NCBI GenBank assembly: GCA_947630375.1
Contig: CANRHH010000001.1
Location: forward strand, 84,052-148,051
From: an uncultured Oscillospiraceae bacterium
Lineage (GTDB): Bacteria; Bacillota; Clostridia; Oscillospirales; Oscillospiraceae
DNA: 64,000 nucleotides
Direction of reading: 5' to 3'
In this document: positions 1-64,000 of the stretch, piece after piece
Layout of the letters: every line of letters begins with the position of its first letter
Numbering within the stretch: the stretch's first letter is position 1
The notes under the pieces: generated by a model
The model's database searches: none
What the model was told of the DNA's origin: nothing
What the model saw: the letters and a program-made list of their open reading frames with translations, nothing else
Program-made: the position numbers and the translations under genes

Positions 1-309
1 TTCCGGTCCGCCAGCCTGGCAAGCGCCGGGCAGATGCTCGCCGTCCTGTTCACCGCCCCCGCCGCCGCCAACAGCGCCTATCTGCTGCGCTCCCTGGTCC
101 CCCCGGCCACCGCTCTGCTGCTGGGCATCTCCCTGCTGGCGGCCTTTGGCCTGGGGCAGCGGGTCAAAGCCCGGGTCCGCGCCCTGCCTGCCGGCGGGCA
201 GACCCTGTGCCTGTACCTGGGCCGGGGCTTCAGCCTGGCGCTGCTGGCCCTGTGCCTGCTGAATCTGTCCCGGGGCGGCTTTAATCCCTTTATCTATTTT
301 CAGTTTTGA
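1..309 (+). CDS. MBOAT family O-acyltransferase, C-terminal fragment
   Basis: The reading frame is open from base 1 and ends at 309, so only the last 102 residues are present. It begins FRSASLASAGQML, matching the FR(A/S)xSLxxA stretch before the last membrane helices of AlgI/DltB-like MBOAT proteins, and ends in the typical NPFIYFQF tail. Two hydrophobic segments (about residues 28-50 and 70-90) fit terminal helices. MBOAT proteins move acyl groups, usually acetyl, across the membrane onto extracytoplasmic polysaccharide. The next gene is a DHHW/AlgJ-like protein, the usual partner, which supports a role in cell-surface glycan O-acetylation. The catalytic His lies upstream of the window. Confidence 0.75.
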   Translation, partial: FRSASLASAGQMLAVLFTAPAAANSAYLLRSLVPPATALLLGISLLAAFGLGQRVKARVRALPAGGQTLCLYLGRGFSLALLALCLLNLSRGGFNPFIYFQF

Positions 310-373
310 GAGGCCGCCGGGCGGACCGCCCCGCGCGGCCTGACCGTACCAGTGCCTCCCGGAGGGGCTGCGG

Positions 374-1720
374 ATGAAAAAGTTCCTGCCAAAACTGTAT
401 ATCGGCCTGGTTCTGCTGATGCTGCTGGTCCCCGGCCTGGGGATGCTGTTCTTTGGCGAGGCCCAGGCCGCCGCCAACGAGGTGCTGGCCCCCCGGCCCC
501 GGCTGATTGGGCAGGACGGGGGCCTGAACGCGGACTTTCTCTCCGATTTTTCCGACTACATGGCCGACCGCTTCGCCTTCCGGCAGGAAATGGTCACCGC
601 CTGGGCCTGGCTCAACGCCCGGCTGCTGCATACCTCTGTGGAAGACCAGGTGATCTTGGGCAGCGAGGGCTGGCTGTATTACGCCCCCACGGAGGCGGAC
701 TACATGGGCCAGGGCCTCAGCGGCGCCGCCCTGCAGAGCGCGGCCCGGAACCTGGCCCTTATGCAGGAATATGTCCAAGATCAGGGGGCGGCGTTTCTCT
801 TTACCGTAGCCCCCAACAAGAACAGCCTCTACCCCGCCCACATGCCCGCCTCCACTCCCGCCGCCGGCGGTTCCAACGCCCAGCGGCTCCCCGCCTTTCT
901 GGCCGGGGAGGGCGTGGCCTATGCGAACCTGTTTGTCCCCTTCCGGGCCCGGGAGGAGGTCCTGTATTACCGGACCGATTCCCACTGGACCGACCGGGGC
1001 GCGGCCCTGGCGGCGGATACGGTGCTGGCCGCCTTAGGCCAAAGCAGCGCCTATTTTGACGGGCCCTTTCCCCTTCTGGTGGAGCACCGGGGGGATCTGT
1101 ATGAGATGCTCTACCCGGCCGGGCGGGAGACCGAGGCCGGCTTGGCCATGGAGCTGCCCTATACCACCGAGCGGGACCCCAACGGGGGCGACGCCATCAC
1201 CATCCGCAGCCACTCCGACCGGGCGGGAAACCTGCTCTGCTTCCGGGACTCCTTTGGCGCGGCCCTGTACCCCTACCTGGCCGCCTCCTTCGGCCAGGCC
1301 CTGTTCTCCCGCCAGGCGGACTATGATCTGACCCAGCTGGCGGAACTTCAGGCCGGGACCGTCGTCATAGAGCTGGTGGAGCGAAATATTCCCTGGCTTT
1401 TGAGCCACCCGGCCCTCTACCCCGCCCCGGAGCGCCCGGCCCCGGAGGCCCTGGCCCAGGGGGCGCCCCTGTCCCTGAGCGCGGAGGCCGGTACAAGCGC
1501 CGGCACAAAGGGGCTGGTCCGTCTCTCCGGCGCTCTGCCGGAATTGGACGGGCAGCCGGTCCTGCTCCGGGCGGGCGGGACCTGGTACGAGGCCGCCGTC
1601 ACCCTGGACGAGGACGGCCGCCCCGGTTTCTCCGCCTGGCTGCCCCAAGGGGCGGCGGCGGAGCGTGATCTTGCCATCGTCTGCGGCGGGGCGCTCTGCC
1701 CCGGCACAGTTGAGGAATAA
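374..1720 (+). CDS. DHHW family protein (AlgJ/AlgX-like), cell-surface O-acetylation partner
   Basis: 448 residues with an N-terminal signal anchor (about 7-28). The body matches the DHHW family: a TDSHWTDRGA motif with Asp202, His204 and Trp205, and a RDSFG motif near residues 291-295 that would supply the SGNH-like serine. The family works outside the membrane with an MBOAT acyltransferase to acetylate polysaccharides; the MBOAT C-terminus lies 64 bp upstream on the same strand, so the two are probably co-transcribed. A GGAGGGGC ribosome site sits 6-7 bases before the ATG. The acceptor glycan cannot be read from the sequence. Confidence 0.8.
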   Translation: MKKFLPKLYIGLVLLMLLVPGLGMLFFGEAQAAANEVLAPRPRLIGQDGGLNADFLSDFSDYMADRFAFRQEMVTAWAWLNARLLHTSVEDQVILGSEGWLYYAPTEADYMGQGLSGAALQSAARNLALMQEYVQDQGAAFLFTVAPNKNSLYPAHMPASTPAAGGSNAQRLPAFLAGEGVAYANLFVPFRAREEVLYYRTDSHWTDRGAALAADTVLAALGQSSAYFDGPFPLLVEHRGDLYEMLYPAGRETEAGLAMELPYTTERDPNGGDAITIRSHSDRAGNLLCFRDSFGAALYPYLAASFGQALFSRQADYDLTQLAELQAGTVVIELVERNIPWLLSHPALYPAPERPAPEALAQGAPLSLSAEAGTSAGTKGLVRLSGALPELDGQPVLLRAGGTWYEAAVTLDEDGRPGFSAWLPQGAAAERDLAIVCGGALCPGTVEE

Positions 1721-1749
1721 GCAAATCCATAAGACAGAGGTATAGAGAA

Positions 1750-2163
1750 ATGAGACGTGTACTTGCTTTGACCTTGCTTCTTGTTCTGGCCCTTTCGCTG
1801 GCTGCCTGCGGCTCCAAGAAGGCCGACGCCACGCCGGCCCCCGACGCGGCCTCCGGCCCTGACGCCTCCGGCATCCCCGCGGGCGTGGAGGAGACCGAGC
1901 CGCCCAAGGTCACAGACTCCCCGGCGGACGGCCAGGTGCCCGACTCCGCGATCCCGGCCACCCCGGAGGACCTGAAGGCCATTGCCGAGGCCTTTGTGGG
2001 CCGGCCGGTAGAGGAGCTGTACGCCGCGGTGGGCCAGCCTGACAGCGCCAGTTATGCCGCCAGCTGCCTGGGTCCCGGGCAGGATGGGGAGCTGGTGTAC
2101 GAAGGGTTCACGGTGTACACCTATCTGGAAGACGGCACGGAGACTGTCAATGCCGTCCTATAA
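1750..2163 (+). CDS. small hypothetical lipoprotein
   Basis: 137 residues. A lipoprotein signal peptide ends in the lipobox LAAC (Cys20), followed by a Pro/Asp/Ala-rich linker of about 45 residues and a compact C-terminal domain (residues 75-137) with a GRPVEELYAAVGQP stretch. That part resembles small BamE/SmpA-like modules in general shape, but I cannot assign a family. It lies 29 bp after the DHHW gene and overlaps the next gene by 14 bp, so it belongs to the envelope operon. Probably anchored outside the membrane; function unknown. Confidence 0.7.
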   Translation: MRRVLALTLLLVLALSLAACGSKKADATPAPDAASGPDASGIPAGVEETEPPKVTDSPADGQVPDSAIPATPEDLKAIAEAFVGRPVEELYAAVGQPDSASYAASCLGPGQDGELVYEGFTVYTYLEDGTETVNAVL

Positions 2164-4105
2164 GCAGGAGCCGGGCTCCCATGCCCGGGGCGGGGCCCAC
2201 GCGGCGGGCGGGGCCCATGCCGCGCCCAGTTCCCGGCCTTCCCTGAGCCTGCGCGGCGCCGGCGGCTTCCACGCAGCGCCCGATCAAAAGAAAGCGGCCT
2301 CCCCGGTCCCGGAACGGCTGGACCGGGAGGAGGTTTTCCGGGATACGCCCGCTCAGAGCGCCCCCGCCCCGGCGGAGCCCCGGCGGGAGGTCGCCCATGG
2401 GGCTGCTCCTAAACGCAGCCGGCCTGCCCCGGAGGCCGCGCCCCGGCAGGACCGCGCCCGGCGGGCGGAAGCGCCCCGGCAGAGCCGCGTCCGGCAGGAG
2501 CAACCCGTCCGGCGCCAACGCTCCGCCCCCGAAAAACCGCCTAAAGAGTCCTCCCGCTCCCCGGTGCTCACGGTGCTGTCCGTGTTGGCCGGGCTGGTGC
2601 TGGCCGGGCTGTTGACGGTGCTGTTCGTGGCGGGGATCTTCCGTGTCCGCTACATACTGCCCGACGGTTCCCGGAAATCGGAGCTGGTGTTCCGGGGCCA
2701 GGCGGCGGACAGGGCCCCGGAGGTCCTCCAGGAGGGCTATACCTTCATCGGCTGGGAGGACGAGGCGGGGCAGATCGTCCCGGTGCACACCGTTCCCGTC
2801 TATGAGGACACGGTCTACACCGCCCGGATGATGCCGGCCCTGCACACGGACGGGCACCAGACCTATCTCAGCCCCGACGAAAACGGCTTTATCCATCCGG
2901 ACGAGCTGCTGCTCCGGGGCCAGGCGGCGGAGATCCTCTGCACCTTTCTGGAGGTCCCGGCCCCGGTGGGCGGTGAAAATTTCCGCGATGTGGAGCGCAC
3001 CGCCCCCTACGCCTCCGCCACCGCCACTTTGAAGGCGCTGGGCGCGGCGGAGGGCGAGCTGTTCCGGCCGGAGGAGCCTGTCACCCTGCGGGAACTGCTG
3101 ACCATGCTGGGCAGCTTCTACCCGGAGCTGACCTGGGAGGACCTGGCCATCTACGCCGAGGACGCGGACCCGAACGACCCGGACGCGCCCTATCTCCTCC
3201 GTTACACCTTCCGGGATATCTCCCAGCTGGACCCGGACTACGCCCTGTTCTGCACCGCGGCCAGCATGGGCTGGATCGACAGCGGCCCCGATGTGGAGAT
3301 CTCCGCCAACGACGCGCTGACCCGCGCCCAGGCCGCCGCTTTTCTGAACCGGGCCTTTGGCCGGGGCCAGGGGCTGGAGATCGACCCGGAGCAGGCCGGG
3401 AAATTCATCGACCTGCCGCCGGAGCACCCCCTGTATGCCCAGGTGATGGAGGCCGCCGTGCCCCACACCGCCGGCTCCTCCGGGGGCTCGGAGAGCTGGA
3501 GCAGCGCCCAGCCCCACACCTTGGAGGCCCGGGAGCCCGGTTTCTTCTTCCTTGGGACCCAGATGTACTGCCTGGGAGAGGACGGCTACCTGGTGATGGA
3601 CGAGGAGGTGGACGGCTTCCGGTTTGACGCCGATGGGAAGTTCACTAGCGGCCTGCCGGAGCTGGATGAACTGGTCCAGCAGGTGCTGGGGGAGATCATC
3701 ACCCCGGACATGGACGACACCGCCAAGCTCCGGGCCGCCTACGACTACGTGCGGGACTCCTTTACCTACATCAAGGGCAACCACTATAAGCGGGGCGACG
3801 TGAGCTGGGCCGAGCAAGAGGCCTACGACATGTTTGCCACCGGCTATGGCAACTGTTATAACTACGCCGGGGCCTTTTATGCCCTGTGCCGGGCCCTGGG
3901 CCAGGACGCCACCCTCATCAGCGGCCTTTACGGCAGCAACTATCTGCTGCACGCCTGGGTGGAGTTCACCGTGGACGGGGAGCGGCGCATCTGCGACCCG
4001 GAGGTGGAGATGACCTACTACCGGGCCGAGAAGCCGGAGGAGCAGATCCCGGACATGTTCATGATGACGGTGGCCTACTCCAACCGCTGGCTCTACACAA
4101 AATAA
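2150..4105 (+). CDS. membrane-anchored SLH / transglutaminase-like protein
   Basis: The ATG at 2150 was chosen because GGAG lies 7 bases upstream and it overlaps the preceding stop; it gives 651 residues. Domains in order: a cytoplasmic, disordered Arg/Pro/Ala-rich tail (1-136); one membrane helix (about 137-163); an InlB-type B repeat (EGYTFIGWED, about 190-225); SLH-like repeats with FRDV and FIDL motifs (about 235-450); and a transglutaminase-like domain with Cys569 (GNCYNYAGA), His601 (LHAWVEF) and Asp616 (CDPEVE), a plausible complete triad. It sits between two lipoprotein genes in the envelope locus. The domain could be a peptidase or a cross-linking enzyme acting on wall proteins; which one is not decidable here. 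Confidence 0.75.
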   Translation: MPSYKQEPGSHARGGAHAAGGAHAAPSSRPSLSLRGAGGFHAAPDQKKAASPVPERLDREEVFRDTPAQSAPAPAEPRREVAHGAAPKRSRPAPEAAPRQDRARRAEAPRQSRVRQEQPVRRQRSAPEKPPKESSRSPVLTVLSVLAGLVLAGLLTVLFVAGIFRVRYILPDGSRKSELVFRGQAADRAPEVLQEGYTFIGWEDEAGQIVPVHTVPVYEDTVYTARMMPALHTDGHQTYLSPDENGFIHPDELLLRGQAAEILCTFLEVPAPVGGENFRDVERTAPYASATATLKALGAAEGELFRPEEPVTLRELLTMLGSFYPELTWEDLAIYAEDADPNDPDAPYLLRYTFRDISQLDPDYALFCTAASMGWIDSGPDVEISANDALTRAQAAAFLNRAFGRGQGLEIDPEQAGKFIDLPPEHPLYAQVMEAAVPHTAGSSGGSESWSSAQPHTLEAREPGFFFLGTQMYCLGEDGYLVMDEEVDGFRFDADGKFTSGLPELDELVQQVLGEIITPDMDDTAKLRAAYDYVRDSFTYIKGNHYKRGDVSWAEQEAYDMFATGYGNCYNYAGAFYALCRALGQDATLISGLYGSNYLLHAWVEFTVDGERRICDPEVEMTYYRAEKPEEQIPDMFMMTVAYSNRWLYTK

Positions 4106-4145
4106 AAAATCTTCTTTTCTCCTCAAAGGAGTGCAATAAGAAACC

Positions 4146-5372
4146 GTGAAAAAATTGTTTGCCATCCTCCTGCTCTGCGCCCTGGTCCTGGGGATGGCCG
4201 CCTGCCAGCAGGCGGCCCCCCGGCCGGAGACCGGCAGCCCCGCCGGAGAGGAGCAGGCGGTCGTCGTCTCCGGCGGAGAAGGGGCCTCTTCGGAGGCGCT
4301 GTACATGGTCCGTCTGGACAGCGCCCCCTACAACCAGGACGCCCCCGCCTTTCCCGAGGACATGAGCGCCCCCGGCATCGCCGTGGGCTCCATCGGCGCT
4401 TTGGTGGAGCAGGACGGGGACTTTCTGAAGCTGAGCTTCGCCGGAAACGCCCAGGCCTGGATCCACGGCTGGTACCTCACCGCGCTGGATGAAAACGTCC
4501 AGCGCCAGCGGGAGGAGGCGCAGCTTCAAGCCTGTACCTCCACCCAGAGCTTCCAGCCGGTGGAGAAGTTTCTGAATCGGGAGGACCACAGCTATATCTG
4601 CCTGGCGGGCAGCGGGCTCAACTGCCGGGCCCTGCCCTCGGGGGACAGCCCGGTGCTCATCACCATCCCCTTTGGCACCCAGGTGGAGGTCCTGGGCCGG
4701 GACGGGGACTATTATCTCTGCCGCCTGGACGACGGCGGGCTGGTCTACTGCGCGGTAAACTTCCTCTCCGCGGAGCAGACCTATGTAGAGCTGGACGGCG
4801 CGGTGGATCTGCGGGTGTTTCTGCCCACGCTGGAATTTGAGATGCTCTTTGCCTCTCCCAACAACATCACCGGCGAGGCCATGTACCCGGCTATCCCCCT
4901 CTTGGAGACCTCCACGGCCAAAATGCTGGCCCAGGCCCAGGATATTTTCCGGGAAAACGGGTACAGCATCAAGATCTATGACGCCTACCGGCCCAAATCC
5001 GCCCAGTTCAAGCTCTATGACATCGTGCAGAACTCCTGGTTCATCGCCAACCCCTACACCGGCAACTCCTGGCACCAGCTGGGCCGGGCTGTGGACATGT
5101 CCCTCATCGATCTGAGCACCGGGGAGGAGCTGGAGATGCCCACCCCCATGCACACCTTTGACACCACCGCCTGCCGCTTCAACAGCGGCGGCTGGACCGA
5201 GACCGCCCGGGCCAACGTGAACTACATGACCGAGATCATGACCTCCCTGGGCTTCGGCACCATCACCACCGAGTGGTGGCACTTTGAAAACACCGCCGAC
5301 GGGATTTACATGGACCCCTATCTGGACTATGACAGCCTCACCTACCGGCCTATTACCGACTATGTAAAATAA
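4146..5372 (+). CDS. VanX-family M15 D-Ala-D-Ala dipeptidase-like lipoprotein with SH3 domain
   Basis: 408 residues from a GTG start. The lipobox is GMAAC. An SH3b-like region with GLNCRALPSGDSP follows (about 155-210), then an M15D peptidase domain. Zinc ligands and the catalytic base are visible: SWHQLGRAVD (His310, Asp317) and EWWHF (Glu376, His379), with the DAYRP motif near residue 280. Cytoplasmic VanX hydrolyses D-Ala-D-Ala; the lipoprotein signal places this copy outside, where it more likely trims peptidoglycan peptides. The ribosome site AAAGGAG is 14 bases upstream, longer than usual. There is no vanH/vanA neighbour, so no resistance role is inferred. Confidence 0.8.
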   Translation: MKKLFAILLLCALVLGMAACQQAAPRPETGSPAGEEQAVVVSGGEGASSEALYMVRLDSAPYNQDAPAFPEDMSAPGIAVGSIGALVEQDGDFLKLSFAGNAQAWIHGWYLTALDENVQRQREEAQLQACTSTQSFQPVEKFLNREDHSYICLAGSGLNCRALPSGDSPVLITIPFGTQVEVLGRDGDYYLCRLDDGGLVYCAVNFLSAEQTYVELDGAVDLRVFLPTLEFEMLFASPNNITGEAMYPAIPLLETSTAKMLAQAQDIFRENGYSIKIYDAYRPKSAQFKLYDIVQNSWFIANPYTGNSWHQLGRAVDMSLIDLSTGEELEMPTPMHTFDTTACRFNSGGWTETARANVNYMTEIMTSLGFGTITTEWWHFENTADGIYMDPYLDYDSLTYRPITDYVK

Positions 5373-5375
5373 GAG

Positions 5376-5423
5376 AAAAAGACAGGCCCTCCGGCGAAAC
5401 TTCGCCGGAGGGCTTGTCTTTTT
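5376..5423. terminator. bidirectional intrinsic terminator
   Basis: A hairpin with arms GCCCTCCGGCGAA and TTCGCCGGAGGGC is flanked by A-rich and T-rich runs on both sides. It lies between the convergent M15 peptidase gene and purL and can stop transcription from both. Confidence 0.85.
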
Positions 5424-5434
5424 GGTTCAGATTC

Positions 5435-8400
5435 TTACGCGAAATACTTCTTCGCGCTGCAAAACAGCCCGATCTCATAGTTTCCCGGCACGTTCCGGTA
5501 CAGGCCGGGGCCGGTGCGCTCGCTGTGGCCCATCTTGCCCAGGACCCGGCCATCGGGGCTGGTGATGCCCTCCACGGCCCACAGGGAGCCGTTGGGGTTG
5601 CAGGCCGTGTCCATGCCGGGCGCGCCGGCCAGGTCCACATACTGGGTGGCGATCTGGCCCCTTTCGGCCAGCTCCTTCAGCACCGCCTCGGGGGCGATGA
5701 AGCGGCCCTCCCCGTGGGAGACCGGCACGCTGTACACCCCGCCCAGCTCCGCCTCCAGCAGCCAGGGGGACAGCTTGGAGCAGACCCGGGTCCGGACGAT
5801 GGAGGACTGGTGCCGCCCGATGGTGTTGTAGGTCAGGGTGGGGCAGTCCGCGTCGGTCCGCACAATCTTCCCGAAGGGCACCAGGCCCAGCTTGATAAGG
5901 GCCTGGAAGCCGTTGCAAATGCCCAGCATCAGCCCGTCCCGCTGCTCCAGCAGCTCGGTAACGGCGGCTGAGAGAGCCGGGTTTCGCAGGAGGGAGGCGA
6001 TGAATTTGCCGGAGCCCTCCGGCTCGTCGCCGCCGGAGAAGCCCCCGGGCAGAAAGACGATCTGGCTGCGGCGGATGGCCGCCTCCAGCTCCCGGGCGGA
6101 GTCCTCCAAAACCGCCGGGCTGAGATTGCGCACCACCACGATCTCCGGCTCCAGCCCGGCCCTCAGGCAGGCCCGGGCCGAGTCATACTCGCAGTTGGTG
6201 CCGGGGAACACGGGGATGGTCACCCGGGGGCGGGCGATGCCCTTGGGCAGCACCGCCGGGGCGCTCCCCTCCCAGCGCAGGGCTGGGGCCCCGCCGGGGG
6301 CGGCGGCCTGGGTGGGGAACACCTTCTCCAGCACCGCCTCGTTCAGGGCCAGCAGCTCGTCAATGGGGGCGCTGTCCGTGCCCAGGTCGATCACCGGTTC
6401 AGCGGTGGTGAAGCCCACACAGCGGGCCCAGGCACAGTCGATATCCCGTGAAAGCTCCGCCACGATGGCCCCGTAAAACGGGATATGCCACAGTTCCCCC
6501 GTCATCTCCGCGTTGGACTTAAATCCAACGCGGTTGCCGAAGGACATCTTCATCACCGCCTCGGCGGCGCTCTCCTCGATGGCCCAGGCGGCTTTCACCT
6601 CACCCTGTTGGGCCAGAGCGTGAAACGCCTCCCAGGCGGCCTTGGTGTTCTCCGGCACGTCGCCGCCGAACACATACACCGGATGCCCCGCCTCCTTGAA
6701 CTCGGGCGAGAGCACGTCCCCGGCCCGGATGGGCGCGATGGCGAAGGAGATCAGCGTGGGGGGCACATCCAGGTCCATAAAGGAGCCGGACATGGAGTCC
6801 TTCCCGCCGATGGCGGCGCAGCCGTAGTCCAGCTGGGCCTCCAGGGCCCCCAAAAGGGCGGAGAAGGGCTTGCCCCAGCGGTCCGGGTCCTCCCGCAGCT
6901 TTTCAAAAAACTCCTGCAGCGAGAGATAAGCGGACCTGTAGTCCGCCCCCGCCGCCACGATCTTGGTCAGGGACGTGACCACGCTGTCCATGGCCCCGGC
7001 ATAGGGGTCCACGGTCAGCCGGTCCGGGTCGCAGCCCCAGGCCATGACGCTGCCCTGCTCCGTCTCCTGCCCGGGCAGCACCGGCAGCAGGGCCGCCATG
7101 GCCTGGGCCGGGGTGGTCTGTGTCCGGCCGCCGAAGGGCATGAGCAGGCTGCCCGCGCCGATGGTGCCGTCGAACCGCTCCGTGAGCCCCCGCCGGGAGG
7201 CGCATTTCAGGCTCCCGGCCATCTCCCGCAGGGAGTGGAAGCGGGGCTTGCCCATGGCGGCCCGGTCCTTTTCCGGCACGGAAACGGCCGCCTGCTTCAC
7301 CGCGCCGTTGGTGTTGAGGAAGGCCCGGCTCAGGTCGGCCACCGTCTCCCCCCGCCAGGTCATGACCATGCGGGGGCTCTCGGTGACCACCGCCACCCGG
7401 TAAGCCTCCAAATTCTCCCGCTCCGCCGCGGCGATAAAAGCCGCCTCGTCCTGGGGGGCCACCACCACGGCCATTCGCTCCTGGCTCTCGGAGATGGCCA
7501 GCTCCGTGCCGTCCAGACCCTCATATTTCTTGCGCACCGCATCCAGGTCGATCTCCAGCCCGTCGGCCAGCTCCCCGATGGCGACGGACACGCCGCCGGC
7601 GCCGAAGTCGTTGCAGCTCTTGATGAGCCGGGTCACGTTCTTGTCCCGGAACAGCCGCTGGAGCTTTCGCTCCTCGGGGGCGTTGCCCTTCTGGACCTCG
7701 CTGGCCATGGTGGTGAGGGACTGCAAATTGTGGCTCTTGGAGGAGCCGGTGGCCCCGCCGATGCCGTCCCGGCCTGTGCGGCCGCCCAGGAGGATCACAA
7801 CGTCTCCCGGCGCGGGCTGCTCCCGGCGCACGTTCTCCGCCGGGGCGGCGGCCACCACCGCGCCGCACTCCAGGCGCTTGGCGGCATAGCCCGGGTGGTA
7901 CAGCTCCGCCACATGCCCGGTGGCTAAACCGATCTGGTTGCCGTAGGAGCTGTAGCCCCCCGCGGCGGTGACAGTCAGCTTCCGCTGGGGCAGCTTCCCG
8001 GGCAGCGTCTCCGCAAAGGAGGCCCGGGGGTCGGCGGCCCCGGTGACGCGCATGGCCTGGTGCACATAGGCCCGGCCGGACAGGGGGTCCCGGATGCAGC
8101 CGCCGATACAGGTGGCCGCGCCGCCGAAGGGCTCGATCTCGGTGGGGTGGTTGTGGGTCTCGTTTTTGAACATCAGCAGCCAGTCCTGCTCTTCCCCGTC
8201 CACCAGGGCGGGCACATGGATGGAACAGGCGTTGATCTCCTCGCTCTCGTCCAGCTCCGGCAGCAGGCCCCGTTTTTTCAGAGTCTTGGCGCCGATGGTG
8301 GCGATATCCATCAGGGTCTGGGGCCGACGGGCCGCCTTCTCCGCCCCGTAGACCTCCTCCCGGGCAGCCAGGTAGCGCGCATAGGCCGCCTGCACCGCCG

Positions 8401-9127
8401 CGTCGGCGATGTCCGGGCGCTGCAGGTGGGTGCCGAAGGTGGTGTGCCGGCAGTGGTCGGACCAATAGGTGTCCACCAGACGGACCTCGGTGATGGTGGG
8501 GTCCCGGCCCTCGTCGTTTTTGAAATAGTCCTGCAAAAATTTCAGATCGTCCAGGTCCATGGCCAAGCCCAGCTTTTCCAGCAGAGCGGCCAGGCCCGCC
8601 CCGTCCAGGGCGGTAAAGCCGCCGAGGGTCTCCACCATGGGGGGCTGGGGGTGGCTGCGCGCCAGGGTCTCCGGCTTTTTCAAGGAGGCCTCCCGGCTCT
8701 CCACCGGGTTGATGAGATAGGCCCGGATCCGCGCCAGGGTCTCGCTGTCCAGCACGCCCTCCAGCAGATAGACCTTGGCATAGCCCACCAGGGGCCGCTC
8801 GCCCCCGGTCAGCAGCTGGACGCACTGGGCGCAGCTGTCGGCCCGCTGGTCGAACTGGCCCGGCAGGGCCTCCACCGCCAGCAGGCTGTGGGGCGCCGCG
8901 GGCTCCGGGAAGGACTCCTCCCAGAGAGTGTCCACCTGGGGCTCGGAGAAGACTACGGTCTTGGCCCGCTCATAGGCGGCCGGGTCGATGTTCTCCACGT
9001 CGTAGCGGTTGAGGATCCGCAGCCCCTCCAGGCCCTGAATGCCCAAGAAGTCCCGCAGATCGGCCAGAAGACTGCCGGCCTCCGGGGAGAGCCCCGGCTT
9101 TTTTTCCACAAAAAGACGATGTACCAT
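5435..9127 (-). CDS. purL: phosphoribosylformylglycinamidine synthase, single-chain
   Basis: About 1230 residues. It converts FGAR to FGAM using ATP and glutamine, step 4 of purine synthesis. The N-terminal MVHRLFVEKKPG, the central DxxSDHCRHTTF (WSDHCRH), the NETHNHP stretch, and a C-terminal class I glutaminase with Cys in LGICNGFQ and the SHGEGRF motif are all present, so PurQ and PurS are not needed. The length matches the large single-chain form. I chose the second ATG (9127) because GGAGGG is 9 bases before it but touches the first ATG (9136). It is the last gene of the purine operon; the first ATG overlaps the purD stop. Confidence 0.95.
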   Translation of the reverse strand: MVHRLFVEKKPGLSPEAGSLLADLRDFLGIQGLEGLRILNRYDVENIDPAAYERAKTVVFSEPQVDTLWEESFPEPAAPHSLLAVEALPGQFDQRADSCAQCVQLLTGGERPLVGYAKVYLLEGVLDSETLARIRAYLINPVESREASLKKPETLARSHPQPPMVETLGGFTALDGAGLAALLEKLGLAMDLDDLKFLQDYFKNDEGRDPTITEVRLVDTYWSDHCRHTTFGTHLQRPDIADAAVQAAYARYLAAREEVYGAEKAARRPQTLMDIATIGAKTLKKRGLLPELDESEEINACSIHVPALVDGEEQDWLLMFKNETHNHPTEIEPFGGAATCIGGCIRDPLSGRAYVHQAMRVTGAADPRASFAETLPGKLPQRKLTVTAAGGYSSYGNQIGLATGHVAELYHPGYAAKRLECGAVVAAAPAENVRREQPAPGDVVILLGGRTGRDGIGGATGSSKSHNLQSLTTMASEVQKGNAPEERKLQRLFRDKNVTRLIKSCNDFGAGGVSVAIGELADGLEIDLDAVRKKYEGLDGTELAISESQERMAVVVAPQDEAAFIAAAERENLEAYRVAVVTESPRMVMTWRGETVADLSRAFLNTNGAVKQAAVSVPEKDRAAMGKPRFHSLREMAGSLKCASRRGLTERFDGTIGAGSLLMPFGGRTQTTPAQAMAALLPVLPGQETEQGSVMAWGCDPDRLTVDPYAGAMDSVVTSLTKIVAAGADYRSAYLSLQEFFEKLREDPDRWGKPFSALLGALEAQLDYGCAAIGGKDSMSGSFMDLDVPPTLISFAIAPIRAGDVLSPEFKEAGHPVYVFGGDVPENTKAAWEAFHALAQQGEVKAAWAIEESAAEAVMKMSFGNRVGFKSNAEMTGELWHIPFYGAIVAELSRDIDCAWARCVGFTTAEPVIDLGTDSAPIDELLALNEAVLEKVFPTQAAAPGGAPALRWEGSAPAVLPKGIARPRVTIPVFPGTNCEYDSARACLRAGLEPEIVVVRNLSPAVLEDSARELEAAIRRSQIVFLPGGFSGGDEPEGSGKFIASLLRNPALSAAVTELLEQRDGLMLGICNGFQALIKLGLVPFGKIVRTDADCPTLTYNTIGRHQSSIVRTRVCSKLSPWLLEAELGGVYSVPVSHGEGRFIAPEAVLKELAERGQIATQYVDLAGAPGMDTACNPNGSLWAVEGITSPDGRVLGKMGHSERTGPGLYRNVPGNYEIGLFCSAKKYFA

Positions 9128-9132
9128 CCGCT

Positions 9133-10404
9133 TCATCCCTCCAGCGCCGCCAGCGCCCGCGCGCCGATATCCCGGCGGCAGAAAGCGTTGTCAAAATGGA
9201 TCCGGTCCGCCAGGGCGTAGGCCCTGTCGATGGCCTCCGGCAGCGTCTCCGCCACGGCCACGGCCCCTAAGACCCGGCCGCCGGAGGTGAGCAGCCGGCC
9301 GTCTTTTTCGGCGGCCCCGGCGATGTAGATGTGCTCTCCCGGCCCGGTCTCGGGCAGGGTGATGGGGTAACCCTTTTCATAGTGCTGGGGGTAGCCCCGG
9401 GAGGCCAACACCACGCAGCAGGCGGACCGGCCGCTGAAGCGCACCTCCGTCCCGGAAAGCCGCCCCTGGGAGACCGCCAGCATGATCTCTAAGAGGCTGC
9501 TCTCCAGCAGGGGCAGCACCACCTGGGTCTCCGGGTCCCCGAAGCGGCAGTTGTATTCGATCACCTTGGGCCCCTCCGCCGTCAGCATCAGGCCGAAGTA
9601 CAGACAGCCCTTAAAGGGCCGGCCCTCGGCCTTCATGGCCCGGATCGTGGGCAGGAAGATCTCCTCCATGCAGCGCGCCGCCACCTGGGGGGTGTAGTAG
9701 GGGTTGGGGGCCACGGTGCCCATGCCGCCGGTGTTCAGCCCCCGGTCTCCATCCAGGGCCCGCTTGTGGTCCATGGAGGACACCATGGGGACAACGGTCT
9801 CCCCGTCGGTAAGAGCCAGGACCGAGATCTCCGGCCCGATAAGACACTCCTCGATCACCAGCTTCTCCCCGGCGGCGCCGAACTTGCCGCCCTCCATGCA
9901 GTCCCGCACGGCGGCCTGGGCCTCCTCCACCGTGGCCGCCACGGTGACGCCCTTGCCCAAAGCCAGGCCGTCGGCCTTGACGACGATGGGCGCGCCCTGC
10001 TCCTGCACATAGCGGAGGGCGGCGTCCGGCTCCGTGAAGGTCTCGAAGCGGGCGGTGGGGATGCCGTATTTCTTCATCAGCTCCTTGGCAAAGGCCTTGC
10101 TGCTCTCGATCAGCGCGGCGTTTTGCCGGGGACCGAAGCAGGGGATGCCGGCCGCCTCCAGGGCGTCCACCGCCCCCATGGCCAGGGAATCGTCCGGGGC
10201 CACCACGGCAAAGTCCACGGCCTTCTCTCTGGCAAAGGCCAGGATGCCCGGGATGTCCGTGGCGGCGATAGGGGCGCACACGGCGTCCCGCCCGATGCCC
10301 CCGTTGCCGGGCAGGGCATAGACAGTCTCCGCCCGGGGATCCTCCCGAAGCTTTTGAATGAGCGCGTGCTCGCGGCCTCCGCCGCCGACAACCAAGATCT
10401 TCAT
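9133..10404 (-). CDS. purD: phosphoribosylamine-glycine ligase (GARS)
   Basis: 423 residues starting MKILVVGGGGREHAL, the standard PurD N-terminus; an upstream in-frame ATG at 10425 has no ribosome site and was not used. It joins phosphoribosylamine and glycine with ATP to give GAR. The ATP-grasp fold shows GDRGLNTGGMG and FGDPETQ motifs. Full length for the family. It overlaps the longer purL reading frame by 4 bp, consistent with translational coupling. The gap upstream carries an AT-rich inverted repeat (10428-10523). Confidence 0.95.
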   Translation of the reverse strand: MKILVVGGGGREHALIQKLREDPRAETVYALPGNGGIGRDAVCAPIAATDIPGILAFAREKAVDFAVVAPDDSLAMGAVDALEAAGIPCFGPRQNAALIESSKAFAKELMKKYGIPTARFETFTEPDAALRYVQEQGAPIVVKADGLALGKGVTVAATVEEAQAAVRDCMEGGKFGAAGEKLVIEECLIGPEISVLALTDGETVVPMVSSMDHKRALDGDRGLNTGGMGTVAPNPYYTPQVAARCMEEIFLPTIRAMKAEGRPFKGCLYFGLMLTAEGPKVIEYNCRFGDPETQVVLPLLESSLLEIMLAVSQGRLSGTEVRFSGRSACCVVLASRGYPQHYEKGYPITLPETGPGEHIYIAGAAEKDGRLLTSGGRVLGAVAVAETLPEAIDRAYALADRIHFDNAFCRRDIGARALAALEG

Positions 10405-10427
10405 ATCTCTTAAATTACCTTTCATCT

Positions 10428-10523
10428 AATTAGGAATTAAGAATGAGGAATGAGGAATTATATATTTCTTTCCTGACCCTGTATCCATTAATTCCTAATT
10501 CTTAATTCCTCATTCCTAATTTA
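10428..10523. repeat. AT-rich imperfect inverted repeat inside the purine operon
   Basis: The left arm is built of permuted units TTAGGAATTAAGAAT and GAGGAATGAGGAATTA; the right arm carries the complementary units ATTCCTAATTCTTAATTCC and TCATTCCTAAT. The AT-rich block stands out against the GC-rich genes. In RNA it would form a long weak hairpin between the formyltransferase gene and purD. It resembles small dispersed intergenic repeats of Firmicutes; no second copy was found in this window. Confidence 0.7.
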
Positions 10524-10525
10524 CA

Positions 10526-11710
10526 TTAATGATGAAACAGCCTCATTCCGGTAAGCGCCATGACCATGTTCTGCCGGTCGCACTCGGCAATGACCAGGTC
10601 ATCCCGGATGGAGCCGCCGGGCTGGGCCACATAGGTCACGCCGCTGCGGGCGGCCCGGAGGATGTTGTCCGGGAAGGGGAAAAAGGCGTCGCTGCCCAGG
10701 GCCACGCCGGAGACGCTGTCCAGCCAGGCCCGCTTCTCCTCCGCCGTCAGGGGCCCGGGCCGCTCGGTGAAGCTCCGCTGCCAGACGCCCTCGGCGCAGA
10801 TGTCCTCCTCGTTGCCGTTGATATAGCTGTCCACGGCGTTGTCCCGGTCCGGCCGGCCCAGGCTGGGCAGGAAGGGCAGGGCGAGCACCTTGGGGTGCTG
10901 CCGCAGAAACCAGGTGTCCGCCTTGGTGCCGGCAAGCCTCGTGCAGTGGATGCGGCTCTGCTGGCCGGCGCCCACGCCGATGGCCTGGCCGTCCACCGCG
11001 TAGCAGACGGAGTTGGACTGGGTGTATTTCAGGGTGATCAGGGCCACGATCAAATCCCGCTTGGCGCTCTCGGGCAGGTCCTTGTTGGCGGTGACGATAT
11101 TCTCCAACAGCCAGGGGCCGATCTTGAACTCGTTGCGCCCCTGCTCGAAGGTGACGCCATAGACCTCTTTGGTCTCCCGGGGGGCCGGGACATAGGCCGG
11201 GTCGATCTGCACGATGTTATAGTTCCCTTTGCGCTTGGTTTTCAGGATCTCCAGGGCCTCCGGGCTGTAGCCCGGGGCAATGACCCCGTCGGACACCTCC
11301 CGCTGGATGAGCCGGGCGGTGACCTCGTCGCAGGGGCGGCTGAGAGCGGCCCAGTCCCCAAAGGAGCAGAGCCGGTCCGTGCCCCGGGCCCGGGCATAGG
11401 CGCAGGCCAGGGGGCTCCCGTCCAGGCCTGGCACGTCGTCCACAAAATACATCTTCTTCAGGGCCTGGCTCAAGGGCAGGCCCACGGCCCCCGAGGTGGG
11501 GGACACGTGCTTGAAGGAGGCGGCGGCGGGCAGGCTCAGGGCCTCTTCCAGCTCCTTCACCAGCTGCCAGGCGTTCAAAGCGTCCAGAAAGTTGATATAG
11601 CCGGGCTTGCCGTTCAAAACGGTCACCGGCAGGTCGCTGCCGTCGCGCATGAAAAGGCGGGCGGGCTTCTGATTGGGGTTGCAGCCGTATTTCAGCTCCA
11701 GTTCGTTCAT
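10526..11710 (-). CDS. purH: stand-alone AICAR formyltransferase (PurH C-domain only)
   Basis: 394 residues, starting [17 protein letters not shown], which matches the formyltransferase half of PurH; there is no N-terminal MGS-like IMP cyclohydrolase domain. It transfers a formyl group from 10-formyl-THF to AICAR. Visible motifs are [13 protein letters not shown] with the catalytic Lys-His and the C-terminal [14 protein letters not shown]. The missing cyclization is supplied by the PurO-like gene at 13171. The ORF lies 13 bp downstream of purB, in the operon. Gene symbol used in the sense of the domain only. Confidence 0.9.
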
Positions 11711-11723
11711 GGCGTCCTCCTTT

Positions 11724-13160
11724 TTATACGTTCAGTTCCGCGTGGATCTCTTCATCCGGGTAGCGGGCAAGCAGGGGCTCGATCTCGGTCCGGATAAACT
11801 CCGTGACCTGGCTGGGGGCCCGGCCTACATAGAGCGCCGGGGCCATCTGCTTTTCGATCTCCTCCCGGCTCAGGGGGAAACGGGGGTCGGCCAGGATGCG
11901 CTCGATCAGATCATTGGCCCCGCCCTCCAATTTCACCTTCCGGGCGGCGGCGTGGGAGTGCTCCCGCAGGGCTTCGTGGAGCTCCTGCCGGTTGCCGCCC
12001 CGCTTGACCGCCTCCATTAAAATGTTCTCGGTGGCCATAAAGGGCAGCTTCTCCAGCACCCGGCGGCGGACCACCCGGTCATAGACCACCAGGTTTGCTG
12101 TGATGTTGATATAGATCTCCAAAATCGCGTCCACCGCCAGGAAGGCCTCGGACACGGCCAGGCGCTTGTTGGCGCTGTCGTCCAGGGTCCGCTCGAACCA
12201 CTGGGTGGCGGCGGTCATGGCCGGGTTCACCGCGTCCTGGATGACATACCGGGCCAGGGCGCAGATGCGCTCGGAGCGCATGGGGTTTCGCTTATAGGGC
12301 ATGGCAGAGGAGCCGATCTGGTTCTTTTCAAAGGGCTCCTCCAGCTCCTCGAAGGACTGGAGCAGCCGCAGGTCCGTGGCAAATTTGCAGGCGGACTGGG
12401 CAAAGCCGGACAGGACCGAGAGGAAATAGGCGTCGGTCTTGCGGGAGTAGGTCTGGCCGGAGACGGCCACGCACTTTTCAAAGCCCATCTGCTCCGCCAC
12501 CAGCTTCTCCAGGGTCTTGACCTTCTCCTCGTCCCCGTCAAAGAGCTCCATAAAGCTGGCCTGGGTGCCGGTGGTGCCCTTGGCGCCCCGCAGGCGCAGG
12601 GCGGAGAGCTGGTACTCCAAGTTCTCCATGTCCATCACCAGCTCGTTCATCCACAGGGTGGCCCGCTTGCCCACGGTGGTCAGCTGGGCGGGCTGGAGAT
12701 GGGTGTAGGCCAGGCAGGGCAGGTCCTTATACTGCTCCGCGAAAGCGGACAGGTTTCTCAGCACCTGGGCCGCCTTTTTCAGCACCAGCTTTGAGGCGTC
12801 CCGGAGGATGAGCAGGTCCGTGTTGTCCCCCACATAGCAGGAGGTGGCCCCTAAGTGCAAAATGCCCTCCGCCTCCGGGCACTGCTGCCCGTAGGCGTAG
12901 ACATGGCTCATCACGTCGTGCCGGACCTGTTTTTCCCGGGCCTCGGCCACGTCGTAGTTGATGTCCTCCGCGTGCTCCTCCAGCTGGGCGATCTGGGCCT
13001 CCGTGATGGGCAGGCCCAGCTGCCGCTCGGCCTTGGCCAGGGCGATCCAGAGCCGCCGCCAGGTGCGGAATTTGTGGTTGTCAGAAAAAAGGTACTGCAT
13101 CTCCCGGCTGGCATAGCGGGTGGACAGAGGGGAGATATATCCGTCGCGGTCTCGTTCCAT
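11724..13160 (-). CDS. purB: adenylosuccinate lyase
   Basis: 478 residues of the fumarase/aspartase superfamily. It removes fumarate from SAICAR and from adenylosuccinate. The signature loop reads GSSAMPYKRNPMRSE, with the catalytic serine, and TSCYVGDNTD and AYTHLQPAQLT contain the expected His. An AAGGAGG ribosome site lies 6-7 bases before the ATG. It sits between purO and the AICAR formyltransferase gene, so the last steps of IMP synthesis are clustered. Confidence 0.95.
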   Translation of the reverse strand: MERDRDGYISPLSTRYASREMQYLFSDNHKFRTWRRLWIALAKAERQLGLPITEAQIAQLEEHAEDINYDVAEAREKQVRHDVMSHVYAYGQQCPEAEGILHLGATSCYVGDNTDLLILRDASKLVLKKAAQVLRNLSAFAEQYKDLPCLAYTHLQPAQLTTVGKRATLWMNELVMDMENLEYQLSALRLRGAKGTTGTQASFMELFDGDEEKVKTLEKLVAEQMGFEKCVAVSGQTYSRKTDAYFLSVLSGFAQSACKFATDLRLLQSFEELEEPFEKNQIGSSAMPYKRNPMRSERICALARYVIQDAVNPAMTAATQWFERTLDDSANKRLAVSEAFLAVDAILEIYINITANLVVYDRVVRRRVLEKLPFMATENILMEAVKRGGNRQELHEALREHSHAAARKVKLEGGANDLIERILADPRFPLSREEIEKQMAPALYVGRAPSQVTEFIRTEIEPLLARYPDEEIHAELNV

Positions 13161-13170
13161 GGCGGCCTCC

Positions 13171-13878
13171 TTATTTGTTTTTGTTGAGGAGCACCGTGTC
13201 CCGCTCCCCGGTCCGCAGATCCAGCATCTGCACGAAGAGGGACACTTTGTTGTCCTCGTTCAGGCTCTCCCACAGCTCCTCCGCCCAGCTTCGGGCGTTC
13301 GGCGCGGTCAGGGCCACGGGCTTCGGCTCTCCCCGGAAGGAGGGCAGGGGCTCCCCGTCCCCCTCATAGGTGGAGAGGAAGTGGCCCAGGCCGGCCTGGG
13401 GGGCCTCGTACTCATAAAAATACCGGCAGCAGCAGGCGCTGTCCCCCTCCAGGCTCTTGAGAATGGAGAGGCGGTAACTCCCGTCGGGGGCCGCCAGGCC
13501 GGAGATGCGGGGGGTCCAGTTGGGTCCGTCCGGCTCAAAGCAGCGGGTCCGCAGGGCGCTTTCAAAGCTGCCGCCGGAGAGCAGCGCGTCCCGGATCGTG
13601 TCCGTCTGGTCCCCGTTGGTGACGACAGTGGTCCCGTCCGGCAGGATCCGGACCGGGTGGTAGATGATCAGAGAGGGGTCGGTCATCCTGCTCTCGTCAA
13701 AGGCTTTGGTCCGGATGCCGTCCGGCGTCGCCTCAAAGACCCGGTTCCGGCTGTTGACGCTGCGCCCCATGATGAAATAGGCCACGGCGGTCTTCGCTCC
13801 GTCCCCGCTGCGGCCCAGGACGATGCCCCGGCCGGGATAGGGATTGCCCTTCAAAAGGGCGCTGAGATCGTAGGTCAT
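13171..13878 (-). CDS. purO: IMP cyclohydrolase, archaeal PurO type
   Basis: 235 residues from the ATG at 13878 (GGAGGG 8 bases upstream); the longer open frame has no start support. The sequence [22 protein letters not shown] and the YFIMGRSVNSRNR and NGDQTDT motifs match the PurO-like IMP cyclohydrolase family first known in archaea, unrelated to the PurH N-domain. It closes FAICAR to IMP. The start overlaps the purN stop by 4 bp, so it is coupled to purN. With the stand-alone formyltransferase it replaces bifunctional PurH. Confidence 0.85.
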   Translation of the reverse strand: MTYDLSALLKGNPYPGRGIVLGRSGDGAKTAVAYFIMGRSVNSRNRVFEATPDGIRTKAFDESRMTDPSLIIYHPVRILPDGTTVVTNGDQTDTIRDALLSGGSFESALRTRCFEPDGPNWTPRISGLAAPDGSYRLSILKSLEGDSACCCRYFYEYEAPQAGLGHFLSTYEGDGEPLPSFRGEPKPVALTAPNARSWAEELWESLNEDNKVSLFVQMLDLRTGERDTVLLNKNK

Positions 13879-14525
13879 GGTTCTTTCCCTCCGTCGTCTA
13901 TCGTTACAAGGCGGCCTTCCACATGCAGCCGCCCCTGGCAGAACAGGGCCACCGCCCTGGGCAGGAGCTTCCACTCCGCCTGCTCCATCACCCGGCGCTG
14001 CAGCAGCTCCGGCGTGTCCCCCGGCAGCACCTCCACCGCCTTTTGCAGCACCACCGGGCCGCCGTCCGGCTCCTCGGTGACAAAGTGGACCGTGGCCCCG
14101 GTGACCTTCACCCCGTAGGCCAGGGCCCTCTCATGGACGCGGAGCCCATAGGCCCCCGCGCCGCAGAAGGAGGGGATCAGGGCCGGATGGACGTTCAAAA
14201 TGGCGTTGGGGTAGGCGGAGACGATCTCCTCCGTGAGGATGTGCATAAATCCGGCCAGCACCACCAGCCGGATGTCCAGCCGGCGCAGCAGCTCCGTCAA
14301 GGCATGGGTATAAGCGGCGCTGTCCGGATAGTCTCTCCGGGGCAGTACATGGGCGGGGATCCCCGCCCCGGCGGCCCGCTGAAGGGCATAGGCGTCGGAC
14401 CGGGAGGCGATGACGGCGGCCAGTTCCCCGCCGCCCAGCTCGCCCAGGTCTCTCGCGTCGATCAGGGCCTGGAGATTGGTCCCCCCGCCGGAGACCAGCA
14501 CGGCAATCCGGCAGGGCTTCAGCAC
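13875..14525 (-). CDS. purN: phosphoribosylglycinamide formyltransferase
   Basis: 216 residues from a GTG start, preceded by AAGG at 7 bases. It transfers formyl from 10-formyl-THF to GAR. N-terminal [15 protein letters not shown], the Asn-His pair in [14 protein letters not shown], and the [13 protein letters not shown] motif with the catalytic Asp are present. It overlaps the end of purM by 7 bp and the purO start by 4 bp, both signs of translational coupling. Confidence 0.95.
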
Positions 14526-15559
14526 AGCAGCACCTTATCCTCTCCGGAGACGATCTCGCCCATCACATAGGCGGCCTCCCCGTTGGCCCGGAGCAGCTCC
14601 AGCGCCCGGTCCGCGTCCTCTTTGGACACCACTACACTCATGCCCACGCCCATATTGAAGGTGTTGAACATGTCCCGCTCCGGGATGTCCCCGGCCCGGG
14701 CGATCAGGTCAAAGAGGGGCGGGGTCCGGAGGGCGGCTTTGTCGATCTTGGCGCAGAGCCCGTCGGGGATGCTGCGGGGGATATTCTCATAAAAGCCGCC
14801 GCCGGTGATGTGGGAAATGCCCTTGACCTGTACCTGGTCCAGGAGGGCCAGCACAGGCTTTACATAGATCTTCGTAGGCTCCAGCAGGGCCTCGCCTAAG
14901 CTCCGGCCCTCTAAAGCCTCCAAGGGGCTGCGCAGGTCGGCCCGCTCCACATCGAAGACCCGGCGCACCAGAGAGAAGCCGTTGGAGTGGACCCCGCTGG
15001 AGGGCAGGGCCAGCACCGCGTCGCCGGGGGTCATGGTCCGGTTGTCCAGAATTTTGCTCTTGTCCACGATGCCCACGGCAAAACCCGCTAAATCATATTC
15101 ATCCGCCGGGTAAAAGCCGGGCATCTCGGCGGTCTCCCCGCCGATCAGGGCCGCCCCGGCCCGGACGCAGCCCTCCGCCACGCCGGAGACCACGGCGGCG
15201 ATCCGCTCCGGGATGTTCTTGCCGCAGGCGATATAGTCCAGGAAAAACAGGGGCGTGGCGCCGCAGCAGATGATATCGTTGACGCACATGGCCACACAGT
15301 CGATGCCCACCGTGTCGTGCTTGTCCAGCAGGAAGGCCAGCTTCAGCTTGGTGCCCACCCCATCGGTGCCGGAGACCAGGCAGGGCTGGCTCATGCCGCT
15401 CAGGTCCGGCGCGAACAGGCCGCCGAAGCCCCCGATATCGGAGATCACGCCGGGGGTCAGGGTGCGCTGCACGTGCCGCTTCATCAGCTCCACCGCCTTA
15501 TACCCGGCGGTGATATCCACGCCGGCGGCGGCGTAGGAGGCAGAGGTACTCTCGCTCAT
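14519..15559 (-). CDS. purM: phosphoribosylformylglycinamidine cyclo-ligase (AIR synthetase)
   Basis: 346 residues, usual length. It forms AIR from FGAM with ATP. Motifs [24 protein letters not shown] and the C-terminal GVGMSVVV are typical of PurM. It is 61 bp downstream of purF and overlaps purN. The ribosome site is weak (GCGAG about 8 bases upstream). Confidence 0.95.
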
Positions 15560-15620
15560 GTGTCGATCTCGCTTTCAAATCAGTATTTTCCCGGCTGTTT
15601 CGGGAAGGTCCCCACCGCTC

Positions 15621-17045
15621 TTATTCTTTTCCGTTCCAGCAGTATGTGCAGATCTTCTCCCGGTCGATGCCGATGGCCTCCAGCAGGCCGTCCAGGGACT
15701 GGTAGCCCAGGGAGTCAAAGCCCAGGCTCTCCCGGATGGATTTCAGCAGGCACTGGCCCCGCTGGGTGTGAACGTCCGCGTATTCGTCCAGGTGCCGCTG
15801 GCCCTCGGCCCCCTCCAGCTCCTGGACCGTCTTGCGGGCGATGAGCTCCATGGCAGAGTTGCTGCGGGAGAAGTTCAGAAACTTACAGCCGTACATAATG
15901 GGCGGGCAGGCGGAGCGCATATGGACCTCTTTGGCGCCGCTGGCGTACAGAAATTCCACCGTCTCCCGCAGCTGGGTGCCCCGGACGATGGAGTCGTCCA
16001 CGAACAGCAGCTTTTTGCCCTGGATCAGCTCCGGCACCGGGATCTGCTTCATCTTGGCCACCTGGTTGCGGACCTCCTGGTTTTCCGGCATAAAGGACCG
16101 GGGCCAGGTGGGGGTATATTTCACGAAGGGCCGGGCAAAGGGCTTGCCGCTCTCGTTGGCATAGCCGATGGCGTGGGGCACGCCGGAATCCGGCACCCCG
16201 GCCACGTAGTCCACATCCGGCAGACTCCCCCGTTTTGCCTCGTCCCGGGCCATGATGCGGCCGTTCCGGTTGCGCATGACCTCCACATTGATCCCCTCAT
16301 AGTTGGAGTTGGGGTAGCCGTAGTAGGTCCAGAGGAAGGCGCAGATCTTCATGTCCTTCCCCGCCGGGGACAGCACCTCCATCCCCTCCGCCGTGAGCCT
16401 GACGATCTCCCGGGGCCCCAGGCTGTAGGCGTCCTCATAGCCCAGCTTGTGGTAGGCAAAGGACTCGAAGGACACGCAGGTCCCCTCCGCCTTCTGCCCC
16501 ACCAGCACCGGCAGACGGCCCAGCCGGTCCCGGGCCGCGATGATCTCCCCCTGTTCGGTGAGGATCAGCAGGGTCAGGGAGCCGTCGATCAGCTCCTGGG
16601 CCCGGAGGATCCCCTCCACTAAGGTCTCCCCCTGGTTGATCAGGGCGGCCACCAGCTCGGTGGCGTTGACCTTGCCGGAGCTCATGGCCATAAAGTGGTT
16701 GCCCCCCTGGGCGAAATGCCGCTGCACCAGCTCGTCGGCGTTGTTGATGATGCCCACGGTGGTGATGCCATAGACCCCTAAATGGGAGCGGACCAGCAGA
16801 GGCTGCGGGTCCGTATCGCTGATGCAGCCGATGCCGGAGCAGCCGTGAAAGTCCTGGATGTCCCGCTCAAATTTGGTGCGGAAGGGGGTGTTCTCGATGG
16901 AGTGGATCTGCCGCTGGAACCCGCTGTTCCGGTCGTGGATGATCATGCCGCCCCGGCGGGTCCCCAGATGGGAGTGATAGTCTACGCCGAAAAAGATATC
17001 CAGCGTTACGTCCTGCTTGGAGACAGCGCCAAAAAATCCTCCCAT
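15621..17045 (-). CDS. purF: amidophosphoribosyltransferase, variant without N-terminal Cys
   Basis: 474 residues. The phosphoribosyltransferase half has the PRPP loop LLFVDDSIVRGTQ. The four Cys of the B. subtilis-type Fe-S cluster appear conserved (KICAFLW, MYGCKF, CTYCW). The N-terminal glutaminase half begins MGGFFGAVS: the Cys that must follow Met for glutamine hydrolysis is Gly, and an in-frame stop (of purC) 3 bases upstream rules out a longer start. I recall this MGGFFG variant from other Clostridia, so it is unlikely to be a sequencing error. It starts 3 bp after purC ends. How it obtains nitrogen is uncertain. Confidence 0.9.
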   Translation of the reverse strand: MGGFFGAVSKQDVTLDIFFGVDYHSHLGTRRGGMIIHDRNSGFQRQIHSIENTPFRTKFERDIQDFHGCSGIGCISDTDPQPLLVRSHLGVYGITTVGIINNADELVQRHFAQGGNHFMAMSSGKVNATELVAALINQGETLVEGILRAQELIDGSLTLLILTEQGEIIAARDRLGRLPVLVGQKAEGTCVSFESFAYHKLGYEDAYSLGPREIVRLTAEGMEVLSPAGKDMKICAFLWTYYGYPNSNYEGINVEVMRNRNGRIMARDEAKRGSLPDVDYVAGVPDSGVPHAIGYANESGKPFARPFVKYTPTWPRSFMPENQEVRNQVAKMKQIPVPELIQGKKLLFVDDSIVRGTQLRETVEFLYASGAKEVHMRSACPPIMYGCKFLNFSRSNSAMELIARKTVQELEGAEGQRHLDEYADVHTQRGQCLLKSIRESLGFDSLGYQSLDGLLEAIGIDREKICTYCWNGKE

Positions 17046-17048
17046 GCC

Positions 17049-17759
17049 TTACTCTCCGAACACCCGGCGCATCATCTCCTGATACGCCTCCTCCACGTTG
17101 CCCAGATCCCGGCGGAACCGGTCCTTGTCCAGCTTCTCGCCGGTCTTGGCGTCCCAGAAGCGGCAGGTGTCGGGGCTGATCTCGTCAGCCAGCACAAGGC
17201 TGCCGTCGGGCAGGCGGCCGAACTCTAACTTGAAGTCGATCAGGCGCACGCCGCAGGAGGCGAAGAAAGCCTTCAGCTCCTCGTTGACCTTCAGGGCCAT
17301 GGCCTTGATGCAGGCGATCTCCTCCTTGGTGGCCAGCTTCAGGGCCAAGGCGTGGGAGGTGTTGAGCAGGGGGTCGTGCAGCTCGTCGTTTTTATAGGAG
17401 AACTCGAAGGTGGGCTCATCAAAGACGATGCCCTCCTCCACCCCGTAGCGCTTGGCGAAGGAGCCGGCGGAAACGTTGCGCACGATGACCTCCAAAGGCA
17501 CGATCTGCACCTTCTTCACCAGGGTCTCCCGGTCGTTGAGCTCCTCCACGAAGTGGGTGGGGACGCCGGCCTCGGCCAGCCTCTTCATCAGAAAGTTGCT
17601 CATGCGGTTGTTCACCGCGCCCTTGCCCCGGATGGTGCCCTTCTTGGTGCCGTCAAAGGCGGTGGCGTCGTCCTTATAGGAGACGATCACCAGGTTCGGA
17701 TCCTCGGTGGCATAGACCTTCTTGGCCTTGCCCTCATAAAGCTGTACGGTTTTTTCCAC
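17049..17759 (-). CDS. purC: SAICAR synthetase
   Basis: 236 residues from a GTG start with GGGAGG 8 bases upstream. It condenses CAIR with aspartate using ATP. The [10 protein letters not shown]-terminus, the [13 protein letters not shown] stretch and the [16 protein letters not shown] signature are present. The stop lies 3 bp before purF, so the two are tightly coupled; purE is 22 bp upstream. Confidence 0.97.
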
Positions 17760-17781
17760 GGTTTTTTCCTCCCTTATGCTC

Positions 17782-18273
17782 TCAGTGTACCGTCTCTTGC
17801 AGCGCCGCGTCCGCGGCCAGGGCCTTCTGCCGGTCGGCCTCCCGGCGCGCCGCCAATTTTTCCGCCAGGGCTTCGTCCTCCACGGCCAGGATCTCCACCG
17901 CCAGCAGGGCGGCGTTGGCGGCGCCGTCGATCCCCACGGTGGCCACGGGGATGCCCGAGGGCATCTGCACCGTAGACAGCAGCGCGTCCATCCCGTCCAG
18001 GCTCCCGGCCTTGATGGGGATGCCGATGACGGGCAGGGTGGTAGCGGCGGCCAGGGCCCCGGCCAGGTGGGCCGCCATCCCGGCGGCGGCGATCAGCACC
18101 CCGTAGCCCGCCTCCCGGGCGGAGGCAGCAAACTGCCGGGCCTCCAGCGGCGTCCGGTGGGCAGAAAAAACATGGGCCTGGGCAGGCACGCCAAACGCGG
18201 CCAATGTGTCCAGGGCCTTTTGCACGGTGGGCAGGTCGTTGGCGCTGCCCATGACGACGGCGACTTTCTTCAT
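17782..18273 (-). CDS. purE: N5-CAIR mutase / AIR carboxylase
   Basis: 163 residues from the ATG at 18273 (AAAGGA 6 bases upstream); the longer frame is not supported. The [15 protein letters not shown] start, SAHRTP and [14 protein letters not shown] motifs are those of PurE. It is the first gene of the operon, just downstream of the ZTP riboswitch. No purK is in the window, so it may act as a class II enzyme using CO2 directly or with a PurK encoded elsewhere. Confidence 0.93.
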
Positions 18274-18329
18274 AACAAGTCCTTTCCTTGTCTCATGATT
18301 TTCTTCCGGCCTGAGTTTCCGCAAAAATT

Positions 18330-18360
18330 TTTATAAAATGAAAAATGGGCGCGCCCATCC
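18330..18360 (-). terminator. riboswitch expression-platform terminator (candidate)
   Basis: On the minus strand the palindrome ATGGGCGCGCCCAT (18345-18358) is followed by TTTTTCATTTT. It lies between the ZTP riboswitch core and purE and could be the ligand-controlled intrinsic terminator, although the stem is short. Confidence 0.5.
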
Positions 18361-18374
18361 CGCGTTGGCGGAAA

Positions 18375-18474
18375 AGGCTGCCCAGACGGCCGGCAGGGGG
18401 CGCTGTCCAAAGCGCCGCCCTCGACCCCGTCCGTTCCCTTGTGGTGCTCCACGTCTTCCGTCAGTTGCGGATGG
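18375..18474 (-). ncRNA. ZTP (pfl) riboswitch
   Basis: The minus strand carries the conserved blocks of the pfl motif in the right order: CAACTGACGG, a GTGGAGCACCAC hairpin followed by AAGGGAACGG, a variable insert hairpin (GGCGCTTTGGACAGCGCC), and the 3' block GCCGTCTGGGCAG. This RNA senses ZTP/ZMP, an alarm signal for shortage of 10-formyl-THF, and turns on purine and folate genes. It sits about 100 bases upstream of purE, with a promoter just above and a possible terminator below, so it should control the whole purine operon. Confidence 0.85.
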
Positions 18475-18495
18475 GGATCATCTCATTTCGCTGAT

Positions 18496-18524
18496 AGCCT
18501 ATCATTTTCCAGGGAAATAAGCAA
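18496..18524 (-). promoter_or_regulatory. candidate promoter of the purine operon
   Basis: Minus strand TTGCTT, 17-base spacer, TAGGCT with a TG one base before it (extended -10). The start point would fall about 15-20 bases before the ZTP riboswitch. Confidence 0.5.
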
Positions 18525-18598
18525 GATGGAAAATTGTATGAATCGCGTCAGGTTTTCCAACTAAAATTTGATAAATCATCTGTTTTTCAGCTCCTCTC

Positions 18599-18627
18599 TT
18601 GACATTTTTGTCCATCTGTGACATAGT
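18599..18627 (+). promoter_or_regulatory. candidate guaB promoter
   Basis: A perfect -35 TTGACA, 17-base spacer and CATAGT. The leader between it and guaB can fold into two GC-rich hairpins (GCGCGG-ACGC-CCGCGC, and CCGCGG-CTC-CCGCGG inside a CGGTC/GACCG stem); no known riboswitch was recognised in it. Confidence 0.6.
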
Positions 18628-18731
18628 GGGCAAAAGCAAAAAAGCGCGGACGCCCGCGCGAAACGGTTTTCAGCGGTCCGCGGCTCCCGCGGCCCCCTGA
18701 CCGGATCTGATAAAGGAGGAACAAGCTGCTT

Positions 18732-20243
18732 ATGGCCACCTATTATTCCGAGCCTTCCCGCACCTTCAGCGAGTATCTGCTCATTCCCGGCTACACCTCC
18801 CCCGACTGCATCCCCGCCAACGTCTCCCTGCGCACGCCTCTGGTGAAATTCCGCAAGGGGCAGGAGGAATGCCCGATCCAGCTGCGCATCCCCCTGACCT
18901 CCGCCATCATGCAGTCCGTCTCCAACGACACGCTGGCCGTGGCGCTGGCCCGGCAGGGGGGCCTGTCCTTTATCTACGGCTCCCAGTCCGTGGAGGACGA
19001 GGCGGCCATGGTGGCCCGGGTCAAGGGCTACAAGGCCGGCTTTGTGACCAGCGATTCCAACCTCTCCCCCGACGCTGCGCTCCGGGACGTGCTGGCGCTG
19101 AAGGAGCGCAACGGGCACTCCACCGTGGCCGTCACCGAGGACGGCACCGCCCAGGGCAAGCTTTTGGGCATCGTCACCAGCCGGGATTACCGGGTCAGCC
19201 GGATGGACCCCTCGGTGCCGGTGCGGGCGTTCATGACCCCCTTGGAGCGGCTGATCACCGCCCCCGAGGGCACCACGCTGAAAGAGGCCAACGACATCAT
19301 CTGGGACCACAAGCTCAACTCCCTGCCCATCGTCTCCGCCGACGGCCGGCTGCTGTACTTTGTCTTCCGCAAGGACTATGAGCAGCACAAGGAGAACCCG
19401 GACGAGCTGCTGGATGGCCAGAAGCGCTACATGGTAGGCGCCGGCATCAACAGCCGGGACTACGCGGCGCGGGTCCCCGCGCTGGTAGAGGCCGGGGCGG
19501 ACGTGCTGTGCATCGACTCCTCCGAGGGCTATTCCTGCTGGCAGGAACAGACCCTGGCCTGGATCCGGGAGCGCTACGGCGACCGCGTGAAGGTAGGCGC
19601 CGGGAACGTGGTGGACCGGGACGGGTTCCTGTTTCTGGCCCGGGCCGGGGCGGACTTTGTGAAGGTCGGCATCGGCGGCGGTTCCATCTGCATCACCCGG
19701 GAGACCAAGGGCATCGGCCGGGGCCAGGCCACGGCCCTGATCGAAGTGGCCAAGGCCCGGGACGAGTATTTTGCCGAGACCGGCGTGTACGTGCCCATCT
19801 GCTCCGACGGCGGCATCGTCCACGACTATCACATGACCTTGGCGCTGGCCATGGGGGCGGATTTCCTCATGCTGGGCCGGTATTTCGCCCGCTTTGACGA
19901 GAGTCCCACGGCCCGGGTCCTGGTCAACGGCCAGTACATGAAGGAGTACTGGGGCGAGGGCAGCAACCGGGCCCGGAACTGGCAGCGCTACGATTTGGGC
20001 GGCAAGGCCGATCTGAGCTTTGAGGAGGGCGTGGACTCCTATGTGACCTACGCCGGCCCTCTGAAGGACAACGTGGAAAAGAGCCTGTACAAGGTCAAAT
20101 CCACCATGTGCAACTGCGGCGTCACCAGCATCCCCGACCTGCAGCAGAACGCCCGGCTGACCCTGGTATCCGCCACCTCCATCGTGGAGGGCGGCTACCA
20201 TGACGTGGTCCTCCGCGCCCGCAGCGGCCGGGAGAACGGATAA
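18732..20243 (+). CDS. guaB: IMP dehydrogenase
   Basis: 503 residues. It oxidises IMP to XMP with NAD+, the entry to GMP. The TIM barrel is interrupted by a CBS-domain pair (about residues 110-225). The catalytic loop reads [13 protein letters not shown], and the NAD/IMP sites VGAGNVV, SDGGI and MLGRYFARF are present. An AAAGGAGG site precedes the ATG by 12 bases. Transcribed away from the purine operon it serves, from the shared 460-bp intergenic region. Confidence 0.95.
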
Positions 20244-20245
20244 CG

Positions 20246-20292
20246 CAAGACACGAAAAAAGCTCGCTTTTCAGCGAGCTTTTTTGTGTCTTA
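20246..20292. terminator. bidirectional intrinsic terminator
   Basis: A hairpin with arms AAAAAAGCTCGC and GCGAGCTTTTTT inside a larger AAGACAC/GTGTCTT stem, between convergent guaB and the degV-family gene. Confidence 0.9.
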
Positions 20293-21171
20293 GTTTTCGT
20301 AGCGCACGTCTTCCCCGGCGTGGAAGAACAGCGCCAGGGCCCCGGGCCCTACGTGGGAGCCGGTCACCGGCTCATACTCCACGTTCAGGATCTCCATAGG
20401 CGGCCGGTTTTTGCGGATCAGGCTCTCCAAATAGGCCGCGTCCTCCCGGCAGGCGGCCTGGGCGATGCCCACGATCTCCTTTTCCGGCTCCACCGCCAGC
20501 CGGTCATAGCGCTCGGCCAGGGCCTCGATGGCCCGCTTGCGGCCCCGCAGCTTGGCGAAAGCCACGATCTGCCCATTCTCGTTGCCCTTGAGCAGGGGCT
20601 TGATGTGCAAAACCGTGCCCACCACTGCGGACAGGTTGGACAGGCGGCCGCCCCGGCGCAGATGCATCAGATTGTCCACCGTAAAGACGTTGAACATGCA
20701 GCGCACATACTTTTCCAGGATCGCCGCCGCCTCGTCCGTCTCCAGGCCCTCGTCCCGCAGATCGGCGGCCTTGAGGGCCACGATGCCCTCCCCAAGGGAG
20801 GCGCCCTTGGTATCCACCACCCGGACCTTCCGCTCCGGATAGCTCTCCATCAGCTCCGCCGCGGCGATGCCCGCCGAGTTGCAGGAGCCGCTGATCCCTG
20901 AGGACATGGACACAAAGATCACGTCCTGCCCCTGGGTCAGGTACGGCTCAAAGAAATCCGCGTACTGCTTCGGCGTCACCTGGGTGGTGGTCACCTGCAC
21001 GCCGCTTCGGATCATGGCATAGTATTCCTCGCCGCTGAAGCTGGCCGTGTCCAGGCAGGTGTAGTCCTTCCCGTCGATGAAGTAATGGAAGGGGATGACC
21101 CGGATCTCCCGCTCCTTCAATCGAGCGGTGGGCACATTGCCGGAGGTATCTGTCACAACCGTAAAGCTCAT
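20290..21171 (-). CDS. DegV family fatty-acid-binding protein
   Basis: 293 residues from the ATG at 21171 (GGAG 7 bases upstream). MSFTVVTDTSGNVP and the FVSMSSGISGSCNSA motif are typical DegV signatures. These proteins bind a fatty acid and, as FakB, present it to a FakA kinase for phosphorylation and phospholipid synthesis. No fakA is adjacent. Single gene ending at the shared terminator. Confidence 0.88.
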   Translation of the reverse strand: MSFTVVTDTSGNVPTARLKEREIRVIPFHYFIDGKDYTCLDTASFSGEEYYAMIRSGVQVTTTQVTPKQYADFFEPYLTQGQDVIFVSMSSGISGSCNSAGIAAAELMESYPERKVRVVDTKGASLGEGIVALKAADLRDEGLETDEAAAILEKYVRCMFNVFTVDNLMHLRRGGRLSNLSAVVGTVLHIKPLLKGNENGQIVAFAKLRGRKRAIEALAERYDRLAVEPEKEIVGIAQAACREDAAYLESLIRKNRPPMEILNVEYEPVTGSHVGPGALALFFHAGEDVRYEN

Positions 21172-21551
21172 ATCGCTTCTCCATTCCGCCGCCCCAAGGC
21201 AGCCTTCTTCGGCCCGGCCCTCGATGCCGGGCCCGGCTTTTATTTTATTGTACCCCCGGCCGCCGGAAAAAGGCAAGCTACAGTCACGCACCGCTTCTAT
21301 ACCCCGGGTTTTTCCCGGGTAGAGTGACAGAAAAGGGATTCTACTGTGAGTAGAATCCTGAAAATCCGGGAATTTTCAAGCTTTTCTCCGCGCCCGGGAA
21401 AGAGGCTCTACCAGGCGGAGAGGAGGCGGGGCGCAGAGGTGTCCGCCGGATGGCCGTTCTCGTGCTATCATAAAAACAGCAAAAGGGCGGCCCGGCAGGG
21501 AGGCTCCCCCGCCGTTTTCCGCCCCTTTCACCGCCGAAAGGAGATCTTTTT
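21172..21551. other. intergenic region with small palindromes
   Basis: 380 bp without a convincing gene. It holds short hairpins (GGATTCTAC-TGTGA-GTAGAATCC near 21337-21359, and ACCCCGGGTTTTTCCCGGGT near 21300-21320). Open frames crossing it have no ribosome site or recognisable protein. Confidence 0.5.
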
Positions 21552-22223
21552 ATGACACGCACCAAGTTATGCGACCGGCGTCTGCCGGATTACAGCCGGG
21601 AAGAAGAGCTTATGAACACGGGGACCCACGCTTTAGGCGCTCTGATGGGCGTGGCGGCGCTGGTCCTGTGCACCGTCAAGGCGGCGGGCACCGGCAGCGC
21701 CTGCACCGTGGCCGCGGTCTCGGTCTACGGCAGCTGCCTTATTTTGCTTTACGCCGTCTCCAGCATCTATCACGGCCTGCGCCCGGGCATGGCCAAAAAG
21801 GTGATGCAGGTGGTGGACCACTGCACCATTTACGCCCTCATCGCCGGCAGCTACACGGCCGTCACCCTGACGGCGCTGCGGCCCCTGTACCCGGCCCTGG
21901 GCTGGGGGCTGTTCGGCTTCCAGTGGGCGATGGCCTCTCTGGCCGTGACCCTCACGGCCATCGACCTGGAGCGTACCCGAATCTTCTCCATGGTCTGCTA
22001 CATTGCCATGGGCTGGGCGATCCTGCTGTTTCCGGGCCCGGCCATGACCGCCCTGGGCCCCCTGGGCTTCTGGCTGCTCTTCGCCGGAGGCGTGGCCTAT
22101 ACCGTCGGCTCGGTGCTCTATGGCCTCGGCGCCAAAAAGCGCTGGATGCATTCGGTGTTCCACGTCTTCGTGGTCTTAGGCAGTTTTCTCCAGTTTTTGT
22201 CCATCTATCTCCGGGCCATCTGA
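21552..22223 (+). CDS. hemolysin III / PAQR family membrane protein
   Basis: 223 residues with seven predicted membrane helices. The family motif SSIYHGLRPG (about residues 71-80), the D90H pair in VVDHCTIYALIAGSYT, and a C-terminal HSVFHVFVVLGSF supply the metal-binding Ser/Asp/His set of the PAQR/CREST superfamily. The physiological role of bacterial members is unsettled and the hemolysin name is historical. AAGGAG is 8 bases upstream. Its last 48 bases overlap the convergent gene's 3' end. Confidence 0.88.
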   Translation: MTRTKLCDRRLPDYSREEELMNTGTHALGALMGVAALVLCTVKAAGTGSACTVAAVSVYGSCLILLYAVSSIYHGLRPGMAKKVMQVVDHCTIYALIAGSYTAVTLTALRPLYPALGWGLFGFQWAMASLAVTLTAIDLERTRIFSMVCYIAMGWAILLFPGPAMTALGPLGFWLLFAGGVAYTVGSVLYGLGAKKRWMHSVFHVFVVLGSFLQFLSIYLRAI

Positions 22224-23261
22224 CGGCGTCAGGATCTGCCCGCCCAGATACTCCGTCTCGGTCCCGTCCGGGGACACGAGAAAGAAGCTGCGCAGACGCC
22301 CGTCGCTGTCATACCAGGCGTCCACCCGCCAGCCGTTTCCCGCGAAATCACAGAGCCGGTATCCCTCCCAGGAGGCGGACCGGCTCTTTTCCATGTCCTC
22401 CGGCGCCGCCGTGTACTGCCGCAGGCCGTTCCGGTCCACGGTCCAGCGCAGACGGTAGCCCTCGCCCTCCGGGATCAGCTCCGCCGCCCCCTGCAGGCCC
22501 TTCACCGGCTTCTCCCGCCGGTCCAGCCCCTCTAAATCCGTGCTCACCAGGCCCCCGGTGCCGGTATAGTACAGCCGCTCCCCTATAGCCGCCGGGGCGT
22601 AGGCCGCCTCCCGGCTCAAGGGCACATCCAGCCCGTCCTCCAGCCAGAAGGCGTGCAGCCGCTCCCCGTCCTCCTCGCTCTGGTACAGGACCATGCCCCG
22701 GCTCAAAAAGGGGTAGCAGCAGCGCTCCCGGAGCACCACCCGTTCGCCGCCGCCGTCCAGCCCGGCCCGGCAGAAGCGCCCTTTCCCGTCCAGGAAGTAC
22801 AGCCATCCGCCGTCCAGCTGCAAAAAATCCACCGGCCCCCGGCGCAGCGTCTGCCGCCCGGTCCCGTCCGTGCCGACGCACTCCAGGTCCCTGTTGTTTA
22901 CATAATACAGCCTGTCCTTCAGCAGGGACAGATACGTGGGCAGACAATCCTCCGCCAGCACTGTCCGCTCTCCCAGGCCCTCCCGGCCCAGCTCGTACCG
23001 GGCCAGGACGGGCCTGTAGTCCTCGTCATAGTCAAAGCAGTACAGGGCGTTCTCCGCCACCAGCGCCCGGTTGCCGGAGATCAGATTGATCATCCGGTCC
23101 GTCTCCTCCGCCGGGAAGGGCTCCGGCAGCCGGTCGGGCACCGGTTCCGGCTCCGCCTCCCGGGCCGCCCGGCCCGGACCGGCGCAGGCACAAAGCCCCA
23201 GCAGGGCCAGCGCCGCCAGCGCGGCCGCGGCCCGCTGTTTCCTTTTAGGAAAAGTTTTCAT
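22176..23261 (-). CDS. hypothetical lipoprotein, DUF5050-like repeats
   Basis: 361 residues with a signal peptide and a Cys-rich lipobox region (GLCACAG, Cys about 25-27). The rest is a run of short blocks such as RLYYVNNRDL, WLYFLDGKG and RLYYTGTGG, as in DUF5050/beta-propeller-like display proteins. Probably exported and membrane-anchored. The convergent 48-bp overlap with the hemolysin III gene is unusual but both frames are well supported. Function unknown. Confidence 0.75.
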   Translation of the reverse strand: MKTFPKRKQRAAAALAALALLGLCACAGPGRAAREAEPEPVPDRLPEPFPAEETDRMINLISGNRALVAENALYCFDYDEDYRPVLARYELGREGLGERTVLAEDCLPTYLSLLKDRLYYVNNRDLECVGTDGTGRQTLRRGPVDFLQLDGGWLYFLDGKGRFCRAGLDGGGERVVLRERCCYPFLSRGMVLYQSEEDGERLHAFWLEDGLDVPLSREAAYAPAAIGERLYYTGTGGLVSTDLEGLDRREKPVKGLQGAAELIPEGEGYRLRWTVDRNGLRQYTAAPEDMEKSRSASWEGYRLCDFAGNGWRVDAWYDSDGRLRSFFLVSPDGTETEYLGGQILTPSDGPEIDGQKLEKTA

Positions 23262-23417
23262 AGCAGCCTCTCACGCAGCATTCTTCGACCTCATTTTACC
23301 ACAGTCCGCCCTTTCCCGCAACCGCAGGCAGATAACCCAATGTATTCTTTCGGAAAAATCGAAGTTTTTTCCCTTTCCGCTTAAATTTGGGAAAAACTGG
23401 CTGTAAAATCCTGTAAA

Positions 23418-23434
23418 TTCGACACGTTTCGACA
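23418..23434. promoter_or_regulatory. paired 0A-box-like sites upstream of spo0A
   Basis: Two TTCGACA heptamers (the complement of the TGTCGAA 0A box) lie 10 bp apart at 23418-23424 and 23428-23434. Weaker matches follow at 23503 (TGTCAAC), 23525 (TTCGACG) and 23552 (TGTCAAC), all in the 380-bp region before spo0A. The spacing of one helical turn suggests autoregulation by phosphorylated Spo0A. Confidence 0.55.
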
Positions 23435-23645
23435 AAAATACTAAAAAAATTTTGTCTTTTTTCCGGGAAGGGTATTGCATTCTGTTGAATTATGAATTAT
23501 TATGTCAACAAGTTTCATGCGTAATTCGACGAGATTCTGTTGTTGTAATCGTGTCAACTATGGTAAATTTATCAGGACACAACGGTGAATCTGCTTCTTT
23601 TAAGTACAGTATGCTCCGTACATTGCATAAACGGGAGGAAAAATT

Positions 23646-24443
23646 ATGGAAACTAAAATCCGCATTCTCATCGCAGATGCCAACCTGGACTTCTGCAAGC
23701 AGCTGACCGATCTGATCTCCGCGGAAACCGATATGGAGGTGGCGGCTACCGCAGCGGACGGGCTGGAGGCTCTGTCCATGCTGGCAGAGCACAAGCCGGA
23801 CGTGCTGCTGATGGACCTGGTCCTGCCCAAGTTGGACGGGCTGGAGGTGCTGCGCCGGATCCCGGAGACCGGCGCGGCCTGCCACACCATCGTCCTTTCG
23901 GGCTTTTTCAACAGCAAGGTGGTGGCCGACTGCTCCGCCCGGGGCGCGGACTATTTTCTGCCCAAGCCCTGTGACGTCCCCGCCCTGTTCAGCCGCGTCC
24001 GGCAGCTGGCCGGCACGGACAAGCCCTCCGTATCCCCTGTGGGCTTTGACTGCCGCACGGCGCCCCAGGCCGGCCGCACAGACGCCAATTTGGAAGCGGT
24101 GGTCACGGACATCATCCATGAGATCGGCGTCCCCGCCCACATCAAAGGCTATCAGTATCTGCGGGAGGCCATCATCCTCACCATTCACGATATGGACATG
24201 ATCAACGCCGTCACCAAGGTGCTCTATCCCGAGGTGGCCAAGAAATTCGGCACCACTCCCTCCCGGGTGGAGCGGGCCATCCGCCACGCCATCGAGGTGG
24301 CCTGGGACCGGGGCGACATCGAGGTGCTGCAAAAGTTCTTCGGCTATACGGTGTCCAATATAAAAGGCAAGCCCACCAACAGCGAGTTTATCGCCATGAT
24401 CGCGGACTATCTGTCCCTGCGGCGGAAGCAGGCCATGCAGTAA
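23646..24443 (+). CDS. spo0A: sporulation master regulator Spo0A
   Basis: 265 residues: a receiver domain (1-120) with Asp11, phospho-acceptor Asp57 (LLMDLVL) and Lys107 (LPKPCD), a short linker, and the Spo0A C-terminal DNA-binding domain (about 145-260) with the recognition region [17 protein letters not shown]. Phosphorylated Spo0A activates early sporulation genes, so the host probably forms spores. Preceded by 0A-like boxes and followed by a strong terminator; a single-gene unit. spo0A is often next to spoIVB in Clostridia, which is not the case here. Confidence 0.95.
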
Positions 24444-24461
24444 GTTTCCAGAGAGAACAGG

Positions 24462-24515
24462 AGAAAAAAGCACTTCCGGTCTGGGGCACAGCCTCCAGAC
24501 CGGAGGTGCTTTTTT
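24462..24515 (+). terminator. spo0A intrinsic terminator
   Basis: A long GC-rich hairpin with arms GCACTTCCGGTCTGG and CCAGACCGGAGGTGC followed by TTTTTT. Confidence 0.9.
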
Positions 24516-24548
24516 CAGCGCCTTCCAGCGTTTCCAAAAGAAAAAAGA

Positions 24549-24577
24549 TTGTGTTTTTTCGCACGGCATGGTAAGAT
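24549..24577 (+). promoter_or_regulatory. candidate promoter of a small RNA
   Basis: TTGTGT, 17-base spacer, TAAGAT, with TG one base before the -10. The predicted start at about 24584 coincides with the first base of the outer stem of the RNA described next. Confidence 0.5.
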
Positions 24578-24582
24578 AAGGC

Positions 24583-24746
24583 TGCCACACAAGTCAATAA
24601 CAGAAAGCGTCTGCGTGCATATTACCTTTTGGTAAAAATGCAGGCTCTCTTTTCGCATGCGGATGCTTTGTGAAAGGACTTGTGTGGCAACAGGACGGAG
24701 CTGTGCATTTTTCGTGCGTGGCTTCGCAAGGGCCACGCACTTTTTG
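24583..24746 (+). ncRNA. candidate structured small RNA of unknown class
   Basis: The transcript predicted from the promoter at 24549 would be about 164 nt. Its 5' end TGCCACACAAGTC (24583-24595) pairs perfectly with GACTTGTGTGGCA (24677-24689). Inside, 24604-24618 pairs over 15 positions with 24655-24669, several as G-U. A competing inner hairpin (TGCATATTACC-TTTT-GGTAAAAATGCA) is possible. A GTGCGTGGC/GCCACGCAC hairpin with TTTTT (24714-24745) closes it as a terminator. The layout of long closing stem, internal loop and terminator recalls 6S RNA but it is short for that and I do not recognise it. Confidence 0.5.
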
Positions 24747-24782
24747 TATGCCCTAAACGAAACATAGAAAGGGCGACTGCCG

Positions 24783-25025
24783 ATGAAACATTCTTTTGAG
24801 AGCCTCCGATGGGAACTGCTCCTTTGGGCTTTTTTGGGCGCTCTCTTTTTGGCCGGCGGCCTGCTGGCGAAGATCCTCTGGTTCGTCCTCATAGGGAGCG
24901 TTATGTCCGCCATCTGGCTCCTTATTTTGATCGGCGACCTCCGTCCGTCCCCCGCCAGGCGGGCACAGGAAAGCAAGCGCCCCTCTTCTTCCGTCGGCGC
25001 GGAGGAAGAGCCCCTGCGCCGTTAG
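24783..25025 (+). CDS. small two-helix membrane protein
   Basis: 80 residues with two hydrophobic helices (about 10-30 and 32-51) and a polar, charged C-terminal tail. An AAAGGG ribosome site lies about 9 bases before the ATG. It follows the small RNA terminator by 37 bp. No family recognised; the codon use and ribosome site make it a likely but unproven gene. Confidence 0.55.
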   Translation: MKHSFESLRWELLLWAFLGALFLAGGLLAKILWFVLIGSVMSAIWLLILIGDLRPSPARRAQESKRPSSSVGAEEEPLRR

Positions 25026-25029
25026 CTTT

Positions 25030-25842
25030 TTATTTTTTATAATTCACCTTAGGTTTATAAAACTCGAAGATCACCGCATCCCGGCCCTTTTCCCAGCGGG
25101 GCTCATGGGCGGTCCAGCCGATGCCCACCGCCCCCAGCAGCTCCGCCAGATGCACGGACAGGGGCCGGGGCCCCAGCTTGTAGGCGATGAATTGGGGTCG
25201 GCCCAGGCAATTCAGCAGCGCCTTGCTGGCGGCAAAGGCCAAGGCCGGGCTCTGCTCCTTATAGTCCTCCCGGCAGGTCGCCAGCTGCCCGCGGAAGACC
25301 TGGGGCGCGTGGAAGCGAAACCAGGCCACGATCCGGGGGTCAAAGCTCTCGATGCAGTATTCTCCTTTGTACTTTTGCAGCAGGGACAGAGTCTTTCGGC
25401 AGAGCTCCTTATTCCGCCTGCCGGTTTTCAGCTCCACGATCAGGGGCCCCGCGCCCCGCAGCACCTCCAGCACCTGGGAAAAGAGGGGGATCGTGTACTC
25501 CGTGCCGCACAGGCGCAGCTGCTGAAGCTCCGTCAGGGTCCTCTCATCCACCCGGCCCGGCACACCGCAGACCCGGTCCAGCGTGTCGTCATGAAAGACC
25601 ACCACCTGCCCGTCTTTGGACAGCTGTACATCCAGCTCAACACCGTACCCGGCCCGGGCGGCCAAGCGAAAAGCCTCCAGCGAGTTCTCCGGCACGGTTT
25701 TATCCCGGGTGTGCAGCCCCCGGTGGGCATAATTCACCCCCAAAAACGGCCGCTTCCGCCCCCGCGGCGCTCTTCCCGGCGCCAGCAGGAACAGCGGCAG
25801 CGCGCCGGCCCCGGCCGCCGCCCAGATCAGACTCTTTTTCAC
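25030..25842 (-). CDS. glycerophosphodiester phosphodiesterase
   Basis: 270 residues with an N-terminal signal/anchor helix (1-23). The GDPD signature is clear: AHRGLHT, PENSLEAF, ELDVQLSKDG and VFHDDTLDRV, giving the His/Glu/Asp active site and metal ligands. It hydrolyses glycerophosphodiesters to glycerol-3-phosphate and an alcohol, here probably outside the membrane. Single gene; convergent with the small membrane protein (4-bp gap). Confidence 0.9.
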   Translation of the reverse strand: MKKSLIWAAAGAGALPLFLLAPGRAPRGRKRPFLGVNYAHRGLHTRDKTVPENSLEAFRLAARAGYGVELDVQLSKDGQVVVFHDDTLDRVCGVPGRVDERTLTELQQLRLCGTEYTIPLFSQVLEVLRGAGPLIVELKTGRRNKELCRKTLSLLQKYKGEYCIESFDPRIVAWFRFHAPQVFRGQLATCREDYKEQSPALAFAASKALLNCLGRPQFIAYKLGPRPLSVHLAELLGAVGIGWTAHEPRWEKGRDAVIFEFYKPKVNYKK

Positions 25843-25879
25843 AGCAACGCCTCCTTTGCGTGTTTCCCTTCTGTATTAT

Positions 25880-25909
25880 ATTTTACCACTTTCTTCCCGC
25901 TCCCGTCAA
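25880..25909 (-). promoter_or_regulatory. candidate GDPD promoter
   Basis: Minus strand TTGACG, 18-base spacer, TAAAAT, about 40 bases before the gene. Confidence 0.45.
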
Positions 25910-25917
25910 TTTTATAG

Positions 25918-25946
25918 TTGTGTAATCAGGGAAAATAAGGTAAACT
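25918..25946 (+). promoter_or_regulatory. candidate MFS transporter promoter
   Basis: TTGTGT, 17-base spacer, TAAACT, ending about 40 bases before the transporter ATG; the AT-rich stretch is shared with the divergent GDPD promoter. Confidence 0.45.
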
Positions 25947-25988
25947 ATATGTAAAGGAAAGAAACACATTTTGTAAAGGAGCGTCTCT

Positions 25989-27323
25989 ATGAAGCTGAAC
26001 AACAAGCGCACGATCTTAGTGGGGCTGGCCTTTCTGTCCATCTGCGCCTTCTGGCAGATGTATGACAACATCGTCCCCCTGATCCTCACCAACACCTTCC
26101 ATCTGAACGAGACCTATTCCGGCGCCATCATGGCGGCGGACAACGTGCTGGCCCTGTTCCTGCTGCCCTTCTTCGGCGGCCTGTCGGACCGGACGAGCAC
26201 GAAGATCGGCAAGCGGATGCCCTTCATCCTCTTCGGCACCGGCTGCGCGGTGATTTTGATGAACATCCTGCCCATTCTGGACAACAGCTACGCCGCCTCC
26301 CCCTCCCCCTTCAAGCTGATCTCCTTCGTGATCGTCCTGGGCCTGCTGCTCATCGCCATGGGGACCTACCGCTCCCCCGCCGTGGCCCTGATGCCGGACG
26401 TGACCCCCAAGCCCCTGCGGTCCAAGGGCAACGCCATCATCAACCTGATGGGCGCCGTGGGCGGGCTGCTCTATCTGGCGGTGGCCGCCATCTATCCCAT
26501 CCGGGACACGGCGGGCATCCCGGGCCACCCCAACTACTTCCCGCTCTTCTTCACCGTGGCCGCCTTGATGTTCCTGTCCATCGGGACGCTGTTTCTCACC
26601 ATCAAAGAGCCGAAGCTGGCCGCCGAGAACCAGGCCCTGGAGGCGGAGCACCCGGAGTGGGACCTGGCGGTGGACGACGGCAGCGGCAACGAGGTGCTGC
26701 CCGCGCCGGTGAAAAAGTCCCTGGGTTTCCTGCTGGCCTCCATCGCCCTGTGGTTCGCAGGCTATAACGGCGTGACCACCTGGTTTACCACCTACGTGAG
26801 CAAGATCATGGGCCAGGGGCTCAGCGGGGCCTCCACCTGCCTGCTGATCGCCACCGCCGGGGCCATCGTATCCTACATTCCCGTGGGCGCCGTGGCCTCC
26901 AAGGTAGGCCGGAAGAAGACCATCCTGTTCGGCGTGGCGCTGCTGGCCGCCTGCTTCCTGCTGGGCTATTTCCTCACCACCATGTTCAGCTCCATCAATC
27001 TCATCATGTTTGTGGTCTTCGCGCTGGTGGGGCTGGCCTGGGCCTCCATCAACGTCAACTCCCTGCCCATGGTGGTGGAGATGTGCCGGGGCTCCGACGT
27101 GGGCAAATTCACCGGCTATTACTACACCGCCTCCATGGCCGCCCAGGTGGTGACCCCCATCGTGGCGGGCGCGCTCATGTCCCAGGTCGGATACTGGGTG
27201 CTCTTCCCCTACGCGGCCTTCTTTGTGGCCATGAGCTTTGTCACCATGCTCTTCGTCCGGCACGGGGACGCCAAGGCCGCCTTCAAGAAGGGCCTGGACG
27301 CCTTTGAGGATATGGACGATTGA
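25989..27323 (+). CDS. MFS transporter (GPH/SLC45-like)
   Basis: 444 residues with about 12 membrane helices. The loop between helices 2 and 3 reads GGLSDRTSTKIGKRMPFI, the major facilitator signature in the form seen in GPH/SLC45-type sugar carriers. A cytoplasmic loop of about 45 residues separates the two halves. AAAGGAG is 8 bases upstream. It is followed after 15 bp by a DJ-1-like gene, likely co-transcribed. The substrate, possibly a sugar or glycoside, cannot be read from the sequence. Confidence 0.85.
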   Translation: MKLNNKRTILVGLAFLSICAFWQMYDNIVPLILTNTFHLNETYSGAIMAADNVLALFLLPFFGGLSDRTSTKIGKRMPFILFGTGCAVILMNILPILDNSYAASPSPFKLISFVIVLGLLLIAMGTYRSPAVALMPDVTPKPLRSKGNAIINLMGAVGGLLYLAVAAIYPIRDTAGIPGHPNYFPLFFTVAALMFLSIGTLFLTIKEPKLAAENQALEAEHPEWDLAVDDGSGNEVLPAPVKKSLGFLLASIALWFAGYNGVTTWFTTYVSKIMGQGLSGASTCLLIATAGAIVSYIPVGAVASKVGRKKTILFGVALLAACFLLGYFLTTMFSSINLIMFVVFALVGLAWASINVNSLPMVVEMCRGSDVGKFTGYYYTASMAAQVVTPIVAGALMSQVGYWVLFPYAAFFVAMSFVTMLFVRHGDAKAAFKKGLDAFEDMDD

Positions 27324-27338
27324 GAAAAGGAGAAGCCT

Positions 27339-27899
27339 ATGATAAAAACCGCGATCCTGCTGGCCCCCGGCTTTGAGGAGGTGGAGGCCCTGACGGTGGT
27401 GGACCTGCTGCGCCGGGCGGAGCTGGGCTGCGATATGCTCGCTCTGGGGCCGGAGCGGCCGGTGACCGGCAGCCACGGCATCTGCGTTATGGCGGACGCT
27501 CTGCTGGACGAGGCGGATATGGACGCTTACGAGGCGCTGATCCTCCCCGGCGGCAAGCCGGGCACCCAGCGCCTGGCCGGGGACAGCCGGGTCTCCGCTC
27601 TGCTGCGGCGCTTTGCCGCCCAGGGCAAGCGCACCGCCGCCATCTGCGCCGCGCCCACGGTGCTGGCCCAGGCCGGGCTCTTAGAGGGGAAACAGGCCAC
27701 CTGTTACCCGGGCATGGAGGACCGGCTCACCGGCGCCCGGGTCCGCACGGAACCGGTGGTGGCCGACGGCACGGTGCTCACCAGCCGGGGGCTGGGTACG
27801 GCGATCCCCTTCGCCCTGGCGCTGGTGCGCTGTTACCGGGGAGAGGACCGGGCCCAGGCCCTGGCCAGGGCCATCGTTTACGAGCCACAGCAGATATGA
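27339..27899 (+). CDS. DJ-1/PfpI family protein
   Basis: 186 residues. The flavodoxin-like fold of the DJ-1 family is marked by LLAPGFEEVEA (with the conserved Glu), ALILPGGKPG, and the nucleophile elbow AAICAAPTVLA with the reactive Cys near residue 105. Members act in protection from carbonyl and oxidative damage (reported as glyoxalase or deglycase). Follows the MFS gene closely and ends at a shared terminator. Confidence 0.88.
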   Translation: MIKTAILLAPGFEEVEALTVVDLLRRAELGCDMLALGPERPVTGSHGICVMADALLDEADMDAYEALILPGGKPGTQRLAGDSRVSALLRRFAAQGKRTAAICAAPTVLAQAGLLEGKQATCYPGMEDRLTGARVRTEPVVADGTVLTSRGLGTAIPFALALVRCYRGEDRAQALARAIVYEPQQI

Positions 27900-27902
27900 T
27901 AT

Positions 27903-27940
27903 AAAAGCACTCCGGCGATCCAATCGCCGGAGTGTTTTTT
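27903..27940. terminator. bidirectional intrinsic terminator
   Basis: CACTCCGGCGAT / ATCGCCGGAGTG hairpin with flanking A and T runs, between convergent genes. Confidence 0.9.
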
Positions 27941-29043
27941 CAGATCAGCGCCAAAAAGCCGGACAGGAGCAGCAGGAGCAGCACATTGACCGCCGTGAAC
28001 TCCAGCAGGAACTTGCCCATATGAGCGCCCTCCGATTGGGAATACAGCTTCATGCTGATCAGGCTGGCCAGGCTGGCAATAGGGGTGCCCAGACCGCCCA
28101 CGTTGACTCCCAACAGCAACGGCCGGGCGCTGCCGGTAAAGCCCGAGAGCAGCAGCGCGGCGGGCACGTTGCTGATCACCTGGCTGGTGAGCAGCGCGGT
28201 CAGGTACTCGCGGCCCTGCAGCAGGCCCCGGAGCAGGCCGGCCAGGGCCTCGATGCGCCCTAAATTGCCCGCAAAGACGAAAAAGGCCACGAAGGTCAGC
28301 AGCAGCATGAAATCCGCCGACAAGAGGTTCTTCCGGTCCAGCACCAGCAGGACCGCCAAGAGGATCCCCAGCAGCAGCGGCCAGCTGAGCAGCCGCAGCA
28401 CGGTCAGCAGGCAGAGGACAAACAGCGCGGTGTAGAGCGTCAGGGAGCGCCGGTCCAGAGTCGGGGCCTCCCCTAAAAAGACCTGGGCCGGGGTCCTGGG
28501 CAGCGTGAAGCAGCCCGCCGCCGCCAGCAGGAAGGACAGCAGCCACACCGGCCCGGTGGCGGCCAGAAAGGTCCGGATCGACAGGCCGTAGTAGGAGTAC
28601 AGGTACAGGTTCTGGGGGTTGCCCACCGGCGTGAGCATACTGCCCAGGTTAGCGGCCACCGTCTGGAGCACCACCACCCGGATCAGGGCCTTCTCCTGCC
28701 CGGCCATGCCCAGCACCACCACCGCGAAGGGCACAAAGGTGAGCAGGGCCACGTCGTTGGTGATAAACATGGCGCTGAAAAAGCACAGGCACACCAAGAT
28801 CAGGCCGATGGCCCGGGCGCTGCGGGCCCGCAGGCACACATAGTGGGCCAGGACCTCAAAAAGCTCCGCCTTGCGCAGCCCTGCCACCACCACCATCAGG
28901 GCATAGAGCAGGGCCAGGGTGCGAAGGTCCAGATAGTCCAGATAGGCCCCGTCCGGGGGCACAAAAAAGCAGCTGACCACCGCGGCCAGCAGAGCCACCG
29001 CCAATGCCGGCTCCCGCCGGACAAAGGAACGCACATGCGCCAT
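27940..29043 (-). CDS. SLC13/ArsB-type anion transporter
   Basis: 367 residues from the ATG at 29043 (GAGG 6 bases upstream; a GTG 12 bases earlier is less likely). About ten membrane helices. SAMFITNDVALLTFVPF and NLGSMLTPVGNPQNL are the paired re-entrant motifs of the ion transporter/SLC13/ArsB-NhaD superfamily, repeated in the second half as SNVPAALLLSGF and NVGGLGTPIASLAS. It probably moves a dicarboxylate or inorganic anion with Na+ or H+. Specificity unknown. Confidence 0.85.
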   Translation of the reverse strand: MAHVRSFVRREPALAVALLAAVVSCFFVPPDGAYLDYLDLRTLALLYALMVVVAGLRKAELFEVLAHYVCLRARSARAIGLILVCLCFFSAMFITNDVALLTFVPFAVVVLGMAGQEKALIRVVVLQTVAANLGSMLTPVGNPQNLYLYSYYGLSIRTFLAATGPVWLLSFLLAAAGCFTLPRTPAQVFLGEAPTLDRRSLTLYTALFVLCLLTVLRLLSWPLLLGILLAVLLVLDRKNLLSADFMLLLTFVAFFVFAGNLGRIEALAGLLRGLLQGREYLTALLTSQVISNVPAALLLSGFTGSARPLLLGVNVGGLGTPIASLASLISMKLYSQSEGAHMGKFLLEFTAVNVLLLLLLSGFLALI

Positions 29044-29203
29044 GGTTTTCCTCACTCCATTCGGGCGATCCTTAAAAAAACTTGTGTTTTCGCCGTTCCG
29101 ATTATAGTATAAGAAAAGCCGTTTGTAAATGAGGAAAAGAGGAAAATTCTTCCGGAAGGGCCCCTGTTCTTTTCGGAGAGGCGGAGGCTCCGGCCGGGCC
29201 CTC

Positions 29204-29232
29204 TTGCGGGAACCGGATCCTTTTGATATAAT
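29204..29232 (+). promoter_or_regulatory. promoter of the aldo/keto reductase gene
   Basis: TTGCGG, 17-base spacer, perfect TATAAT, ending 33 bases before the start codon. Confidence 0.65.
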
Positions 29233-29264
29233 AGGATCATATAAAAGAAAACGGAGGGACCCTT

Positions 29265-30368
29265 ATGGCAAAAAAACTCGGTTTCGGGCTCATGCGCCTG
29301 CCCAAGCTGGACAAGGACGATGCGGCGTCCATCGACCTGGAGCAGCTCAAGCAGATGGTGGACCTGTTCTTAGAGCGGGGCTTTACGTATTTTGACACCG
29401 CCTGGATGTACTGCGGCTTTGCCAGCGAGAACGCGGCCAAGGCCGCCTTAGTGGATCGGCATCCCCGGGGCAGCTTCACCCTGGCCACCAAGCTCCACGC
29501 GGCTTACCTGGAGACGGAGGCGGACCGGGACCGGATCTTTAACACCCAGCTGGAGAAAACCGGCGCCGGGTATTTCGACTACTATCTGCTCCACGGCATC
29601 GAGGCCGACTCCCTGCCCAAGTACGAGGCGCTGGACTGCTTCCGCTGGCTGCTGGACAAGAAGGCCCGGGGCCTGGTCCGGCACGCGGGCTTCTCTTTTC
29701 ACGACACGCCGGAGCTGCTGGACAAGATCCTCACCGAGCATCCGGAGATGGAGTTTGTGCAGCTGCAGCTGAACTATCTGGACTGGGAGAACCCCCAGGT
29801 CCAGTCCCGGGCCTGCTATGAAATGGCCCAGAAGCACGGCAAAAAAGTGGTGGTGATGGAGCCGGTGAAGGGCGGCACCCTGGCCCAGGTGCCCCCGGAG
29901 GCGGAGGCCCTGTTCAAGGGGCGGGAGCCGGAGCTGTCGGTGCCCAGCTGGGGCATCCGCTTCGCGGCCAGCCTGCCCGGGGTGATGATGGTGCTCTCGG
30001 GCATGTCCAGCCTGGAGCAGATGGCGGACAACACCGGGACCATGGCGGACTTCCGGCCTCTGACGGAGGAGGAGCAGGCCCTGTGCTTCCGAGCCGCGGA
30101 GATCATCCGGGAGAGCATGACCGTCCCCTGCACCGGCTGCGCCTACTGCGCCCCCGGCTGCCCCCAGGGCATCGCCATTCCCCAGTACTTTGCCCTGTAT
30201 AACGCCGATCTCCGGGAGCGGAAGCTCAGCCAGGCGGCCTACGACGAGCTGGCGGGGAAATTTGGGAAGGCCGGCGCCTGCGTGGCCTGCGGCCAGTGCG
30301 AGGGCGTCTGTCCCCAGCATCTGCCCATCATCCGGCACCTGAAAGCCGTGGCCCGGCACTACGAATAA
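29265..30368 (+). CDS. aldo/keto reductase with C-terminal 4Fe-4S domain
   Basis: 367 residues. Residues 1-270 form an aldo/keto reductase barrel (GFGLMRLPKL, YFDTAWMYCG with the catalytic Tyr, FDYYLLHGI). The C-terminal part carries two cysteine clusters, CTGCAYCAPGCPQG (about 286-299) and CVACGQCEGVCPQH (about 343-356), as in ferredoxin-like aldo/keto reductases of Clostridia. It probably couples an NAD(P)H- or ferredoxin-linked reduction; the substrate is unknown. Single gene with its own promoter and terminator. Confidence 0.9.
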   Translation: MAKKLGFGLMRLPKLDKDDAASIDLEQLKQMVDLFLERGFTYFDTAWMYCGFASENAAKAALVDRHPRGSFTLATKLHAAYLETEADRDRIFNTQLEKTGAGYFDYYLLHGIEADSLPKYEALDCFRWLLDKKARGLVRHAGFSFHDTPELLDKILTEHPEMEFVQLQLNYLDWENPQVQSRACYEMAQKHGKKVVVMEPVKGGTLAQVPPEAEALFKGREPELSVPSWGIRFAASLPGVMMVLSGMSSLEQMADNTGTMADFRPLTEEEQALCFRAAEIIRESMTVPCTGCAYCAPGCPQGIAIPQYFALYNADLRERKLSQAAYDELAGKFGKAGACVACGQCEGVCPQHLPIIRHLKAVARHYE

Positions 30369-30371
30369 GCG

Positions 30372-30410
30372 AAAAACTGCCCCCCGGAACATCCGGGAGG
30401 CAGTTTTTTT
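30372..30410 (+). terminator. intrinsic terminator
   Basis: Hairpin with AAAACTGCC / GGCAGTTTTTTT outer arms and CCCGGA/TCCGGG inside, after the aldo/keto reductase gene and facing the DUF362 gene end. Confidence 0.85.
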
Positions 30411-30425
30411 GCGCACTATGCGTTC

Positions 30426-31433
30426 TTAGCCCTCGAAGGGGACCACGTCTTTCACCGCTTCCTTCAGGCTGATGTGGGCGTCGTCATGGTCGATGTCGAT
30501 GAGGATATACCGGTCGTTGCCCATGTCCAGCTCCTTCATATAGCTCAGCTGCCGCAGGCCGTGGCGGCTCTGGATCCGCTCGACCAGATCCGCGTGGTCC
30601 CGCTCCTGCAGGGCATACACCAGGTCGATGGAGGCCTGGTCCACCGCTAAGATATCCACCGAGGCCAGGATGCCGATGTTCGGCGTCACCACCGGCATGG
30701 CGGCGCAGCCCTCGCAGTCACAGGAGACGGACATGTTCCGCAGCACGTTCACATAGGCAATGTGCTTGCCGAAGTGGTCCACCGTGGCCTTGGCGGACTC
30801 GGTCATCCGCTCCATGAACTCCTCGGTCTTGATGTCCCACATGTCCTCTGAGCCGGGGGTGGTGTGGATCATGGCCTTGCCGATGCGCCCGTCGGCGCAG
30901 CCGATGCCGATGTTCTTATTGGAGCCGCCGAAGCCGCCCTGCACGTGGCCCTTGAAGTGGGTCAGGACCAGGAGCGAGTCGTAGTTCAGAAGGTTCCTGC
31001 CCATGTACATCTCGGTGAACCACTTGCCGCCCTCCACCGGCAGCACGGCGGTGCCGTCCTCGTCCATGATGTCCACGGTGCAGAACGCGTCCCAGCCGTT
31101 GATGTGCAGGGTCTGCCGATGCTGCTCGGTGGTGTACCGGTCCCCGTCGTAGTAGCTGTTGGTCTCCACCACCCGGGCCCCGGGCAGCTCCTTCTCCAGC
31201 AGCTCCTTGACCCAGGCCGGGGGGATGATGTTGGGGCCGTTGGGCTCCCCGGTGTGCAGCTTCACGCCGATCCGGCCGGTGAGCCGGGCGTTGACGCGCT
31301 TATAGATCTTCCGCAGCCCCGCCGGGGACAGATCCCGGGTGAAGTAGACCAGGGACTCGTTCCCCTGCCGCCGGTCATAGGGCAGATACCGGTCCCCGCC
31401 GGTGCCGGGCACCACGATTTTTACAGGCTCCAT
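30426..31433 (-). CDS. DUF362 domain-containing protein
   Basis: 335 residues from the ATG at 31433 (GGGAGG 8 bases upstream). DUF362 is visible as VGVKLHTGEPNGPNIIPP-like and HFKGHVQGGFGGSNKNIGIG segments, with a Cys group SCDCEGCAAMP near residue 245. DUF362 proteins are often fused to ferredoxin domains; here there is no 2x[4Fe-4S] ferredoxin domain and the biochemical role is not known. Single gene. Confidence 0.85.
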   Translation of the reverse strand: MEPVKIVVPGTGGDRYLPYDRRQGNESLVYFTRDLSPAGLRKIYKRVNARLTGRIGVKLHTGEPNGPNIIPPAWVKELLEKELPGARVVETNSYYDGDRYTTEQHRQTLHINGWDAFCTVDIMDEDGTAVLPVEGGKWFTEMYMGRNLLNYDSLLVLTHFKGHVQGGFGGSNKNIGIGCADGRIGKAMIHTTPGSEDMWDIKTEEFMERMTESAKATVDHFGKHIAYVNVLRNMSVSCDCEGCAAMPVVTPNIGILASVDILAVDQASIDLVYALQERDHADLVERIQSRHGLRQLSYMKELDMGNDRYILIDIDHDDAHISLKEAVKDVVPFEG

Positions 31434-31571
31434 AGTGCAAACCTCCCAATGCATTTTATAACCGTATTATAACACAAATCGCCGCCGGGTCAATCACCAT
31501 TCCGGCGCGCAGAGCGCTTTTTATACAGCGGCGATTTCATAATTCCCGCAAAATTTGTGCAATTCGTGCTC

Positions 31572-31600
31572 TTGCGCGCCGCCGCCGGATACCGTATGAT
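31572..31600 (+). promoter_or_regulatory. candidate promoter of the GH13 gene
   Basis: TTGCGC, 17-base spacer, TATGAT; 39 bases before the start codon. Confidence 0.5.
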
Positions 31601-31639
31601 GGCTCTGTCTACAGAACGCCCCAGCAAAGGAGAAGCGCC

Positions 31640-33496
31640 ATGGAAAAAACCACGCCTGAAACCGAATTTGACCTGCGCCTGGCGGCGCGGAGAGAGGAGC
31701 TGCGCGCCCTTTTCGGCGCCCTGTACCCCCCGGAGGCCTACCCGGCCTTTGAGGCCATGCTCCGCGGGGCCTATGAGGCCCGGCCGGAGCCCCTGCGGGC
31801 CCTGGACCGGCAGCGGCTGGCCGCGCCGGACTGGTACCGGGCCCGGGAGATGACCGGGATGCAGCTGTATGTGAAGGCTTTTTCCGGCACGCTGCGGGGC
31901 GTGCAGGAAAAGCTGGACTATATCCAGGACTGCGGCGTCCACTATCTGCACCTGATGCCCCTGCTGGAGAGCCCCGAGGGCCGCAGCGACGGGGGCTACG
32001 CCGTGGCGGATTTCCGGAAGGTGCAGCCGGAGCTGGGGACCATGGAGGACCTGGCGGAGCTGGCCGGACAGTGCCATCGGCGGGGCATCGCCCTGTGCCT
32101 GGACTTTGTGATGAACCACAGCAGCGAGGACCATGTCTGGGCCCTCCGGGCCAAGGCCGGGGAGAAGGAGTACCAGGACCGGTACTTTTTCTACGACAAC
32201 TGGGACATCCCCAACGAGTTTGAAAAGACCGTGCCCCAGGTCTTCCCCACCACCGCCCCCGGCAGCTTTTCCTGGTGCCCGGAGGCGGGCAAGGTGGTCA
32301 TGACCAGCTTTTACCCCTATCAGTGGGACCTGAACTACGCCAACCCCGCTGTGTTCCGGGACATGACGGAAAACATGCTCTTCCTCTGCAACCAGGGCAT
32401 CGACATCATCCGCCTGGACGCGGTGCCCTATATCTGGAAGGAGCTGGGCACCAGCTGCCGGAATCTGCCCCAGGTCCACACGCTGGTGCGCATGATGCGC
32501 CTGGCCTGCGAGGCCGTCTGCCCCGGCACCCTGCTGCTGGGCGAGGTGGTGATGGAGCCGGCCAAGGTGGCCCCCTACTTCGGCACGGTGGAAAGGCCGG
32601 AATGCCACATGCTCTATAACGTGACCACCATGGCCAGCATCTGGCACACCGTGGCCACCAAGGACACACGCCTGCTGCGGCACCAGTTGGAGCAGCTCTT
32701 TGCCCTGCCCCGGGTGTACAGCTTCCTCAACTACATCCGCTGCCACGACGATATCGGCTGGGGCCTGGACTACGATTTTCTGGGCCGCTTCGGCATGGCC
32801 GAGGCCCCCCACAAGAAGTTCCTCAACGACTATCTCACCGGCGTCTGGCCGGGCAGCCCCGCCCGGGGCGAGCTGTATAACGACGACCCCCGCCTGAAGG
32901 ACGCCCGCCTCTGCGGCACCACCGCCTCCCTCTGCGGCCTGGAAACGGCGCTGCGCCGGAACGACGGGCCCATGCTGGACTGGGCCCTCCGGCTGGACAT
33001 CATGCTCCACGCCTTTATTTTCAGCCTCAGCGGGGTGCCCGTCCTCTACAGCGGGGACGAGACCGGCCGGGAGAACGACTACGGCTATCACCGGGACCCG
33101 CTCAAGGCCGAAGACAGCCGCTGGCTCCACCGGGGGGATATGGACTGGGCCTCCGCCGCCCGCCGGCACACACCGGGGACCGTGGAGGGCCGGCTCTTCG
33201 GGGCGCTGCGGCGCCTGGAGGAGCTCCGCGCCGCCCACCGGGCCTTTGACACGGCGGCGGACGTGTGGCTGATTCCGGCCGGGGACAACGGCGTCCTGGG
33301 GTTAGGGCGCTTCTGGCAGGGGGAAAAGCTGGTGGCGCTGTATAACTTCTCCGAGGGGGAGCGGACGGTGCGCCTGGAGGAGTTGGGGGAATTTACCGAT
33401 CTCTGGACCGGCCGGCCCTGCGACAAGGCCGGGGTAGTCCTCCCCTCCGGCGGCTTTGCCTGGCTGCTGTGCGATTTCACGTCTTCACACGAATAA
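31640..33496 (+). CDS. amylosucrase-like GH13 glycosidase
   Basis: 618 residues, no signal peptide. An N-terminal helical region (1-80) precedes a GH13 barrel and a small C-terminal beta domain. The catalytic set is visible: nucleophile in DIIRLDAVPYIW, acid/base in LLLGEVVMEP, and the third Asp in RCHDDIGWG. The CHDDIGW form, the VMNHSSEDH stretch and the N-terminal helical domain point to the amylosucrase-type subfamily, which makes alpha-1,4-glucan from sucrose or hydrolyses it. Single gene with own promoter; no neighbouring sugar genes. Specificity between amylosucrase and related hydrolases is uncertain. Confidence 0.8.
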   Translation: MEKTTPETEFDLRLAARREELRALFGALYPPEAYPAFEAMLRGAYEARPEPLRALDRQRLAAPDWYRAREMTGMQLYVKAFSGTLRGVQEKLDYIQDCGVHYLHLMPLLESPEGRSDGGYAVADFRKVQPELGTMEDLAELAGQCHRRGIALCLDFVMNHSSEDHVWALRAKAGEKEYQDRYFFYDNWDIPNEFEKTVPQVFPTTAPGSFSWCPEAGKVVMTSFYPYQWDLNYANPAVFRDMTENMLFLCNQGIDIIRLDAVPYIWKELGTSCRNLPQVHTLVRMMRLACEAVCPGTLLLGEVVMEPAKVAPYFGTVERPECHMLYNVTTMASIWHTVATKDTRLLRHQLEQLFALPRVYSFLNYIRCHDDIGWGLDYDFLGRFGMAEAPHKKFLNDYLTGVWPGSPARGELYNDDPRLKDARLCGTTASLCGLETALRRNDGPMLDWALRLDIMLHAFIFSLSGVPVLYSGDETGRENDYGYHRDPLKAEDSRWLHRGDMDWASAARRHTPGTVEGRLFGALRRLEELRAAHRAFDTAADVWLIPAGDNGVLGLGRFWQGEKLVALYNFSEGERTVRLEELGEFTDLWTGRPCDKAGVVLPSGGFAWLLCDFTSSHE

Positions 33497-33506
33497 AAAA
33501 CGGCCA

Positions 33507-33545
33507 AGGGGCTGTAGCAAAACGATTCGTTAAGCTACAGCCCCT
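33507..33545. repeat. GGGGCTGTAGC hairpin repeat, copy 1
   Basis: AGGGGCTGTAGC (33507-33518) pairs with GCTACAGCCCCT (33534-33545) around a 15-base loop. The same arms and most of the loop recur at 56627-56663 and, inverted, at 57092-57136. It lies after the GH13 gene and may also help stop transcription. Confidence 0.75.
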
Positions 33546-33615
33546 CAATATATAGGATATAGGAGAGCCGGATAACAGCATTTTTCCTGGCATTGTTCTT
33601 TTCCGGTTCCTCCGG

Positions 33616-33662
33616 ACCGAAAAAGGGCCTGCTGCAAACTTTTCGTTTTGCAGCAGGCCCTG
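33616..33662 (-). terminator. terminator of the TRAP operon
   Basis: On the minus strand, GGGCCTGCTGCAAAA / TTTGCAGCAGGCCC hairpin followed by TTTTTC, 23 bp after the dctM-like stop. Confidence 0.85.
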
Positions 33663-33684
33663 CGCCGGATCCTGCTCTAAAAAG

Positions 33685-34965
33685 CTATTTCATCAATGCC
33701 GGCAGGAAGGTGGAGAATCCGGGAACAAAGGTAAACAGCAGGATACAGCCCAGTTCCACCGCCAGCAACGGCAGAGATTCCTTGACGACTTTGGTATAGG
33801 GGTCGTTGTTGATCGCACAGCCCACAAAGAGGCAGGTTCCAAAAGGCGGGGTCGCTTGGCCAATGGCCAGCAAGAAGATGAAAATGATCCCAAAATGGAG
33901 GGGGTCCATCCCGTACATGGCTGCGATCGGGGCAAAGATGGGAGCCAAGATAGCATTGTTCGCCGCCACAGACATGAACATTCCGGCAATCAGCATAATG
34001 AATATGGAGATCAGGACAAATCCGATCCAGTTGCTGACATACTTCAGGAAAAATTCGGCAATGATCGAGGGCACATTATAGAAAGTAAGAATGAAGCCCA
34101 TCACCGTAGCAGAAGCGACCAGAAGCATCAGGGAAGATACGCTGACCGCTGTCTTTTCCAGCATGCTCCAAAAGGATTTCAGCGGAATATTGTGGTAAAT
34201 CACCAAGCAGACCACGCCGCCATAAAAGCAGGCAATAGCGGCAGACTCTGTAGGTGTGCAGATCCCCAAATAAATGCCACCCAATATGATAACCGGCATC
34301 AGAATCGCCAAAATGGCGGACTTGGTGGCATGGGCGCAGGTGCGAATAGAGAACTTTGCGTCTGTGGGGAATTTTCTGGCCCGGGCCACAAAATAGGCAT
34401 AGAGGCAGAGAGCCAAGGCGCATACAATACCGGGCACAATGCCTGCCATCATCAGTTTGGCGACAGAGACCCCCGTCATATTCCCGTAAATGACCATGGG
34501 AATACTGGGCGGAATGACGATGCCCAGTGTACCGGCCACCGTGGGCACAGCAGAAGAATATTCACTGGGGTAGCCCTTTTTCGTCATTTCCGGGTGCATG
34601 ATCCCACCTATAGCAGCGGTGGTGGCCAGTGCAGAGCCGGAAATAGCGGCGAAAAAAGCGCAAGCGGCAATAGCCACAATGGACAGACCGCCTTTTATCC
34701 ACCCGATCAGCGAACTACAGAAGTCGCAAAGGCGTTTTGACAGGCCGCCTTTGGACATAATATCTCCGCAAAGCATGAAGCAGGGTACCGCCAGCATAGC
34801 AAAGCTGTCCATACCCACATAGAGCTTCTGCGGCACAGTCTGGAGCATCAGCTCGGGGCTTACCATGATCGCGGCAATACAGCTGCCCAGCATGGCCCAT
34901 ACAATGGGAAAACCCAGCACAATGCCGCCAAAGAGAATAACTACCAGAACGATTACAGCGTTCAT
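33685..34965 (-). CDS. dctM: TRAP transporter large permease (DctM type)
   Basis: 426 residues from the ATG at 34965 (GGAGGGGG about 7 bases upstream). About 12-13 membrane helices; motifs GFPIVWAMLG, AAISGSALATTAAIG and GQATPPFGTCLFVG are those of the DctM/SiaM subunit, the Na+-driven membrane part of TRAP carriers for carboxylates. The start overlaps the DctQ stop (ATGA). Last gene of the operon that begins at 38851. This region is visibly richer in A and T than the housekeeping genes. Confidence 0.93.
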   Translation of the reverse strand: MNAVIVLVVILFGGIVLGFPIVWAMLGSCIAAIMVSPELMLQTVPQKLYVGMDSFAMLAVPCFMLCGDIMSKGGLSKRLCDFCSSLIGWIKGGLSIVAIAACAFFAAISGSALATTAAIGGIMHPEMTKKGYPSEYSSAVPTVAGTLGIVIPPSIPMVIYGNMTGVSVAKLMMAGIVPGIVCALALCLYAYFVARARKFPTDAKFSIRTCAHATKSAILAILMPVIILGGIYLGICTPTESAAIACFYGGVVCLVIYHNIPLKSFWSMLEKTAVSVSSLMLLVASATVMGFILTFYNVPSIIAEFFLKYVSNWIGFVLISIFIMLIAGMFMSVAANNAILAPIFAPIAAMYGMDPLHFGIIFIFLLAIGQATPPFGTCLFVGCAINNDPYTKVVKESLPLLAVELGCILLFTFVPGFSTFLPALMK

Positions 34966-35480
34966 GCGGATTCCCCCTCCTCTTTCTTGGTGGGCTTCCA
35001 GGCCCGTATACAAGTAACCAACTTGCCGGCCGTCTGCCGGACGCAGAAAATAAATGCCAGAACAAAGCCGATTTCAATCAGCAGATAGACGTAGCCCAAA
35101 GGCAGCCGCAGCGCATCGCTGAGCCGGCGAAAGCCCAGGGAGACGAACTGCAGATTGTAATAGGACAGAATGCCCGTCACGAAAGTGCCTGACAGCGAAT
35201 AGAGTACCTGGAAAATCAGTGCGACGCGGGGCGAGACGAATTTGTCTATGATATCCACCCGCACCATGCTGTCCTGCTGGACGGCTATGTGCAGTCCCAG
35301 TCCGATCATCATACAGTACAGCATACGCGACACTTCCTCCGACCAGACCAGACTGTGGAATACCACATATCGGAAGAAGGTCTGCGCGCATATGATGAGA
35401 ACGACAGCAAGGAGCGCAATCGATATGATGACAGAAAAAACTCTTGAAATATACTTGAGTACTTTATCGAATGCGGCCAT
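34962..35480 (-). CDS. dctQ: TRAP transporter small permease (DctQ type)
   Basis: 172 residues with four membrane helices. AQTFFRYVVFHSLVWSEEVSR is the conserved DctQ motif. It forms the membrane complex with DctM and is coupled to it by a 4-bp overlap. AGGAGG is 6-7 bases before the ATG. A GC-rich hairpin separates it from the binding-protein gene upstream. Confidence 0.92.
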   Translation of the reverse strand: MAAFDKVLKYISRVFSVIISIALLAVVLIICAQTFFRYVVFHSLVWSEEVSRMLYCMMIGLGLHIAVQQDSMVRVDIIDKFVSPRVALIFQVLYSLSGTFVTGILSYYNLQFVSLGFRRLSDALRLPLGYVYLLIEIGFVLAFIFCVRQTAGKLVTCIRAWKPTKKEEGESA

Positions 35481-35507
35481 CTTTACCTCCTATGCCCGGT
35501 GTAACCA

Positions 35508-35536
35508 GGAAATCCGCCGCACTGCGGCGGATTTCC
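35508..35536 (-). other. intercistronic stem-loop between dctP and dctQ
   Basis: GGAAATCCGCC / GGCGGATTTCC arms almost without a loop; no T run follows on the minus strand, so it is more likely an RNA stabiliser that raises dctP over dctQM than a full terminator. Confidence 0.6.
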
Positions 35537-35550
35537 TTTGCCATTTCATT

Positions 35551-36600
35551 TTATTCCACGCTGTTGATGAACTCGATCTCCTCGCCATAGACATCCTTGT
35601 ATTTGTCCACCAGCGGAGCAAGCACTTCCTGGAAGGAATCTCTGTCCACATCCTTGATGATGTTTACGCCCTGAGCCTCCATGTTGTCATAAGCCTCTTC
35701 TTCATACTGGCGGCAGAGCTCTCTCTGATAAACGGCCGCCTCGTTGGCGCATTCCTGGAAAATGGCCTGGTCCTCTTCGCTGAGAGAGTTCCATGCGTCA
35801 ACATTCATGATGAGAGGAATGCAGCTGTAAATATAGTTGATGGGGGAGAAATACTTATGGATCTCCGGGATGTTGTTGGACACATTCAGTGCCGCCGGGT
35901 TGTCCTGAGCATCGATGGCCCCCTGCTGCATGGCTACATAGGCCTCTGACCAGTCCATGGGAACCGGGTCGGCGCCCAGCATCTGCCAGGCCTCAATGTA
36001 GGTATTGTTCTGCATGACCCGGATACGCAGGCCCTTGCAGTCTTCGGCAGAACGGATGTCGCGGACGCTGTTGGAGATATCCCGCCAGCCGGTCTCGAAG
36101 ATGCTCATGGCCATAAAGCCGCCCTCTTCTTCCATCATGTTGCTCCAGTAATCCAGGTTGTCTATAAACAGCTTGTCCGCCTGCTCATAGTCCTTGATCA
36201 ACATGGGGAGATCCAGAACGCCCAAGGAGGGTACATTGCCAACCAGAATGGAGGCGTTGACCAGAGAAAGCTCCAGGGTACCGGTCAGGATGTCGTTCAC
36301 ACTGTCCGCTGCGCTGGCCAGGGTAGCGCCGGGATAAACGGTGATCTCATAGCGTCCATTGGTACGCTCCTTGACCAGGTCCGCAAAGCGCTGGCAGCCT
36401 ATGCCGTTGGCAGTATCTGCGTTGCTGGAGCAAGCCAGCTTCCACACGATGGTCTCGGCAGGGGGCTGCGCGGCTTCCTCTGCCGGGGCTTCTTCAGCCG
36501 GGGCCGGGGCTTCTGTAGCGGCCGGCTTGCTGCTGCAGCCAGCCAGCAGCGACATGAGCAACATCGCTGCAAGCAGAAGTGCAAGTGTTCTTTTTTTCAT
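35551..36600 (-). CDS. dctP: TRAP transporter solute-binding lipoprotein (DctP type)
   Basis: 349 residues. Signal peptide with lipobox LLAGC (Cys22), a Pro/Ala/Glu linker, then the DctP fold: FADLVKERTNGRYEITVYPG, the KGLRIRVMQNNTYIEAWQMLGADP motif with the carboxylate-binding Arg, and AYVAMQQGAIDAQDNP. It captures the substrate, expected to be an organic acid, for DctQM. It lies 56 bp downstream of the enolase-superfamily gene in the same transcription unit. Confidence 0.93.
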   Translation of the reverse strand: MKKRTLALLLAAMLLMSLLAGCSSKPAATEAPAPAEEAPAEEAAQPPAETIVWKLACSSNADTANGIGCQRFADLVKERTNGRYEITVYPGATLASAADSVNDILTGTLELSLVNASILVGNVPSLGVLDLPMLIKDYEQADKLFIDNLDYWSNMMEEEGGFMAMSIFETGWRDISNSVRDIRSAEDCKGLRIRVMQNNTYIEAWQMLGADPVPMDWSEAYVAMQQGAIDAQDNPAALNVSNNIPEIHKYFSPINYIYSCIPLIMNVDAWNSLSEEDQAIFQECANEAAVYQRELCRQYEEEAYDNMEAQGVNIIKDVDRDSFQEVLAPLVDKYKDVYGEEIEFINSVE

Positions 36601-36656
36601 TTTTCTTTTCCTTTCTTTATTTTCTTAAATTTGAAATGGATCGGGTCCATTTTCTC

Positions 36657-37877
36657 CTATTGAACGATCAACCGGGCTGTAGCCTCCTGAATCGCCTTTT
36701 CTGACAAATCCTGTCCGATTCCCGGCAGATCCGGAACGGTGATCTTCCCATTGACCGGTTCATATAGCTGTGTACCGTACTCCCGACAGGCATCGGCCTG
36801 CTGCAAAAAGAGAAACTCATGAATATAGAAATTCGGTACAGCAGCCTCCAGATGCAAAGCGGCGGCCGTGGCGATGGGGGTGCCTGCCACATGGGCCTGT
36901 ACTTTGGCGTCAAAGATTTGCGCCATGTCACAGATTTTTTTGGCCTCAGACAGACCGCCTGTGTTGCTGATATCAGGCTGTATGACTGAGATGGCATTTG
37001 TTTTCAGCAGCTGGTAAAATTCCCATCTCGTCCGGACCTTTTCACCGGCCGCCAGAGGGATGTTTACCCTCTGTGATAAGGTCCGGTACAGATCCGGATT
37101 AAAGCTGCTGACCGGCTCCTCCAAAAACAATACCCCGTATTTTTCTGCGATCCCCGCCAGCTGCGCGGCAGACGTCAGGTCCGTGATGCAGAGATTTTCC
37201 AAAATCAGATCCACATCCCAGCCGCAGCTGTCACGGATGGCTTCCAGCCGCTCCTCCATTAAATTTTTGACCTCCCGGCCTACCGGGCCCTGGAAGGGCG
37301 CTCTGGGCAGTTTCTTTCCTTCCCGGTCATAGGCAAAGAGATTCAGCTTAATGGAAGAGAAGCCGTCCTCTATGATCTTTTTGCACACATAGGCGTACTC
37401 CGACGCGGCGCCTAATCCTGCGCCTCCTGTCTTTCCGAGGACAAGAGCCGCATCCTTGTACCCGTTTTGCGCCTGGGACAGATAGCAGGGCAGCACAGGA
37501 TTTCTCTTTCCGCCCAGAAGCATATAGACCGGTACATGCAGCGCCTTCCCTTTGATATCCAACAGGGCCGTATCCAGAGCGCTCATGGCAGCATAGGCCA
37601 TGGCGCCCCCTCCGGAGAGATGGCCATACATGCCATTGTGTAAGTCTTCCCAAATGACTTCATTGTCCATAGGGTTTCTCCCGATGATCTGCCGGGACAG
37701 ATCCGCTAACGTGTGGGCCAGGCCGTTTTCGGCCGTCCCCAGCGCAATCCCTGCTTCCCCGCAGCCGTGAATCCCTTCATCCGTATGGACGCGGCACACC
37801 ACTGGCACAAAGGCATAAGGAGCTCCCTTCATGCTTGCGCGCTTCAGGAGCAATATTTCAACACTGCGTATTTTCAT
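36657..37877 (-). CDS. enolase-superfamily dehydratase/racemase (mandelate racemase-like)
   Basis: 406 residues. N-terminal capping domain followed by a TIM barrel. Likely metal ligands: Glu in LILENLC (replacing the usual Asp of DAN), LFLEEPVSS and AAGEKVRT; a late His in QAHVAGTPIATAAALH resembles the general base of galactonate-dehydratase-like members. Such enzymes abstract an alpha proton from a carboxylate, usually to dehydrate a sugar acid to a 2-keto-3-deoxy acid. An HpaI aldolase that could cleave such a product is encoded at 41664. Substrate not identified. Confidence 0.85.
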   Translation of the reverse strand: MKIRSVEILLLKRASMKGAPYAFVPVVCRVHTDEGIHGCGEAGIALGTAENGLAHTLADLSRQIIGRNPMDNEVIWEDLHNGMYGHLSGGGAMAYAAMSALDTALLDIKGKALHVPVYMLLGGKRNPVLPCYLSQAQNGYKDAALVLGKTGGAGLGAASEYAYVCKKIIEDGFSSIKLNLFAYDREGKKLPRAPFQGPVGREVKNLMEERLEAIRDSCGWDVDLILENLCITDLTSAAQLAGIAEKYGVLFLEEPVSSFNPDLYRTLSQRVNIPLAAGEKVRTRWEFYQLLKTNAISVIQPDISNTGGLSEAKKICDMAQIFDAKVQAHVAGTPIATAAALHLEAAVPNFYIHEFLFLQQADACREYGTQLYEPVNGKITVPDLPGIGQDLSEKAIQEATARLIVQ

Positions 37878-37930
37878 CCGGTTTTTCCTTTCCCGACTTT
37901 ACGCCGGAGAGTTTCCTGCCCCGGCATCCG

Positions 37931-38851
37931 TCAGTTCCCGTCGATCCCCAGGAGCCTCCGGGGATTGGCGCCCGTTATCAAGCGCAGATCCTCCTCCGGC
38001 ATTCCTCTCTTCTGCATTTCATCGATGAATGTCAAAATACCGTCGCTGGGGATGGGACGGCCCACCTGCCCCAAGTCAGAGCTGATAATGGTTTTTTCAC
38101 AGCCGTGCTCCTGCAGGAGCTCGTACAGTCGGTCATAGGTCTGTTTGCCGGAATAGAGCGTCGCCAGAATGTGCTCTACATAAAATCCGGCGCGCTGGAA
38201 GTCCCGCATTTCCTGGACGGAATAATCCTTGAAAAACTCTGCGTGGGTGATCACGATCCGCCGGCAGCCCTGTTTTACGGCTTCGTTAAGCAGCGCATGC
38301 GTCTCTTCCCGGGACAGATGGCCTGTAGCCAGCACCGCGTCCGCTTCCGCGATCATCCGGCAGATAGGTCCCAGCTCCGGCAGCAGTTTACCGTCTCCGT
38401 CCAAAACGGACAGCGGCGGATCATACTGCAGGGGCTTGGATACTTTTGGAACGCCGGATCTGTACTCCGGAAAGTGCTCCCGCATATAGGCCATCCGTTC
38501 CCTTCCGTATTTGGCAGAAGAAACCGGCATCCAGATGACTTTTGTTCCGAACCCCAGAGCGACTTCCACCGCGCTGGGATTTATACCGCCCACCGGATTG
38601 CCCAAAACCATACCGCCAAATACATCAAAGCTTTCCCCGCCCAAATAGGTCTGGAGCAGCTTGCACAGATTCCCGGAAGGGAGATGCTGATCCTTGATGA
38701 CGATCGCGCGCATTCCTGCCTCTTTGGCCGCTTTGGCCACCTGAACATGGTCATAGCCCCTGGGAATGAGGCCGGGACCGCTGTGCAGATGCATGTCTAC
38801 CGCGCCCTTGATTAGTTCCTTCGGTTCCGTCGTATAATCACCTTCTCTCAT
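37931..38851 (-). CDS. DUF6282 family metal-dependent hydrolase-like protein (paralogue 1)
   Basis: 306 residues. DMHLHSGPG near residue 20 is a metal-binding motif as in amidohydrolase/TIM-barrel hydrolases; further conserved His/Asp are in LATGHLSREE, VITHAEFF and ISSDLGQ. The C-terminus NPRRLLGIDGN is typical. The family is uncharacterised. A second copy with the same motifs lies at 42941, so the two probably act on related molecules. First gene of the operon with the enolase-like and TRAP genes; it has a LysR-type operator and promoter upstream. The ribosome site is weak. Confidence 0.8.
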   Translation of the reverse strand: MREGDYTTEPKELIKGAVDMHLHSGPGLIPRGYDHVQVAKAAKEAGMRAIVIKDQHLPSGNLCKLLQTYLGGESFDVFGGMVLGNPVGGINPSAVEVALGFGTKVIWMPVSSAKYGRERMAYMREHFPEYRSGVPKVSKPLQYDPPLSVLDGDGKLLPELGPICRMIAEADAVLATGHLSREETHALLNEAVKQGCRRIVITHAEFFKDYSVQEMRDFQRAGFYVEHILATLYSGKQTYDRLYELLQEHGCEKTIISSDLGQVGRPIPSDGILTFIDEMQKRGMPEEDLRLITGANPRRLLGIDGN

Positions 38852-38917
38852 TCATATTGGCTGCTTGGTCTGTCTGTGTCTGAATATTCTCTGTCAAATT
38901 TATGGATCCTGTCAATA

Positions 38918-38946
38918 TGATAACACACCGTTATTAATTGCGTCAA
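38918..38946 (-). promoter_or_regulatory. promoter of the DUF6282-TRAP operon
   Basis: Minus strand TTGACG, 17-base spacer, TTATCA. The -35 box is separated by a single base from the inverted repeat at 38948-38973. Confidence 0.6.
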
Positions 38947-38947
38947 A

Positions 38948-38973
38948 TCGATATTTTTGACGGAAAATATTAA
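38948..38973. promoter_or_regulatory. candidate LysR operator 1
   Basis: TCGATAT, 12 bases, ATATTAA: a 26-bp imperfect inverted repeat with the same arms, spacer length and 1-bp distance to the -35 box as two other sites in this island (46528 and 47515). Confidence 0.65.
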
Positions 38974-38994
38974 AGTTTTGGATAAGCATGCCCC

Positions 38995-40455
38995 TCAGAG
39001 GCGCATACTGCCTGTTTCCACATACCGCTGGTGCCAGGAAAGGGCTTTGGACAGGATATGGGGCGTCTGGCCGCGGGAGACGGTGCAGGCCTCCCGGAAA
39101 TATTCCCGAAGCTGAGGCCGGTAATCCGGATGGGCACAGTTTTCAATGATGCATACCGCCCGCTCCCGGGGGGATTTCCACCGCAAATCCGCCGCGCCGT
39201 ATTCCGTCACGATCACGTCCACGTCATGTTCCGTATGGTCCACGTGGCTGACCATGGGCACGATGCAGGAGATCGCCCCGCCTTTGGCCAGAGAGCCTGT
39301 GGCAAAGATCGTCAGCCCCGCATTGCGGGCAAAGTCCCCGCTGCCGCCGACGCCGTTCATGATCTGGGTCCCCATAATATGGGTGGAATTAACATTCCCG
39401 TAGATATCCACCTCTATGGGGGTGTTCATGGAGATCAGCCGCAGCCGCCGGATGACTTCCGGGTTGTTGGCGATCGCCTGGGGCCGGAGGACAATATGCT
39501 TTTTGTAGAAATCCAGATCGCCGTAAAATTTTTCCCGGGCCTCCGCGGACAGGGAGAGCGCGGTGGTAGACGCCTGGGTGATGATCCCCCGCCGGACCAG
39601 CTCGAACGCGCTGTCCTGCATGACCTCCGTATACATGCGAAGGTCCCTGAACTCCCGGCCCAGGCCGATCAGCACGCTGTTGGCCACGCTGCCTACGCCG
39701 GACTGGATCGGCCGCAGATTTTCCGGCTGCCGCCCTGCCGCGACTTCCCCCTTCAGAAAGCGGAGGATGTTTTCCGAAAGCTGCCAGGACAGCTCGTCCG
39801 GGGCCTTGAAGCTGGGGCAAGGGGCCGGGCTGTCTGTCAAAACGATGGCCGCGATCTTTTCCGGCGGGCAGGGGATGCAGGGGCTGCCGATCCGGTCTCC
39901 CGGCTGGAAAATCGGGATACAGCCGGTCCCCTCCCGATAGATATCATGCATGCCCAGGAACTCTGCGGGCAAACTGTAGTTAAGTTCCAGGATCACGCGC
40001 TTCGCCCTGCGGACAAAACAGTCGGAAGCGCCCACAGAGGCCGCCGGTACAATGCCGTCCTTCGTCACAGCGGCGCACTCCAGCACAGCAAAGTCCAGCT
40101 CTTCCGGCCCTTGGTTGTCCAGCATGCCGGCCAGATGGCTCAAGTGCAAATCGTTGTACGCGATCTCTCCCCGGTTGATGCCGGCGCGCAGACTTTTGCT
40201 GCTCTGATAGGGGGCCCGGTAGGCCATGAGCCCCGCCTCTGCCAGAGCGCCGTCCAGCTCTTCGCCCACGGAGGCTCCTGTCAGCACGCGCATATTTTTC
40301 GCCTGCCCCAGGGCCGCTATCTCCCGGGGGACCTGGCGGGGATATCCTACCAGAGTAAATCCGGAAAATCCCACACGGCAGTTTTCCCCGATCAAGGCGG
40401 CCGCCTGCCGGGCGGTCATCAGCCGGTCTCTCAGTTCATTCGGCAGTCTGTCCAT
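38995..40455 (-). CDS. acetyl-CoA hydrolase/transferase family CoA-transferase (AarC/Cat1 type)
   Basis: 486 residues from the ATG at 40455 (GGTGA about 5 bases upstream); an ATG at 40467 is an alternative. VGSVANSVLIGL, MYTEVMQDSAF with the probable catalytic Glu, DIYGNVNSTHIMGTQIMNG and VSHVDHTEHDVDVIVTEYG align with succinyl-CoA:acetate CoA-transferases. It would move CoA between a carboxylic acid and acetyl-CoA or succinyl-CoA. The longer start overlaps the AspT-like stop, so translation may be coupled. The acid accepted here is unknown. Confidence 0.88.
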   Translation of the reverse strand: MDRLPNELRDRLMTARQAAALIGENCRVGFSGFTLVGYPRQVPREIAALGQAKNMRVLTGASVGEELDGALAEAGLMAYRAPYQSSKSLRAGINRGEIAYNDLHLSHLAGMLDNQGPEELDFAVLECAAVTKDGIVPAASVGASDCFVRRAKRVILELNYSLPAEFLGMHDIYREGTGCIPIFQPGDRIGSPCIPCPPEKIAAIVLTDSPAPCPSFKAPDELSWQLSENILRFLKGEVAAGRQPENLRPIQSGVGSVANSVLIGLGREFRDLRMYTEVMQDSAFELVRRGIITQASTTALSLSAEAREKFYGDLDFYKKHIVLRPQAIANNPEVIRRLRLISMNTPIEVDIYGNVNSTHIMGTQIMNGVGGSGDFARNAGLTIFATGSLAKGGAISCIVPMVSHVDHTEHDVDVIVTEYGAADLRWKSPRERAVCIIENCAHPDYRPQLREYFREACTVSRGQTPHILSKALSWHQRYVETGSMRL

Positions 40456-40460
40456 GGCCG

Positions 40461-41627
40461 TCACCATAAAAGCGCCATGACCTGCGATCCGATGACGACG
40501 CAGATGAGCGCAAACGGATAGGTGGCGGCGTAGGAGGTCGCCACATCCTCTGTCCCGCTGAGACTGATCAAGGCGCCCAGCGCGGGCGTGGAGGTCATCC
40601 CGCCGCAAACGGAGCCCAGCGTGGTCAGCGTATCCAGCCGGAGAAGGAACCGGGACAGCAGGCAGGCCAGGACCATCGGCAGAAGGGTCACCAGCACCCC
40701 CAGGAGGAAGAGCTTTACGCCCTGCTGCATCAGCACTTCCACGAAGCCGGCCCCCGCCTCCGTCCCCGCCCCGATGAGGAACAGGCACAAGCCCAGCTCT
40801 CGCATGGCTTTCAGCGTGGAGGGAAGGGCCCGGAGGGAGAGACGGCCGACACGGCCAAAATGAGCCACGATCAGGCCGGCAAACAGAGGGCCGCCGGAGA
40901 CGCCCAGGGAAAAGCTCATGCCGCCGGGCAGCGGGATGGAGACCGTGCCCAGCAGGATCCCCAGAGCGGTCACCGCAAACAGGGGCAGAAAACCGAAGGG
41001 CTCCAGGCAGATAAGCTTGTCCGCCTCCCCGCCGGCTTTGCCGTCCTCCGGGGCCGGCTCCCCGTGCAGGCTTTCATGAAGGCGCCTTTTCTCCTCCTCC
41101 AGGCAGCAGCCTGTCAGTTTGGGATAGAGCTGTACAAACAGCACCACGCCCACTACGCCAAAGGGATAGGCAATGCCGTACCCCACCGAGGACAGAGAGG
41201 CGGTCTGGATGCCGCGGGCGGCCAGCACGGCCGTCGTAGCCTCTGATGCGGCAGCCAGCCCGGGGGTGGAAGTCAGCGCGCCGGTGAAAATACCGATGGC
41301 CAGGTCAAAATCCACGTTTAATAGCTTCCCGGCCACTACGGTCACCAGTGAGCCCACGACCGCGATAAACACGCCCAGGAACAGAAACGCATAGACCTTT
41401 TTTCGGAAATTCCGAAAAAACACCGGCCCGGCTATCATACCCACAGAGGCCACGAAGACCGCAAGGCCAAAATTTTTCACCACAGCAGGCATTTCCACAC
41501 CGAAATGGCCGAATATCAGGGCCACCAGCAGAACGCCGGAGGTGCCCAGGGACAGCCCCTTTATGGAGATCGATCCCAGCAGGTATCCGACCGAGGCGAT
41601 CAGAAAGACCGCAAGGAGATTGTTCAT
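40461..41627 (-). CDS. AspT/YidE-type antiporter
   Basis: 388 residues with two homologous membrane halves, each with the YidE/YbjL duplication motif (GALTSTPGLAAASEA and GGMTSTPALGALISL). The AspT family exchanges aspartate for alanine or related carboxylates. There is no TrkA-C domain in the middle, only a charged loop (about 180-210). Within this island it may export a carboxylate product or bring in a dicarboxylate alongside the TRAP system. Confidence 0.85.
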   Translation of the reverse strand: MNNLLAVFLIASVGYLLGSISIKGLSLGTSGVLLVALIFGHFGVEMPAVVKNFGLAVFVASVGMIAGPVFFRNFRKKVYAFLFLGVFIAVVGSLVTVVAGKLLNVDFDLAIGIFTGALTSTPGLAAASEATTAVLAARGIQTASLSSVGYGIAYPFGVVGVVLFVQLYPKLTGCCLEEEKRRLHESLHGEPAPEDGKAGGEADKLICLEPFGFLPLFAVTALGILLGTVSIPLPGGMSFSLGVSGGPLFAGLIVAHFGRVGRLSLRALPSTLKAMRELGLCLFLIGAGTEAGAGFVEVLMQQGVKLFLLGVLVTLLPMVLACLLSRFLLRLDTLTTLGSVCGGMTSTPALGALISLSGTEDVATSYAATYPFALICVVIGSQVMALLW

Positions 41628-41663
41628 ATTTTTTGTTTCCCTTCTCTCTTTGCGGACCGGCTC

Positions 41664-42446
41664 TCAGCTCCGATAAGCATCAAACTGGGCCACTGTGGAT
41701 TTGAGGCATTTGGCAAACAAAGCCGCGTCGGAGCTGTAGAGGATATATCGGGCTCCGTTTTGGATATACATTTCCATGTCCGCCGGTCCGGTCACGGCGA
41801 TGCCGCCGGCTTTGCCGTACTTTTCCGCCGTGTGTATCACATGCAGGGCCAGTTCCACCACCTGCGGATCCTTGGACTTGCCGGGGATCCCCAGGGATTG
41901 GCTCAGATCGGCAGGGCCCACAAAAACCACGTCTATCCCCGGGATCCGGCAGATGCTCTCGGCCTCCAGGGCCATATCCCGGTTCTCAATATGCACGGCT
42001 ACCAGGCTTTTTTCATTGGCTGCTTCCACATAGGGTTTTTCAGCCTCATTCCAAAAGCCAAACATGGCGTTGCGGGTACCGCGGGACAGGCCCCGCGTGC
42101 CCAGCGGATAGTACTTGCTGGCGCTGACCGCGTCTTCAAACTGCCGGACCTGGGTCAGATTGGGGATCTGGACCCCTGCCGCTCCGCTGTCCAGCGCGTG
42201 AAAGATGTGCTCCTCGGAAGCGGACGGGACCCTGACGATCGGTGCCAGCCCCACATTTTCGGCTGTGCGGATGATGTTTTCCACGCTCTCATACCCTATG
42301 GGGGAGTGCTCACAGTCGGCTACGATAAAGTCGAACCCCGCCCATCCCAGCATCTCCAGCGCAATGGGAGAATTGAGCTTATAAAAGGTGCCGAAAAGGG
42401 TCTCACCTTCTTGCAGCCGCGCTTTGAGGGATTTTTCAACCGCCAT
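41664..42446 (-). CDS. HpcH/HpaI class II aldolase
   Basis: 260 residues. ADCEHSP with the catalytic His, VRVPS with Arg, HIENRDM with the metal-binding Glu and VFVGPADLSQSLG with the metal-binding Asp give the complete HpaI active site. Such aldolases split 4-hydroxy-2-oxo acids to pyruvate (or a similar 2-oxo acid) and an aldehyde. AAAGGAG lies 5 bases upstream. Downstream of the cupin gene (18-bp gap) in the same operon. Confidence 0.9.
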   Translation of the reverse strand: MAVEKSLKARLQEGETLFGTFYKLNSPIALEMLGWAGFDFIVADCEHSPIGYESVENIIRTAENVGLAPIVRVPSASEEHIFHALDSGAAGVQIPNLTQVRQFEDAVSASKYYPLGTRGLSRGTRNAMFGFWNEAEKPYVEAANEKSLVAVHIENRDMALEAESICRIPGIDVVFVGPADLSQSLGIPGKSKDPQVVELALHVIHTAEKYGKAGGIAVTGPADMEMYIQNGARYILYSSDAALFAKCLKSTVAQFDAYRS

Positions 42447-42464
42447 TTTTTCTCCTTTGATCCT

Positions 42465-42839
42465 TTAACGGACCTCTACGCTCTCCTGCCTGTCTGCGGT
42501 GCGCTTGGGGCAGAAGATATCCATGTTGTAGACCGGCTTGTCATAGGGGTTTTCGATCCAGTGCATCACGCCGCCGGGGATCGTCAGGAAGCAGATGCCG
42601 CCCTCCCGGTCCAGATCCGCGTCAAAGGTATACACCTCGTCGCCTACATGGAAATCACACTTGCCCTTGAGTACCAGCACAGTCTGCTCATAGTCATGCT
42701 TGTGGGGGCCGGGCACGTGGCCGGGCTGTATGACGCCCATGCTGATGGTGTAGTTTTCAGAGCCCTGGTACACTTTTCTTTTTACACTGGGTTTGGGATT
42801 GAACCAATCGCATTTGCCCCAATCGAGATGTTTCGTCAT
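42465..42839 (-). CDS. small cupin-domain protein
   Basis: 124 residues from the ATG at 42839 (AAGGAG 7 bases upstream); the long upstream frame is spurious. A single cupin with PGHVPGPHKHDYEQTVLVLKG split over two motifs: PHKHDYEQ supplies His/His/Glu, and GGVMHWIEN the last His. Small cupins of this type are isomerases, decarboxylases or binding proteins for organic acids. Placed between the aldolase and DUF6282 genes, so probably an enzyme step of the same pathway. Confidence 0.82.
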   Translation of the reverse strand: MTKHLDWGKCDWFNPKPSVKRKVYQGSENYTISMGVIQPGHVPGPHKHDYEQTVLVLKGKCDFHVGDEVYTFDADLDREGGICFLTIPGGVMHWIENPYDKPVYNMDIFCPKRTADRQESVEVR

Positions 42840-42940
42840 TTTGTTTTCTCCTTTTCTTTGTTTTTTATTTTCATTGCAGAGCAATAAAAACCGATGCCCA
42901 AAGCTTTTTTTGATCTCGCCTGTTTCCCGTCCGGATGCTC

Positions 42941-43837
42941 TTACGCGGGTCTCTCTTCCAGTCCCAAAAGCCAGGCGGGATTTCGCCGGAGCATGATATC
43001 CATTTGCTCGTCTGTTGCGCCGCAGTGCTCCTGTACCAGCTGCGCGAATTTGGCCAGGCCCTCTGCCGGGGGCATGTACACCGCCTGCCCCAGGTCGGAG
43101 TCTATGATGATGCGCCGGAAGCCCACCTCCCGGAAGACCTCTTCCACCACGCTGAAATCCAGATGGTGCGCCGCGGGCTCCACCTCGTTGAATACCACCG
43201 CGTTCAGCTCGATCAGCGCTCCCAGATCCGCCCACCGCACCATATCCCGGATGCCGGCGCCGATGTTAAAGAACGGGTGATTGACCAGCAGCTTTTTCAG
43301 CCCCATCTCGGAGGCTTTCCGGATCAGCTTGTCGATCTCTTCCACGCTGCCGTGGCCGGTGCCCAGGACCACCTCCGGGTGATGCTCCGCCAGGTAGGCC
43401 AGCAGCCGCTCTACCTCGGGCAGCAGCTCCCCCTTCTCATCCAGATAGTAAATGGGGTCCTCGGGGATCTTCATTTTGCCGGCCCCCACAAAGCCGGTCT
43501 TGCTGTGCCGCTCTATGTGGTTTCGGGCAGATACCGTGGGCATAAATACGATTTTGGCGCCCATCGCGCAGGCCGCGTCCACCGCGTGCAGATTGATGCC
43601 CCCCACGGCATTGTTCAGGCATATACAGCCATAGGCCGTGCATTTGCCCTCTCCCAGGAATTTAGTGACCATGTCCGTCCCCATCATGGTGGGAAAATAA
43701 TGGTCCTTGGATACAAACGCCCGATAGCCGTACTGTATGCCGTCCAGCAGCATATCCCCGGCGTCTACCCGGCGTTTTGCCACCGAAGGTCCCGCGTGGA
43801 CATGGATATCGATCGCTCCGCTCATGTCATAACTCAT
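42941..43837 (-). CDS. DUF6282 family metal-dependent hydrolase-like protein (paralogue 2)
   Basis: 298 residues from the ATG at 43837 (AAGGAG 6 bases upstream). AIDIHVHAGPS near residue 8, VVLGTGHGS, LLVNHPFF and IIDSDLGQAV match the metal-binding positions of the copy at 37931, with which it shares the overall plan and the NPAWLLGLE end. Probable TIM-barrel hydrolase or lactonase; substrate unknown. It lies in the CoA-transferase/thiolase operon, while the other copy is in the TRAP operon. Confidence 0.8.
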   Translation of the reverse strand: MSYDMSGAIDIHVHAGPSVAKRRVDAGDMLLDGIQYGYRAFVSKDHYFPTMMGTDMVTKFLGEGKCTAYGCICLNNAVGGINLHAVDAACAMGAKIVFMPTVSARNHIERHSKTGFVGAGKMKIPEDPIYYLDEKGELLPEVERLLAYLAEHHPEVVLGTGHGSVEEIDKLIRKASEMGLKKLLVNHPFFNIGAGIRDMVRWADLGALIELNAVVFNEVEPAAHHLDFSVVEEVFREVGFRRIIIDSDLGQAVYMPPAEGLAKFAQLVQEHCGATDEQMDIMLRRNPAWLLGLEERPA

Positions 43838-43900
43838 AGTTTTCTCCTTTCCCATATTGTATAGGTGATATTACTGTTTGTTTATATCATACCGTAATCC

Positions 43901-45100
43901 CTACACAACTTCAAGGATCGCCGCCATCCCCATGCCTCCGGCCACGCAGAGCGTGGCAAGGCCCAGGTTCAGACCTCTCCGGCGCATCTCGTACAGCAGA
44001 GTCACCATGATCCGGCTGCCGGAGGATCCGATGGGGTGTCCCAAAGCGATCGCGCCGCCGTTGACGTTGATGATATCCATCCGATCCTCCAGCCCCATCT
44101 GCCGGATGCAGGCCAGGGATTGGGCGGCAAACGCTTCGTTGAGCTCGATCAGCTCCATGTCTTTCAGCGTCAGGCCCGTCTGCTTCATGACCCGTTCCGT
44201 CGCAAGCACCGGGCCCAAGCCCATCAGGCGGGGATCCACCCCGGCGCTGGCGATCCCCCGGATACGGGCCAGGGGCCGCAGGCCCAGCTCTGCGGCCCGC
44301 TCCCCGCTCATCAGCAGCAGGGCGGAAGAGCCGTCGTTCCGCCCGGAGGCATTACCGGCCGTCACTGTGCCGCCGGGCTTGAAGGCGCTTTTCAGCGCTG
44401 CCAAGGCTTCCAGAGACGTCTCCCGCGGAAATTCATCGGTGTCAAAGATCAAATTTTCTTTTTTCTTCCCCTGCGGCACGGACAGCGGTACGATCTCTTC
44501 CCGGAACTTTCCCCCCGCGATGGCCGCCGCCGCCCTCTGCTGGGACTGCAACGCAAAGACGTCCTGTTCTTCCCGGCTGATGCCGTATTTTTCCGCGATA
44601 TTCTCCGCGGTCATTCCCATATTGAAGCGGCCGTACAGATCCTCCGGCTGAGAACAGAATTGGGCCTCCGTCAGCGAGTCCTTCAGTTCGGTATTCCCCG
44701 CTTTCAGTCCCCAGCGGAGCGTGGAGGCATAATAGGGCGCGTTGGTCATGCTCTCCGCGCCGCCGGCAAGAACGGTCTTATTCTGGCCGACTAAAATAGA
44801 GTTCATACCGCAGCGTACCGCCAGCATCCCCGAGGCGCAGGCGCACATCACGGTGTTGCCCGGCACAGACTCCGGGATACCTGCCCGCAGGGCCGCATAG
44901 CGGGCCAGGTTGGAAAAGTCAGAGCTCTGGCGGCACTGTCCAAAATCCACCTCATCGATCTCTTCCGGGCTTATGCCGGAACGCTCCATAGCGGCGCGCA
45001 TCACCGCCTCCGCCAGATCCGCCGCGGTCAGCGGCTTCAGTGAACCGCCGAATTTGCCCACCGCTGTACGGCAGGCCTGGACGATCACAACATGGTTCAT
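43901..45100 (-). CDS. acetyl-CoA acetyltransferase (thiolase)
   Basis: 399 residues. Nucleophilic Cys in NTVMCACASGMLA (about residue 90), GHPIGSSGSR with the catalytic His, and the second Cys in LCVAGGMGMA are all present. It cleaves acetoacetyl-CoA to two acetyl-CoA, or runs in reverse. GGGAGG lies just before the ATG. It is 17 bp downstream of the CoA-transferase B subunit, so acetoacetate activation and cleavage are encoded together. Confidence 0.93.
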   Translation of the reverse strand: MNHVVIVQACRTAVGKFGGSLKPLTAADLAEAVMRAAMERSGISPEEIDEVDFGQCRQSSDFSNLARYAALRAGIPESVPGNTVMCACASGMLAVRCGMNSILVGQNKTVLAGGAESMTNAPYYASTLRWGLKAGNTELKDSLTEAQFCSQPEDLYGRFNMGMTAENIAEKYGISREEQDVFALQSQQRAAAAIAGGKFREEIVPLSVPQGKKKENLIFDTDEFPRETSLEALAALKSAFKPGGTVTAGNASGRNDGSSALLLMSGERAAELGLRPLARIRGIASAGVDPRLMGLGPVLATERVMKQTGLTLKDMELIELNEAFAAQSLACIRQMGLEDRMDIINVNGGAIALGHPIGSSGSRIMVTLLYEMRRRGLNLGLATLCVAGGMGMAAILEVV

Positions 45101-45117
45101 GCTGCTCCCTCCCTTTC

Positions 45118-45792
45118 CTAAACCAGCATAAGCGGGGTCTCCGCTTCCGCCTCAAATTCAATTTCCGTGATCCGGCGCAGCTCCTCCAGGCTGATCTCCG
45201 GCGCGATGCGCTTGAGATGCAGCTTTCCGTCCCGGAAGGTAAAAACCCCGTATTCCGTCACGACAGAATCCACGGCGCCTTTGGCCGTCAGCGGGAGAGA
45301 GCAGCGCTTTACCAGCTTCAGCCCGTTTTTCCCGGTATGGGTCATAGCGGCCAGCACCTTTCGCGCGCCGCATATCAGGTCCATGGCCCCGCCTACGCCC
45401 AGCTGTTTTCCGCCGGGAATGATCCAGTTGGCGATGCTGGCCTCTTCATCCACTTCAAAGGCCCCCAGCACCGTCATATCCACATGGCCCCCGCGGATCA
45501 TGCCAAAGCTCTCGGCGCTGTCCATATAAGCGCAGCCCCTGGTCTCCAGCACAGGCTGCCGGCCGGCGTTGATCAGGTCCGGATGGGCCTGCCCGGCGGC
45601 GGCCATGGGGCCTACTCCCACCATTCCGTTTTCCGCCATGATATATACCTTCTCCCGGGTCAGATAATTGGCCACCAGCGTGGGGATCCCGACCCCCAGG
45701 TTGATAACGGAGCAGCTCTCGTCCCCGTCGATAAGCGCGGCGGCGTTTTTTGCAATGCGGATCTGTTTTTCTTCCTTTGACAGCTCTCTCAT
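45118..45792 (-). CDS. 3-oxoacid CoA-transferase subunit B
   Basis: 224 residues. NLGVGIPTLVANY and the active-site Glu in AENGMVGVGP are those of the B (AtoA/ScoB) subunit. With the A subunit it transfers CoA to acetoacetate or another 3-oxo acid through a glutamyl-CoA intermediate. AAGGAGG is 8 bases upstream and the start overlaps the A-subunit stop by 4 bp. Confidence 0.92.
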   Translation of the reverse strand: MRELSKEEKQIRIAKNAAALIDGDESCSVINLGVGIPTLVANYLTREKVYIMAENGMVGVGPMAAAGQAHPDLINAGRQPVLETRGCAYMDSAESFGMIRGGHVDMTVLGAFEVDEEASIANWIIPGGKQLGVGGAMDLICGARKVLAAMTHTGKNGLKLVKRCSLPLTAKGAVDSVVTEYGVFTFRDGKLHLKRIAPEISLEELRRITEIEFEAEAETPLMLV

Positions 45793-46445
45793 ATGCCCAG
45801 CCTCCTTACAACTGCGTTGATATAGATATGCGGGGTAACGACCGTATCCGGGTCCAGATCCCCGGCCTCCACGATCTCCTCCACTTCCGCGATGGTATAA
45901 GTCGCCGCCATCGCCATCAGGGGATTGAAATTTCGGGCCGTCTTGCTGTAGCAGAGATTTCCCAGGCTGTCTGCCCGTTTGGCGTGAATAAGCGCTGCAT
46001 CCGCATAGATCGCCCGTTCCAGCACATACTCTCTCCCTTGGAATATACGCCGCTCTTTTCCCTCTCCCAGCTCTGTGCCGGCGGAGGCCGGCGTATAGTA
46101 GGCGGGGATCCCCATCCCTGCGGCGCGGATCGACTCGGCCAGCGTGCCCTGCGGGACCAGCGTCACCTGGATCCTGCCGCAGTTGTAAGCCTCTATCGCC
46201 TCCGGGTTCCAGTTGTAATAACTGCCGATCAAGGCCTTGACCTGATGATTGGTCAGAAGCCTCCCCAGCCCCTGGTTGGGAGAGCCCAGATCATTGGAGA
46301 TGATCGTGAGTTCCTTTTTTCCCGAGGCCACCAGCGCGTCCACCAGGCTGTCCGGACAGCCCCTTAATCCGAAGCCTCCGATCATGATACGGTCCCCGTC
46401 CCGTATCCTGTCCACCGCTTCCTGGGCCGTCATCAATTTATCCAT
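45789..46445 (-). CDS. 3-oxoacid CoA-transferase subunit A
   Basis: 218 residues. RIMIGGFGLRGCPDSLVDAL near the N-terminus and GSPNQGLGRLL are typical of the A (AtoD/ScoA) subunit. First gene of the minus-strand catabolic operon, downstream of a promoter and an operator-like repeat shared with the divergent LysR gene. GGGAG lies 7 bases before the ATG. Confidence 0.92.
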   Translation of the reverse strand: MDKLMTAQEAVDRIRDGDRIMIGGFGLRGCPDSLVDALVASGKKELTIISNDLGSPNQGLGRLLTNHQVKALIGSYYNWNPEAIEAYNCGRIQVTLVPQGTLAESIRAAGMGIPAYYTPASAGTELGEGKERRIFQGREYVLERAIYADAALIHAKRADSLGNLCYSKTARNFNPLMAMAATYTIAEVEEIVEAGDLDPDTVVTPHIYINAVVRRLGI

Positions 46446-46498
46446 AGAAATTCTCCCTTTCTCTGGTAATGTTTCGGTTTGCTGTTGCTATGATTTTA

Positions 46499-46526
46499 TG
46501 ATAACATCCTGTAAATAAGTTGACAA
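46499..46526 (-). promoter_or_regulatory. promoter of the CoA-transferase operon
   Basis: Minus strand TTGTCA, 16-base spacer, TTATCA. One base separates the -35 box from the operator-like repeat at 46528. Confidence 0.55.
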
Positions 46527-46527
46527 A

Positions 46528-46553
46528 CCGATTTTTTTGTGCTTAATTATCGA
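46528..46553. promoter_or_regulatory. candidate LysR operator 2
   Basis: CCGATTT, 12 bases, TTATCGA: a 26-bp imperfect version of the TCGATAT-N12-ATATCGA repeat. It lies between the divergent LysR and CoA-transferase genes, 35 bp before the LysR start, so it could serve both activation of the operon and self-control. Confidence 0.6.
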
Positions 46554-46588
46554 TATAATTATTAATTCAAGAGAAGGGAGACCCGACT

Positions 46589-47500
46589 ATGAATATGGAA
46601 TCTATTGAGAGCTTCATCAGCATCGTGCGCTACCAGACCATTTCCGCCGCGGCCAAAGCTCTCTACGTATCTCAATCGACCATCAGTCACCGCATCCAGG
46701 TCCTGGAACAGGAGCTGGGCGTCACGCTCTTTGACCGGCAGCGAGGGTTTAAAAAGCTGGAACTGACAGATATGGGGCGCAAGTTTTACCCGCTGGCCAT
46801 GCAGTGGCTGGAGCTGCATTCCCGGATGTATGAGATCCATTCCGAAGACATTCTCGGCAAAGTCCGTATCGGCAGCATGGACAGCATCAACCAGTACCTT
46901 CTGCCCCCTATCATCTCCCAGATCCGGGATGAAGTCCCGGAGCTGCAGCTGGAATTTGTCTCTTATCATTCTCAGGAGATCTATTCCCGCATCAATTCCC
47001 AGCTGATCGACGTGGGCTTTGCCTTTTACCCCATCCGTTATGACATCATCGCCACCCCGGTCTTTTCAGAACCCATGGTCATGGTCAGTCCGCCGGGGAG
47101 CATCTATCCGCCGGGGGATATCCACCCCTCCCAGCTGATAAAGCGGGACCAGATCTTTTTTACCTGGGAGAGCAATATCGAACGCTGGAATCACGAATGG
47201 TGGGATGAACACGACCCGCCCTACGTGAAGGTGGACTCCTGCGGCCTGCTCATCACCTTCCTCACCAATCCCCGGCGCTGGGCCGTATGCCCCGTCTCTG
47301 TCGCCACGGCCCTCCGGGCCATGTATAACGTAGAGATCCACCGTTTCCAGACGCCTCCCCCCAACCGCATCTGTTATCTGCTGCGGCGGAAATATCCGCG
47401 CGGTGTAAATCCTCCCGCCGGGATCGACCGGTTCATCGATGTTTTTAACCGGCAGATCGCCAACCACCCCTGGCGGTATAATTGGGAGAAGGAAAGTTAA
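46589..47500 (+). CDS. LysR family transcriptional regulator
   Basis: 303 residues. An N-terminal winged helix (1-60) with SAAAKALYVSQSTISHRIQ and a C-terminal periplasmic-binding-like effector domain. Divergent from the CoA-transferase operon and followed by the flavin reductase gene, a placement typical of a local activator. The 26-bp repeats at three island promoters are the probable binding sites. The inducer is expected to be the substrate or an intermediate of this pathway. Confidence 0.92.
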   Translation: MNMESIESFISIVRYQTISAAAKALYVSQSTISHRIQVLEQELGVTLFDRQRGFKKLELTDMGRKFYPLAMQWLELHSRMYEIHSEDILGKVRIGSMDSINQYLLPPIISQIRDEVPELQLEFVSYHSQEIYSRINSQLIDVGFAFYPIRYDIIATPVFSEPMVMVSPPGSIYPPGDIHPSQLIKRDQIFFTWESNIERWNHEWWDEHDPPYVKVDSCGLLITFLTNPRRWAVCPVSVATALRAMYNVEIHRFQTPPPNRICYLLRRKYPRGVNPPAGIDRFIDVFNRQIANHPWRYNWEKES

Positions 47501-47514
47501 ATTTATTGATTTTC

Positions 47515-47540
47515 TCGATATTTCTTCTCAAATATATCGA
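47515..47540. promoter_or_regulatory. candidate LysR operator 3
   Basis: TCGATAT, 12 bases, ATATCGA: a perfect 7-bp inverted repeat, the best copy of the three. Its right end is 1 bp from the -35 box at 47542. Confidence 0.7.
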
Positions 47541-47541
47541 A

Positions 47542-47570
47542 TTGCATCCGCTTTTTCCCCGTGTTATACT
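47542..47570 (+). promoter_or_regulatory. promoter of the flavin reductase gene
   Basis: TTGCAT, 17-base spacer, TATACT; 48 bases before the start codon. Confidence 0.6.
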
Positions 47571-47618
47571 ATTTGTAAACACCGGACTGTATCTGAACGG
47601 CCGAAAGGAGAGAGCGGA

Positions 47619-49637
47619 ATGCCTATGCCTGTTCCTGACAGTACCTATGCCCCCCTGTTTACGCCTTTTAAAATCGGCGAGCTGGAAATCCCCAACCGGA
47701 TCATTCTCTGCGCCATGGGGGGAACTGCACCCATAGAGGACCATGCTTTCAACCCCCGCTGCGTCCCCTTTTTCATGAACTGCGCCAAAAGCGGCGTCGG
47801 GCTGATCATTCCCGGCCTCTCCATTCTGACGGACAAGTGGGGCCGCCCGGGGTGGCTGGATGAAGCGGCCGATGTATTTCGCGGCCCGCTGAAGGATTTT
47901 ATGGACCGGCTCCACGGCGAAACCGGCACCAAGTTTATCCTGCAGCTGGGTGCGGGCATGGGCCGGGGATTGAGGGCCAATTTTGGCGTTACGCTGCCTT
48001 ATTTTGATTATCACCGGGCTATGGTGGCCCCCAGCGACGGCATGCCCAACGTGTTCGCTCCGGAGATGAAGCACCGGGCGCTGACCCGGGAGGAGATCCG
48101 CAAGCTGGTGGATGTGATGGTCAACAGCGCGGAGCTGGCCCGGGAGGCCGGCTGCGACGGGGTGGAGATCCACGCCATCCATGAAGGGTATCTGCTGGAC
48201 CAGTTTGCCATGTCCAATTTCAACCACCGCACCGACGAGTACGGCGGCAGTCTGGAAAATCGCCTGCGGATCTCCACCGACATGATCCGGGGCATTAAAG
48301 CGCGCTGCGGGAAAGACTACCCTGTTCTTATGCGCTACAGCGTTGCCAGCAAGACCGCGGGCTTTAACAAGAGCGTTCTTCCCGGCCAGGACTACACGGA
48401 GTTTGGCCGCAGCCTGGAGGAGAGCATCTCGGTGGTCCGGCTCCTGGAGAAGGCCGGCATCGATGCGCTGGATACCGACAACGGCACCTACGACTCCTGG
48501 CACTGGGCCCATCCGCCCACCTATATGCCGGAGGGCTGTAATCTGCCGGAGGCCGCTTATATCAAAAACTTTACCAAGGTACCGGTTTTTGTCTCCGGAA
48601 AGATGGGCGACCCGGACCTGGCCCTGCGGGCCGTTGTCAGCGGCGCGGTGGACGCGGTGGCCATGGCGCGTCCCATGCTGGCCGATCCCCAGTGGGCAGA
48701 AAAGGTCCGTCAGGGGCGGGTCCAGGACATCCGCCCCTGCATTGGGTGCCACAACGGCTGCTTTGGCCGGCTGACACGGGGGCTGAATGTGTCATGCGCT
48801 CTGAACCCCAGCAGCCTCCAGGAGGAAAAGTATGCGCTGAAGCCTGCGCAGACGAAAAAGAAGGTCCTGGTGGCCGGCGGCGGTATAGGCGGTATGGAGG
48901 CCGCCAGACTTTGCGCGCTGCGGGGTCTGGACGTGGCGCTGTATGAGGCCACAGGCCATTTGGGCGGCGCTTTCCGCGCCGCCGCGGCGCCGGATTTTAA
49001 AAAAGACGACAAAAAGCTGCTGGCCTGGTATGCCCGGCAGCTGGATATGCTGGGCATACCCGTCCACCTGAACTGCCCCGTTACGCAGGAATTGGTGGAG
49101 AGAGAAAAGCCCGACCTGGTCATTGCCGCTACGGGAGCCAGCCCGAAGCGGCTCCCCATCCCCGGTATTCACCGGCCGCACGTCTGTGAGGCCAAGGAAT
49201 TTCTGCTGGAGGACCGGGCCCTGGGGAGCCGGGTCGTTGTGATCGGCGGCGGCCTTACCGGCTGTGAGGTGGCCAACGCCATCGCGGAGCAGGGCAAAGA
49301 AGTCTCCCTGGTGGAAATGCAGACCGATATCCTGCAGGTCCCGGATCTGTGCCGGGTCAATTCCAATATGCTGCGGGACATGCTGCGTTTCAACCGGGTA
49401 GCGCTCTACTGCGGCGCGCTGGTGCGGGAGATCGGAGAGGACTGGGTCCTGCTGGAGCAGCAGGGCGCAGAGAAGCGTCTGGCGGCGGACAGTGTCGTTC
49501 TGGCCGCCGGCTATACGCCTCAGCCTTTGGAGCTTTCTCTGTCCGGCATCCCCGTCTACCAGGTGGGTGACTGCGTCGAGGTGAGCAACCTGCTGGGCGC
49601 CGTCTGGGCCGCGAACGACGTAGTTTTAAATCTCTGA
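47619..49637 (+). CDS. 2-enoate-reductase-like flavoprotein (OYE barrel, Fe-S, FAD domains)
   Basis: 672 residues from the ATG at 47619 (AAAGGAG 8 bases upstream). Residues 1-340 form an old-yellow-enzyme barrel with FMN; the HAIHEGYLLDQF motif is present. CIGCHNGCF plus a later Cys (NVSC) binds a 4Fe-4S cluster near residues 372-392. The C-terminal half has two dinucleotide folds, VAGGGIGGMEAAR and VIGGGLTGCEVA. This is the plan of clostridial 2-enoate and 2,4-dienoyl-CoA reductases, which reduce an activated C=C bond with NAD(P)H. Substrate unknown; first gene of the third LysR-linked unit. Confidence 0.9.
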   Translation: MPMPVPDSTYAPLFTPFKIGELEIPNRIILCAMGGTAPIEDHAFNPRCVPFFMNCAKSGVGLIIPGLSILTDKWGRPGWLDEAADVFRGPLKDFMDRLHGETGTKFILQLGAGMGRGLRANFGVTLPYFDYHRAMVAPSDGMPNVFAPEMKHRALTREEIRKLVDVMVNSAELAREAGCDGVEIHAIHEGYLLDQFAMSNFNHRTDEYGGSLENRLRISTDMIRGIKARCGKDYPVLMRYSVASKTAGFNKSVLPGQDYTEFGRSLEESISVVRLLEKAGIDALDTDNGTYDSWHWAHPPTYMPEGCNLPEAAYIKNFTKVPVFVSGKMGDPDLALRAVVSGAVDAVAMARPMLADPQWAEKVRQGRVQDIRPCIGCHNGCFGRLTRGLNVSCALNPSSLQEEKYALKPAQTKKKVLVAGGGIGGMEAARLCALRGLDVALYEATGHLGGAFRAAAAPDFKKDDKKLLAWYARQLDMLGIPVHLNCPVTQELVEREKPDLVIAATGASPKRLPIPGIHRPHVCEAKEFLLEDRALGSRVVVIGGGLTGCEVANAIAEQGKEVSLVEMQTDILQVPDLCRVNSNMLRDMLRFNRVALYCGALVREIGEDWVLLEQQGAEKRLAADSVVLAAGYTPQPLELSLSGIPVYQVGDCVEVSNLLGAVWAANDVVLNL

Positions 49638-49651
49638 CCCTCTTTGCGCAA

Positions 49652-49678
49652 AAAATCCGCCGTGGATACGGCGGATTT
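49652..49678 (+). terminator. weak hairpin after the flavin reductase gene
   Basis: AAATCCGCCG-TGGATA-CGGCGGATTT followed by CGATTTC; the T run is poor, so readthrough into the MATE gene is likely. Confidence 0.4.
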
Positions 49679-49716
49679 CGATTTCATCATTTTATCCATA
49701 AAGGAGGAGAGATCCG

Positions 49717-51096
49717 TTGACGCCGGCAAAAGAAAATGACTTCTCTCGCGGAGAGATCTGGCGCGTCATTATGCGAATGGCCGTCCCCATGATGCTGGCA
49801 GAGCTCGTCAATGTGCTCTACAGCGTGGTGGACCGCATGTATATCGGGCATATGGCCGGGATCGGTGACCTGGCTCTGACCGGGCTGGGCATTACCACGC
49901 CCATCGTCTCCCTGGTGACGGCTTTCGCAAGTCTGTGCGGCACCGGCGGCGGTCCCCTCTGTTCCATATACCGGGGCAAGGGAGACACCGTCCAGGCAGA
50001 AAAGATCATGGGCAACACCCTGACGATGATACTGGGCATCGGTCTGACCCTTACCGTAGGGCTGCTTTTGTTTATGGAGCCGGTCCTCTACGCCTTTGGG
50101 GCCAGTCAGGCCACCTTTCCTTACGCCTATACCTATGGGATGATCTATGTCTGCGGAACCGTGTTCGCTATGATAAGCCTGGGCATGAATTACTTCATCA
50201 ATGCCCAGGGCTTTGCCAAGATCGGCATGTTGACCGTGACCGTGAGCGCGGTCGTCAATATCATACTCGATCCGATCTTTATCTTCGTTTTTAAGATGGG
50301 GATCGCCGGAGCCGCCATTGCTACCGTAATTGCCCAGGGCTGTTCGGCTGTCTGGGTGATGCGTTTTCTGCTGGGGAAACGGTCCCTGCTGAAGCTGCGC
50401 CTGGCAAATATGCGTCTGGAGATAGCCACTGCCGCAAAGATCCTGTCCTTAGGTCTCTCCGGCTTTGTCATGAAGGCCACCACAGGGCTGGTCCAGATCC
50501 TCTACAATGTGCAGCTTCGCCGTTATGGCGGGGACAGCTTCATCGGCAGCATGACGATCGTCAATTCTATCCGGGATGTACTGTTTATGACATTCCACGG
50601 CCTTACAAACGGCTGCCAGCCTGTGATCGGCTATAATTACGGGGCCAAAGCTTATGACCGGGTCCGCGGCGCCATCCGCTTCACCACTCTGGCCTGCGGC
50701 CTGTATGCCTTCGTCTGCTGGGTGATCGTTCTGCTTATTCCCGGCCCCCTCACCAGAATATTCAACGGAGAAGAAGAGCTTTTGCGCATATGCATCCCGG
50801 CCATTCGGATCTTCTTCAGCGGCTTTGTGTTCAAGGCGTGCCAGATGGTGGGACAATGTGTCTTTGTGGCTCTGGGCCGTTCCGGCAAGGCCATCTTCTT
50901 CTCCCTGCTTCGCAAGATCATCATCGTCGTTCCTCTGCTGTATCTGCTGCCGGTCATTCCCGGCCTGGGCGCCTTTGGCGTTTTCTGGTCTGAACCCGCT
51001 GCGGACTTTATATGCAGCATTGCCTGCTACACCACCATGTACTTCACGGTCTACAAGGCTATGGACCGGGAGCACTCGTCCGGGATCCTGTCCTGA
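49717..51096 (+). CDS. MATE family efflux transporter
   Basis: 459 residues from a TTG start with AAGGAGG 9 bases upstream. Twelve membrane helices in two halves; PMMLAELVNVLYSVVDRMYIG and the matching second-half region GLTNGCQPVIGYNYGAK are typical of the MATE/NorM-DinF fold. It would expel a cationic or toxic compound with Na+ or H+. Its position inside the catabolic island suggests export of a toxic substrate or product, but this is inference. Confidence 0.9.
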   Translation: MTPAKENDFSRGEIWRVIMRMAVPMMLAELVNVLYSVVDRMYIGHMAGIGDLALTGLGITTPIVSLVTAFASLCGTGGGPLCSIYRGKGDTVQAEKIMGNTLTMILGIGLTLTVGLLLFMEPVLYAFGASQATFPYAYTYGMIYVCGTVFAMISLGMNYFINAQGFAKIGMLTVTVSAVVNIILDPIFIFVFKMGIAGAAIATVIAQGCSAVWVMRFLLGKRSLLKLRLANMRLEIATAAKILSLGLSGFVMKATTGLVQILYNVQLRRYGGDSFIGSMTIVNSIRDVLFMTFHGLTNGCQPVIGYNYGAKAYDRVRGAIRFTTLACGLYAFVCWVIVLLIPGPLTRIFNGEEELLRICIPAIRIFFSGFVFKACQMVGQCVFVALGRSGKAIFFSLLRKIIIVVPLLYLLPVIPGLGAFGVFWSEPAADFICSIACYTTMYFTVYKAMDREHSSGILS

Positions 51097-51132
51097 AAAG
51101 GGGATGGGAAATTTTATGAAAGGCGGCGCATC

Positions 51133-52014
51133 ATGGAGAAGCTTGAAAAGGAGCGGCTGAAACAGGCTGTCAAGGAAGTATGGATCCGCTCTTTGGTCTG
51201 TATTCCCCCGGATGTTCTCCGGGCGCTGGAGGAGGCCCGGGCCGCGGAGAGCAGCCCGCGGGCGCAGAAATACCTGGACATCCTGCTGGAAAACGCCCGC
51301 TGTGCCAAGGAGAAGAACTGCTTCATCTGTCAGGACAGCGGTCTGCCCGGTTTCTTTCTGCGGTGCTCCCTCGGTTTTCCTTATGACGGGAGCCTGCGAG
51401 AGGCCTTTGACGAAGCGCTGCGGGAGTTGACGGCCGGTGAATTTCCCATGCGCCCCATGGCGGTCGATCCTCTCACCCGGGAGGACCGCTGCGACAACAC
51501 GGGGGTCAATGTGCCGGTGCTCCATATAGAGCTGGAGCCGGGGCTGGATTATATGGAGATCACAGCGGTGCCCAAGGGGGCGGGCTCCGGCTTCTGGGGA
51601 AGCCTGTGTTTTCTGCCGCCTTCAGCCGGAGCGTCCGGCGTGAAAAAATTTGTTGTGGATACCGTGCTCCGGGCCGGTTCAAACCCCTGCCCCCCGCTTA
51701 TCGTAGGCGTCGGCATCGGCGGGACGATGGAGGAGACCGCCCGCCTGGCGACGGTCGCCGCCTCCCGCCCCCTGGATCAGCCCCAGCCCAGGTCCGATCT
51801 GGCCGCCCTGGAGCAGGAGCTGAAGGAGGCTCTCAATTTGAGCGGGATCGGGCCCATGGGCGCCGGGGGGGACACCAGTGTACTGGCTGTGCACATTGCC
51901 TGTTCCGCTGCCCACAAGCCCTGGCTGCCGGTGGCTGTGAATATCAACTGCTGGCCGGGCCGCCGGGCGGTCTGCCGCCTCTATGCCGATGGCCGCATAG
52001 AACATCTGGAATGA
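51133..52014 (+). CDS. class I fumarase / L(+)-tartrate dehydratase, alpha subunit
   Basis: 293 residues. CQDSGLPGFF, ED(R)CDNTGVNVP and NPCPPLIVGVGIGG are the conserved segments of the N-terminal half of 4Fe-4S fumarases. With the beta subunit at 52029 it would hydrate fumarate or a related unsaturated diacid. The Cys in CQDSG and SNPCPP are cluster-ligand candidates. It follows the MATE gene by 36 bp. Confidence 0.88.
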   Translation: MEKLEKERLKQAVKEVWIRSLVCIPPDVLRALEEARAAESSPRAQKYLDILLENARCAKEKNCFICQDSGLPGFFLRCSLGFPYDGSLREAFDEALRELTAGEFPMRPMAVDPLTREDRCDNTGVNVPVLHIELEPGLDYMEITAVPKGAGSGFWGSLCFLPPSAGASGVKKFVVDTVLRAGSNPCPPLIVGVGIGGTMEETARLATVAASRPLDQPQPRSDLAALEQELKEALNLSGIGPMGAGGDTSVLAVHIACSAAHKPWLPVAVNINCWPGRRAVCRLYADGRIEHLE

Positions 52015-52028
52015 CAGGAGTTGTAACG

Positions 52029-52643
52029 ATGGCCCAATATCACCTGAACACGCCTCTGACCGGGGAGGAGATCGCCGCCCTGCGGTTAGACGACATAGTT
52101 TATCTCTCCGGAGATCTCTATGTGATGATGTATCCGGCGCATTTTACCCGGATCATGGATATGAAGCGCCGCGGGGAAGCCCCGCCCATGGATCTTCAGG
52201 GCGCGGCTATTTATCACACCGGCACCGTTTTCCGCCGGTTGGAGGGCGGCGGCTATGACTTCCGTGGGATCGGCGCCACCACCAGCTCCAAGTTCAACGA
52301 ATATACGCCCGCCTTTATTCAGGCCGCCGGGATCCGGGCTATCATCGGCAAGGGCGGTATGGACCAGCCCAGCCTGGAGGCCATGCGGAAGTGGGGATGC
52401 GTCTATCTGGCCGTGGCGGGCGGCTGTTCCGCCCTCTATACGGAAAAGGTGGAGACCATTGTCCAGGAGTATTGGCCTCAAAAAAGCTGGGCCGACAACA
52501 TGCTCCGCCTCCGGGTCAGAGACTATGGGCCTCTCTTTGTATCCATGGACGCCCATGGCGGCAGCCTGTACAGCGTAGATCCTCTTCAGGAAAGCAAGCG
52601 GCGGGAAGCTGTATATGCCCGGCTGGGTCTGCCGATCCCCTGA
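52029..52643 (+). CDS. class I fumarase / L(+)-tartrate dehydratase, beta subunit
   Basis: 204 residues from the ATG at 52029 (AGGAG 8 bases upstream); the longer open frame is spurious. LNTPLTGEEIAALRLDDIVYLSG and IGATTSSKFNEY, GIRAIIGKGGM and AGGCSALY are typical of the FumA C-terminal domain. Forms the active dehydratase with the alpha subunit, 14 bp upstream. Last gene of the island. Confidence 0.88.
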   Translation: MAQYHLNTPLTGEEIAALRLDDIVYLSGDLYVMMYPAHFTRIMDMKRRGEAPPMDLQGAAIYHTGTVFRRLEGGGYDFRGIGATTSSKFNEYTPAFIQAAGIRAIIGKGGMDQPSLEAMRKWGCVYLAVAGGCSALYTEKVETIVQEYWPQKSWADNMLRLRVRDYGPLFVSMDAHGGSLYSVDPLQESKRREAVYARLGLPIP

Positions 52644-52691
52644 CCCCCTGCGCTATTGCCGCCCTGAGAAAAGCCCCGCAGAACAGAGAAA

Positions 52692-52735
52692 GAAAAAACG
52701 GCCAGGGCCGGGGAGAGATCCCCGGCCCTGGCCGT
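52692..52735 (-). terminator. strong GC-rich terminator
   Basis: Perfect hairpin ACGGCCAGGGCCGGGGA / TCCCCGGCCCTGGCCGT with a TTTTTTC run on the minus strand; stops the minus-strand gene and probably also the fumarase gene. Confidence 0.85.
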
Positions 52736-52753
52736 TATATGATTAGGTAAAGA

Positions 52754-53434
52754 TCACGCCTGGCAGACCAGCTCCCGCAGCTGCTCATAGCTGTAGCTGC
52801 TGCCGCTGACCGAGCGGACCTGCCCCTCTCCGGCTTCAGACAGCACCGAGTAGCGGCCGCAGGAGAGCACATAGGCCCCCGCCGGCAGCCCGGCCTTTTC
52901 CGAGGCCGGGTTCAGCAGCAGCACCGCGTCCTCCCCTTCCCGGGGGAGGGGCACTCCGTCGGTGACCACCCGGTAGAAGCCCTCGCCTCCGCCGCTGTCC
53001 TTCCCGTACAGGGCGCCGAAATCCTCCGCCGAGGCGTAGCCGCCCTGGAAATACACCGGGACCAGGGTCCCCGCTTCCAGAGTCCCCTTGTAGCAGTCCT
53101 GCACCAAGACGTTGGCCTGGGTCCAGGCCTGCCCGCCGGAAAAGGTGTAATACACCTCCTGCACCCGGCCCCGGAGCACCAGCGCCGAAGCCTCCACCGC
53201 GCCGGAGGCGTCCTCCGGGGCGGCCAGGCCGGAGCTGAAGTGCTTCTCTCCCAAATTGGGGGAGGCGGCAATGCAGTCCGGATTATAGATGAAATTGGGC
53301 AGGGCCGGTTCCCCGGCGGCATTGGGTTCCGCCGGGCCGTAGGCCAGCGCCTCCACGCGGAAGCAGGCCCAGGAGCCCAGCAGGACCGCTAAGATCAGAA
53401 AGATCCCCGTACAGACAAACGCCTTTTCCCGCAT
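52754..53434 (-). CDS. hypothetical membrane-anchored exported protein
   Basis: 226 residues with an N-terminal membrane helix (about 5-27) and an extracytoplasmic domain. A beta-rich core (VLRGRVQEVYYTFSG ... QANVLVQDCYKGTLEAGTLVPVYFQGGY) resembles OB-like surface domains, but I cannot place it. AAGGGGG is 8 bases before the ATG. Single gene; function unknown. Confidence 0.7.
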   Translation of the reverse strand: MREKAFVCTGIFLILAVLLGSWACFRVEALAYGPAEPNAAGEPALPNFIYNPDCIAASPNLGEKHFSSGLAAPEDASGAVEASALVLRGRVQEVYYTFSGGQAWTQANVLVQDCYKGTLEAGTLVPVYFQGGYASAEDFGALYGKDSGGGEGFYRVVTDGVPLPREGEDAVLLLNPASEKAGLPAGAYVLSCGRYSVLSEAGEGQVRSVSGSSYSYEQLRELVCQA

Positions 53435-53582
53435 CGAGTTCGCCCCCTTTAAAGCATTTTTAAGTGAAAGGTGTTTTCACTTATATAAACGCTTTTTAGG
53501 GGGCAAAAGTTTCACAAAAACGGCGAATTTTTTATTTTTGTAGATTCTATACAAAAAGTGTAGGAAATATTTAGGCGTTCTG

Positions 53583-54416
53583 TCAGGGTTTTTGCCCCGC
53601 TGAAGCCTTCAGCTCCGCCAGGAACGCATAGGGCACATGGGCCCCGCCCAGAGAGATCTGGGGCTTGACTGCCCCGTGAAAGTCGCTGCCGCCAGTTTTC
53701 ACCAGGCCGTACTCCCCCGCCAGGCGCTCCAGATAGGCGGTCTGCTCCGGGCCATAGCCGGAGTAACGGCACTCCATGCCCTTGAGCCCCTGGTCCAGGC
53801 AATGCTCGATCAGCTCCCGGAGTCCCCCGTCGTCCAGACGGTACTGGAAGGGGTGGGCCAGTACCGGCTGGCCCCCGGCCTGCCGGATGATCTCGATGGC
53901 CCGCTCGATGGGGAGGATAGTCCGGGGCAGATAGTATTTCCGCCCCTTCTCCACATAGCGGTCAAAGGCGTCCTGCATGTTCTCCGCCAGGCCCAGCTCC
54001 ACCAGCAGCTCGGCAAAATGGGGCCGGCCGATCACCGCGCCGAAGCGGCGGCGCATCTGGTCATAGTCCACCGGCAGCCCGTCCGCCGCCATCAGCTCCG
54101 CCATTTTCCGGTTCCGCTGGTCCCGGTCCCGGACCAGCCAGTCCGACACGGCTTTCAGGCTCTCCGCCTCCGGGTCGATATAATAGCCCAGGATGTGCAC
54201 CGCCCGGCCGAACTTGGTGCTGATCTCGATGCCGGGCACCACCTCTATCCCCAGCGCCGCCCCGGCCCGGGCGGCCTCGGCGTAGCCGGCGGCGGTGTCG
54301 TGGTCGGTGACGGCCACGGCGGCCAGGCCCAGCTCCCGGGCCAGCTCCACCGCCTGGGCAGGGGTATAGGTCCCGTCGGAGGCGGTGGTATGGAGATGCA
54401 GGTCTATCTCTCTCAT
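53583..54416 (-). CDS. PHP-domain phosphoesterase
   Basis: 277 residues. PHP motifs in order: DLHLHTTASDGTY, VTDHDT, GIEISTKF, LAHPFQY, and SDFHG near the end. This is the family of 3',5'-nucleoside bisphosphate phosphatase/RNase AM proteins, which act on RNA 5' ends or pAp-type nucleotides. It follows gatD by 9 bp and is probably co-transcribed with murT-gatD. Confidence 0.88.
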   Translation of the reverse strand: MREIDLHLHTTASDGTYTPAQAVELARELGLAAVAVTDHDTAAGYAEAARAGAALGIEVVPGIEISTKFGRAVHILGYYIDPEAESLKAVSDWLVRDRDQRNRKMAELMAADGLPVDYDQMRRRFGAVIGRPHFAELLVELGLAENMQDAFDRYVEKGRKYYLPRTILPIERAIEIIRQAGGQPVLAHPFQYRLDDGGLRELIEHCLDQGLKGMECRYSGYGPEQTAYLERLAGEYGLVKTGGSDFHGAVKPQISLGGAHVPYAFLAELKASAGQKP

Positions 54417-54425
54417 GGGCCCTCC

Positions 54426-55151
54426 TCAGATCCGCTTAGCCATCTCGTCGTGGGCAAAGAGCTCGGCGGCGTCATCCAGAGGCTCCAGCTCCGCCCGGCC
54501 GTACTTCCGCTCCAGGGCCGTCTGCAGCAGATGGTCGCAGAAGGCCGGGTTCTTGGGCAGCAGGGGCCCGTGGCTGTAGGTGCCGAAAACGTTTTTATAG
54601 TGGGCCCCCTCGGTGCCGTCCTCCCCGTTGTTGCCGTAGCCGGAGAGGACCTTGCCCAAAGGCCGCACAGAGCCGCCCAGCCGGGTCTTGCCGCTGTGGT
54701 TTTCAAAGCCCACCACTAAGCTGCCCCCGGCCTCCGGCTCACACTGGAACTTATAGTTGCCGATCATGCGCTTTTTGGAGCCCACGGTGTACAGATCCAG
54801 GGCTCCGATAAAGTCACAGCGCTGGCCGTCAAAGGTCTCGTAATAGCTGCCCAGCATCTGATAGCCGCCGCAGATGGCCAGAAAAGGCAGCCCGTCCTCC
54901 ACGGCGGCGCGGATCTCCCGGTCCTTGCCCCGGTGCAGGTCCTCCAACAGCACCTGCTGCTCAAAGTCCTGCCCGCCGCCGATGAACACCAGGTCAAAGC
55001 CGCTCAGGGCCGCCTGCCGGCCGATGGGCAGGCGCGTGACCTGCACGCCGATGCCCCGCCACTGGAGCCGCCGGCTCAGACAGATGATGTCCCCCCGGTC
55101 CCCGTACAGGTTCAGCACATCCGGGTACATATGGCAGATTTTCAGCTCCAT
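54426..55151 (-). CDS. gatD: lipid II isoglutaminyl synthase, glutaminase subunit GatD
   Basis: 241 residues, class I glutamine amidotransferase. ICHMYPDVLNLYGDRGD is the GatD N-terminus; the nucleophile is in LAICGGYQMLG, and a His sits in GTYSHGPLLP. With MurT it amidates the alpha-carboxyl of D-Glu in lipid II to D-isoglutamine, altering peptidoglycan cross-linking. 12 bp downstream of murT. Confidence 0.93.
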   Translation of the reverse strand: MELKICHMYPDVLNLYGDRGDIICLSRRLQWRGIGVQVTRLPIGRQAALSGFDLVFIGGGQDFEQQVLLEDLHRGKDREIRAAVEDGLPFLAICGGYQMLGSYYETFDGQRCDFIGALDLYTVGSKKRMIGNYKFQCEPEAGGSLVVGFENHSGKTRLGGSVRPLGKVLSGYGNNGEDGTEGAHYKNVFGTYSHGPLLPKNPAFCDHLLQTALERKYGRAELEPLDDAAELFAHDEMAKRI

Positions 55152-55163
55152 GGCTCGTTCCTC

Positions 55164-56537
55164 TCAATCCCAAAATTCCCGGCCGCCTACCCGCTGGATG
55201 ATCTCCTGGCGCAGGTCCAGCATGGCGGTATAGGTGGGCATGATGTATATGGGCTTCTCCTGCCGGGCCATCCAGTCCACCAAAGCCCCATAGTCCTGCT
55301 CCAGCTGGATGCGCTCCTGGGGCACCCCCGCGTACTTGATGCGCACGCGCATGTCCCCCGCCCGGTCCCCGGAGACCACCACCTTCTCCAGGCGGCTGCC
55401 CAGGGCGGCCAGGCCCTCAAAGTCCGCGTCCCAGATCCAGGACACGTCGGTCCCGTCGGCGCTGCGGTCGTTGAGGCAGAGGACCAGGACCAGATGCTCC
55501 CGGACCGTCTGTAAAAACTCGATCACCTGGCTGCACCCGGCGGGGTTCTTCACCAGCATCATCTTGGCCCCGGCCTTGCCCAGGCCGAAGCGCTCCATGC
55601 GCCCGAAGCCGCACTGGAAGCGGCCCAGAGCGGCAATGGCGGTGTCCGCCCCTAAGCCCATCTCCGTCACCGCGGCCAGGGCCCCGGCGGCGTTATAGAG
55701 GTTGTACAGGGCCGGCAGGTTCACATCCACCAGCCGGACCTCCCCCTTGATGCGCATCCGGGCGGTGCTGCCGTCGGGCCGCAGCTCCAGCACGTCGGTG
55801 ACGGCATAGTCCGCCGCCGGCCGCCGGTAGCCGCAGCGGGGGCAGCGAAAGCCCCCTAAGTGCCCGTAGCTGATGTAGTCATATTCGTACTCGGTCTTGC
55901 AGCGGATGCAGTGGGTGGCGTCGGAGATCTCCGGCTTGGGCCGGGAGGGCGCGGCCCCCCGGTCGATGCCGTAGAACACCGCCCGGTTGGGCAGGTCCCC
56001 AGCCAGGGAGGCGGTGAGGGAGCAGTCCGCGTTGAGGCACAGCAGCGCCTCCGGGGCCCCCTGGATGGCCTGGCGGATGTTCTCCAGGGTGTGGGTCACC
56101 TCCCCGTAGCGGTCCAGCTGGTCCCGGAACAGGTTGGTCACTAAGATCACCTGGGGCTTGAGCTGGCCGAACACCGTCCGGGCCGCCGCCTCGTCGCACT
56201 CGATGACGGCGTATTCCTTCCGCATTTTCCCGGTCAGCGTGCAGTTCATCACAAACTCCGTGGTGATGCCGCTGATCAGGTTGGCCCCGGAGCGGTTGGC
56301 GAAATAGTTCAGCCCCTTTTCCGCGAAGGCCTCCTCCACCATGCGGGCGCTGGTGGTCTTGCCGTTGGTGCCTGTGATGGCCACGGTCCGCACGTCCTTC
56401 GCCAATAGAGACAGCAGTTCCGGGCACAGCTTCAGGGCATACCGGCCGGGCATGGCCGTGCCGCCCCGGTGGACCAGCCGGGAAAACAGGCGCAGGGCCT
56501 TGCACAGGAGGATGGCCAGAATGGCATTGAAACGCAT
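55164..56537 (-). CDS. murT: lipid II isoglutaminyl synthase, Mur-ligase subunit MurT
   Basis: 457 residues from the ATG at 56537 (AGGAG 8 bases upstream). An N-terminal helix is followed by the Mur ligase P-loop AITGTNGKTTSAR, a Cys4 zinc ribbon CIRC...CPRC (about 205-228) that marks MurT, and the C-terminal DUF1727 domain. It activates lipid II D-Glu with ATP for GatD-supplied ammonia. First gene of murT-gatD-PHP. Confidence 0.94.
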   Translation of the reverse strand: MRFNAILAILLCKALRLFSRLVHRGGTAMPGRYALKLCPELLSLLAKDVRTVAITGTNGKTTSARMVEEAFAEKGLNYFANRSGANLISGITTEFVMNCTLTGKMRKEYAVIECDEAAARTVFGQLKPQVILVTNLFRDQLDRYGEVTHTLENIRQAIQGAPEALLCLNADCSLTASLAGDLPNRAVFYGIDRGAAPSRPKPEISDATHCIRCKTEYEYDYISYGHLGGFRCPRCGYRRPAADYAVTDVLELRPDGSTARMRIKGEVRLVDVNLPALYNLYNAAGALAAVTEMGLGADTAIAALGRFQCGFGRMERFGLGKAGAKMMLVKNPAGCSQVIEFLQTVREHLVLVLCLNDRSADGTDVSWIWDADFEGLAALGSRLEKVVVSGDRAGDMRVRIKYAGVPQERIQLEQDYGALVDWMARQEKPIYIMPTYTAMLDLRQEIIQRVGGREFWD

Positions 56538-56619
56538 AGCTTGTTCTCCTGAAAAACTTGATACTATCAATATATGGGGATGCTGAAGAATTATAACACG
56601 TTTCACTCTTTCAGGCAAG

Positions 56620-57139
56620 GCGAAAAAGGGGCTGTAGCAAAATGCGTTTTTGCTACAGTCCCTGCTTAATCTGCAAAAAAATATTTTTAAAGATAAACGA
56701 AAGGTTAGCTGTAAAAAAAGCTATGCCCGCTCATAGCCCTCTGCGCCATAAGATTTATGCCTTTAGGACCATGTAAAGTAGCGCGTGCTGCCATTGTTAC
56801 GATTTCTGCCCAAAGAAGCATCGGGGTTTTCCCAAGGGGTCCGGGGATGCTGCCCCGGGGCCTTTTCTTTAGGGTACCCTTTCTTTGCGGCAAGGCAAAG
56901 AAAGGGTACAATAGCACCGAGAGACCAAACTTCTCCTCCGCTGGCTCTCAAAATAGAAGTTCCGCCAACAACCCCTCCGGTGTGCCTTCGGCACACCACC
57001 TCCCCTTACACAGGGGAGGTATGAGAGTGCGGATCTTATTCACATGATCTTCCGATTCCTTCGGAAAAGGTTTTGTCTTTCTTTAACACACAAAGAGGCT
57101 ATAGCTTAACAACTCGTTTTGCTACAGCCCCTTTTTCGC
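56620..57139. mobile_element. MITE-like element with 23-bp perfect terminal inverted repeats
   Basis: GCGAAAAAGGGGCTGTAGC plus AAAA (56620-56642) is repeated in perfect inverse at 57117-57139. The 520 bp between hold no gene but several palindromes: GGTACCCTTTCTTTG/CAAAGAAAGGGTAC (about 56872-56909), GGTGTGCC/GGCACACC (about 56979-56996) and ACCTCCCC/GGGGAGGT (56998-57021). Each end is itself a hairpin of the GGGGCTGTAGC family also seen at 33507. No clear target duplication was found, so it may instead be two inverted copies of a small hairpin repeat around an intergenic spacer. Confidence 0.5.
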
Positions 57140-57146
57140 GTGAAGC

Positions 57147-57989
57147 TCACGGCTGGGTGGCGGACAGATACTCCTCCAGCATGGCCTGGCGGATCCGGTC
57201 CTTCAGCTTCTCCTGACGGCCGCCTACCGGCCGGCCGTCTATCCGGTCGGCAAAGCACACCAGCTTGCTGGAGCTGGTCACCAGGACCTCCTCCGCCGCG
57301 AACAGCTCCTCCAGCCGGAAGGGCTCCTCATGCACCGGGATCCCCAGGTCCCGGCAGGCCCGGAGCAGGTGGGCCCGGGTGATGCCCGGCAGGATCAGCT
57401 CATCCGTAGGGGCGGTGTACAGCTCGCCGCCCTGGAGGATGTGGACATTGCTGTGGGAGCACTCCGTCACCCGGCCGCCGGGCCGGTAGAGGACCGCCTC
57501 CTGGCACCCGGCCAGTTTCGCCTTCTGGGAGGCCATGATGTTGGGGATCAGATTCAGCGTCTTGATGTTGCAGTGGAAATAGCGGGTGTCCTCGGCGGTG
57601 ATGAGTTGGATGGGCTTGTCAAAGCCGCTCTGGACGGCGGGCCGGATCATGACCCAGAGGTTTCCCGGCATGGGCTCGTAATCGTGGCTGCGCATGGCGG
57701 TGCCCCGGGTCACCTGGTAGTAGACAAACAGCTCCCCGGTATCCAGCTTCCGCACCAGATCGTTCAGCAGCTCCCGGAGGGCCTCTTTGGAGAGGGGCAT
57801 CCGGATATCCAGCATGGCCGCGCTGCGAAACAGCCGGTCGATGTGCTCATCCAAGGCGAAAATGCGATAATTCCGGCAAGGGCCGGCGTCATACACCCCG
57901 TCGCCGAACCAGCACACCCGGTCGTTCATGGGGATGCTCATTTCCTCGATAGGGCCGATTTTTCCGTTATAGTATCCCAGATCCTGCAT
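57147..57989 (-). CDS. class IV aminotransferase (D-amino-acid aminotransferase-like)
   Basis: 280 residues from the ATG at 57989 (GGGAGG 7 bases upstream). Fold-type IV PLP enzyme: DRVCWFGDGVYD, the PLP Lys in NIKTLNLIPNIMASQKAK, the Glu in GGRVTECSHSNVH, and LPGITRAHLL. Sequence features lean to D-alanine aminotransferase, which makes D-Glu for peptidoglycan, matching the nearby murT-gatD; a branched-chain or aminodeoxychorismate lyase role is possible. Confidence 0.82.
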   Translation of the reverse strand: MQDLGYYNGKIGPIEEMSIPMNDRVCWFGDGVYDAGPCRNYRIFALDEHIDRLFRSAAMLDIRMPLSKEALRELLNDLVRKLDTGELFVYYQVTRGTAMRSHDYEPMPGNLWVMIRPAVQSGFDKPIQLITAEDTRYFHCNIKTLNLIPNIMASQKAKLAGCQEAVLYRPGGRVTECSHSNVHILQGGELYTAPTDELILPGITRAHLLRACRDLGIPVHEEPFRLEELFAAEEVLVTSSSKLVCFADRIDGRPVGGRQEKLKDRIRQAMLEEYLSATQP

Positions 57990-58246
57990 AAAATAGCCTC
58001 CCAACCCCGCAAAAATGGCGGACGCTTCCCTTCTCTCTCCCGGGGAGGAACCTCTTCGCCGTCTCCTCCCGTCAGAGACATGTTAACTCCGATCGTCCGG
58101 TTTTGCAAGCCCCATTCGCCGCCGGTATCAGGCGGAGGAAATCTTAATTTTTATAAATCCCGCAAAAACGAGGTTTCATCAGGCGCCTTTTTATAATACT
58201 GCATTTTGAGGATCATTTTCCGTTTTCAGAGAGAGGGGGCAAGTCC

Positions 58247-59032
58247 ATGACGCCGGAGCGTAGGCAGCGCATCGAAAAAATGTACGTGGATCACCGCCTC
58301 TTTTTGTATAAATACGCCCTCCTGATCCTGGGGAACAAAAGCGACGCGGAGGATGCGGTCCACCGGACCTTTGAGATCGTCTGCAAAAAGGAGGATCTCC
58401 CGGCGGAGCCCGCTTCCGCCGGACCGGGCGCGGTCACAAAGTTCCCGGCGCTTTCAAACAGAAAAAAGCGGCGGGCTCTCCCCAAAAGAGCGGCCGCCGT
58501 CGCCGCCGCTTTTGTCTGCGTCCTTCTCCTGGGCTCGGCCGGGATGGCCTATGCCCTGGGCGTAGACGTCTGGGGCGCGGTGGTGCGCTGGACGGAGAGC
58601 GTTTTCCGGGTGGAGGCCGGGGAGCAGGGGCCAGATGCGAATCGCTATCCGGAGCCTCTGCGGAATATGGCGGAAAAGCTGGCCGCCCACGGGATCAGGG
58701 AAGGCGTTTTGCCCACCTATCTCCCGGCGGGGTACGAACTGGCGGAAGAGACCTACTTTTCAAACGAGGCGTATTCTTCCTTCTATGCCGCCTTCTCAAA
58801 GGGCGATTCCCTTTTATCCATAAACTGTACTCAGTATTATTCTGAAAATTATTCTTCCGCCTATGAGAAGGACGCGCCGGATCCCTCTGTTTATCACAGG
58901 AACGGGACCGATTACTATGTGTTTACCAACTACGGAACGCCGGTGGTGTGCTGGTCCATAGACAATCTGGACTGCGCGATCATCGGGGCCCCGGAAGACG
59001 AAATAGAAAAGCTCATCGGATCCATACAATAG
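58247..59032 (+). CDS. fusion of ECF sigma region 2 fragment and DUF4367 membrane domain
   Basis: 261 residues. Residues 1-48 (YVDHRLFLYKYALLILGNKS ... DAEDAVHRTFEIVCKK) look like region 2 of an ECF sigma factor. They are followed directly by a Lys/Arg-rich segment, one membrane helix (about 83-103) and an outer domain ending PEDEIEKLIGSI, as in DUF4367 proteins that accompany ECF sigma factors as anti-sigma-like partners. Sigma region 4 is missing. This looks like an in-frame deletion that joined a sigma gene to its downstream partner. GAGGGGG is 7 bases before the ATG. Confidence 0.7.
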   Translation: MTPERRQRIEKMYVDHRLFLYKYALLILGNKSDAEDAVHRTFEIVCKKEDLPAEPASAGPGAVTKFPALSNRKKRRALPKRAAAVAAAFVCVLLLGSAGMAYALGVDVWGAVVRWTESVFRVEAGEQGPDANRYPEPLRNMAEKLAAHGIREGVLPTYLPAGYELAEETYFSNEAYSSFYAAFSKGDSLLSINCTQYYSENYSSAYEKDAPDPSVYHRNGTDYYVFTNYGTPVVCWSIDNLDCAIIGAPEDEIEKLIGSIQ

Positions 59033-59037
59033 GTGTT

Positions 59038-59082
59038 TCAAGGGGCGGAAAATTTTTGCAGGCAAAAATTTTCCGCCCCTTG
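59038..59082. terminator. long perfect palindrome after the fusion gene
   Basis: AAGGGGCGGAAAATTTTTGC / rev-complement arms around AGGC. No T run follows, so it may be a hairpin barrier or weak terminator. Confidence 0.5.
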
Positions 59083-59147
59083 TCCAATTCCCCCGGGCCG
59101 ATGGAATAAATAGTTGACGATTCCGATCGAACCGGGAGGAAAAAAGT

Positions 59148-60878
59148 ATGAAAAAAATCTTTGTTCTGTTTTTCACTGTCTGCCTGTTCGCGCTCCTGAC
59201 CGCAGGCTGCGGCCGGCGGTCTGAAGCGCCGGAAGGCGGGGAGCCCGCCCAAACCGCTTCGGAGGCGGGATACGGATATTATTATCAGCCATCGCCTCTC
59301 CCCGGGGAGATGGCCCTGGCCGTCTCCCAGTTTGCGGCCGGGTCCGACCTCTATCTCTGCGGGATGGACCGGCAGGATGCGCCCCTGGTCTATCGGTATA
59401 ACGGGGAAACCGCGGCTGTCTATGCTCTGCCCGGCGAAATAAAATATGTGCAGGCCTGCTGCCTGACGGGAAACGGGCTTGCCGTCCTGGGCGGGGACCG
59501 GCCGGCCTTTTGGTACAACGCGAAAAAATATCCGTGCGAGAATCGGCAGTCTTACTATGACACCTATCTCCTCACCTATGACCGGGACGGACAGCTGGCT
59601 GCTCAAACGCTTTTGCCGGAGGCCCTGTGTACCGGCGCCTGCTTCTACTCGCTTCGGTATTTGGACGGTTTTTATTATCTGCTGAACGAGACCTCCCTCT
59701 CCCAGCTTGTTTGGGGAGAAGTCTGCGAGAAAACGGAACTCACCTTGTGGATAAAGCAGGAGAGCGATTATGTATTGGATATGGTCACCGGCTTCAACCA
59801 GACGAGCCGGCAGTACAGGGTCCGCATGGAAACGGCAGCGGACCAGAGCGCCGATCAGCTCCGGGCCCAGATCATCTCCGGCGGCGGGCCCGATCTGTAT
59901 TTTACGGGCGCCGGCAACGCCGCCCTGGACTTCAGCGGCGACGCGGCCTTTGAAGACCTGCTCCCCTATCTGGACCGGAGCGAGAGCTTTGGCCGGGACA
60001 GCTTTGTGCCCTCCGTTTTAGAGGTCATGCTCAGCGGCGGGAAGCTGTACTCCGTCCCCGTCTCCATGGAGGTCTATACGGTCCTGTGCCGCGATACCGG
60101 TCTGGCCTCTCCGGATCTGCGCCTGTCCGAGCTCTCCGCCCTGCCGGAGGTGCAAAGCGGCGCCTGTCATGTCTTCACCCGGGAGTATACCCGGGACTCC
60201 GTGTGGGAATGGCTCAGCAACATGTACCTGGCCGGGCATATCGACGAGGCGGCCGGCACCTGCGCCTTTGATACGGAAGCCTATCAGGAACTGCTCACCG
60301 TCTGCAAAGAGGCTTCGGCCGCTGACCCGTCCTCTGACGAGATCCCCTGCCTGCTCTCGCCGGAACACATCGCCGGTACTCTAAGGCTCATGTACTTTCA
60401 AGAGGCTTACGGGGACAAATTCGCTTTTCTGCAGGGCTATGGGACCGCCTTAAAAATTTGGGACGCCTTTGCCGTTTCCAATACCGGCCGGCATAAAGAC
60501 GGGGCCTGGCAGTTTATCGAGTACGCCCTCTCCGCCTCAGCACAGCTGGGAGAGCGGCAATTTCTGCTGCCAACGACGAAGAAAGGACTCGGCCAATTGC
60601 TGGACAGCGCCGCTGCGGAGGGCGTCTGGGATTATGAAAAGAACGCCTATGCGCAAATGAGCCCCCATACAAGGGAACAGTTTGAATGCCTCTTAGAGCA
60701 GGACGCCGTGGTGATGGGGAAATATGACCGGCTGGCCCAGATCATGCGGGAAGAGGGTGAAGGATTTCATACATATCCTGCCGGTTTTTGCTATACTCGC
60801 CCTTCCCCAGGGTACACAGGCATGCAGAAAGCTTTGGCCAGTATTCACTGCGGTGCAAATCGGAATGCATATAGCTAA
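59148..60878 (+). CDS. extracellular solute-binding lipoprotein, family 1-like, with odd C-terminus
   Basis: 576 residues. Lipobox LTAGC (Cys21). Residues 30-185 form an extra N-terminal display-like domain; residues 190-560 resemble a family 1 solute-binding protein (LTLWIKQESDYVLDMVTGFNQTS, then GGGPDLYF). No permease genes are near, so it may be a sensor or orphan binding protein. The last about 40 residues (from FHTYPAGFC) lack the usual helix and QxRxxLYL-type end; a nested palindrome begins just after, so the 3' end may have been replaced by insertion or deletion. Confidence 0.75.
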   Translation: MKKIFVLFFTVCLFALLTAGCGRRSEAPEGGEPAQTASEAGYGYYYQPSPLPGEMALAVSQFAAGSDLYLCGMDRQDAPLVYRYNGETAAVYALPGEIKYVQACCLTGNGLAVLGGDRPAFWYNAKKYPCENRQSYYDTYLLTYDRDGQLAAQTLLPEALCTGACFYSLRYLDGFYYLLNETSLSQLVWGEVCEKTELTLWIKQESDYVLDMVTGFNQTSRQYRVRMETAADQSADQLRAQIISGGGPDLYFTGAGNAALDFSGDAAFEDLLPYLDRSESFGRDSFVPSVLEVMLSGGKLYSVPVSMEVYTVLCRDTGLASPDLRLSELSALPEVQSGACHVFTREYTRDSVWEWLSNMYLAGHIDEAAGTCAFDTEAYQELLTVCKEASAADPSSDEIPCLLSPEHIAGTLRLMYFQEAYGDKFAFLQGYGTALKIWDAFAVSNTGRHKDGAWQFIEYALSASAQLGERQFLLPTTKKGLGQLLDSAAAEGVWDYEKNAYAQMSPHTREQFECLLEQDAVVMGKYDRLAQIMREEGEGFHTYPAGFCYTRPSPGYTGMQKALASIHCGANRNAYS

Positions 60879-60913
60879 TAATTTGTCGTTTATCTTCGCA
60901 TGGGGAATATACT

Positions 60914-61013
60914 GGCGCAAATCTAAGCCGCATACGGATAAAGCAACGCCCTGGATGGAAAACATCTAAGGCGTTGCTTTATGTGAGTATGCCTGTAACG
61001 CAGGATTTGCGCC
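60914..61013. repeat. nested imperfect palindrome
   Basis: Three nested inverted pairs: GGCGCAAATC (60914) with GATTTGCGCC (61004), GCATAC (60930) with GTATGC (60987), and ATAAAGCAACGCC (60938) with GGCGTTGCTTTAT (60970). Together they form a 100-nt bulged stem-loop between the binding-protein and DUF4230 genes. The interval 60879-61070 holds no gene. Confidence 0.65.
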
Positions 61014-61070
61014 GCTGTAAACAACGAAAAGAACCAAGAAAAATTGCCTGCGACGAATGAAGCCGGCTTA

Positions 61071-61706
61071 CTATCCTGCCGTTTGGGTATCTTCTTCTGC
61101 GTCTAAATTATGGAGGACTTCGGCATCATCGAGATATACCCATTTTATCTCATATGTTTTTCCCACACAGTTGCCGATATTGTTTACATAATCCTCAAGC
61201 AATTTCTGGGCGCGCTGCTGGGCGCTTGCAAGAAGGACCGTATCGCTGCTGGCCTCCTCCTGCATTTTGGCCTGTGCTTCCTTAAAGGCCGCTGTCTGAT
61301 GCTCAGCCTCCACCGCTGCGGAATCTTTTGCAATAATAAACGAGTCTTCGGTAAGGGTCGTCTCATCTACCTTGCAGCTCAGCACCTTTGCCGGGGGGAT
61401 CGTGATTGTTACCTTTTCACCCTCGACCTCTATGTTGACCAGGGATGTGTCGATACCGATCGTAACAATGCCTGCATATTCGACCCAGAATTTCCTGTCC
61501 TTTTTCCACAGCAGAAAACCGGACGCATCCTCCTCCATATATTTTGCCACATTGTGGTAATAGCAGTCCATGGTCGCAAGTTCGCAAATAGATTTCATTT
61601 GCGATGCCTGCGGAGTCATTTCCTGCACAGGATCGTTCTTCATTGAGCATGCGGCAAAAGAGAGGCCACTTGCCAGGATCAGGAACATACACAAAATCTT
61701 TTTCAT
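61071..61706 (-). CDS. DUF4230 family lipoprotein
   Basis: 211 residues with lipobox SFAAC (Cys20). The body follows the DUF4230 plan: QMKSICELATMDCYYHNVAKY, GIDTSLVNIEVEGEKVTITIPPAKVL, and a long C-terminal helix with AQQRAQKLLEDYVNN. The family is uncharacterised, membrane-attached, and outside. It lies 13 bp downstream of a second DUF4230 gene; both are lower in GC than the rest. Confidence 0.82.
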   Translation of the reverse strand: MKKILCMFLILASGLSFAACSMKNDPVQEMTPQASQMKSICELATMDCYYHNVAKYMEEDASGFLLWKKDRKFWVEYAGIVTIGIDTSLVNIEVEGEKVTITIPPAKVLSCKVDETTLTEDSFIIAKDSAAVEAEHQTAAFKEAQAKMQEEASSDTVLLASAQQRAQKLLEDYVNNIGNCVGKTYEIKWVYLDDAEVLHNLDAEEDTQTAG

Positions 61707-61719
61707 GTTCAGCGCCCCC

Positions 61720-62319
61720 TCAATCGATGATCAATTCATATTCGGCATCTAACTGCTCGACAAAGGGACTTATTAGAGCCTCAATGATGTTATGGGCGTT
61801 TTGTTCCGCAAGTTCGTAGATGGCATTTTCATTATTGCTCTCATTTGTCACATCTTCTATGCATTTCTTATAGGCTTCTTGCGAAACGGTGGCAGTGTTC
61901 GCTTTATCATCGAAAAATATGTAATCCAAAGACGCAATATCGACATTCACATCCGTAATTTTGATCTCCGGCACACTTACTGTGATGACCTTATTCTCGT
62001 TATCGACTGTAATGTCAACTTTTTCAAAGTCTACTCCTGCTTTGACCTTTGCATCGTAGGAGACGTAATAATCGATTTTTTCCGGGTCTTTCTCATTGGC
62101 GACTTTCGCAATTCCGTTATATACCGCTTCAAAAGTTGATAAATCGCTTACATTAATTATTTTTTCCAATGTGGATTGGCTGATGATTTCCGGCTCGGGT
62201 TTATTTGAGCCCATGAAAAAGAACGCTCCGGCGGCAATAATGACCGCCAAAACGATCGCCCCTATGATTAGGAACGTAACTTTCTTTTTGCTGATTTTTT
62301 GACTCTGCTCTGCCTCCAT
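61720..62319 (-). CDS. DUF4230 family membrane protein
   Basis: 199 residues with a short cytoplasmic N-terminus, one membrane helix (about 14-37) and an outer DUF4230 domain (VDITVDNENKVITVSVPEIKI; C-terminal AEQNAHNIIEALISPF). It is a divergent paralogue of the next gene and would form a pair with it. AGGAGGGG is 7 bases before the ATG. Function unknown. Confidence 0.8.
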   Translation of the reverse strand: MEAEQSQKISKKKVTFLIIGAIVLAVIIAAGAFFFMGSNKPEPEIISQSTLEKIINVSDLSTFEAVYNGIAKVANEKDPEKIDYYVSYDAKVKAGVDFEKVDITVDNENKVITVSVPEIKITDVNVDIASLDYIFFDDKANTATVSQEAYKKCIEDVTNESNNENAIYELAEQNAHNIIEALISPFVEQLDAEYELIID

Positions 62320-62439
62320 TGAAAACCCCTCCTGTATAACGAATAAAAGGCGTTTTCATATTAGCATAATTCCGACAAAAAATCCATATATTTTCCAAAA
62401 CCTCTTTGGGAATGTCTGGGTTTTTTTGCGCAAATGAAG

Positions 62440-62469
62440 CAAAAAATGCGGGAGGCATAATGCCTCCCG
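62440..62469 (-). terminator. intrinsic terminator
   Basis: On the minus strand CGGGAGGCA-TTA-TGCCTCCCG followed by CATTTTTT, after the 62513 gene. Confidence 0.8.
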
Positions 62470-62512
62470 TTCGGTTGGATTTCTTGCTGATCAGTATGCT
62501 TTATGGCTGTAT

Positions 62513-63526
62513 TTAAAAATCAATTTCGTATTCAAAGAAACGATGGGCCTCTTTCCGTACCTCTGAGGTAACACTGATGTGGCCGGCACATTTCATCGAT
62601 TTCAATGCACTGTCTATCTTCATAGCATCGCTCTCCCGGATGCCGGACGAATTGCTGAGCTTTAACGTGTATTTTTGATGAGTAAGGGGAGATTCCTTGT
62701 CCATACGCAAATCGATCAGAGATAGGATGCTTTGCTCCTTTTGGAGGTATACAAGCTGCGGCTTTTTCGGCGCGTGGCCGGGGCAGGTCATTTCGGCGGC
62801 GATTTCCACGGAGAAAGAGGCGCTTTCCGAGGACTCATGTTTTATATCCGCTGCCGCTGCCGCTTTGACAGGGCCTTTCACATGACCGGCGCCTTTCCCG
62901 TTTCTTGCAGCAAATGCTGTCTGCTGCTCCTTATAGGTCACTTTAAAATGCCTGGCTCCTAAATCCTGAGCGATTTTCTGCAGTTCATTGATACGGGCAA
63001 CCTTTAAACTTTCAAAATAATCGTCCAGAGCAATATATTGATTTCTGTCAACGGGATCAACGTAATAGATCTCTCTTTCCATATCCGGGAAGAATGTCAG
63101 CCCAAAGAGCTCTGCCTTATCTCTGTATATGTTGACAATTGTCAGTTCTTTTTGCTCAGATTTGTATCCGATCGACCCTCTGCAAACCTCACTCTCTGCG
63201 TGCTTTCTGTCCATGTCTGTAATTCTGACCAATTTGGGCATAAGAAAATCTGCGCCGACCAAGTCATCTTCAAAAATGGGGCAGAGGGTCCTCCGCTCCT
63301 GCTCTTGAACCCGGGCATCAGCGGAATCTTTTACTGCGACTGCGGCCTTCTTCGCCGCCGCGCCGATGCTTTCAGCCATAGCCGATACATCTTTCATGTC
63401 AAATGTGCCGTCATCGTTTTGGTCAACGGCAGAGACGACGGTTTTCTTCGCCTTGTTCAACAGATCCGCGGCAGCTTTCCCGGCCCCGACCGCAGCAGCG
63501 CCCAGATCCACTTTTTTCTTTTCCAT
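62513..63526 (-). CDS. unknown protein with an EF-hand-like loop
   Basis: 337 residues from the ATG at 63526 (AAAGGA 8 bases upstream). An Ala/Lys-rich N-terminus (1-60) contains DQNDDGTFDMKD, a 12-residue loop that fits the EF-hand/dockerin calcium pattern (Asp1, Asn3, Asp5, Gly6, Asp12). The rest is a soluble alpha/beta domain with a late repeat-like KMDSAL/KSMKCAGHISV section. No signal peptide. No family recognised. Upstream of the two DUF4230 genes but separated from them by a terminator. Confidence 0.7.
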   Translation of the reverse strand: MEKKKVDLGAAAVGAGKAAADLLNKAKKTVVSAVDQNDDGTFDMKDVSAMAESIGAAAKKAAVAVKDSADARVQEQERRTLCPIFEDDLVGADFLMPKLVRITDMDRKHAESEVCRGSIGYKSEQKELTIVNIYRDKAELFGLTFFPDMEREIYYVDPVDRNQYIALDDYFESLKVARINELQKIAQDLGARHFKVTYKEQQTAFAARNGKGAGHVKGPVKAAAAADIKHESSESASFSVEIAAEMTCPGHAPKKPQLVYLQKEQSILSLIDLRMDKESPLTHQKYTLKLSNSSGIRESDAMKIDSALKSMKCAGHISVTSEVRKEAHRFFEYEIDF

Positions 63527-63759
63527 GTAGTTTATCCTTTCCATAATATGTGCCATTATATGGATCGGCGTATAGATCAAGCAGGGCAGGACCAGCGCTG
63601 GCCGGTATGCCCGGGTTATCGCTTCGCGCCGCCTTGTGGTGCCCGAAAAAGCCATCGGGCGCTTTGCGCTTTTCCTCGCCTTTTTCGACCGCTGCGGTAA
63701 AATCTCCCGCTCTTTCTCTGCCACTGGCAGCGGGCGGGCGATTTTCCCAACGAGCTACG

Positions 63760-63813
63760 CTCTCCGGGCTCATAACCCGGAGGTCGTTGGTTCAAATCCT
63801 TCCCCCGCAACCA
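63760..63813 (+). pseudogene. 3'-half initiator tRNA-Met relic / possible attachment site
   Basis: The sequence CTCCGGGCTCATAACCCGGAG gives the anticodon arm with CAT, GTTGG-TTCAAAT-CCTTC the T arm with two mismatches, and CCCCGCAACCA the acceptor end with CCA, as in tRNA-fMet. The 5' half is wrong: no D arm can be formed and the piece from the possible acceptor start (63730) is 84 nt with a C-C mismatch. So it is a partial copy, as left at the far end of an element that integrates in a tRNA gene. Confidence 0.6.
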
Positions 63814-63815
63814 CA

Positions 63816-63849
63816 AAAGCCCCGAAAATCGCTGATTTTCGGGGCTTTC
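63816..63849. terminator. bidirectional terminator after the tRNA relic
   Basis: AAAGCCCCGAAAATC-GCT-GATTTTCGGGGCTTT, perfect arms with A and T runs. Confidence 0.85.
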
Positions 63850-63870
63850 CTTTACTTTTTCCCTCAAATA

Positions 63871-63946
63871 GTACCGGCCAGCGCCGGGCTCGACCCGCCT
63901 GACCCATACGCTGACCCATATACCGGCTTAAACTGCTCCCCAAGTC
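63871..63946 (-). pseudogene. possible integrase C-terminal remnant
   Basis: The minus strand reads LGEQFKPVYGSAYGSGGSS and a stop just before the tRNA relic. Short YGS repeats like these end several tyrosine recombinases that sit beside tRNA genes, and they give the visible TGACCCAT direct repeats (63901, 63913 and, out of phase, 63961). An in-frame stop closes the frame upstream, so no intact gene is present. Weak evidence. Confidence 0.25.
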
Positions 63947-64000
63947 AAGTACAAAATAAGTTGACCCATTAAAAAGAAGGATACGCCCCGGTGGTGAGAT

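Follow-up and report, generated by a model that had tools for sequence, protein, structure and literature searches.

A probable LysR regulon with two-dyad operators in a catabolic island of an uncultured Oscillospiraceae bacterium

The window analyzed here, a 64,000-nucleotide stretch of DNA from an uncultured Oscillospiraceae bacterium, carries a catabolic island that is very likely run by the LysR-type protein encoded at 46589, acting through canonical two-dyad operators at each target promoter. The sites, their geometry, their conservation, and their co-occurrence with this LysR gene are read from sequence and genome comparison. The predicted regulon is well supported and appears to be largely of the ordinary LysR type.

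Inverted repeats and promoters at three proposed target operons

An earlier note on this DNA had reported three inverted repeats with 12-bp spacers, each 1 bp from a -35 box, and had argued that such a fixed geometry is hard to obtain by chance. When the sequence was read directly, all three repeats, spacers, and gaps were found in place. The -35 box of the DUF6282-TRAP promoter does lie at 38946-38941, the phrase "46526-like position" in that note being a slip. The repeats, promoters, and operons are as follows.

47515..47540, plus strand: reported palindrome at the OYE promoter, TCGATAT-N12-ATATCGA (read directly)
46528..46553, minus strand: reported palindrome at the CoA-transferase operon promoter, CCGATTT-N12-TTATCGA (read directly)
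38948..38973, minus strand: reported palindrome at the DUF6282-TRAP operon promoter, TCGATAT-N12-ATATTAA (read directly)
47542..47570, plus strand: OYE-MatE-fumarase operon promoter, TTGCAT (47542-47547), N17, TATACT (47565-47570), extended -10 TGT
46498..46526, minus strand: CoA-transferase operon promoter, TTGTCA (46526-46521), N17, TATCAT (46503-46498), extended -10 TGT
38917..38946, minus strand: DUF6282-TRAP operon promoter, TTGACG (38946-38941), N18, TATCAT (38922-38917), extended -10 TGT
38995..46445, minus strand: target operon 1, 3-oxoacid-type CoA-transferase A and B, thiolase, DUF6282, cupin, HpcH/HpaI aldolase, Asp-Al_Ex permease, and succinyl-CoA:acetate-type CoA-transferase
33685..38851, minus strand: target operon 2, DUF6282, MR_MLE dehydratase-like protein, and TRAP DctP-DctQ-DctM
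33661-33624: terminator-like hairpin of target operon 2
47619..52643, plus strand: target operon 3, OYE-type flavin reductase, MatE, and fumarase-type hydratase (two subunits)

The last CoA-transferase of the island shows 69% identity; no paper on DUF6282 was found in the literature collection searched. A mechanical promoter scan, which found 15 promoters versus 9.2 in shuffles, also picked up the CoA-transferase and DUF6282-TRAP promoters and missed the OYE promoter, whose poor -35 box matches the consensus at 3 of 6 letters.

The combination of repeat and promoter is indeed rare by chance. We defined the composite as at most two mismatches to TCGATAW-N12-WTATCGA, followed by any one base and TTG. 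It occurs three times in the window; in 300 whole-window shuffles it averaged 0.003 and never exceeded 1. When the three intergenic regions were shuffled 5,000 times, any composite match appeared in 6 sets and all three in none, while the perfect form of the repeat, present once in the window, was absent from 100 shuffles. The bare palindrome with up to three mismatches was dropped as a genome-wide search tool because it performs at noise level (102 places versus 108 in the reversed control). With up to two mismatches it occurs at 13 places in the whole genome, 10 of them outside the island. One place with a single mismatch (G000:C3:59659) falls within a predicted 362-aa ORF. The two imperfect copies of the repeat are thus convincing only because the promoter combination and the comparative evidence together support them.

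Two probable tandem dyads at each operator

The 26-bp palindrome, taken in the earlier note as the operator unit, is better read as part of two tandem 19-bp LysR dyads, from each of which it takes the inner half-site, because additional half-sites lie 5 bp upstream of it and within its "N12" spacer (0 of 5,000 shuffles for each). The dyad consensus is ATATCRA-N5-TCGATAT, and the two dyads stand 22 bp apart at the three window promoters.

47503..47521, plus strand: dyad 1 of the OYE promoter, RBS-like, center about -65, TTATTGA-N5-TCGATAT
47525..47543, plus strand: dyad 2 of the OYE promoter, ABS-like, center about -43, TTCTCAA-N5-TCGAATT
46547..46565, minus strand: dyad 1 of the CoA-transferase promoter, RBS-like, TTAATAA-N5-TCGATAA
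46525..46543, minus strand: dyad 2 of the CoA-transferase promoter, ABS-like, AGCACAA-N5-TCGGTTT
38967..38985, minus strand: dyad 1 of the DUF6282-TRAP promoter, RBS-like, TTATCCA-N5-TTAATAT
38945..38963, minus strand: dyad 2 of the DUF6282-TRAP promoter, ABS-like, CCGTCAA-N5-TCGATTT

The added half-sites, at -11 and +11, played no part in choosing the sites. Across seven promoters (three in the window and four in a relative, G012, described below), neither position was matched in 5,000 shuffles, and in the five non-orthologous promoters the counts were 0 and 5 of 5,000. The outer half-site of the window CoA-transferase promoter, the weakest of the seven with 3 of 7 letters, was retained in all of these counts, and the +11 half-site matches only 3 to 6 of 7 letters across promoters. 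In all seven promoters, TGN precedes the -10 box, and the center of dyad 1 lies 30 bp ahead of the first -35 base. If the predicted promoters are right, the upstream dyad therefore sits near -65, where the recognition site (RBS) is found in LysR systems (PMC4730206, in excerpt). This 19-bp dyad also shows the LysR-type T-N11-A within an odd dyad of about 15 to 19 bp; the motif is present in 5/7 promoters and fails at the window CoA-transferase and G012 DUF6282 promoters. The second, weaker dyad has half-sites at +11 and +23 (center about -43) and ends on the first two T residues of the -35 box. The positions -65 and -43 are themselves predicted, since the transcription starts are predicted; with dyads there, the arrangement is that of a textbook LysR operator.

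The 47515..47540 palindrome consists of the right half of dyad 1 and a half-site common to dyad 2 and an alternative register near -34, in which the left half at +20 is strong and the right half at +32 falls below background. The third half-site, ATATCGATTT, may be read as the left half of the -34 dyad or the right half of the -43 dyad, because it contains the self-complementary TCGA. A downstream LysR dimer could then slide 9 bp between uninduced and induced registers with one half-site in common, the palindrome being the signature of such a switch and the operator-to-promoter register being common to a wider LysR subfamily; we regard this elaboration as doubtful.

Half-sites of the BenM/CatM and DntR type are ATAC/GTAT, whereas those of the window are ATATCGA and serve several scattered target operons. 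Shared with these systems (RBS, ABS', ABS'') are an RBS near -65, an activation site reaching -35, and a divergent regulator (PMC4730206, in excerpt). In Agrobacterium, OccR binds at occQ a high-affinity inverted repeat at -64 and a second near -33, with an intermediate one sharing a half-site with the second (PMC5002191, in excerpt). The window operator is similar to these repeats (IR1/IR2/IR3) in its -65, -43, and possible -34 elements, but the right half of the -34 dyad is absent and the gene content is unrelated. The GcvA, MetR, OxyR, and IlvY systems resemble the island in their divergent promoters, their two or three tandem inverted repeats, and their negative autoregulation, which for the island is presumed; the divergent promoters overlap in GcvA, MetR, and IlvY (PMC5002191, in excerpt). 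They differ in that the island belongs to a Clostridiales-type host and has other targets.

The LysR gene and its conservation with the sites

The proposed regulator and its own promoter are located as follows.

46589..47500, plus strand: LysR-type regulator, Pfam HTH_1 and LysR_substrate, 75% identical to its G012 orthologue
46520..46548, plus strand: putative lysR promoter, TTGACA-N17-TTAATT, covered by the operator

Both domains that define a LysR-type protein score above the Pfam cut-off (HTH_1, 67.6 bits; LysR_substrate, 73 bits), and a helix-turn-helix family was found in just this one of the 18 island genes scanned with Pfam, in line with the claim that it is the only regulator in the island. 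NCBIfam LysR families were all below cut-off among the 25 of 50 matches listed, and by sequence the nearest proteins of solved structure include CatM and BenM. In both the window (46445/46589) and G012, lysR is divergent from a target operon with a common operator, and the -35 boxes of the two promoters overlap (TTGACAA/TTGTCAA); G012 has TTGACA-N17-TAAATT at the equivalent place. One -35 region appears to serve both lysR and the divergent CoA-transferase operon, and the lysR promoter is likely a further target of the regulon.

The earlier note had proposed looking for the repeat in relatives that carry the same LysR gene. G012 was the only close relative found (LysR 75% identical), and the repeat, neither absent nor displaced, precedes the same operons there at the same 1-bp distance. 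Its island has four sites, each 1 bp from a TTG -35 box, at the three corresponding promoters and at a TctC-TctB-TctA transporter operon, whose -10 box is weak (TTTAAT). DUF6282 is relocated there and another transporter stands in place of TRAP, TRAP genes not being found in the G012 island contig. Alignment shows the sites kept amid diverged flanks at the LysR and OYE regions, less clearly so at DUF6282. Because the signature at three promoters is kept despite this rearrangement, one LysR switch very probably controls the cluster. Of the regulon originally proposed, a single island-local unit with the 46589 protein as its most likely regulator thus stands, given the geometry kept in G012 and the sole helix-turn-helix gene, and the palindrome as operator does not. 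Scans of genome contigs revealed no island copy besides that of G012. Searches at the order, genus, and family levels, two of which scored at most five candidates per genome, gave no other LysR above 38% identity among the candidates listed, and plasmid matches were all below 60% identity. Conservation of the island therefore rests on two genomes, since only one relative carries it.

Built on the three window sites alone, a model matched at E ≤ 10 only its training sites in its own genome and only three of the four island sites in G012; reciprocal position weight matrices ranked all four G012 sites and all three window sites at the top. Across 102 genomes of the genus and under strict filters, a seven-site model gave matches below 1e-3 only in the two island-bearing genomes (the training sites), and its best match elsewhere was 0.04.

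More distant LysR loci were surveyed in 34 upstream regions, excluding L073, whose contig begins at the gene. With an operator-only matrix that omits the -35 columns, the best match preceded a -35-like hexamer by exactly 1 bp in 10/34 loci and was out of register in 24/34; column-permuted control matrices averaged 1.7 with a maximum of 6, and 0/120 reached 10. The 38-bp operator matrix placed more promoters in register than the 26-bp matrix (10/34 versus 6/34). No upstream region held the 26-bp repeat within three mismatches, and three loci (L066, L067, and L068) carry ATATCG(A/G)-N5-TCGATAT without it; the inverted-repeat search here covered perfect 7-bp arms and listed at most six repeats for each region. 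The best 33-bp match fell within 250 bp upstream of LysR in 14/34 loci, a count without a control that carries no weight. None of 35 non-G012 LysR neighborhoods had the CoA-transferase A/B-thiolase set, while individual loci had single related genes, notably an MR_MLE-DctP-DctQ-DctM run (L045; DctM 52%), a fumarase pair (L102; 39 to 41%), and a 32% CoA-transferase (L100).

Alternative readings and proposed mechanism

The palindrome could itself be the operator of a LysR dimer, with the flanking half-sites incidental, as its arms are the best conserved half-sites (means of 6.29 and 5.86 of 7) and show no mismatch at the OYE promoter. This is unlikely, as conservation at fixed offsets extends to the outer and inner half-sites, three distant loci have the dyad without the repeat, and the longer matrix performs better there (10 versus 6 of 34). 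With an even-length symmetry and arms lying 19 bp apart, the palindrome also departs from the family's odd 19-bp CTATA-n9-TATAG dyad (PMC5002191, in excerpt). A regulator encoded elsewhere might bind instead of the 46589 protein, whose binding we infer. G012 offers a candidate in a second LysR (LysR2; 45% identical) that is divergent from DUF6282 with a site between the two, has the recognition-helix motif QSTISHR in common with the 46589-type LysR, and might be the true regulator at that site or share it. We consider this improbable overall: strong sites among the 102 genus genomes occur only in the two with the 46589-type LysR, one lies within the divergent promoter of this gene in both, and their anatomy is of the LysR type.

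UP elements of strong promoters occupy the -60 to -38 stretch, and these sites look alike in position and A/T-rich core, so that no specific protein would be needed. Conserved C/G in the arms, with invariant C15 and C24, speaks strongly against this reading, as does the lack of any other such site in the same genome at E up to 10, though strong promoters must exist elsewhere. Least probable by far is chance resemblance combined with shared ancestry of the promoter regions: the bare pattern with three mismatches is at noise level, but the composite is far above shuffles, the pattern is common to five non-orthologous promoters, and the sites stayed while flanks diverged at the LysR and OYE regions, if less clearly at DUF6282.

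On the preferred two-dyad reading, the 46589 protein would bind a recognition dyad near -65 and a weaker activation dyad near -43. Binding of a pathway compound, the presumed inducer, would lead a tetramer on both dyads to recruit RNA polymerase and activate the operon. Occupied in this way, the divergent site would also have its lysR promoter covered, and lysR would be repressed.

Collectively, these data indicate that two adjacent dyads, and not a single operator, can underlie a striking long palindrome before a LysR target. The formerly uncharacterized catabolic island, with its two DUF6282 proteins, CoA-transferases, thiolase, OYE reductase, fumarase-like hydratase, and transporter, becomes one predicted co-regulated unit, which helps substrate identification. 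The operator model is precise and appears to hold more widely, for a larger branch of LysR proteins within this bacterial family.

Genes and repeat sites of the island

The island (33685-52643) was scanned gene by gene, all 18 genes with Pfam and 10 of these also with NCBIfam, and has the following layout.

33661-33624: terminator-like hairpin of 15 pairs, at the end of the DUF6282-MR_MLE-DctP-DctQ-DctM set
Minus strand: DUF6282, MR_MLE, DctP, DctQ, DctM
From 46445, minus strand: CoA-transferase operon, beginning with CoA-transferase A and B of the 3-oxoacid type
Minus strand, same operon, in order: thiolase, DUF6282, cupin, HpcH/HpaI aldolase, Asp-Al_Ex permease
Minus strand, last gene of this operon: succinyl-CoA:acetate-type CoA-transferase (ScpC model above cut-off)
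46589-47500, plus strand: LysR, followed by OYE-type reductase, MatE and two fumarase-type subunits

By NCBIfam, CoA-transferase A lies above the cut-off and CoA-transferase B just below it. Terminator-like sites overall are not above chance (21 versus 18.3 in shuffles). Judged by its genes, the island may degrade an unsaturated or oxo-dicarboxylic acid to acyl-CoA units. The two DUF6282 proteins (37931-38851 and 42941-43855) are 31% identical to each other, and no mention of the family was found in the literature searched. The earlier note took LysR for the only regulator in the island; among the 18 scanned genes, it alone has a helix-turn-helix family.

That note had also placed three 26-bp repeats of the type TCGATAT-N12-ATATCGA at 38948-38973, 46528-46553 and 47515-47540. 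The sequence confirms these coordinates, the 12-bp spacers and the 1 bp that separates each repeat from its −35 box, and the −35 to −10 spacers are 17, 17 and 18 bp. The perfect repeat has one copy in the 64 kb and appeared in 0 of 100 shuffles. A composite (repeat with at most two mismatches, then N-TTG) occurs at three sites in the window, against a mean of 0.003 and a maximum of 1 in 300 dinucleotide shuffles, which bears out the view that the fixed geometry is hard to obtain by chance; when the three intergenic regions were shuffled 5,000 times, any match arose in 6 sets and all three in none. The bare pattern is noise across the whole genome at three mismatches (102 places versus 108 in a reversed control), and at two or fewer, 10 of its 13 places in the own genome lie outside the island.

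Conservation in a related genome

LysR matches below 1e-25 were found in 20 of 102 genus genomes, including the window's own (G000), and the only close one is in G012 (75% identical). Draws from the order and the family gave matches in 4/394 genomes (at 1e-25) and 16/400 (at 1e-40), own genome counted in each, with no other LysR above 38% identity among the matches listed. The G012 island retains all eight genes of the CoA-transferase operon (67 to 82% identical), LysR, OYE and MatE, the last in reversed orientation. Its counterpart of the second DUF6282 (57%) lies 4.8 kb beyond LysR; no TRAP genes were found in the 48-kb contig, and the other island end carries a TctC-TctB-TctA operon (Pfam) and then a fumarase pair. 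The fumarase-type pair, which belongs to the OYE operon in the window (51133-52643) and stands behind the Tct transporter in G012 (L047:7644-9156), is downstream of a proposed operator in both.

The repeat proposed upstream of these genes recurs four times in G012 (L035, 19 kb), with no more than two mismatches, preceding the CoA-transferase operon, OYE, DUF6282 and TctC, each followed by exactly 1 bp and TTG. Flanks of the sites have diverged between the two genomes at the LysR and OYE regions, less clearly at DUF6282. Upstream of TctC (L035:535-589), the operator has a further, overlapping palindrome (564-589) next to it; ATATCAA stands at both −11 and +11.

In a blind test, a sequence model built from nothing but the three window sites and run over the whole G012 genome at E ≤10 gave three matches, all island sites (2.3e-4, 0.099 and 4.6), and missed the DUF6282 site; in the own genome it returned only its training sites. 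A weight matrix from either genome put every site of the other at the top of its list: 4/4 in the G012 contig (40.7, 30.2, 30.0, 19.7; ranks five to nine again fell on these sites or on the palindrome next to them, before anything unrelated appeared at 11.6) and 3/3 in the window (37.5, 36.6, 35.7, then 22.1 for one reverse reading and 19.9 for the best unrelated place). A seven-site model run over the 102 genomes gave matches below 1e-3 in just two, G000 and G012, on its own training sites; 37 of the 102 had a match at E ≤1, the best outside these two being 0.04, under strict filters by which weak matches can be lost. With a 45-bp model, the seven sites scored 1e-9 to 7e-7 and the next best in ten genomes 0.07. 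Model searches of the own genome brought up no further member, so the regulon looks confined to the island.

G012 has a second LysR (45% identical, 4 kb from the first) at L035:12916-13806 on the minus strand, divergent from DUF6282 with an operator between. The own genome shows no copy of it, the next LysR match listed being 2e-14. LysR2 may be a duplicated regulator that shares or divides the regulon.

Proposed operator anatomy and the divergent promoter

Profiling the half-site ATATCGA position by position across the seven promoters gave peaks at −11, +1, +11 and +20, counting from where the reported repeat starts. Self-complementarity of TCGA and ATAT accounts for the remaining high values, which overlap these four. 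Site selection had used none of the letters under the −11 and +11 peaks. Neither was reached in 5,000 flank or spacer shuffles, taking the best over all offsets, and with the five non-orthologous promoters alone the counts were 0/5,000 (−11) and 5/5,000 (+11). Because these half-sites exceed the shuffle level, the predicted operator has two tandem dyads, which replace the 26-bp palindrome. The first, ATATCRA-N5-TCGATAT, has its centre 30 bp upstream of the −35 box (about −65); a weaker dyad follows 22 bp further on (about −43). T-N11-A is found in five of the seven upstream dyads. At a −34 dyad, the left half (+20) is present and the right half (+32) absent (0 to 2 of 7 matches). In all seven promoters the −10, spaced at 17 or 18 bp, is preceded by TGN, which was not a selection criterion.

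The predicted layout is the recognition-site and activation-site arrangement of LysR-type regulators. Excerpts of the literature put the recognition site near −65 (PMC4730206), give a motif CTATA-n9-TATAG, likewise of 19 bp, and describe for OccR one repeat at −64, one at −33 and a third between them with a shared half-site (PMC5002191).

The plus strand of the window carries TTGACA (46520-46525) and TTAATT (46543-46548) with 17 bp between, and the corresponding place in G012 reads TTGACA-N17-TAAATT. This pair in both genomes implies that the −35 boxes of lysR and the CoA-transferase operon are one heptamer read on both strands. The operator covers the predicted lysR spacer and −10; its occupation would repress lysR and activate the divergent operon.

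The wider LysR branch

We sampled 34 distant LysR loci, 26-38% identical and in unrelated islands. The single best match at a locus counted as in register if a hexamer sharing four or more of the six letters of TTGACA came at exactly +1 behind it. An operator-only matrix (38 columns, −11 to +26, built from the seven sites and leaving out the −35 letters) was in register at 10 loci, and column-permuted controls averaged 1.7 and never exceeded 6 (0/120 reached 10); the 26-bp matrix gave 6 (controls: mean 1.4, maximum 5, 0/120 reached 6). The top four matches (L096, L095, L046, L045) continue with 17 or 18 bp and TATACT, TATGAT or TATAAT. After the fact, we saw ATATCG(A/G)-N5-TCGATAT at L066 and L067/L068, in each case with TTTACA at the same offset as in the island; L067 and L068 have identical upstream regions. 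At 24 of the 34 loci the best match lacked such a −35 register. Because 10 loci exceed the permuted maximum, together with L066 and L067/L068, the operator-to-promoter register appears from sequence to be a trait of the LysR branch; the exact operator letters appear to be the island's own.

Weak operator-like sequences near distant LysR genes (L045:7832-7900, L097:8503-8575, L101:11930-11962, L096:9549-9593) lie 1 bp before TTTACA or TTTACT. At L045 and L097 they precede a neighbour gene convergent with LysR, a candidate target (by eye, aminotransferase-like and creatininase-like). At L044 and L099, AAAATAT-N12-ATATTTT, with the 26-bp spacing and other letters, stands ~40 bp before the LysR gene.

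The LysR regulon of the earlier note thus stands as a set of predicted operators well supported by two genomes, with the palindrome as operator given up and LysR as the proposed binder.
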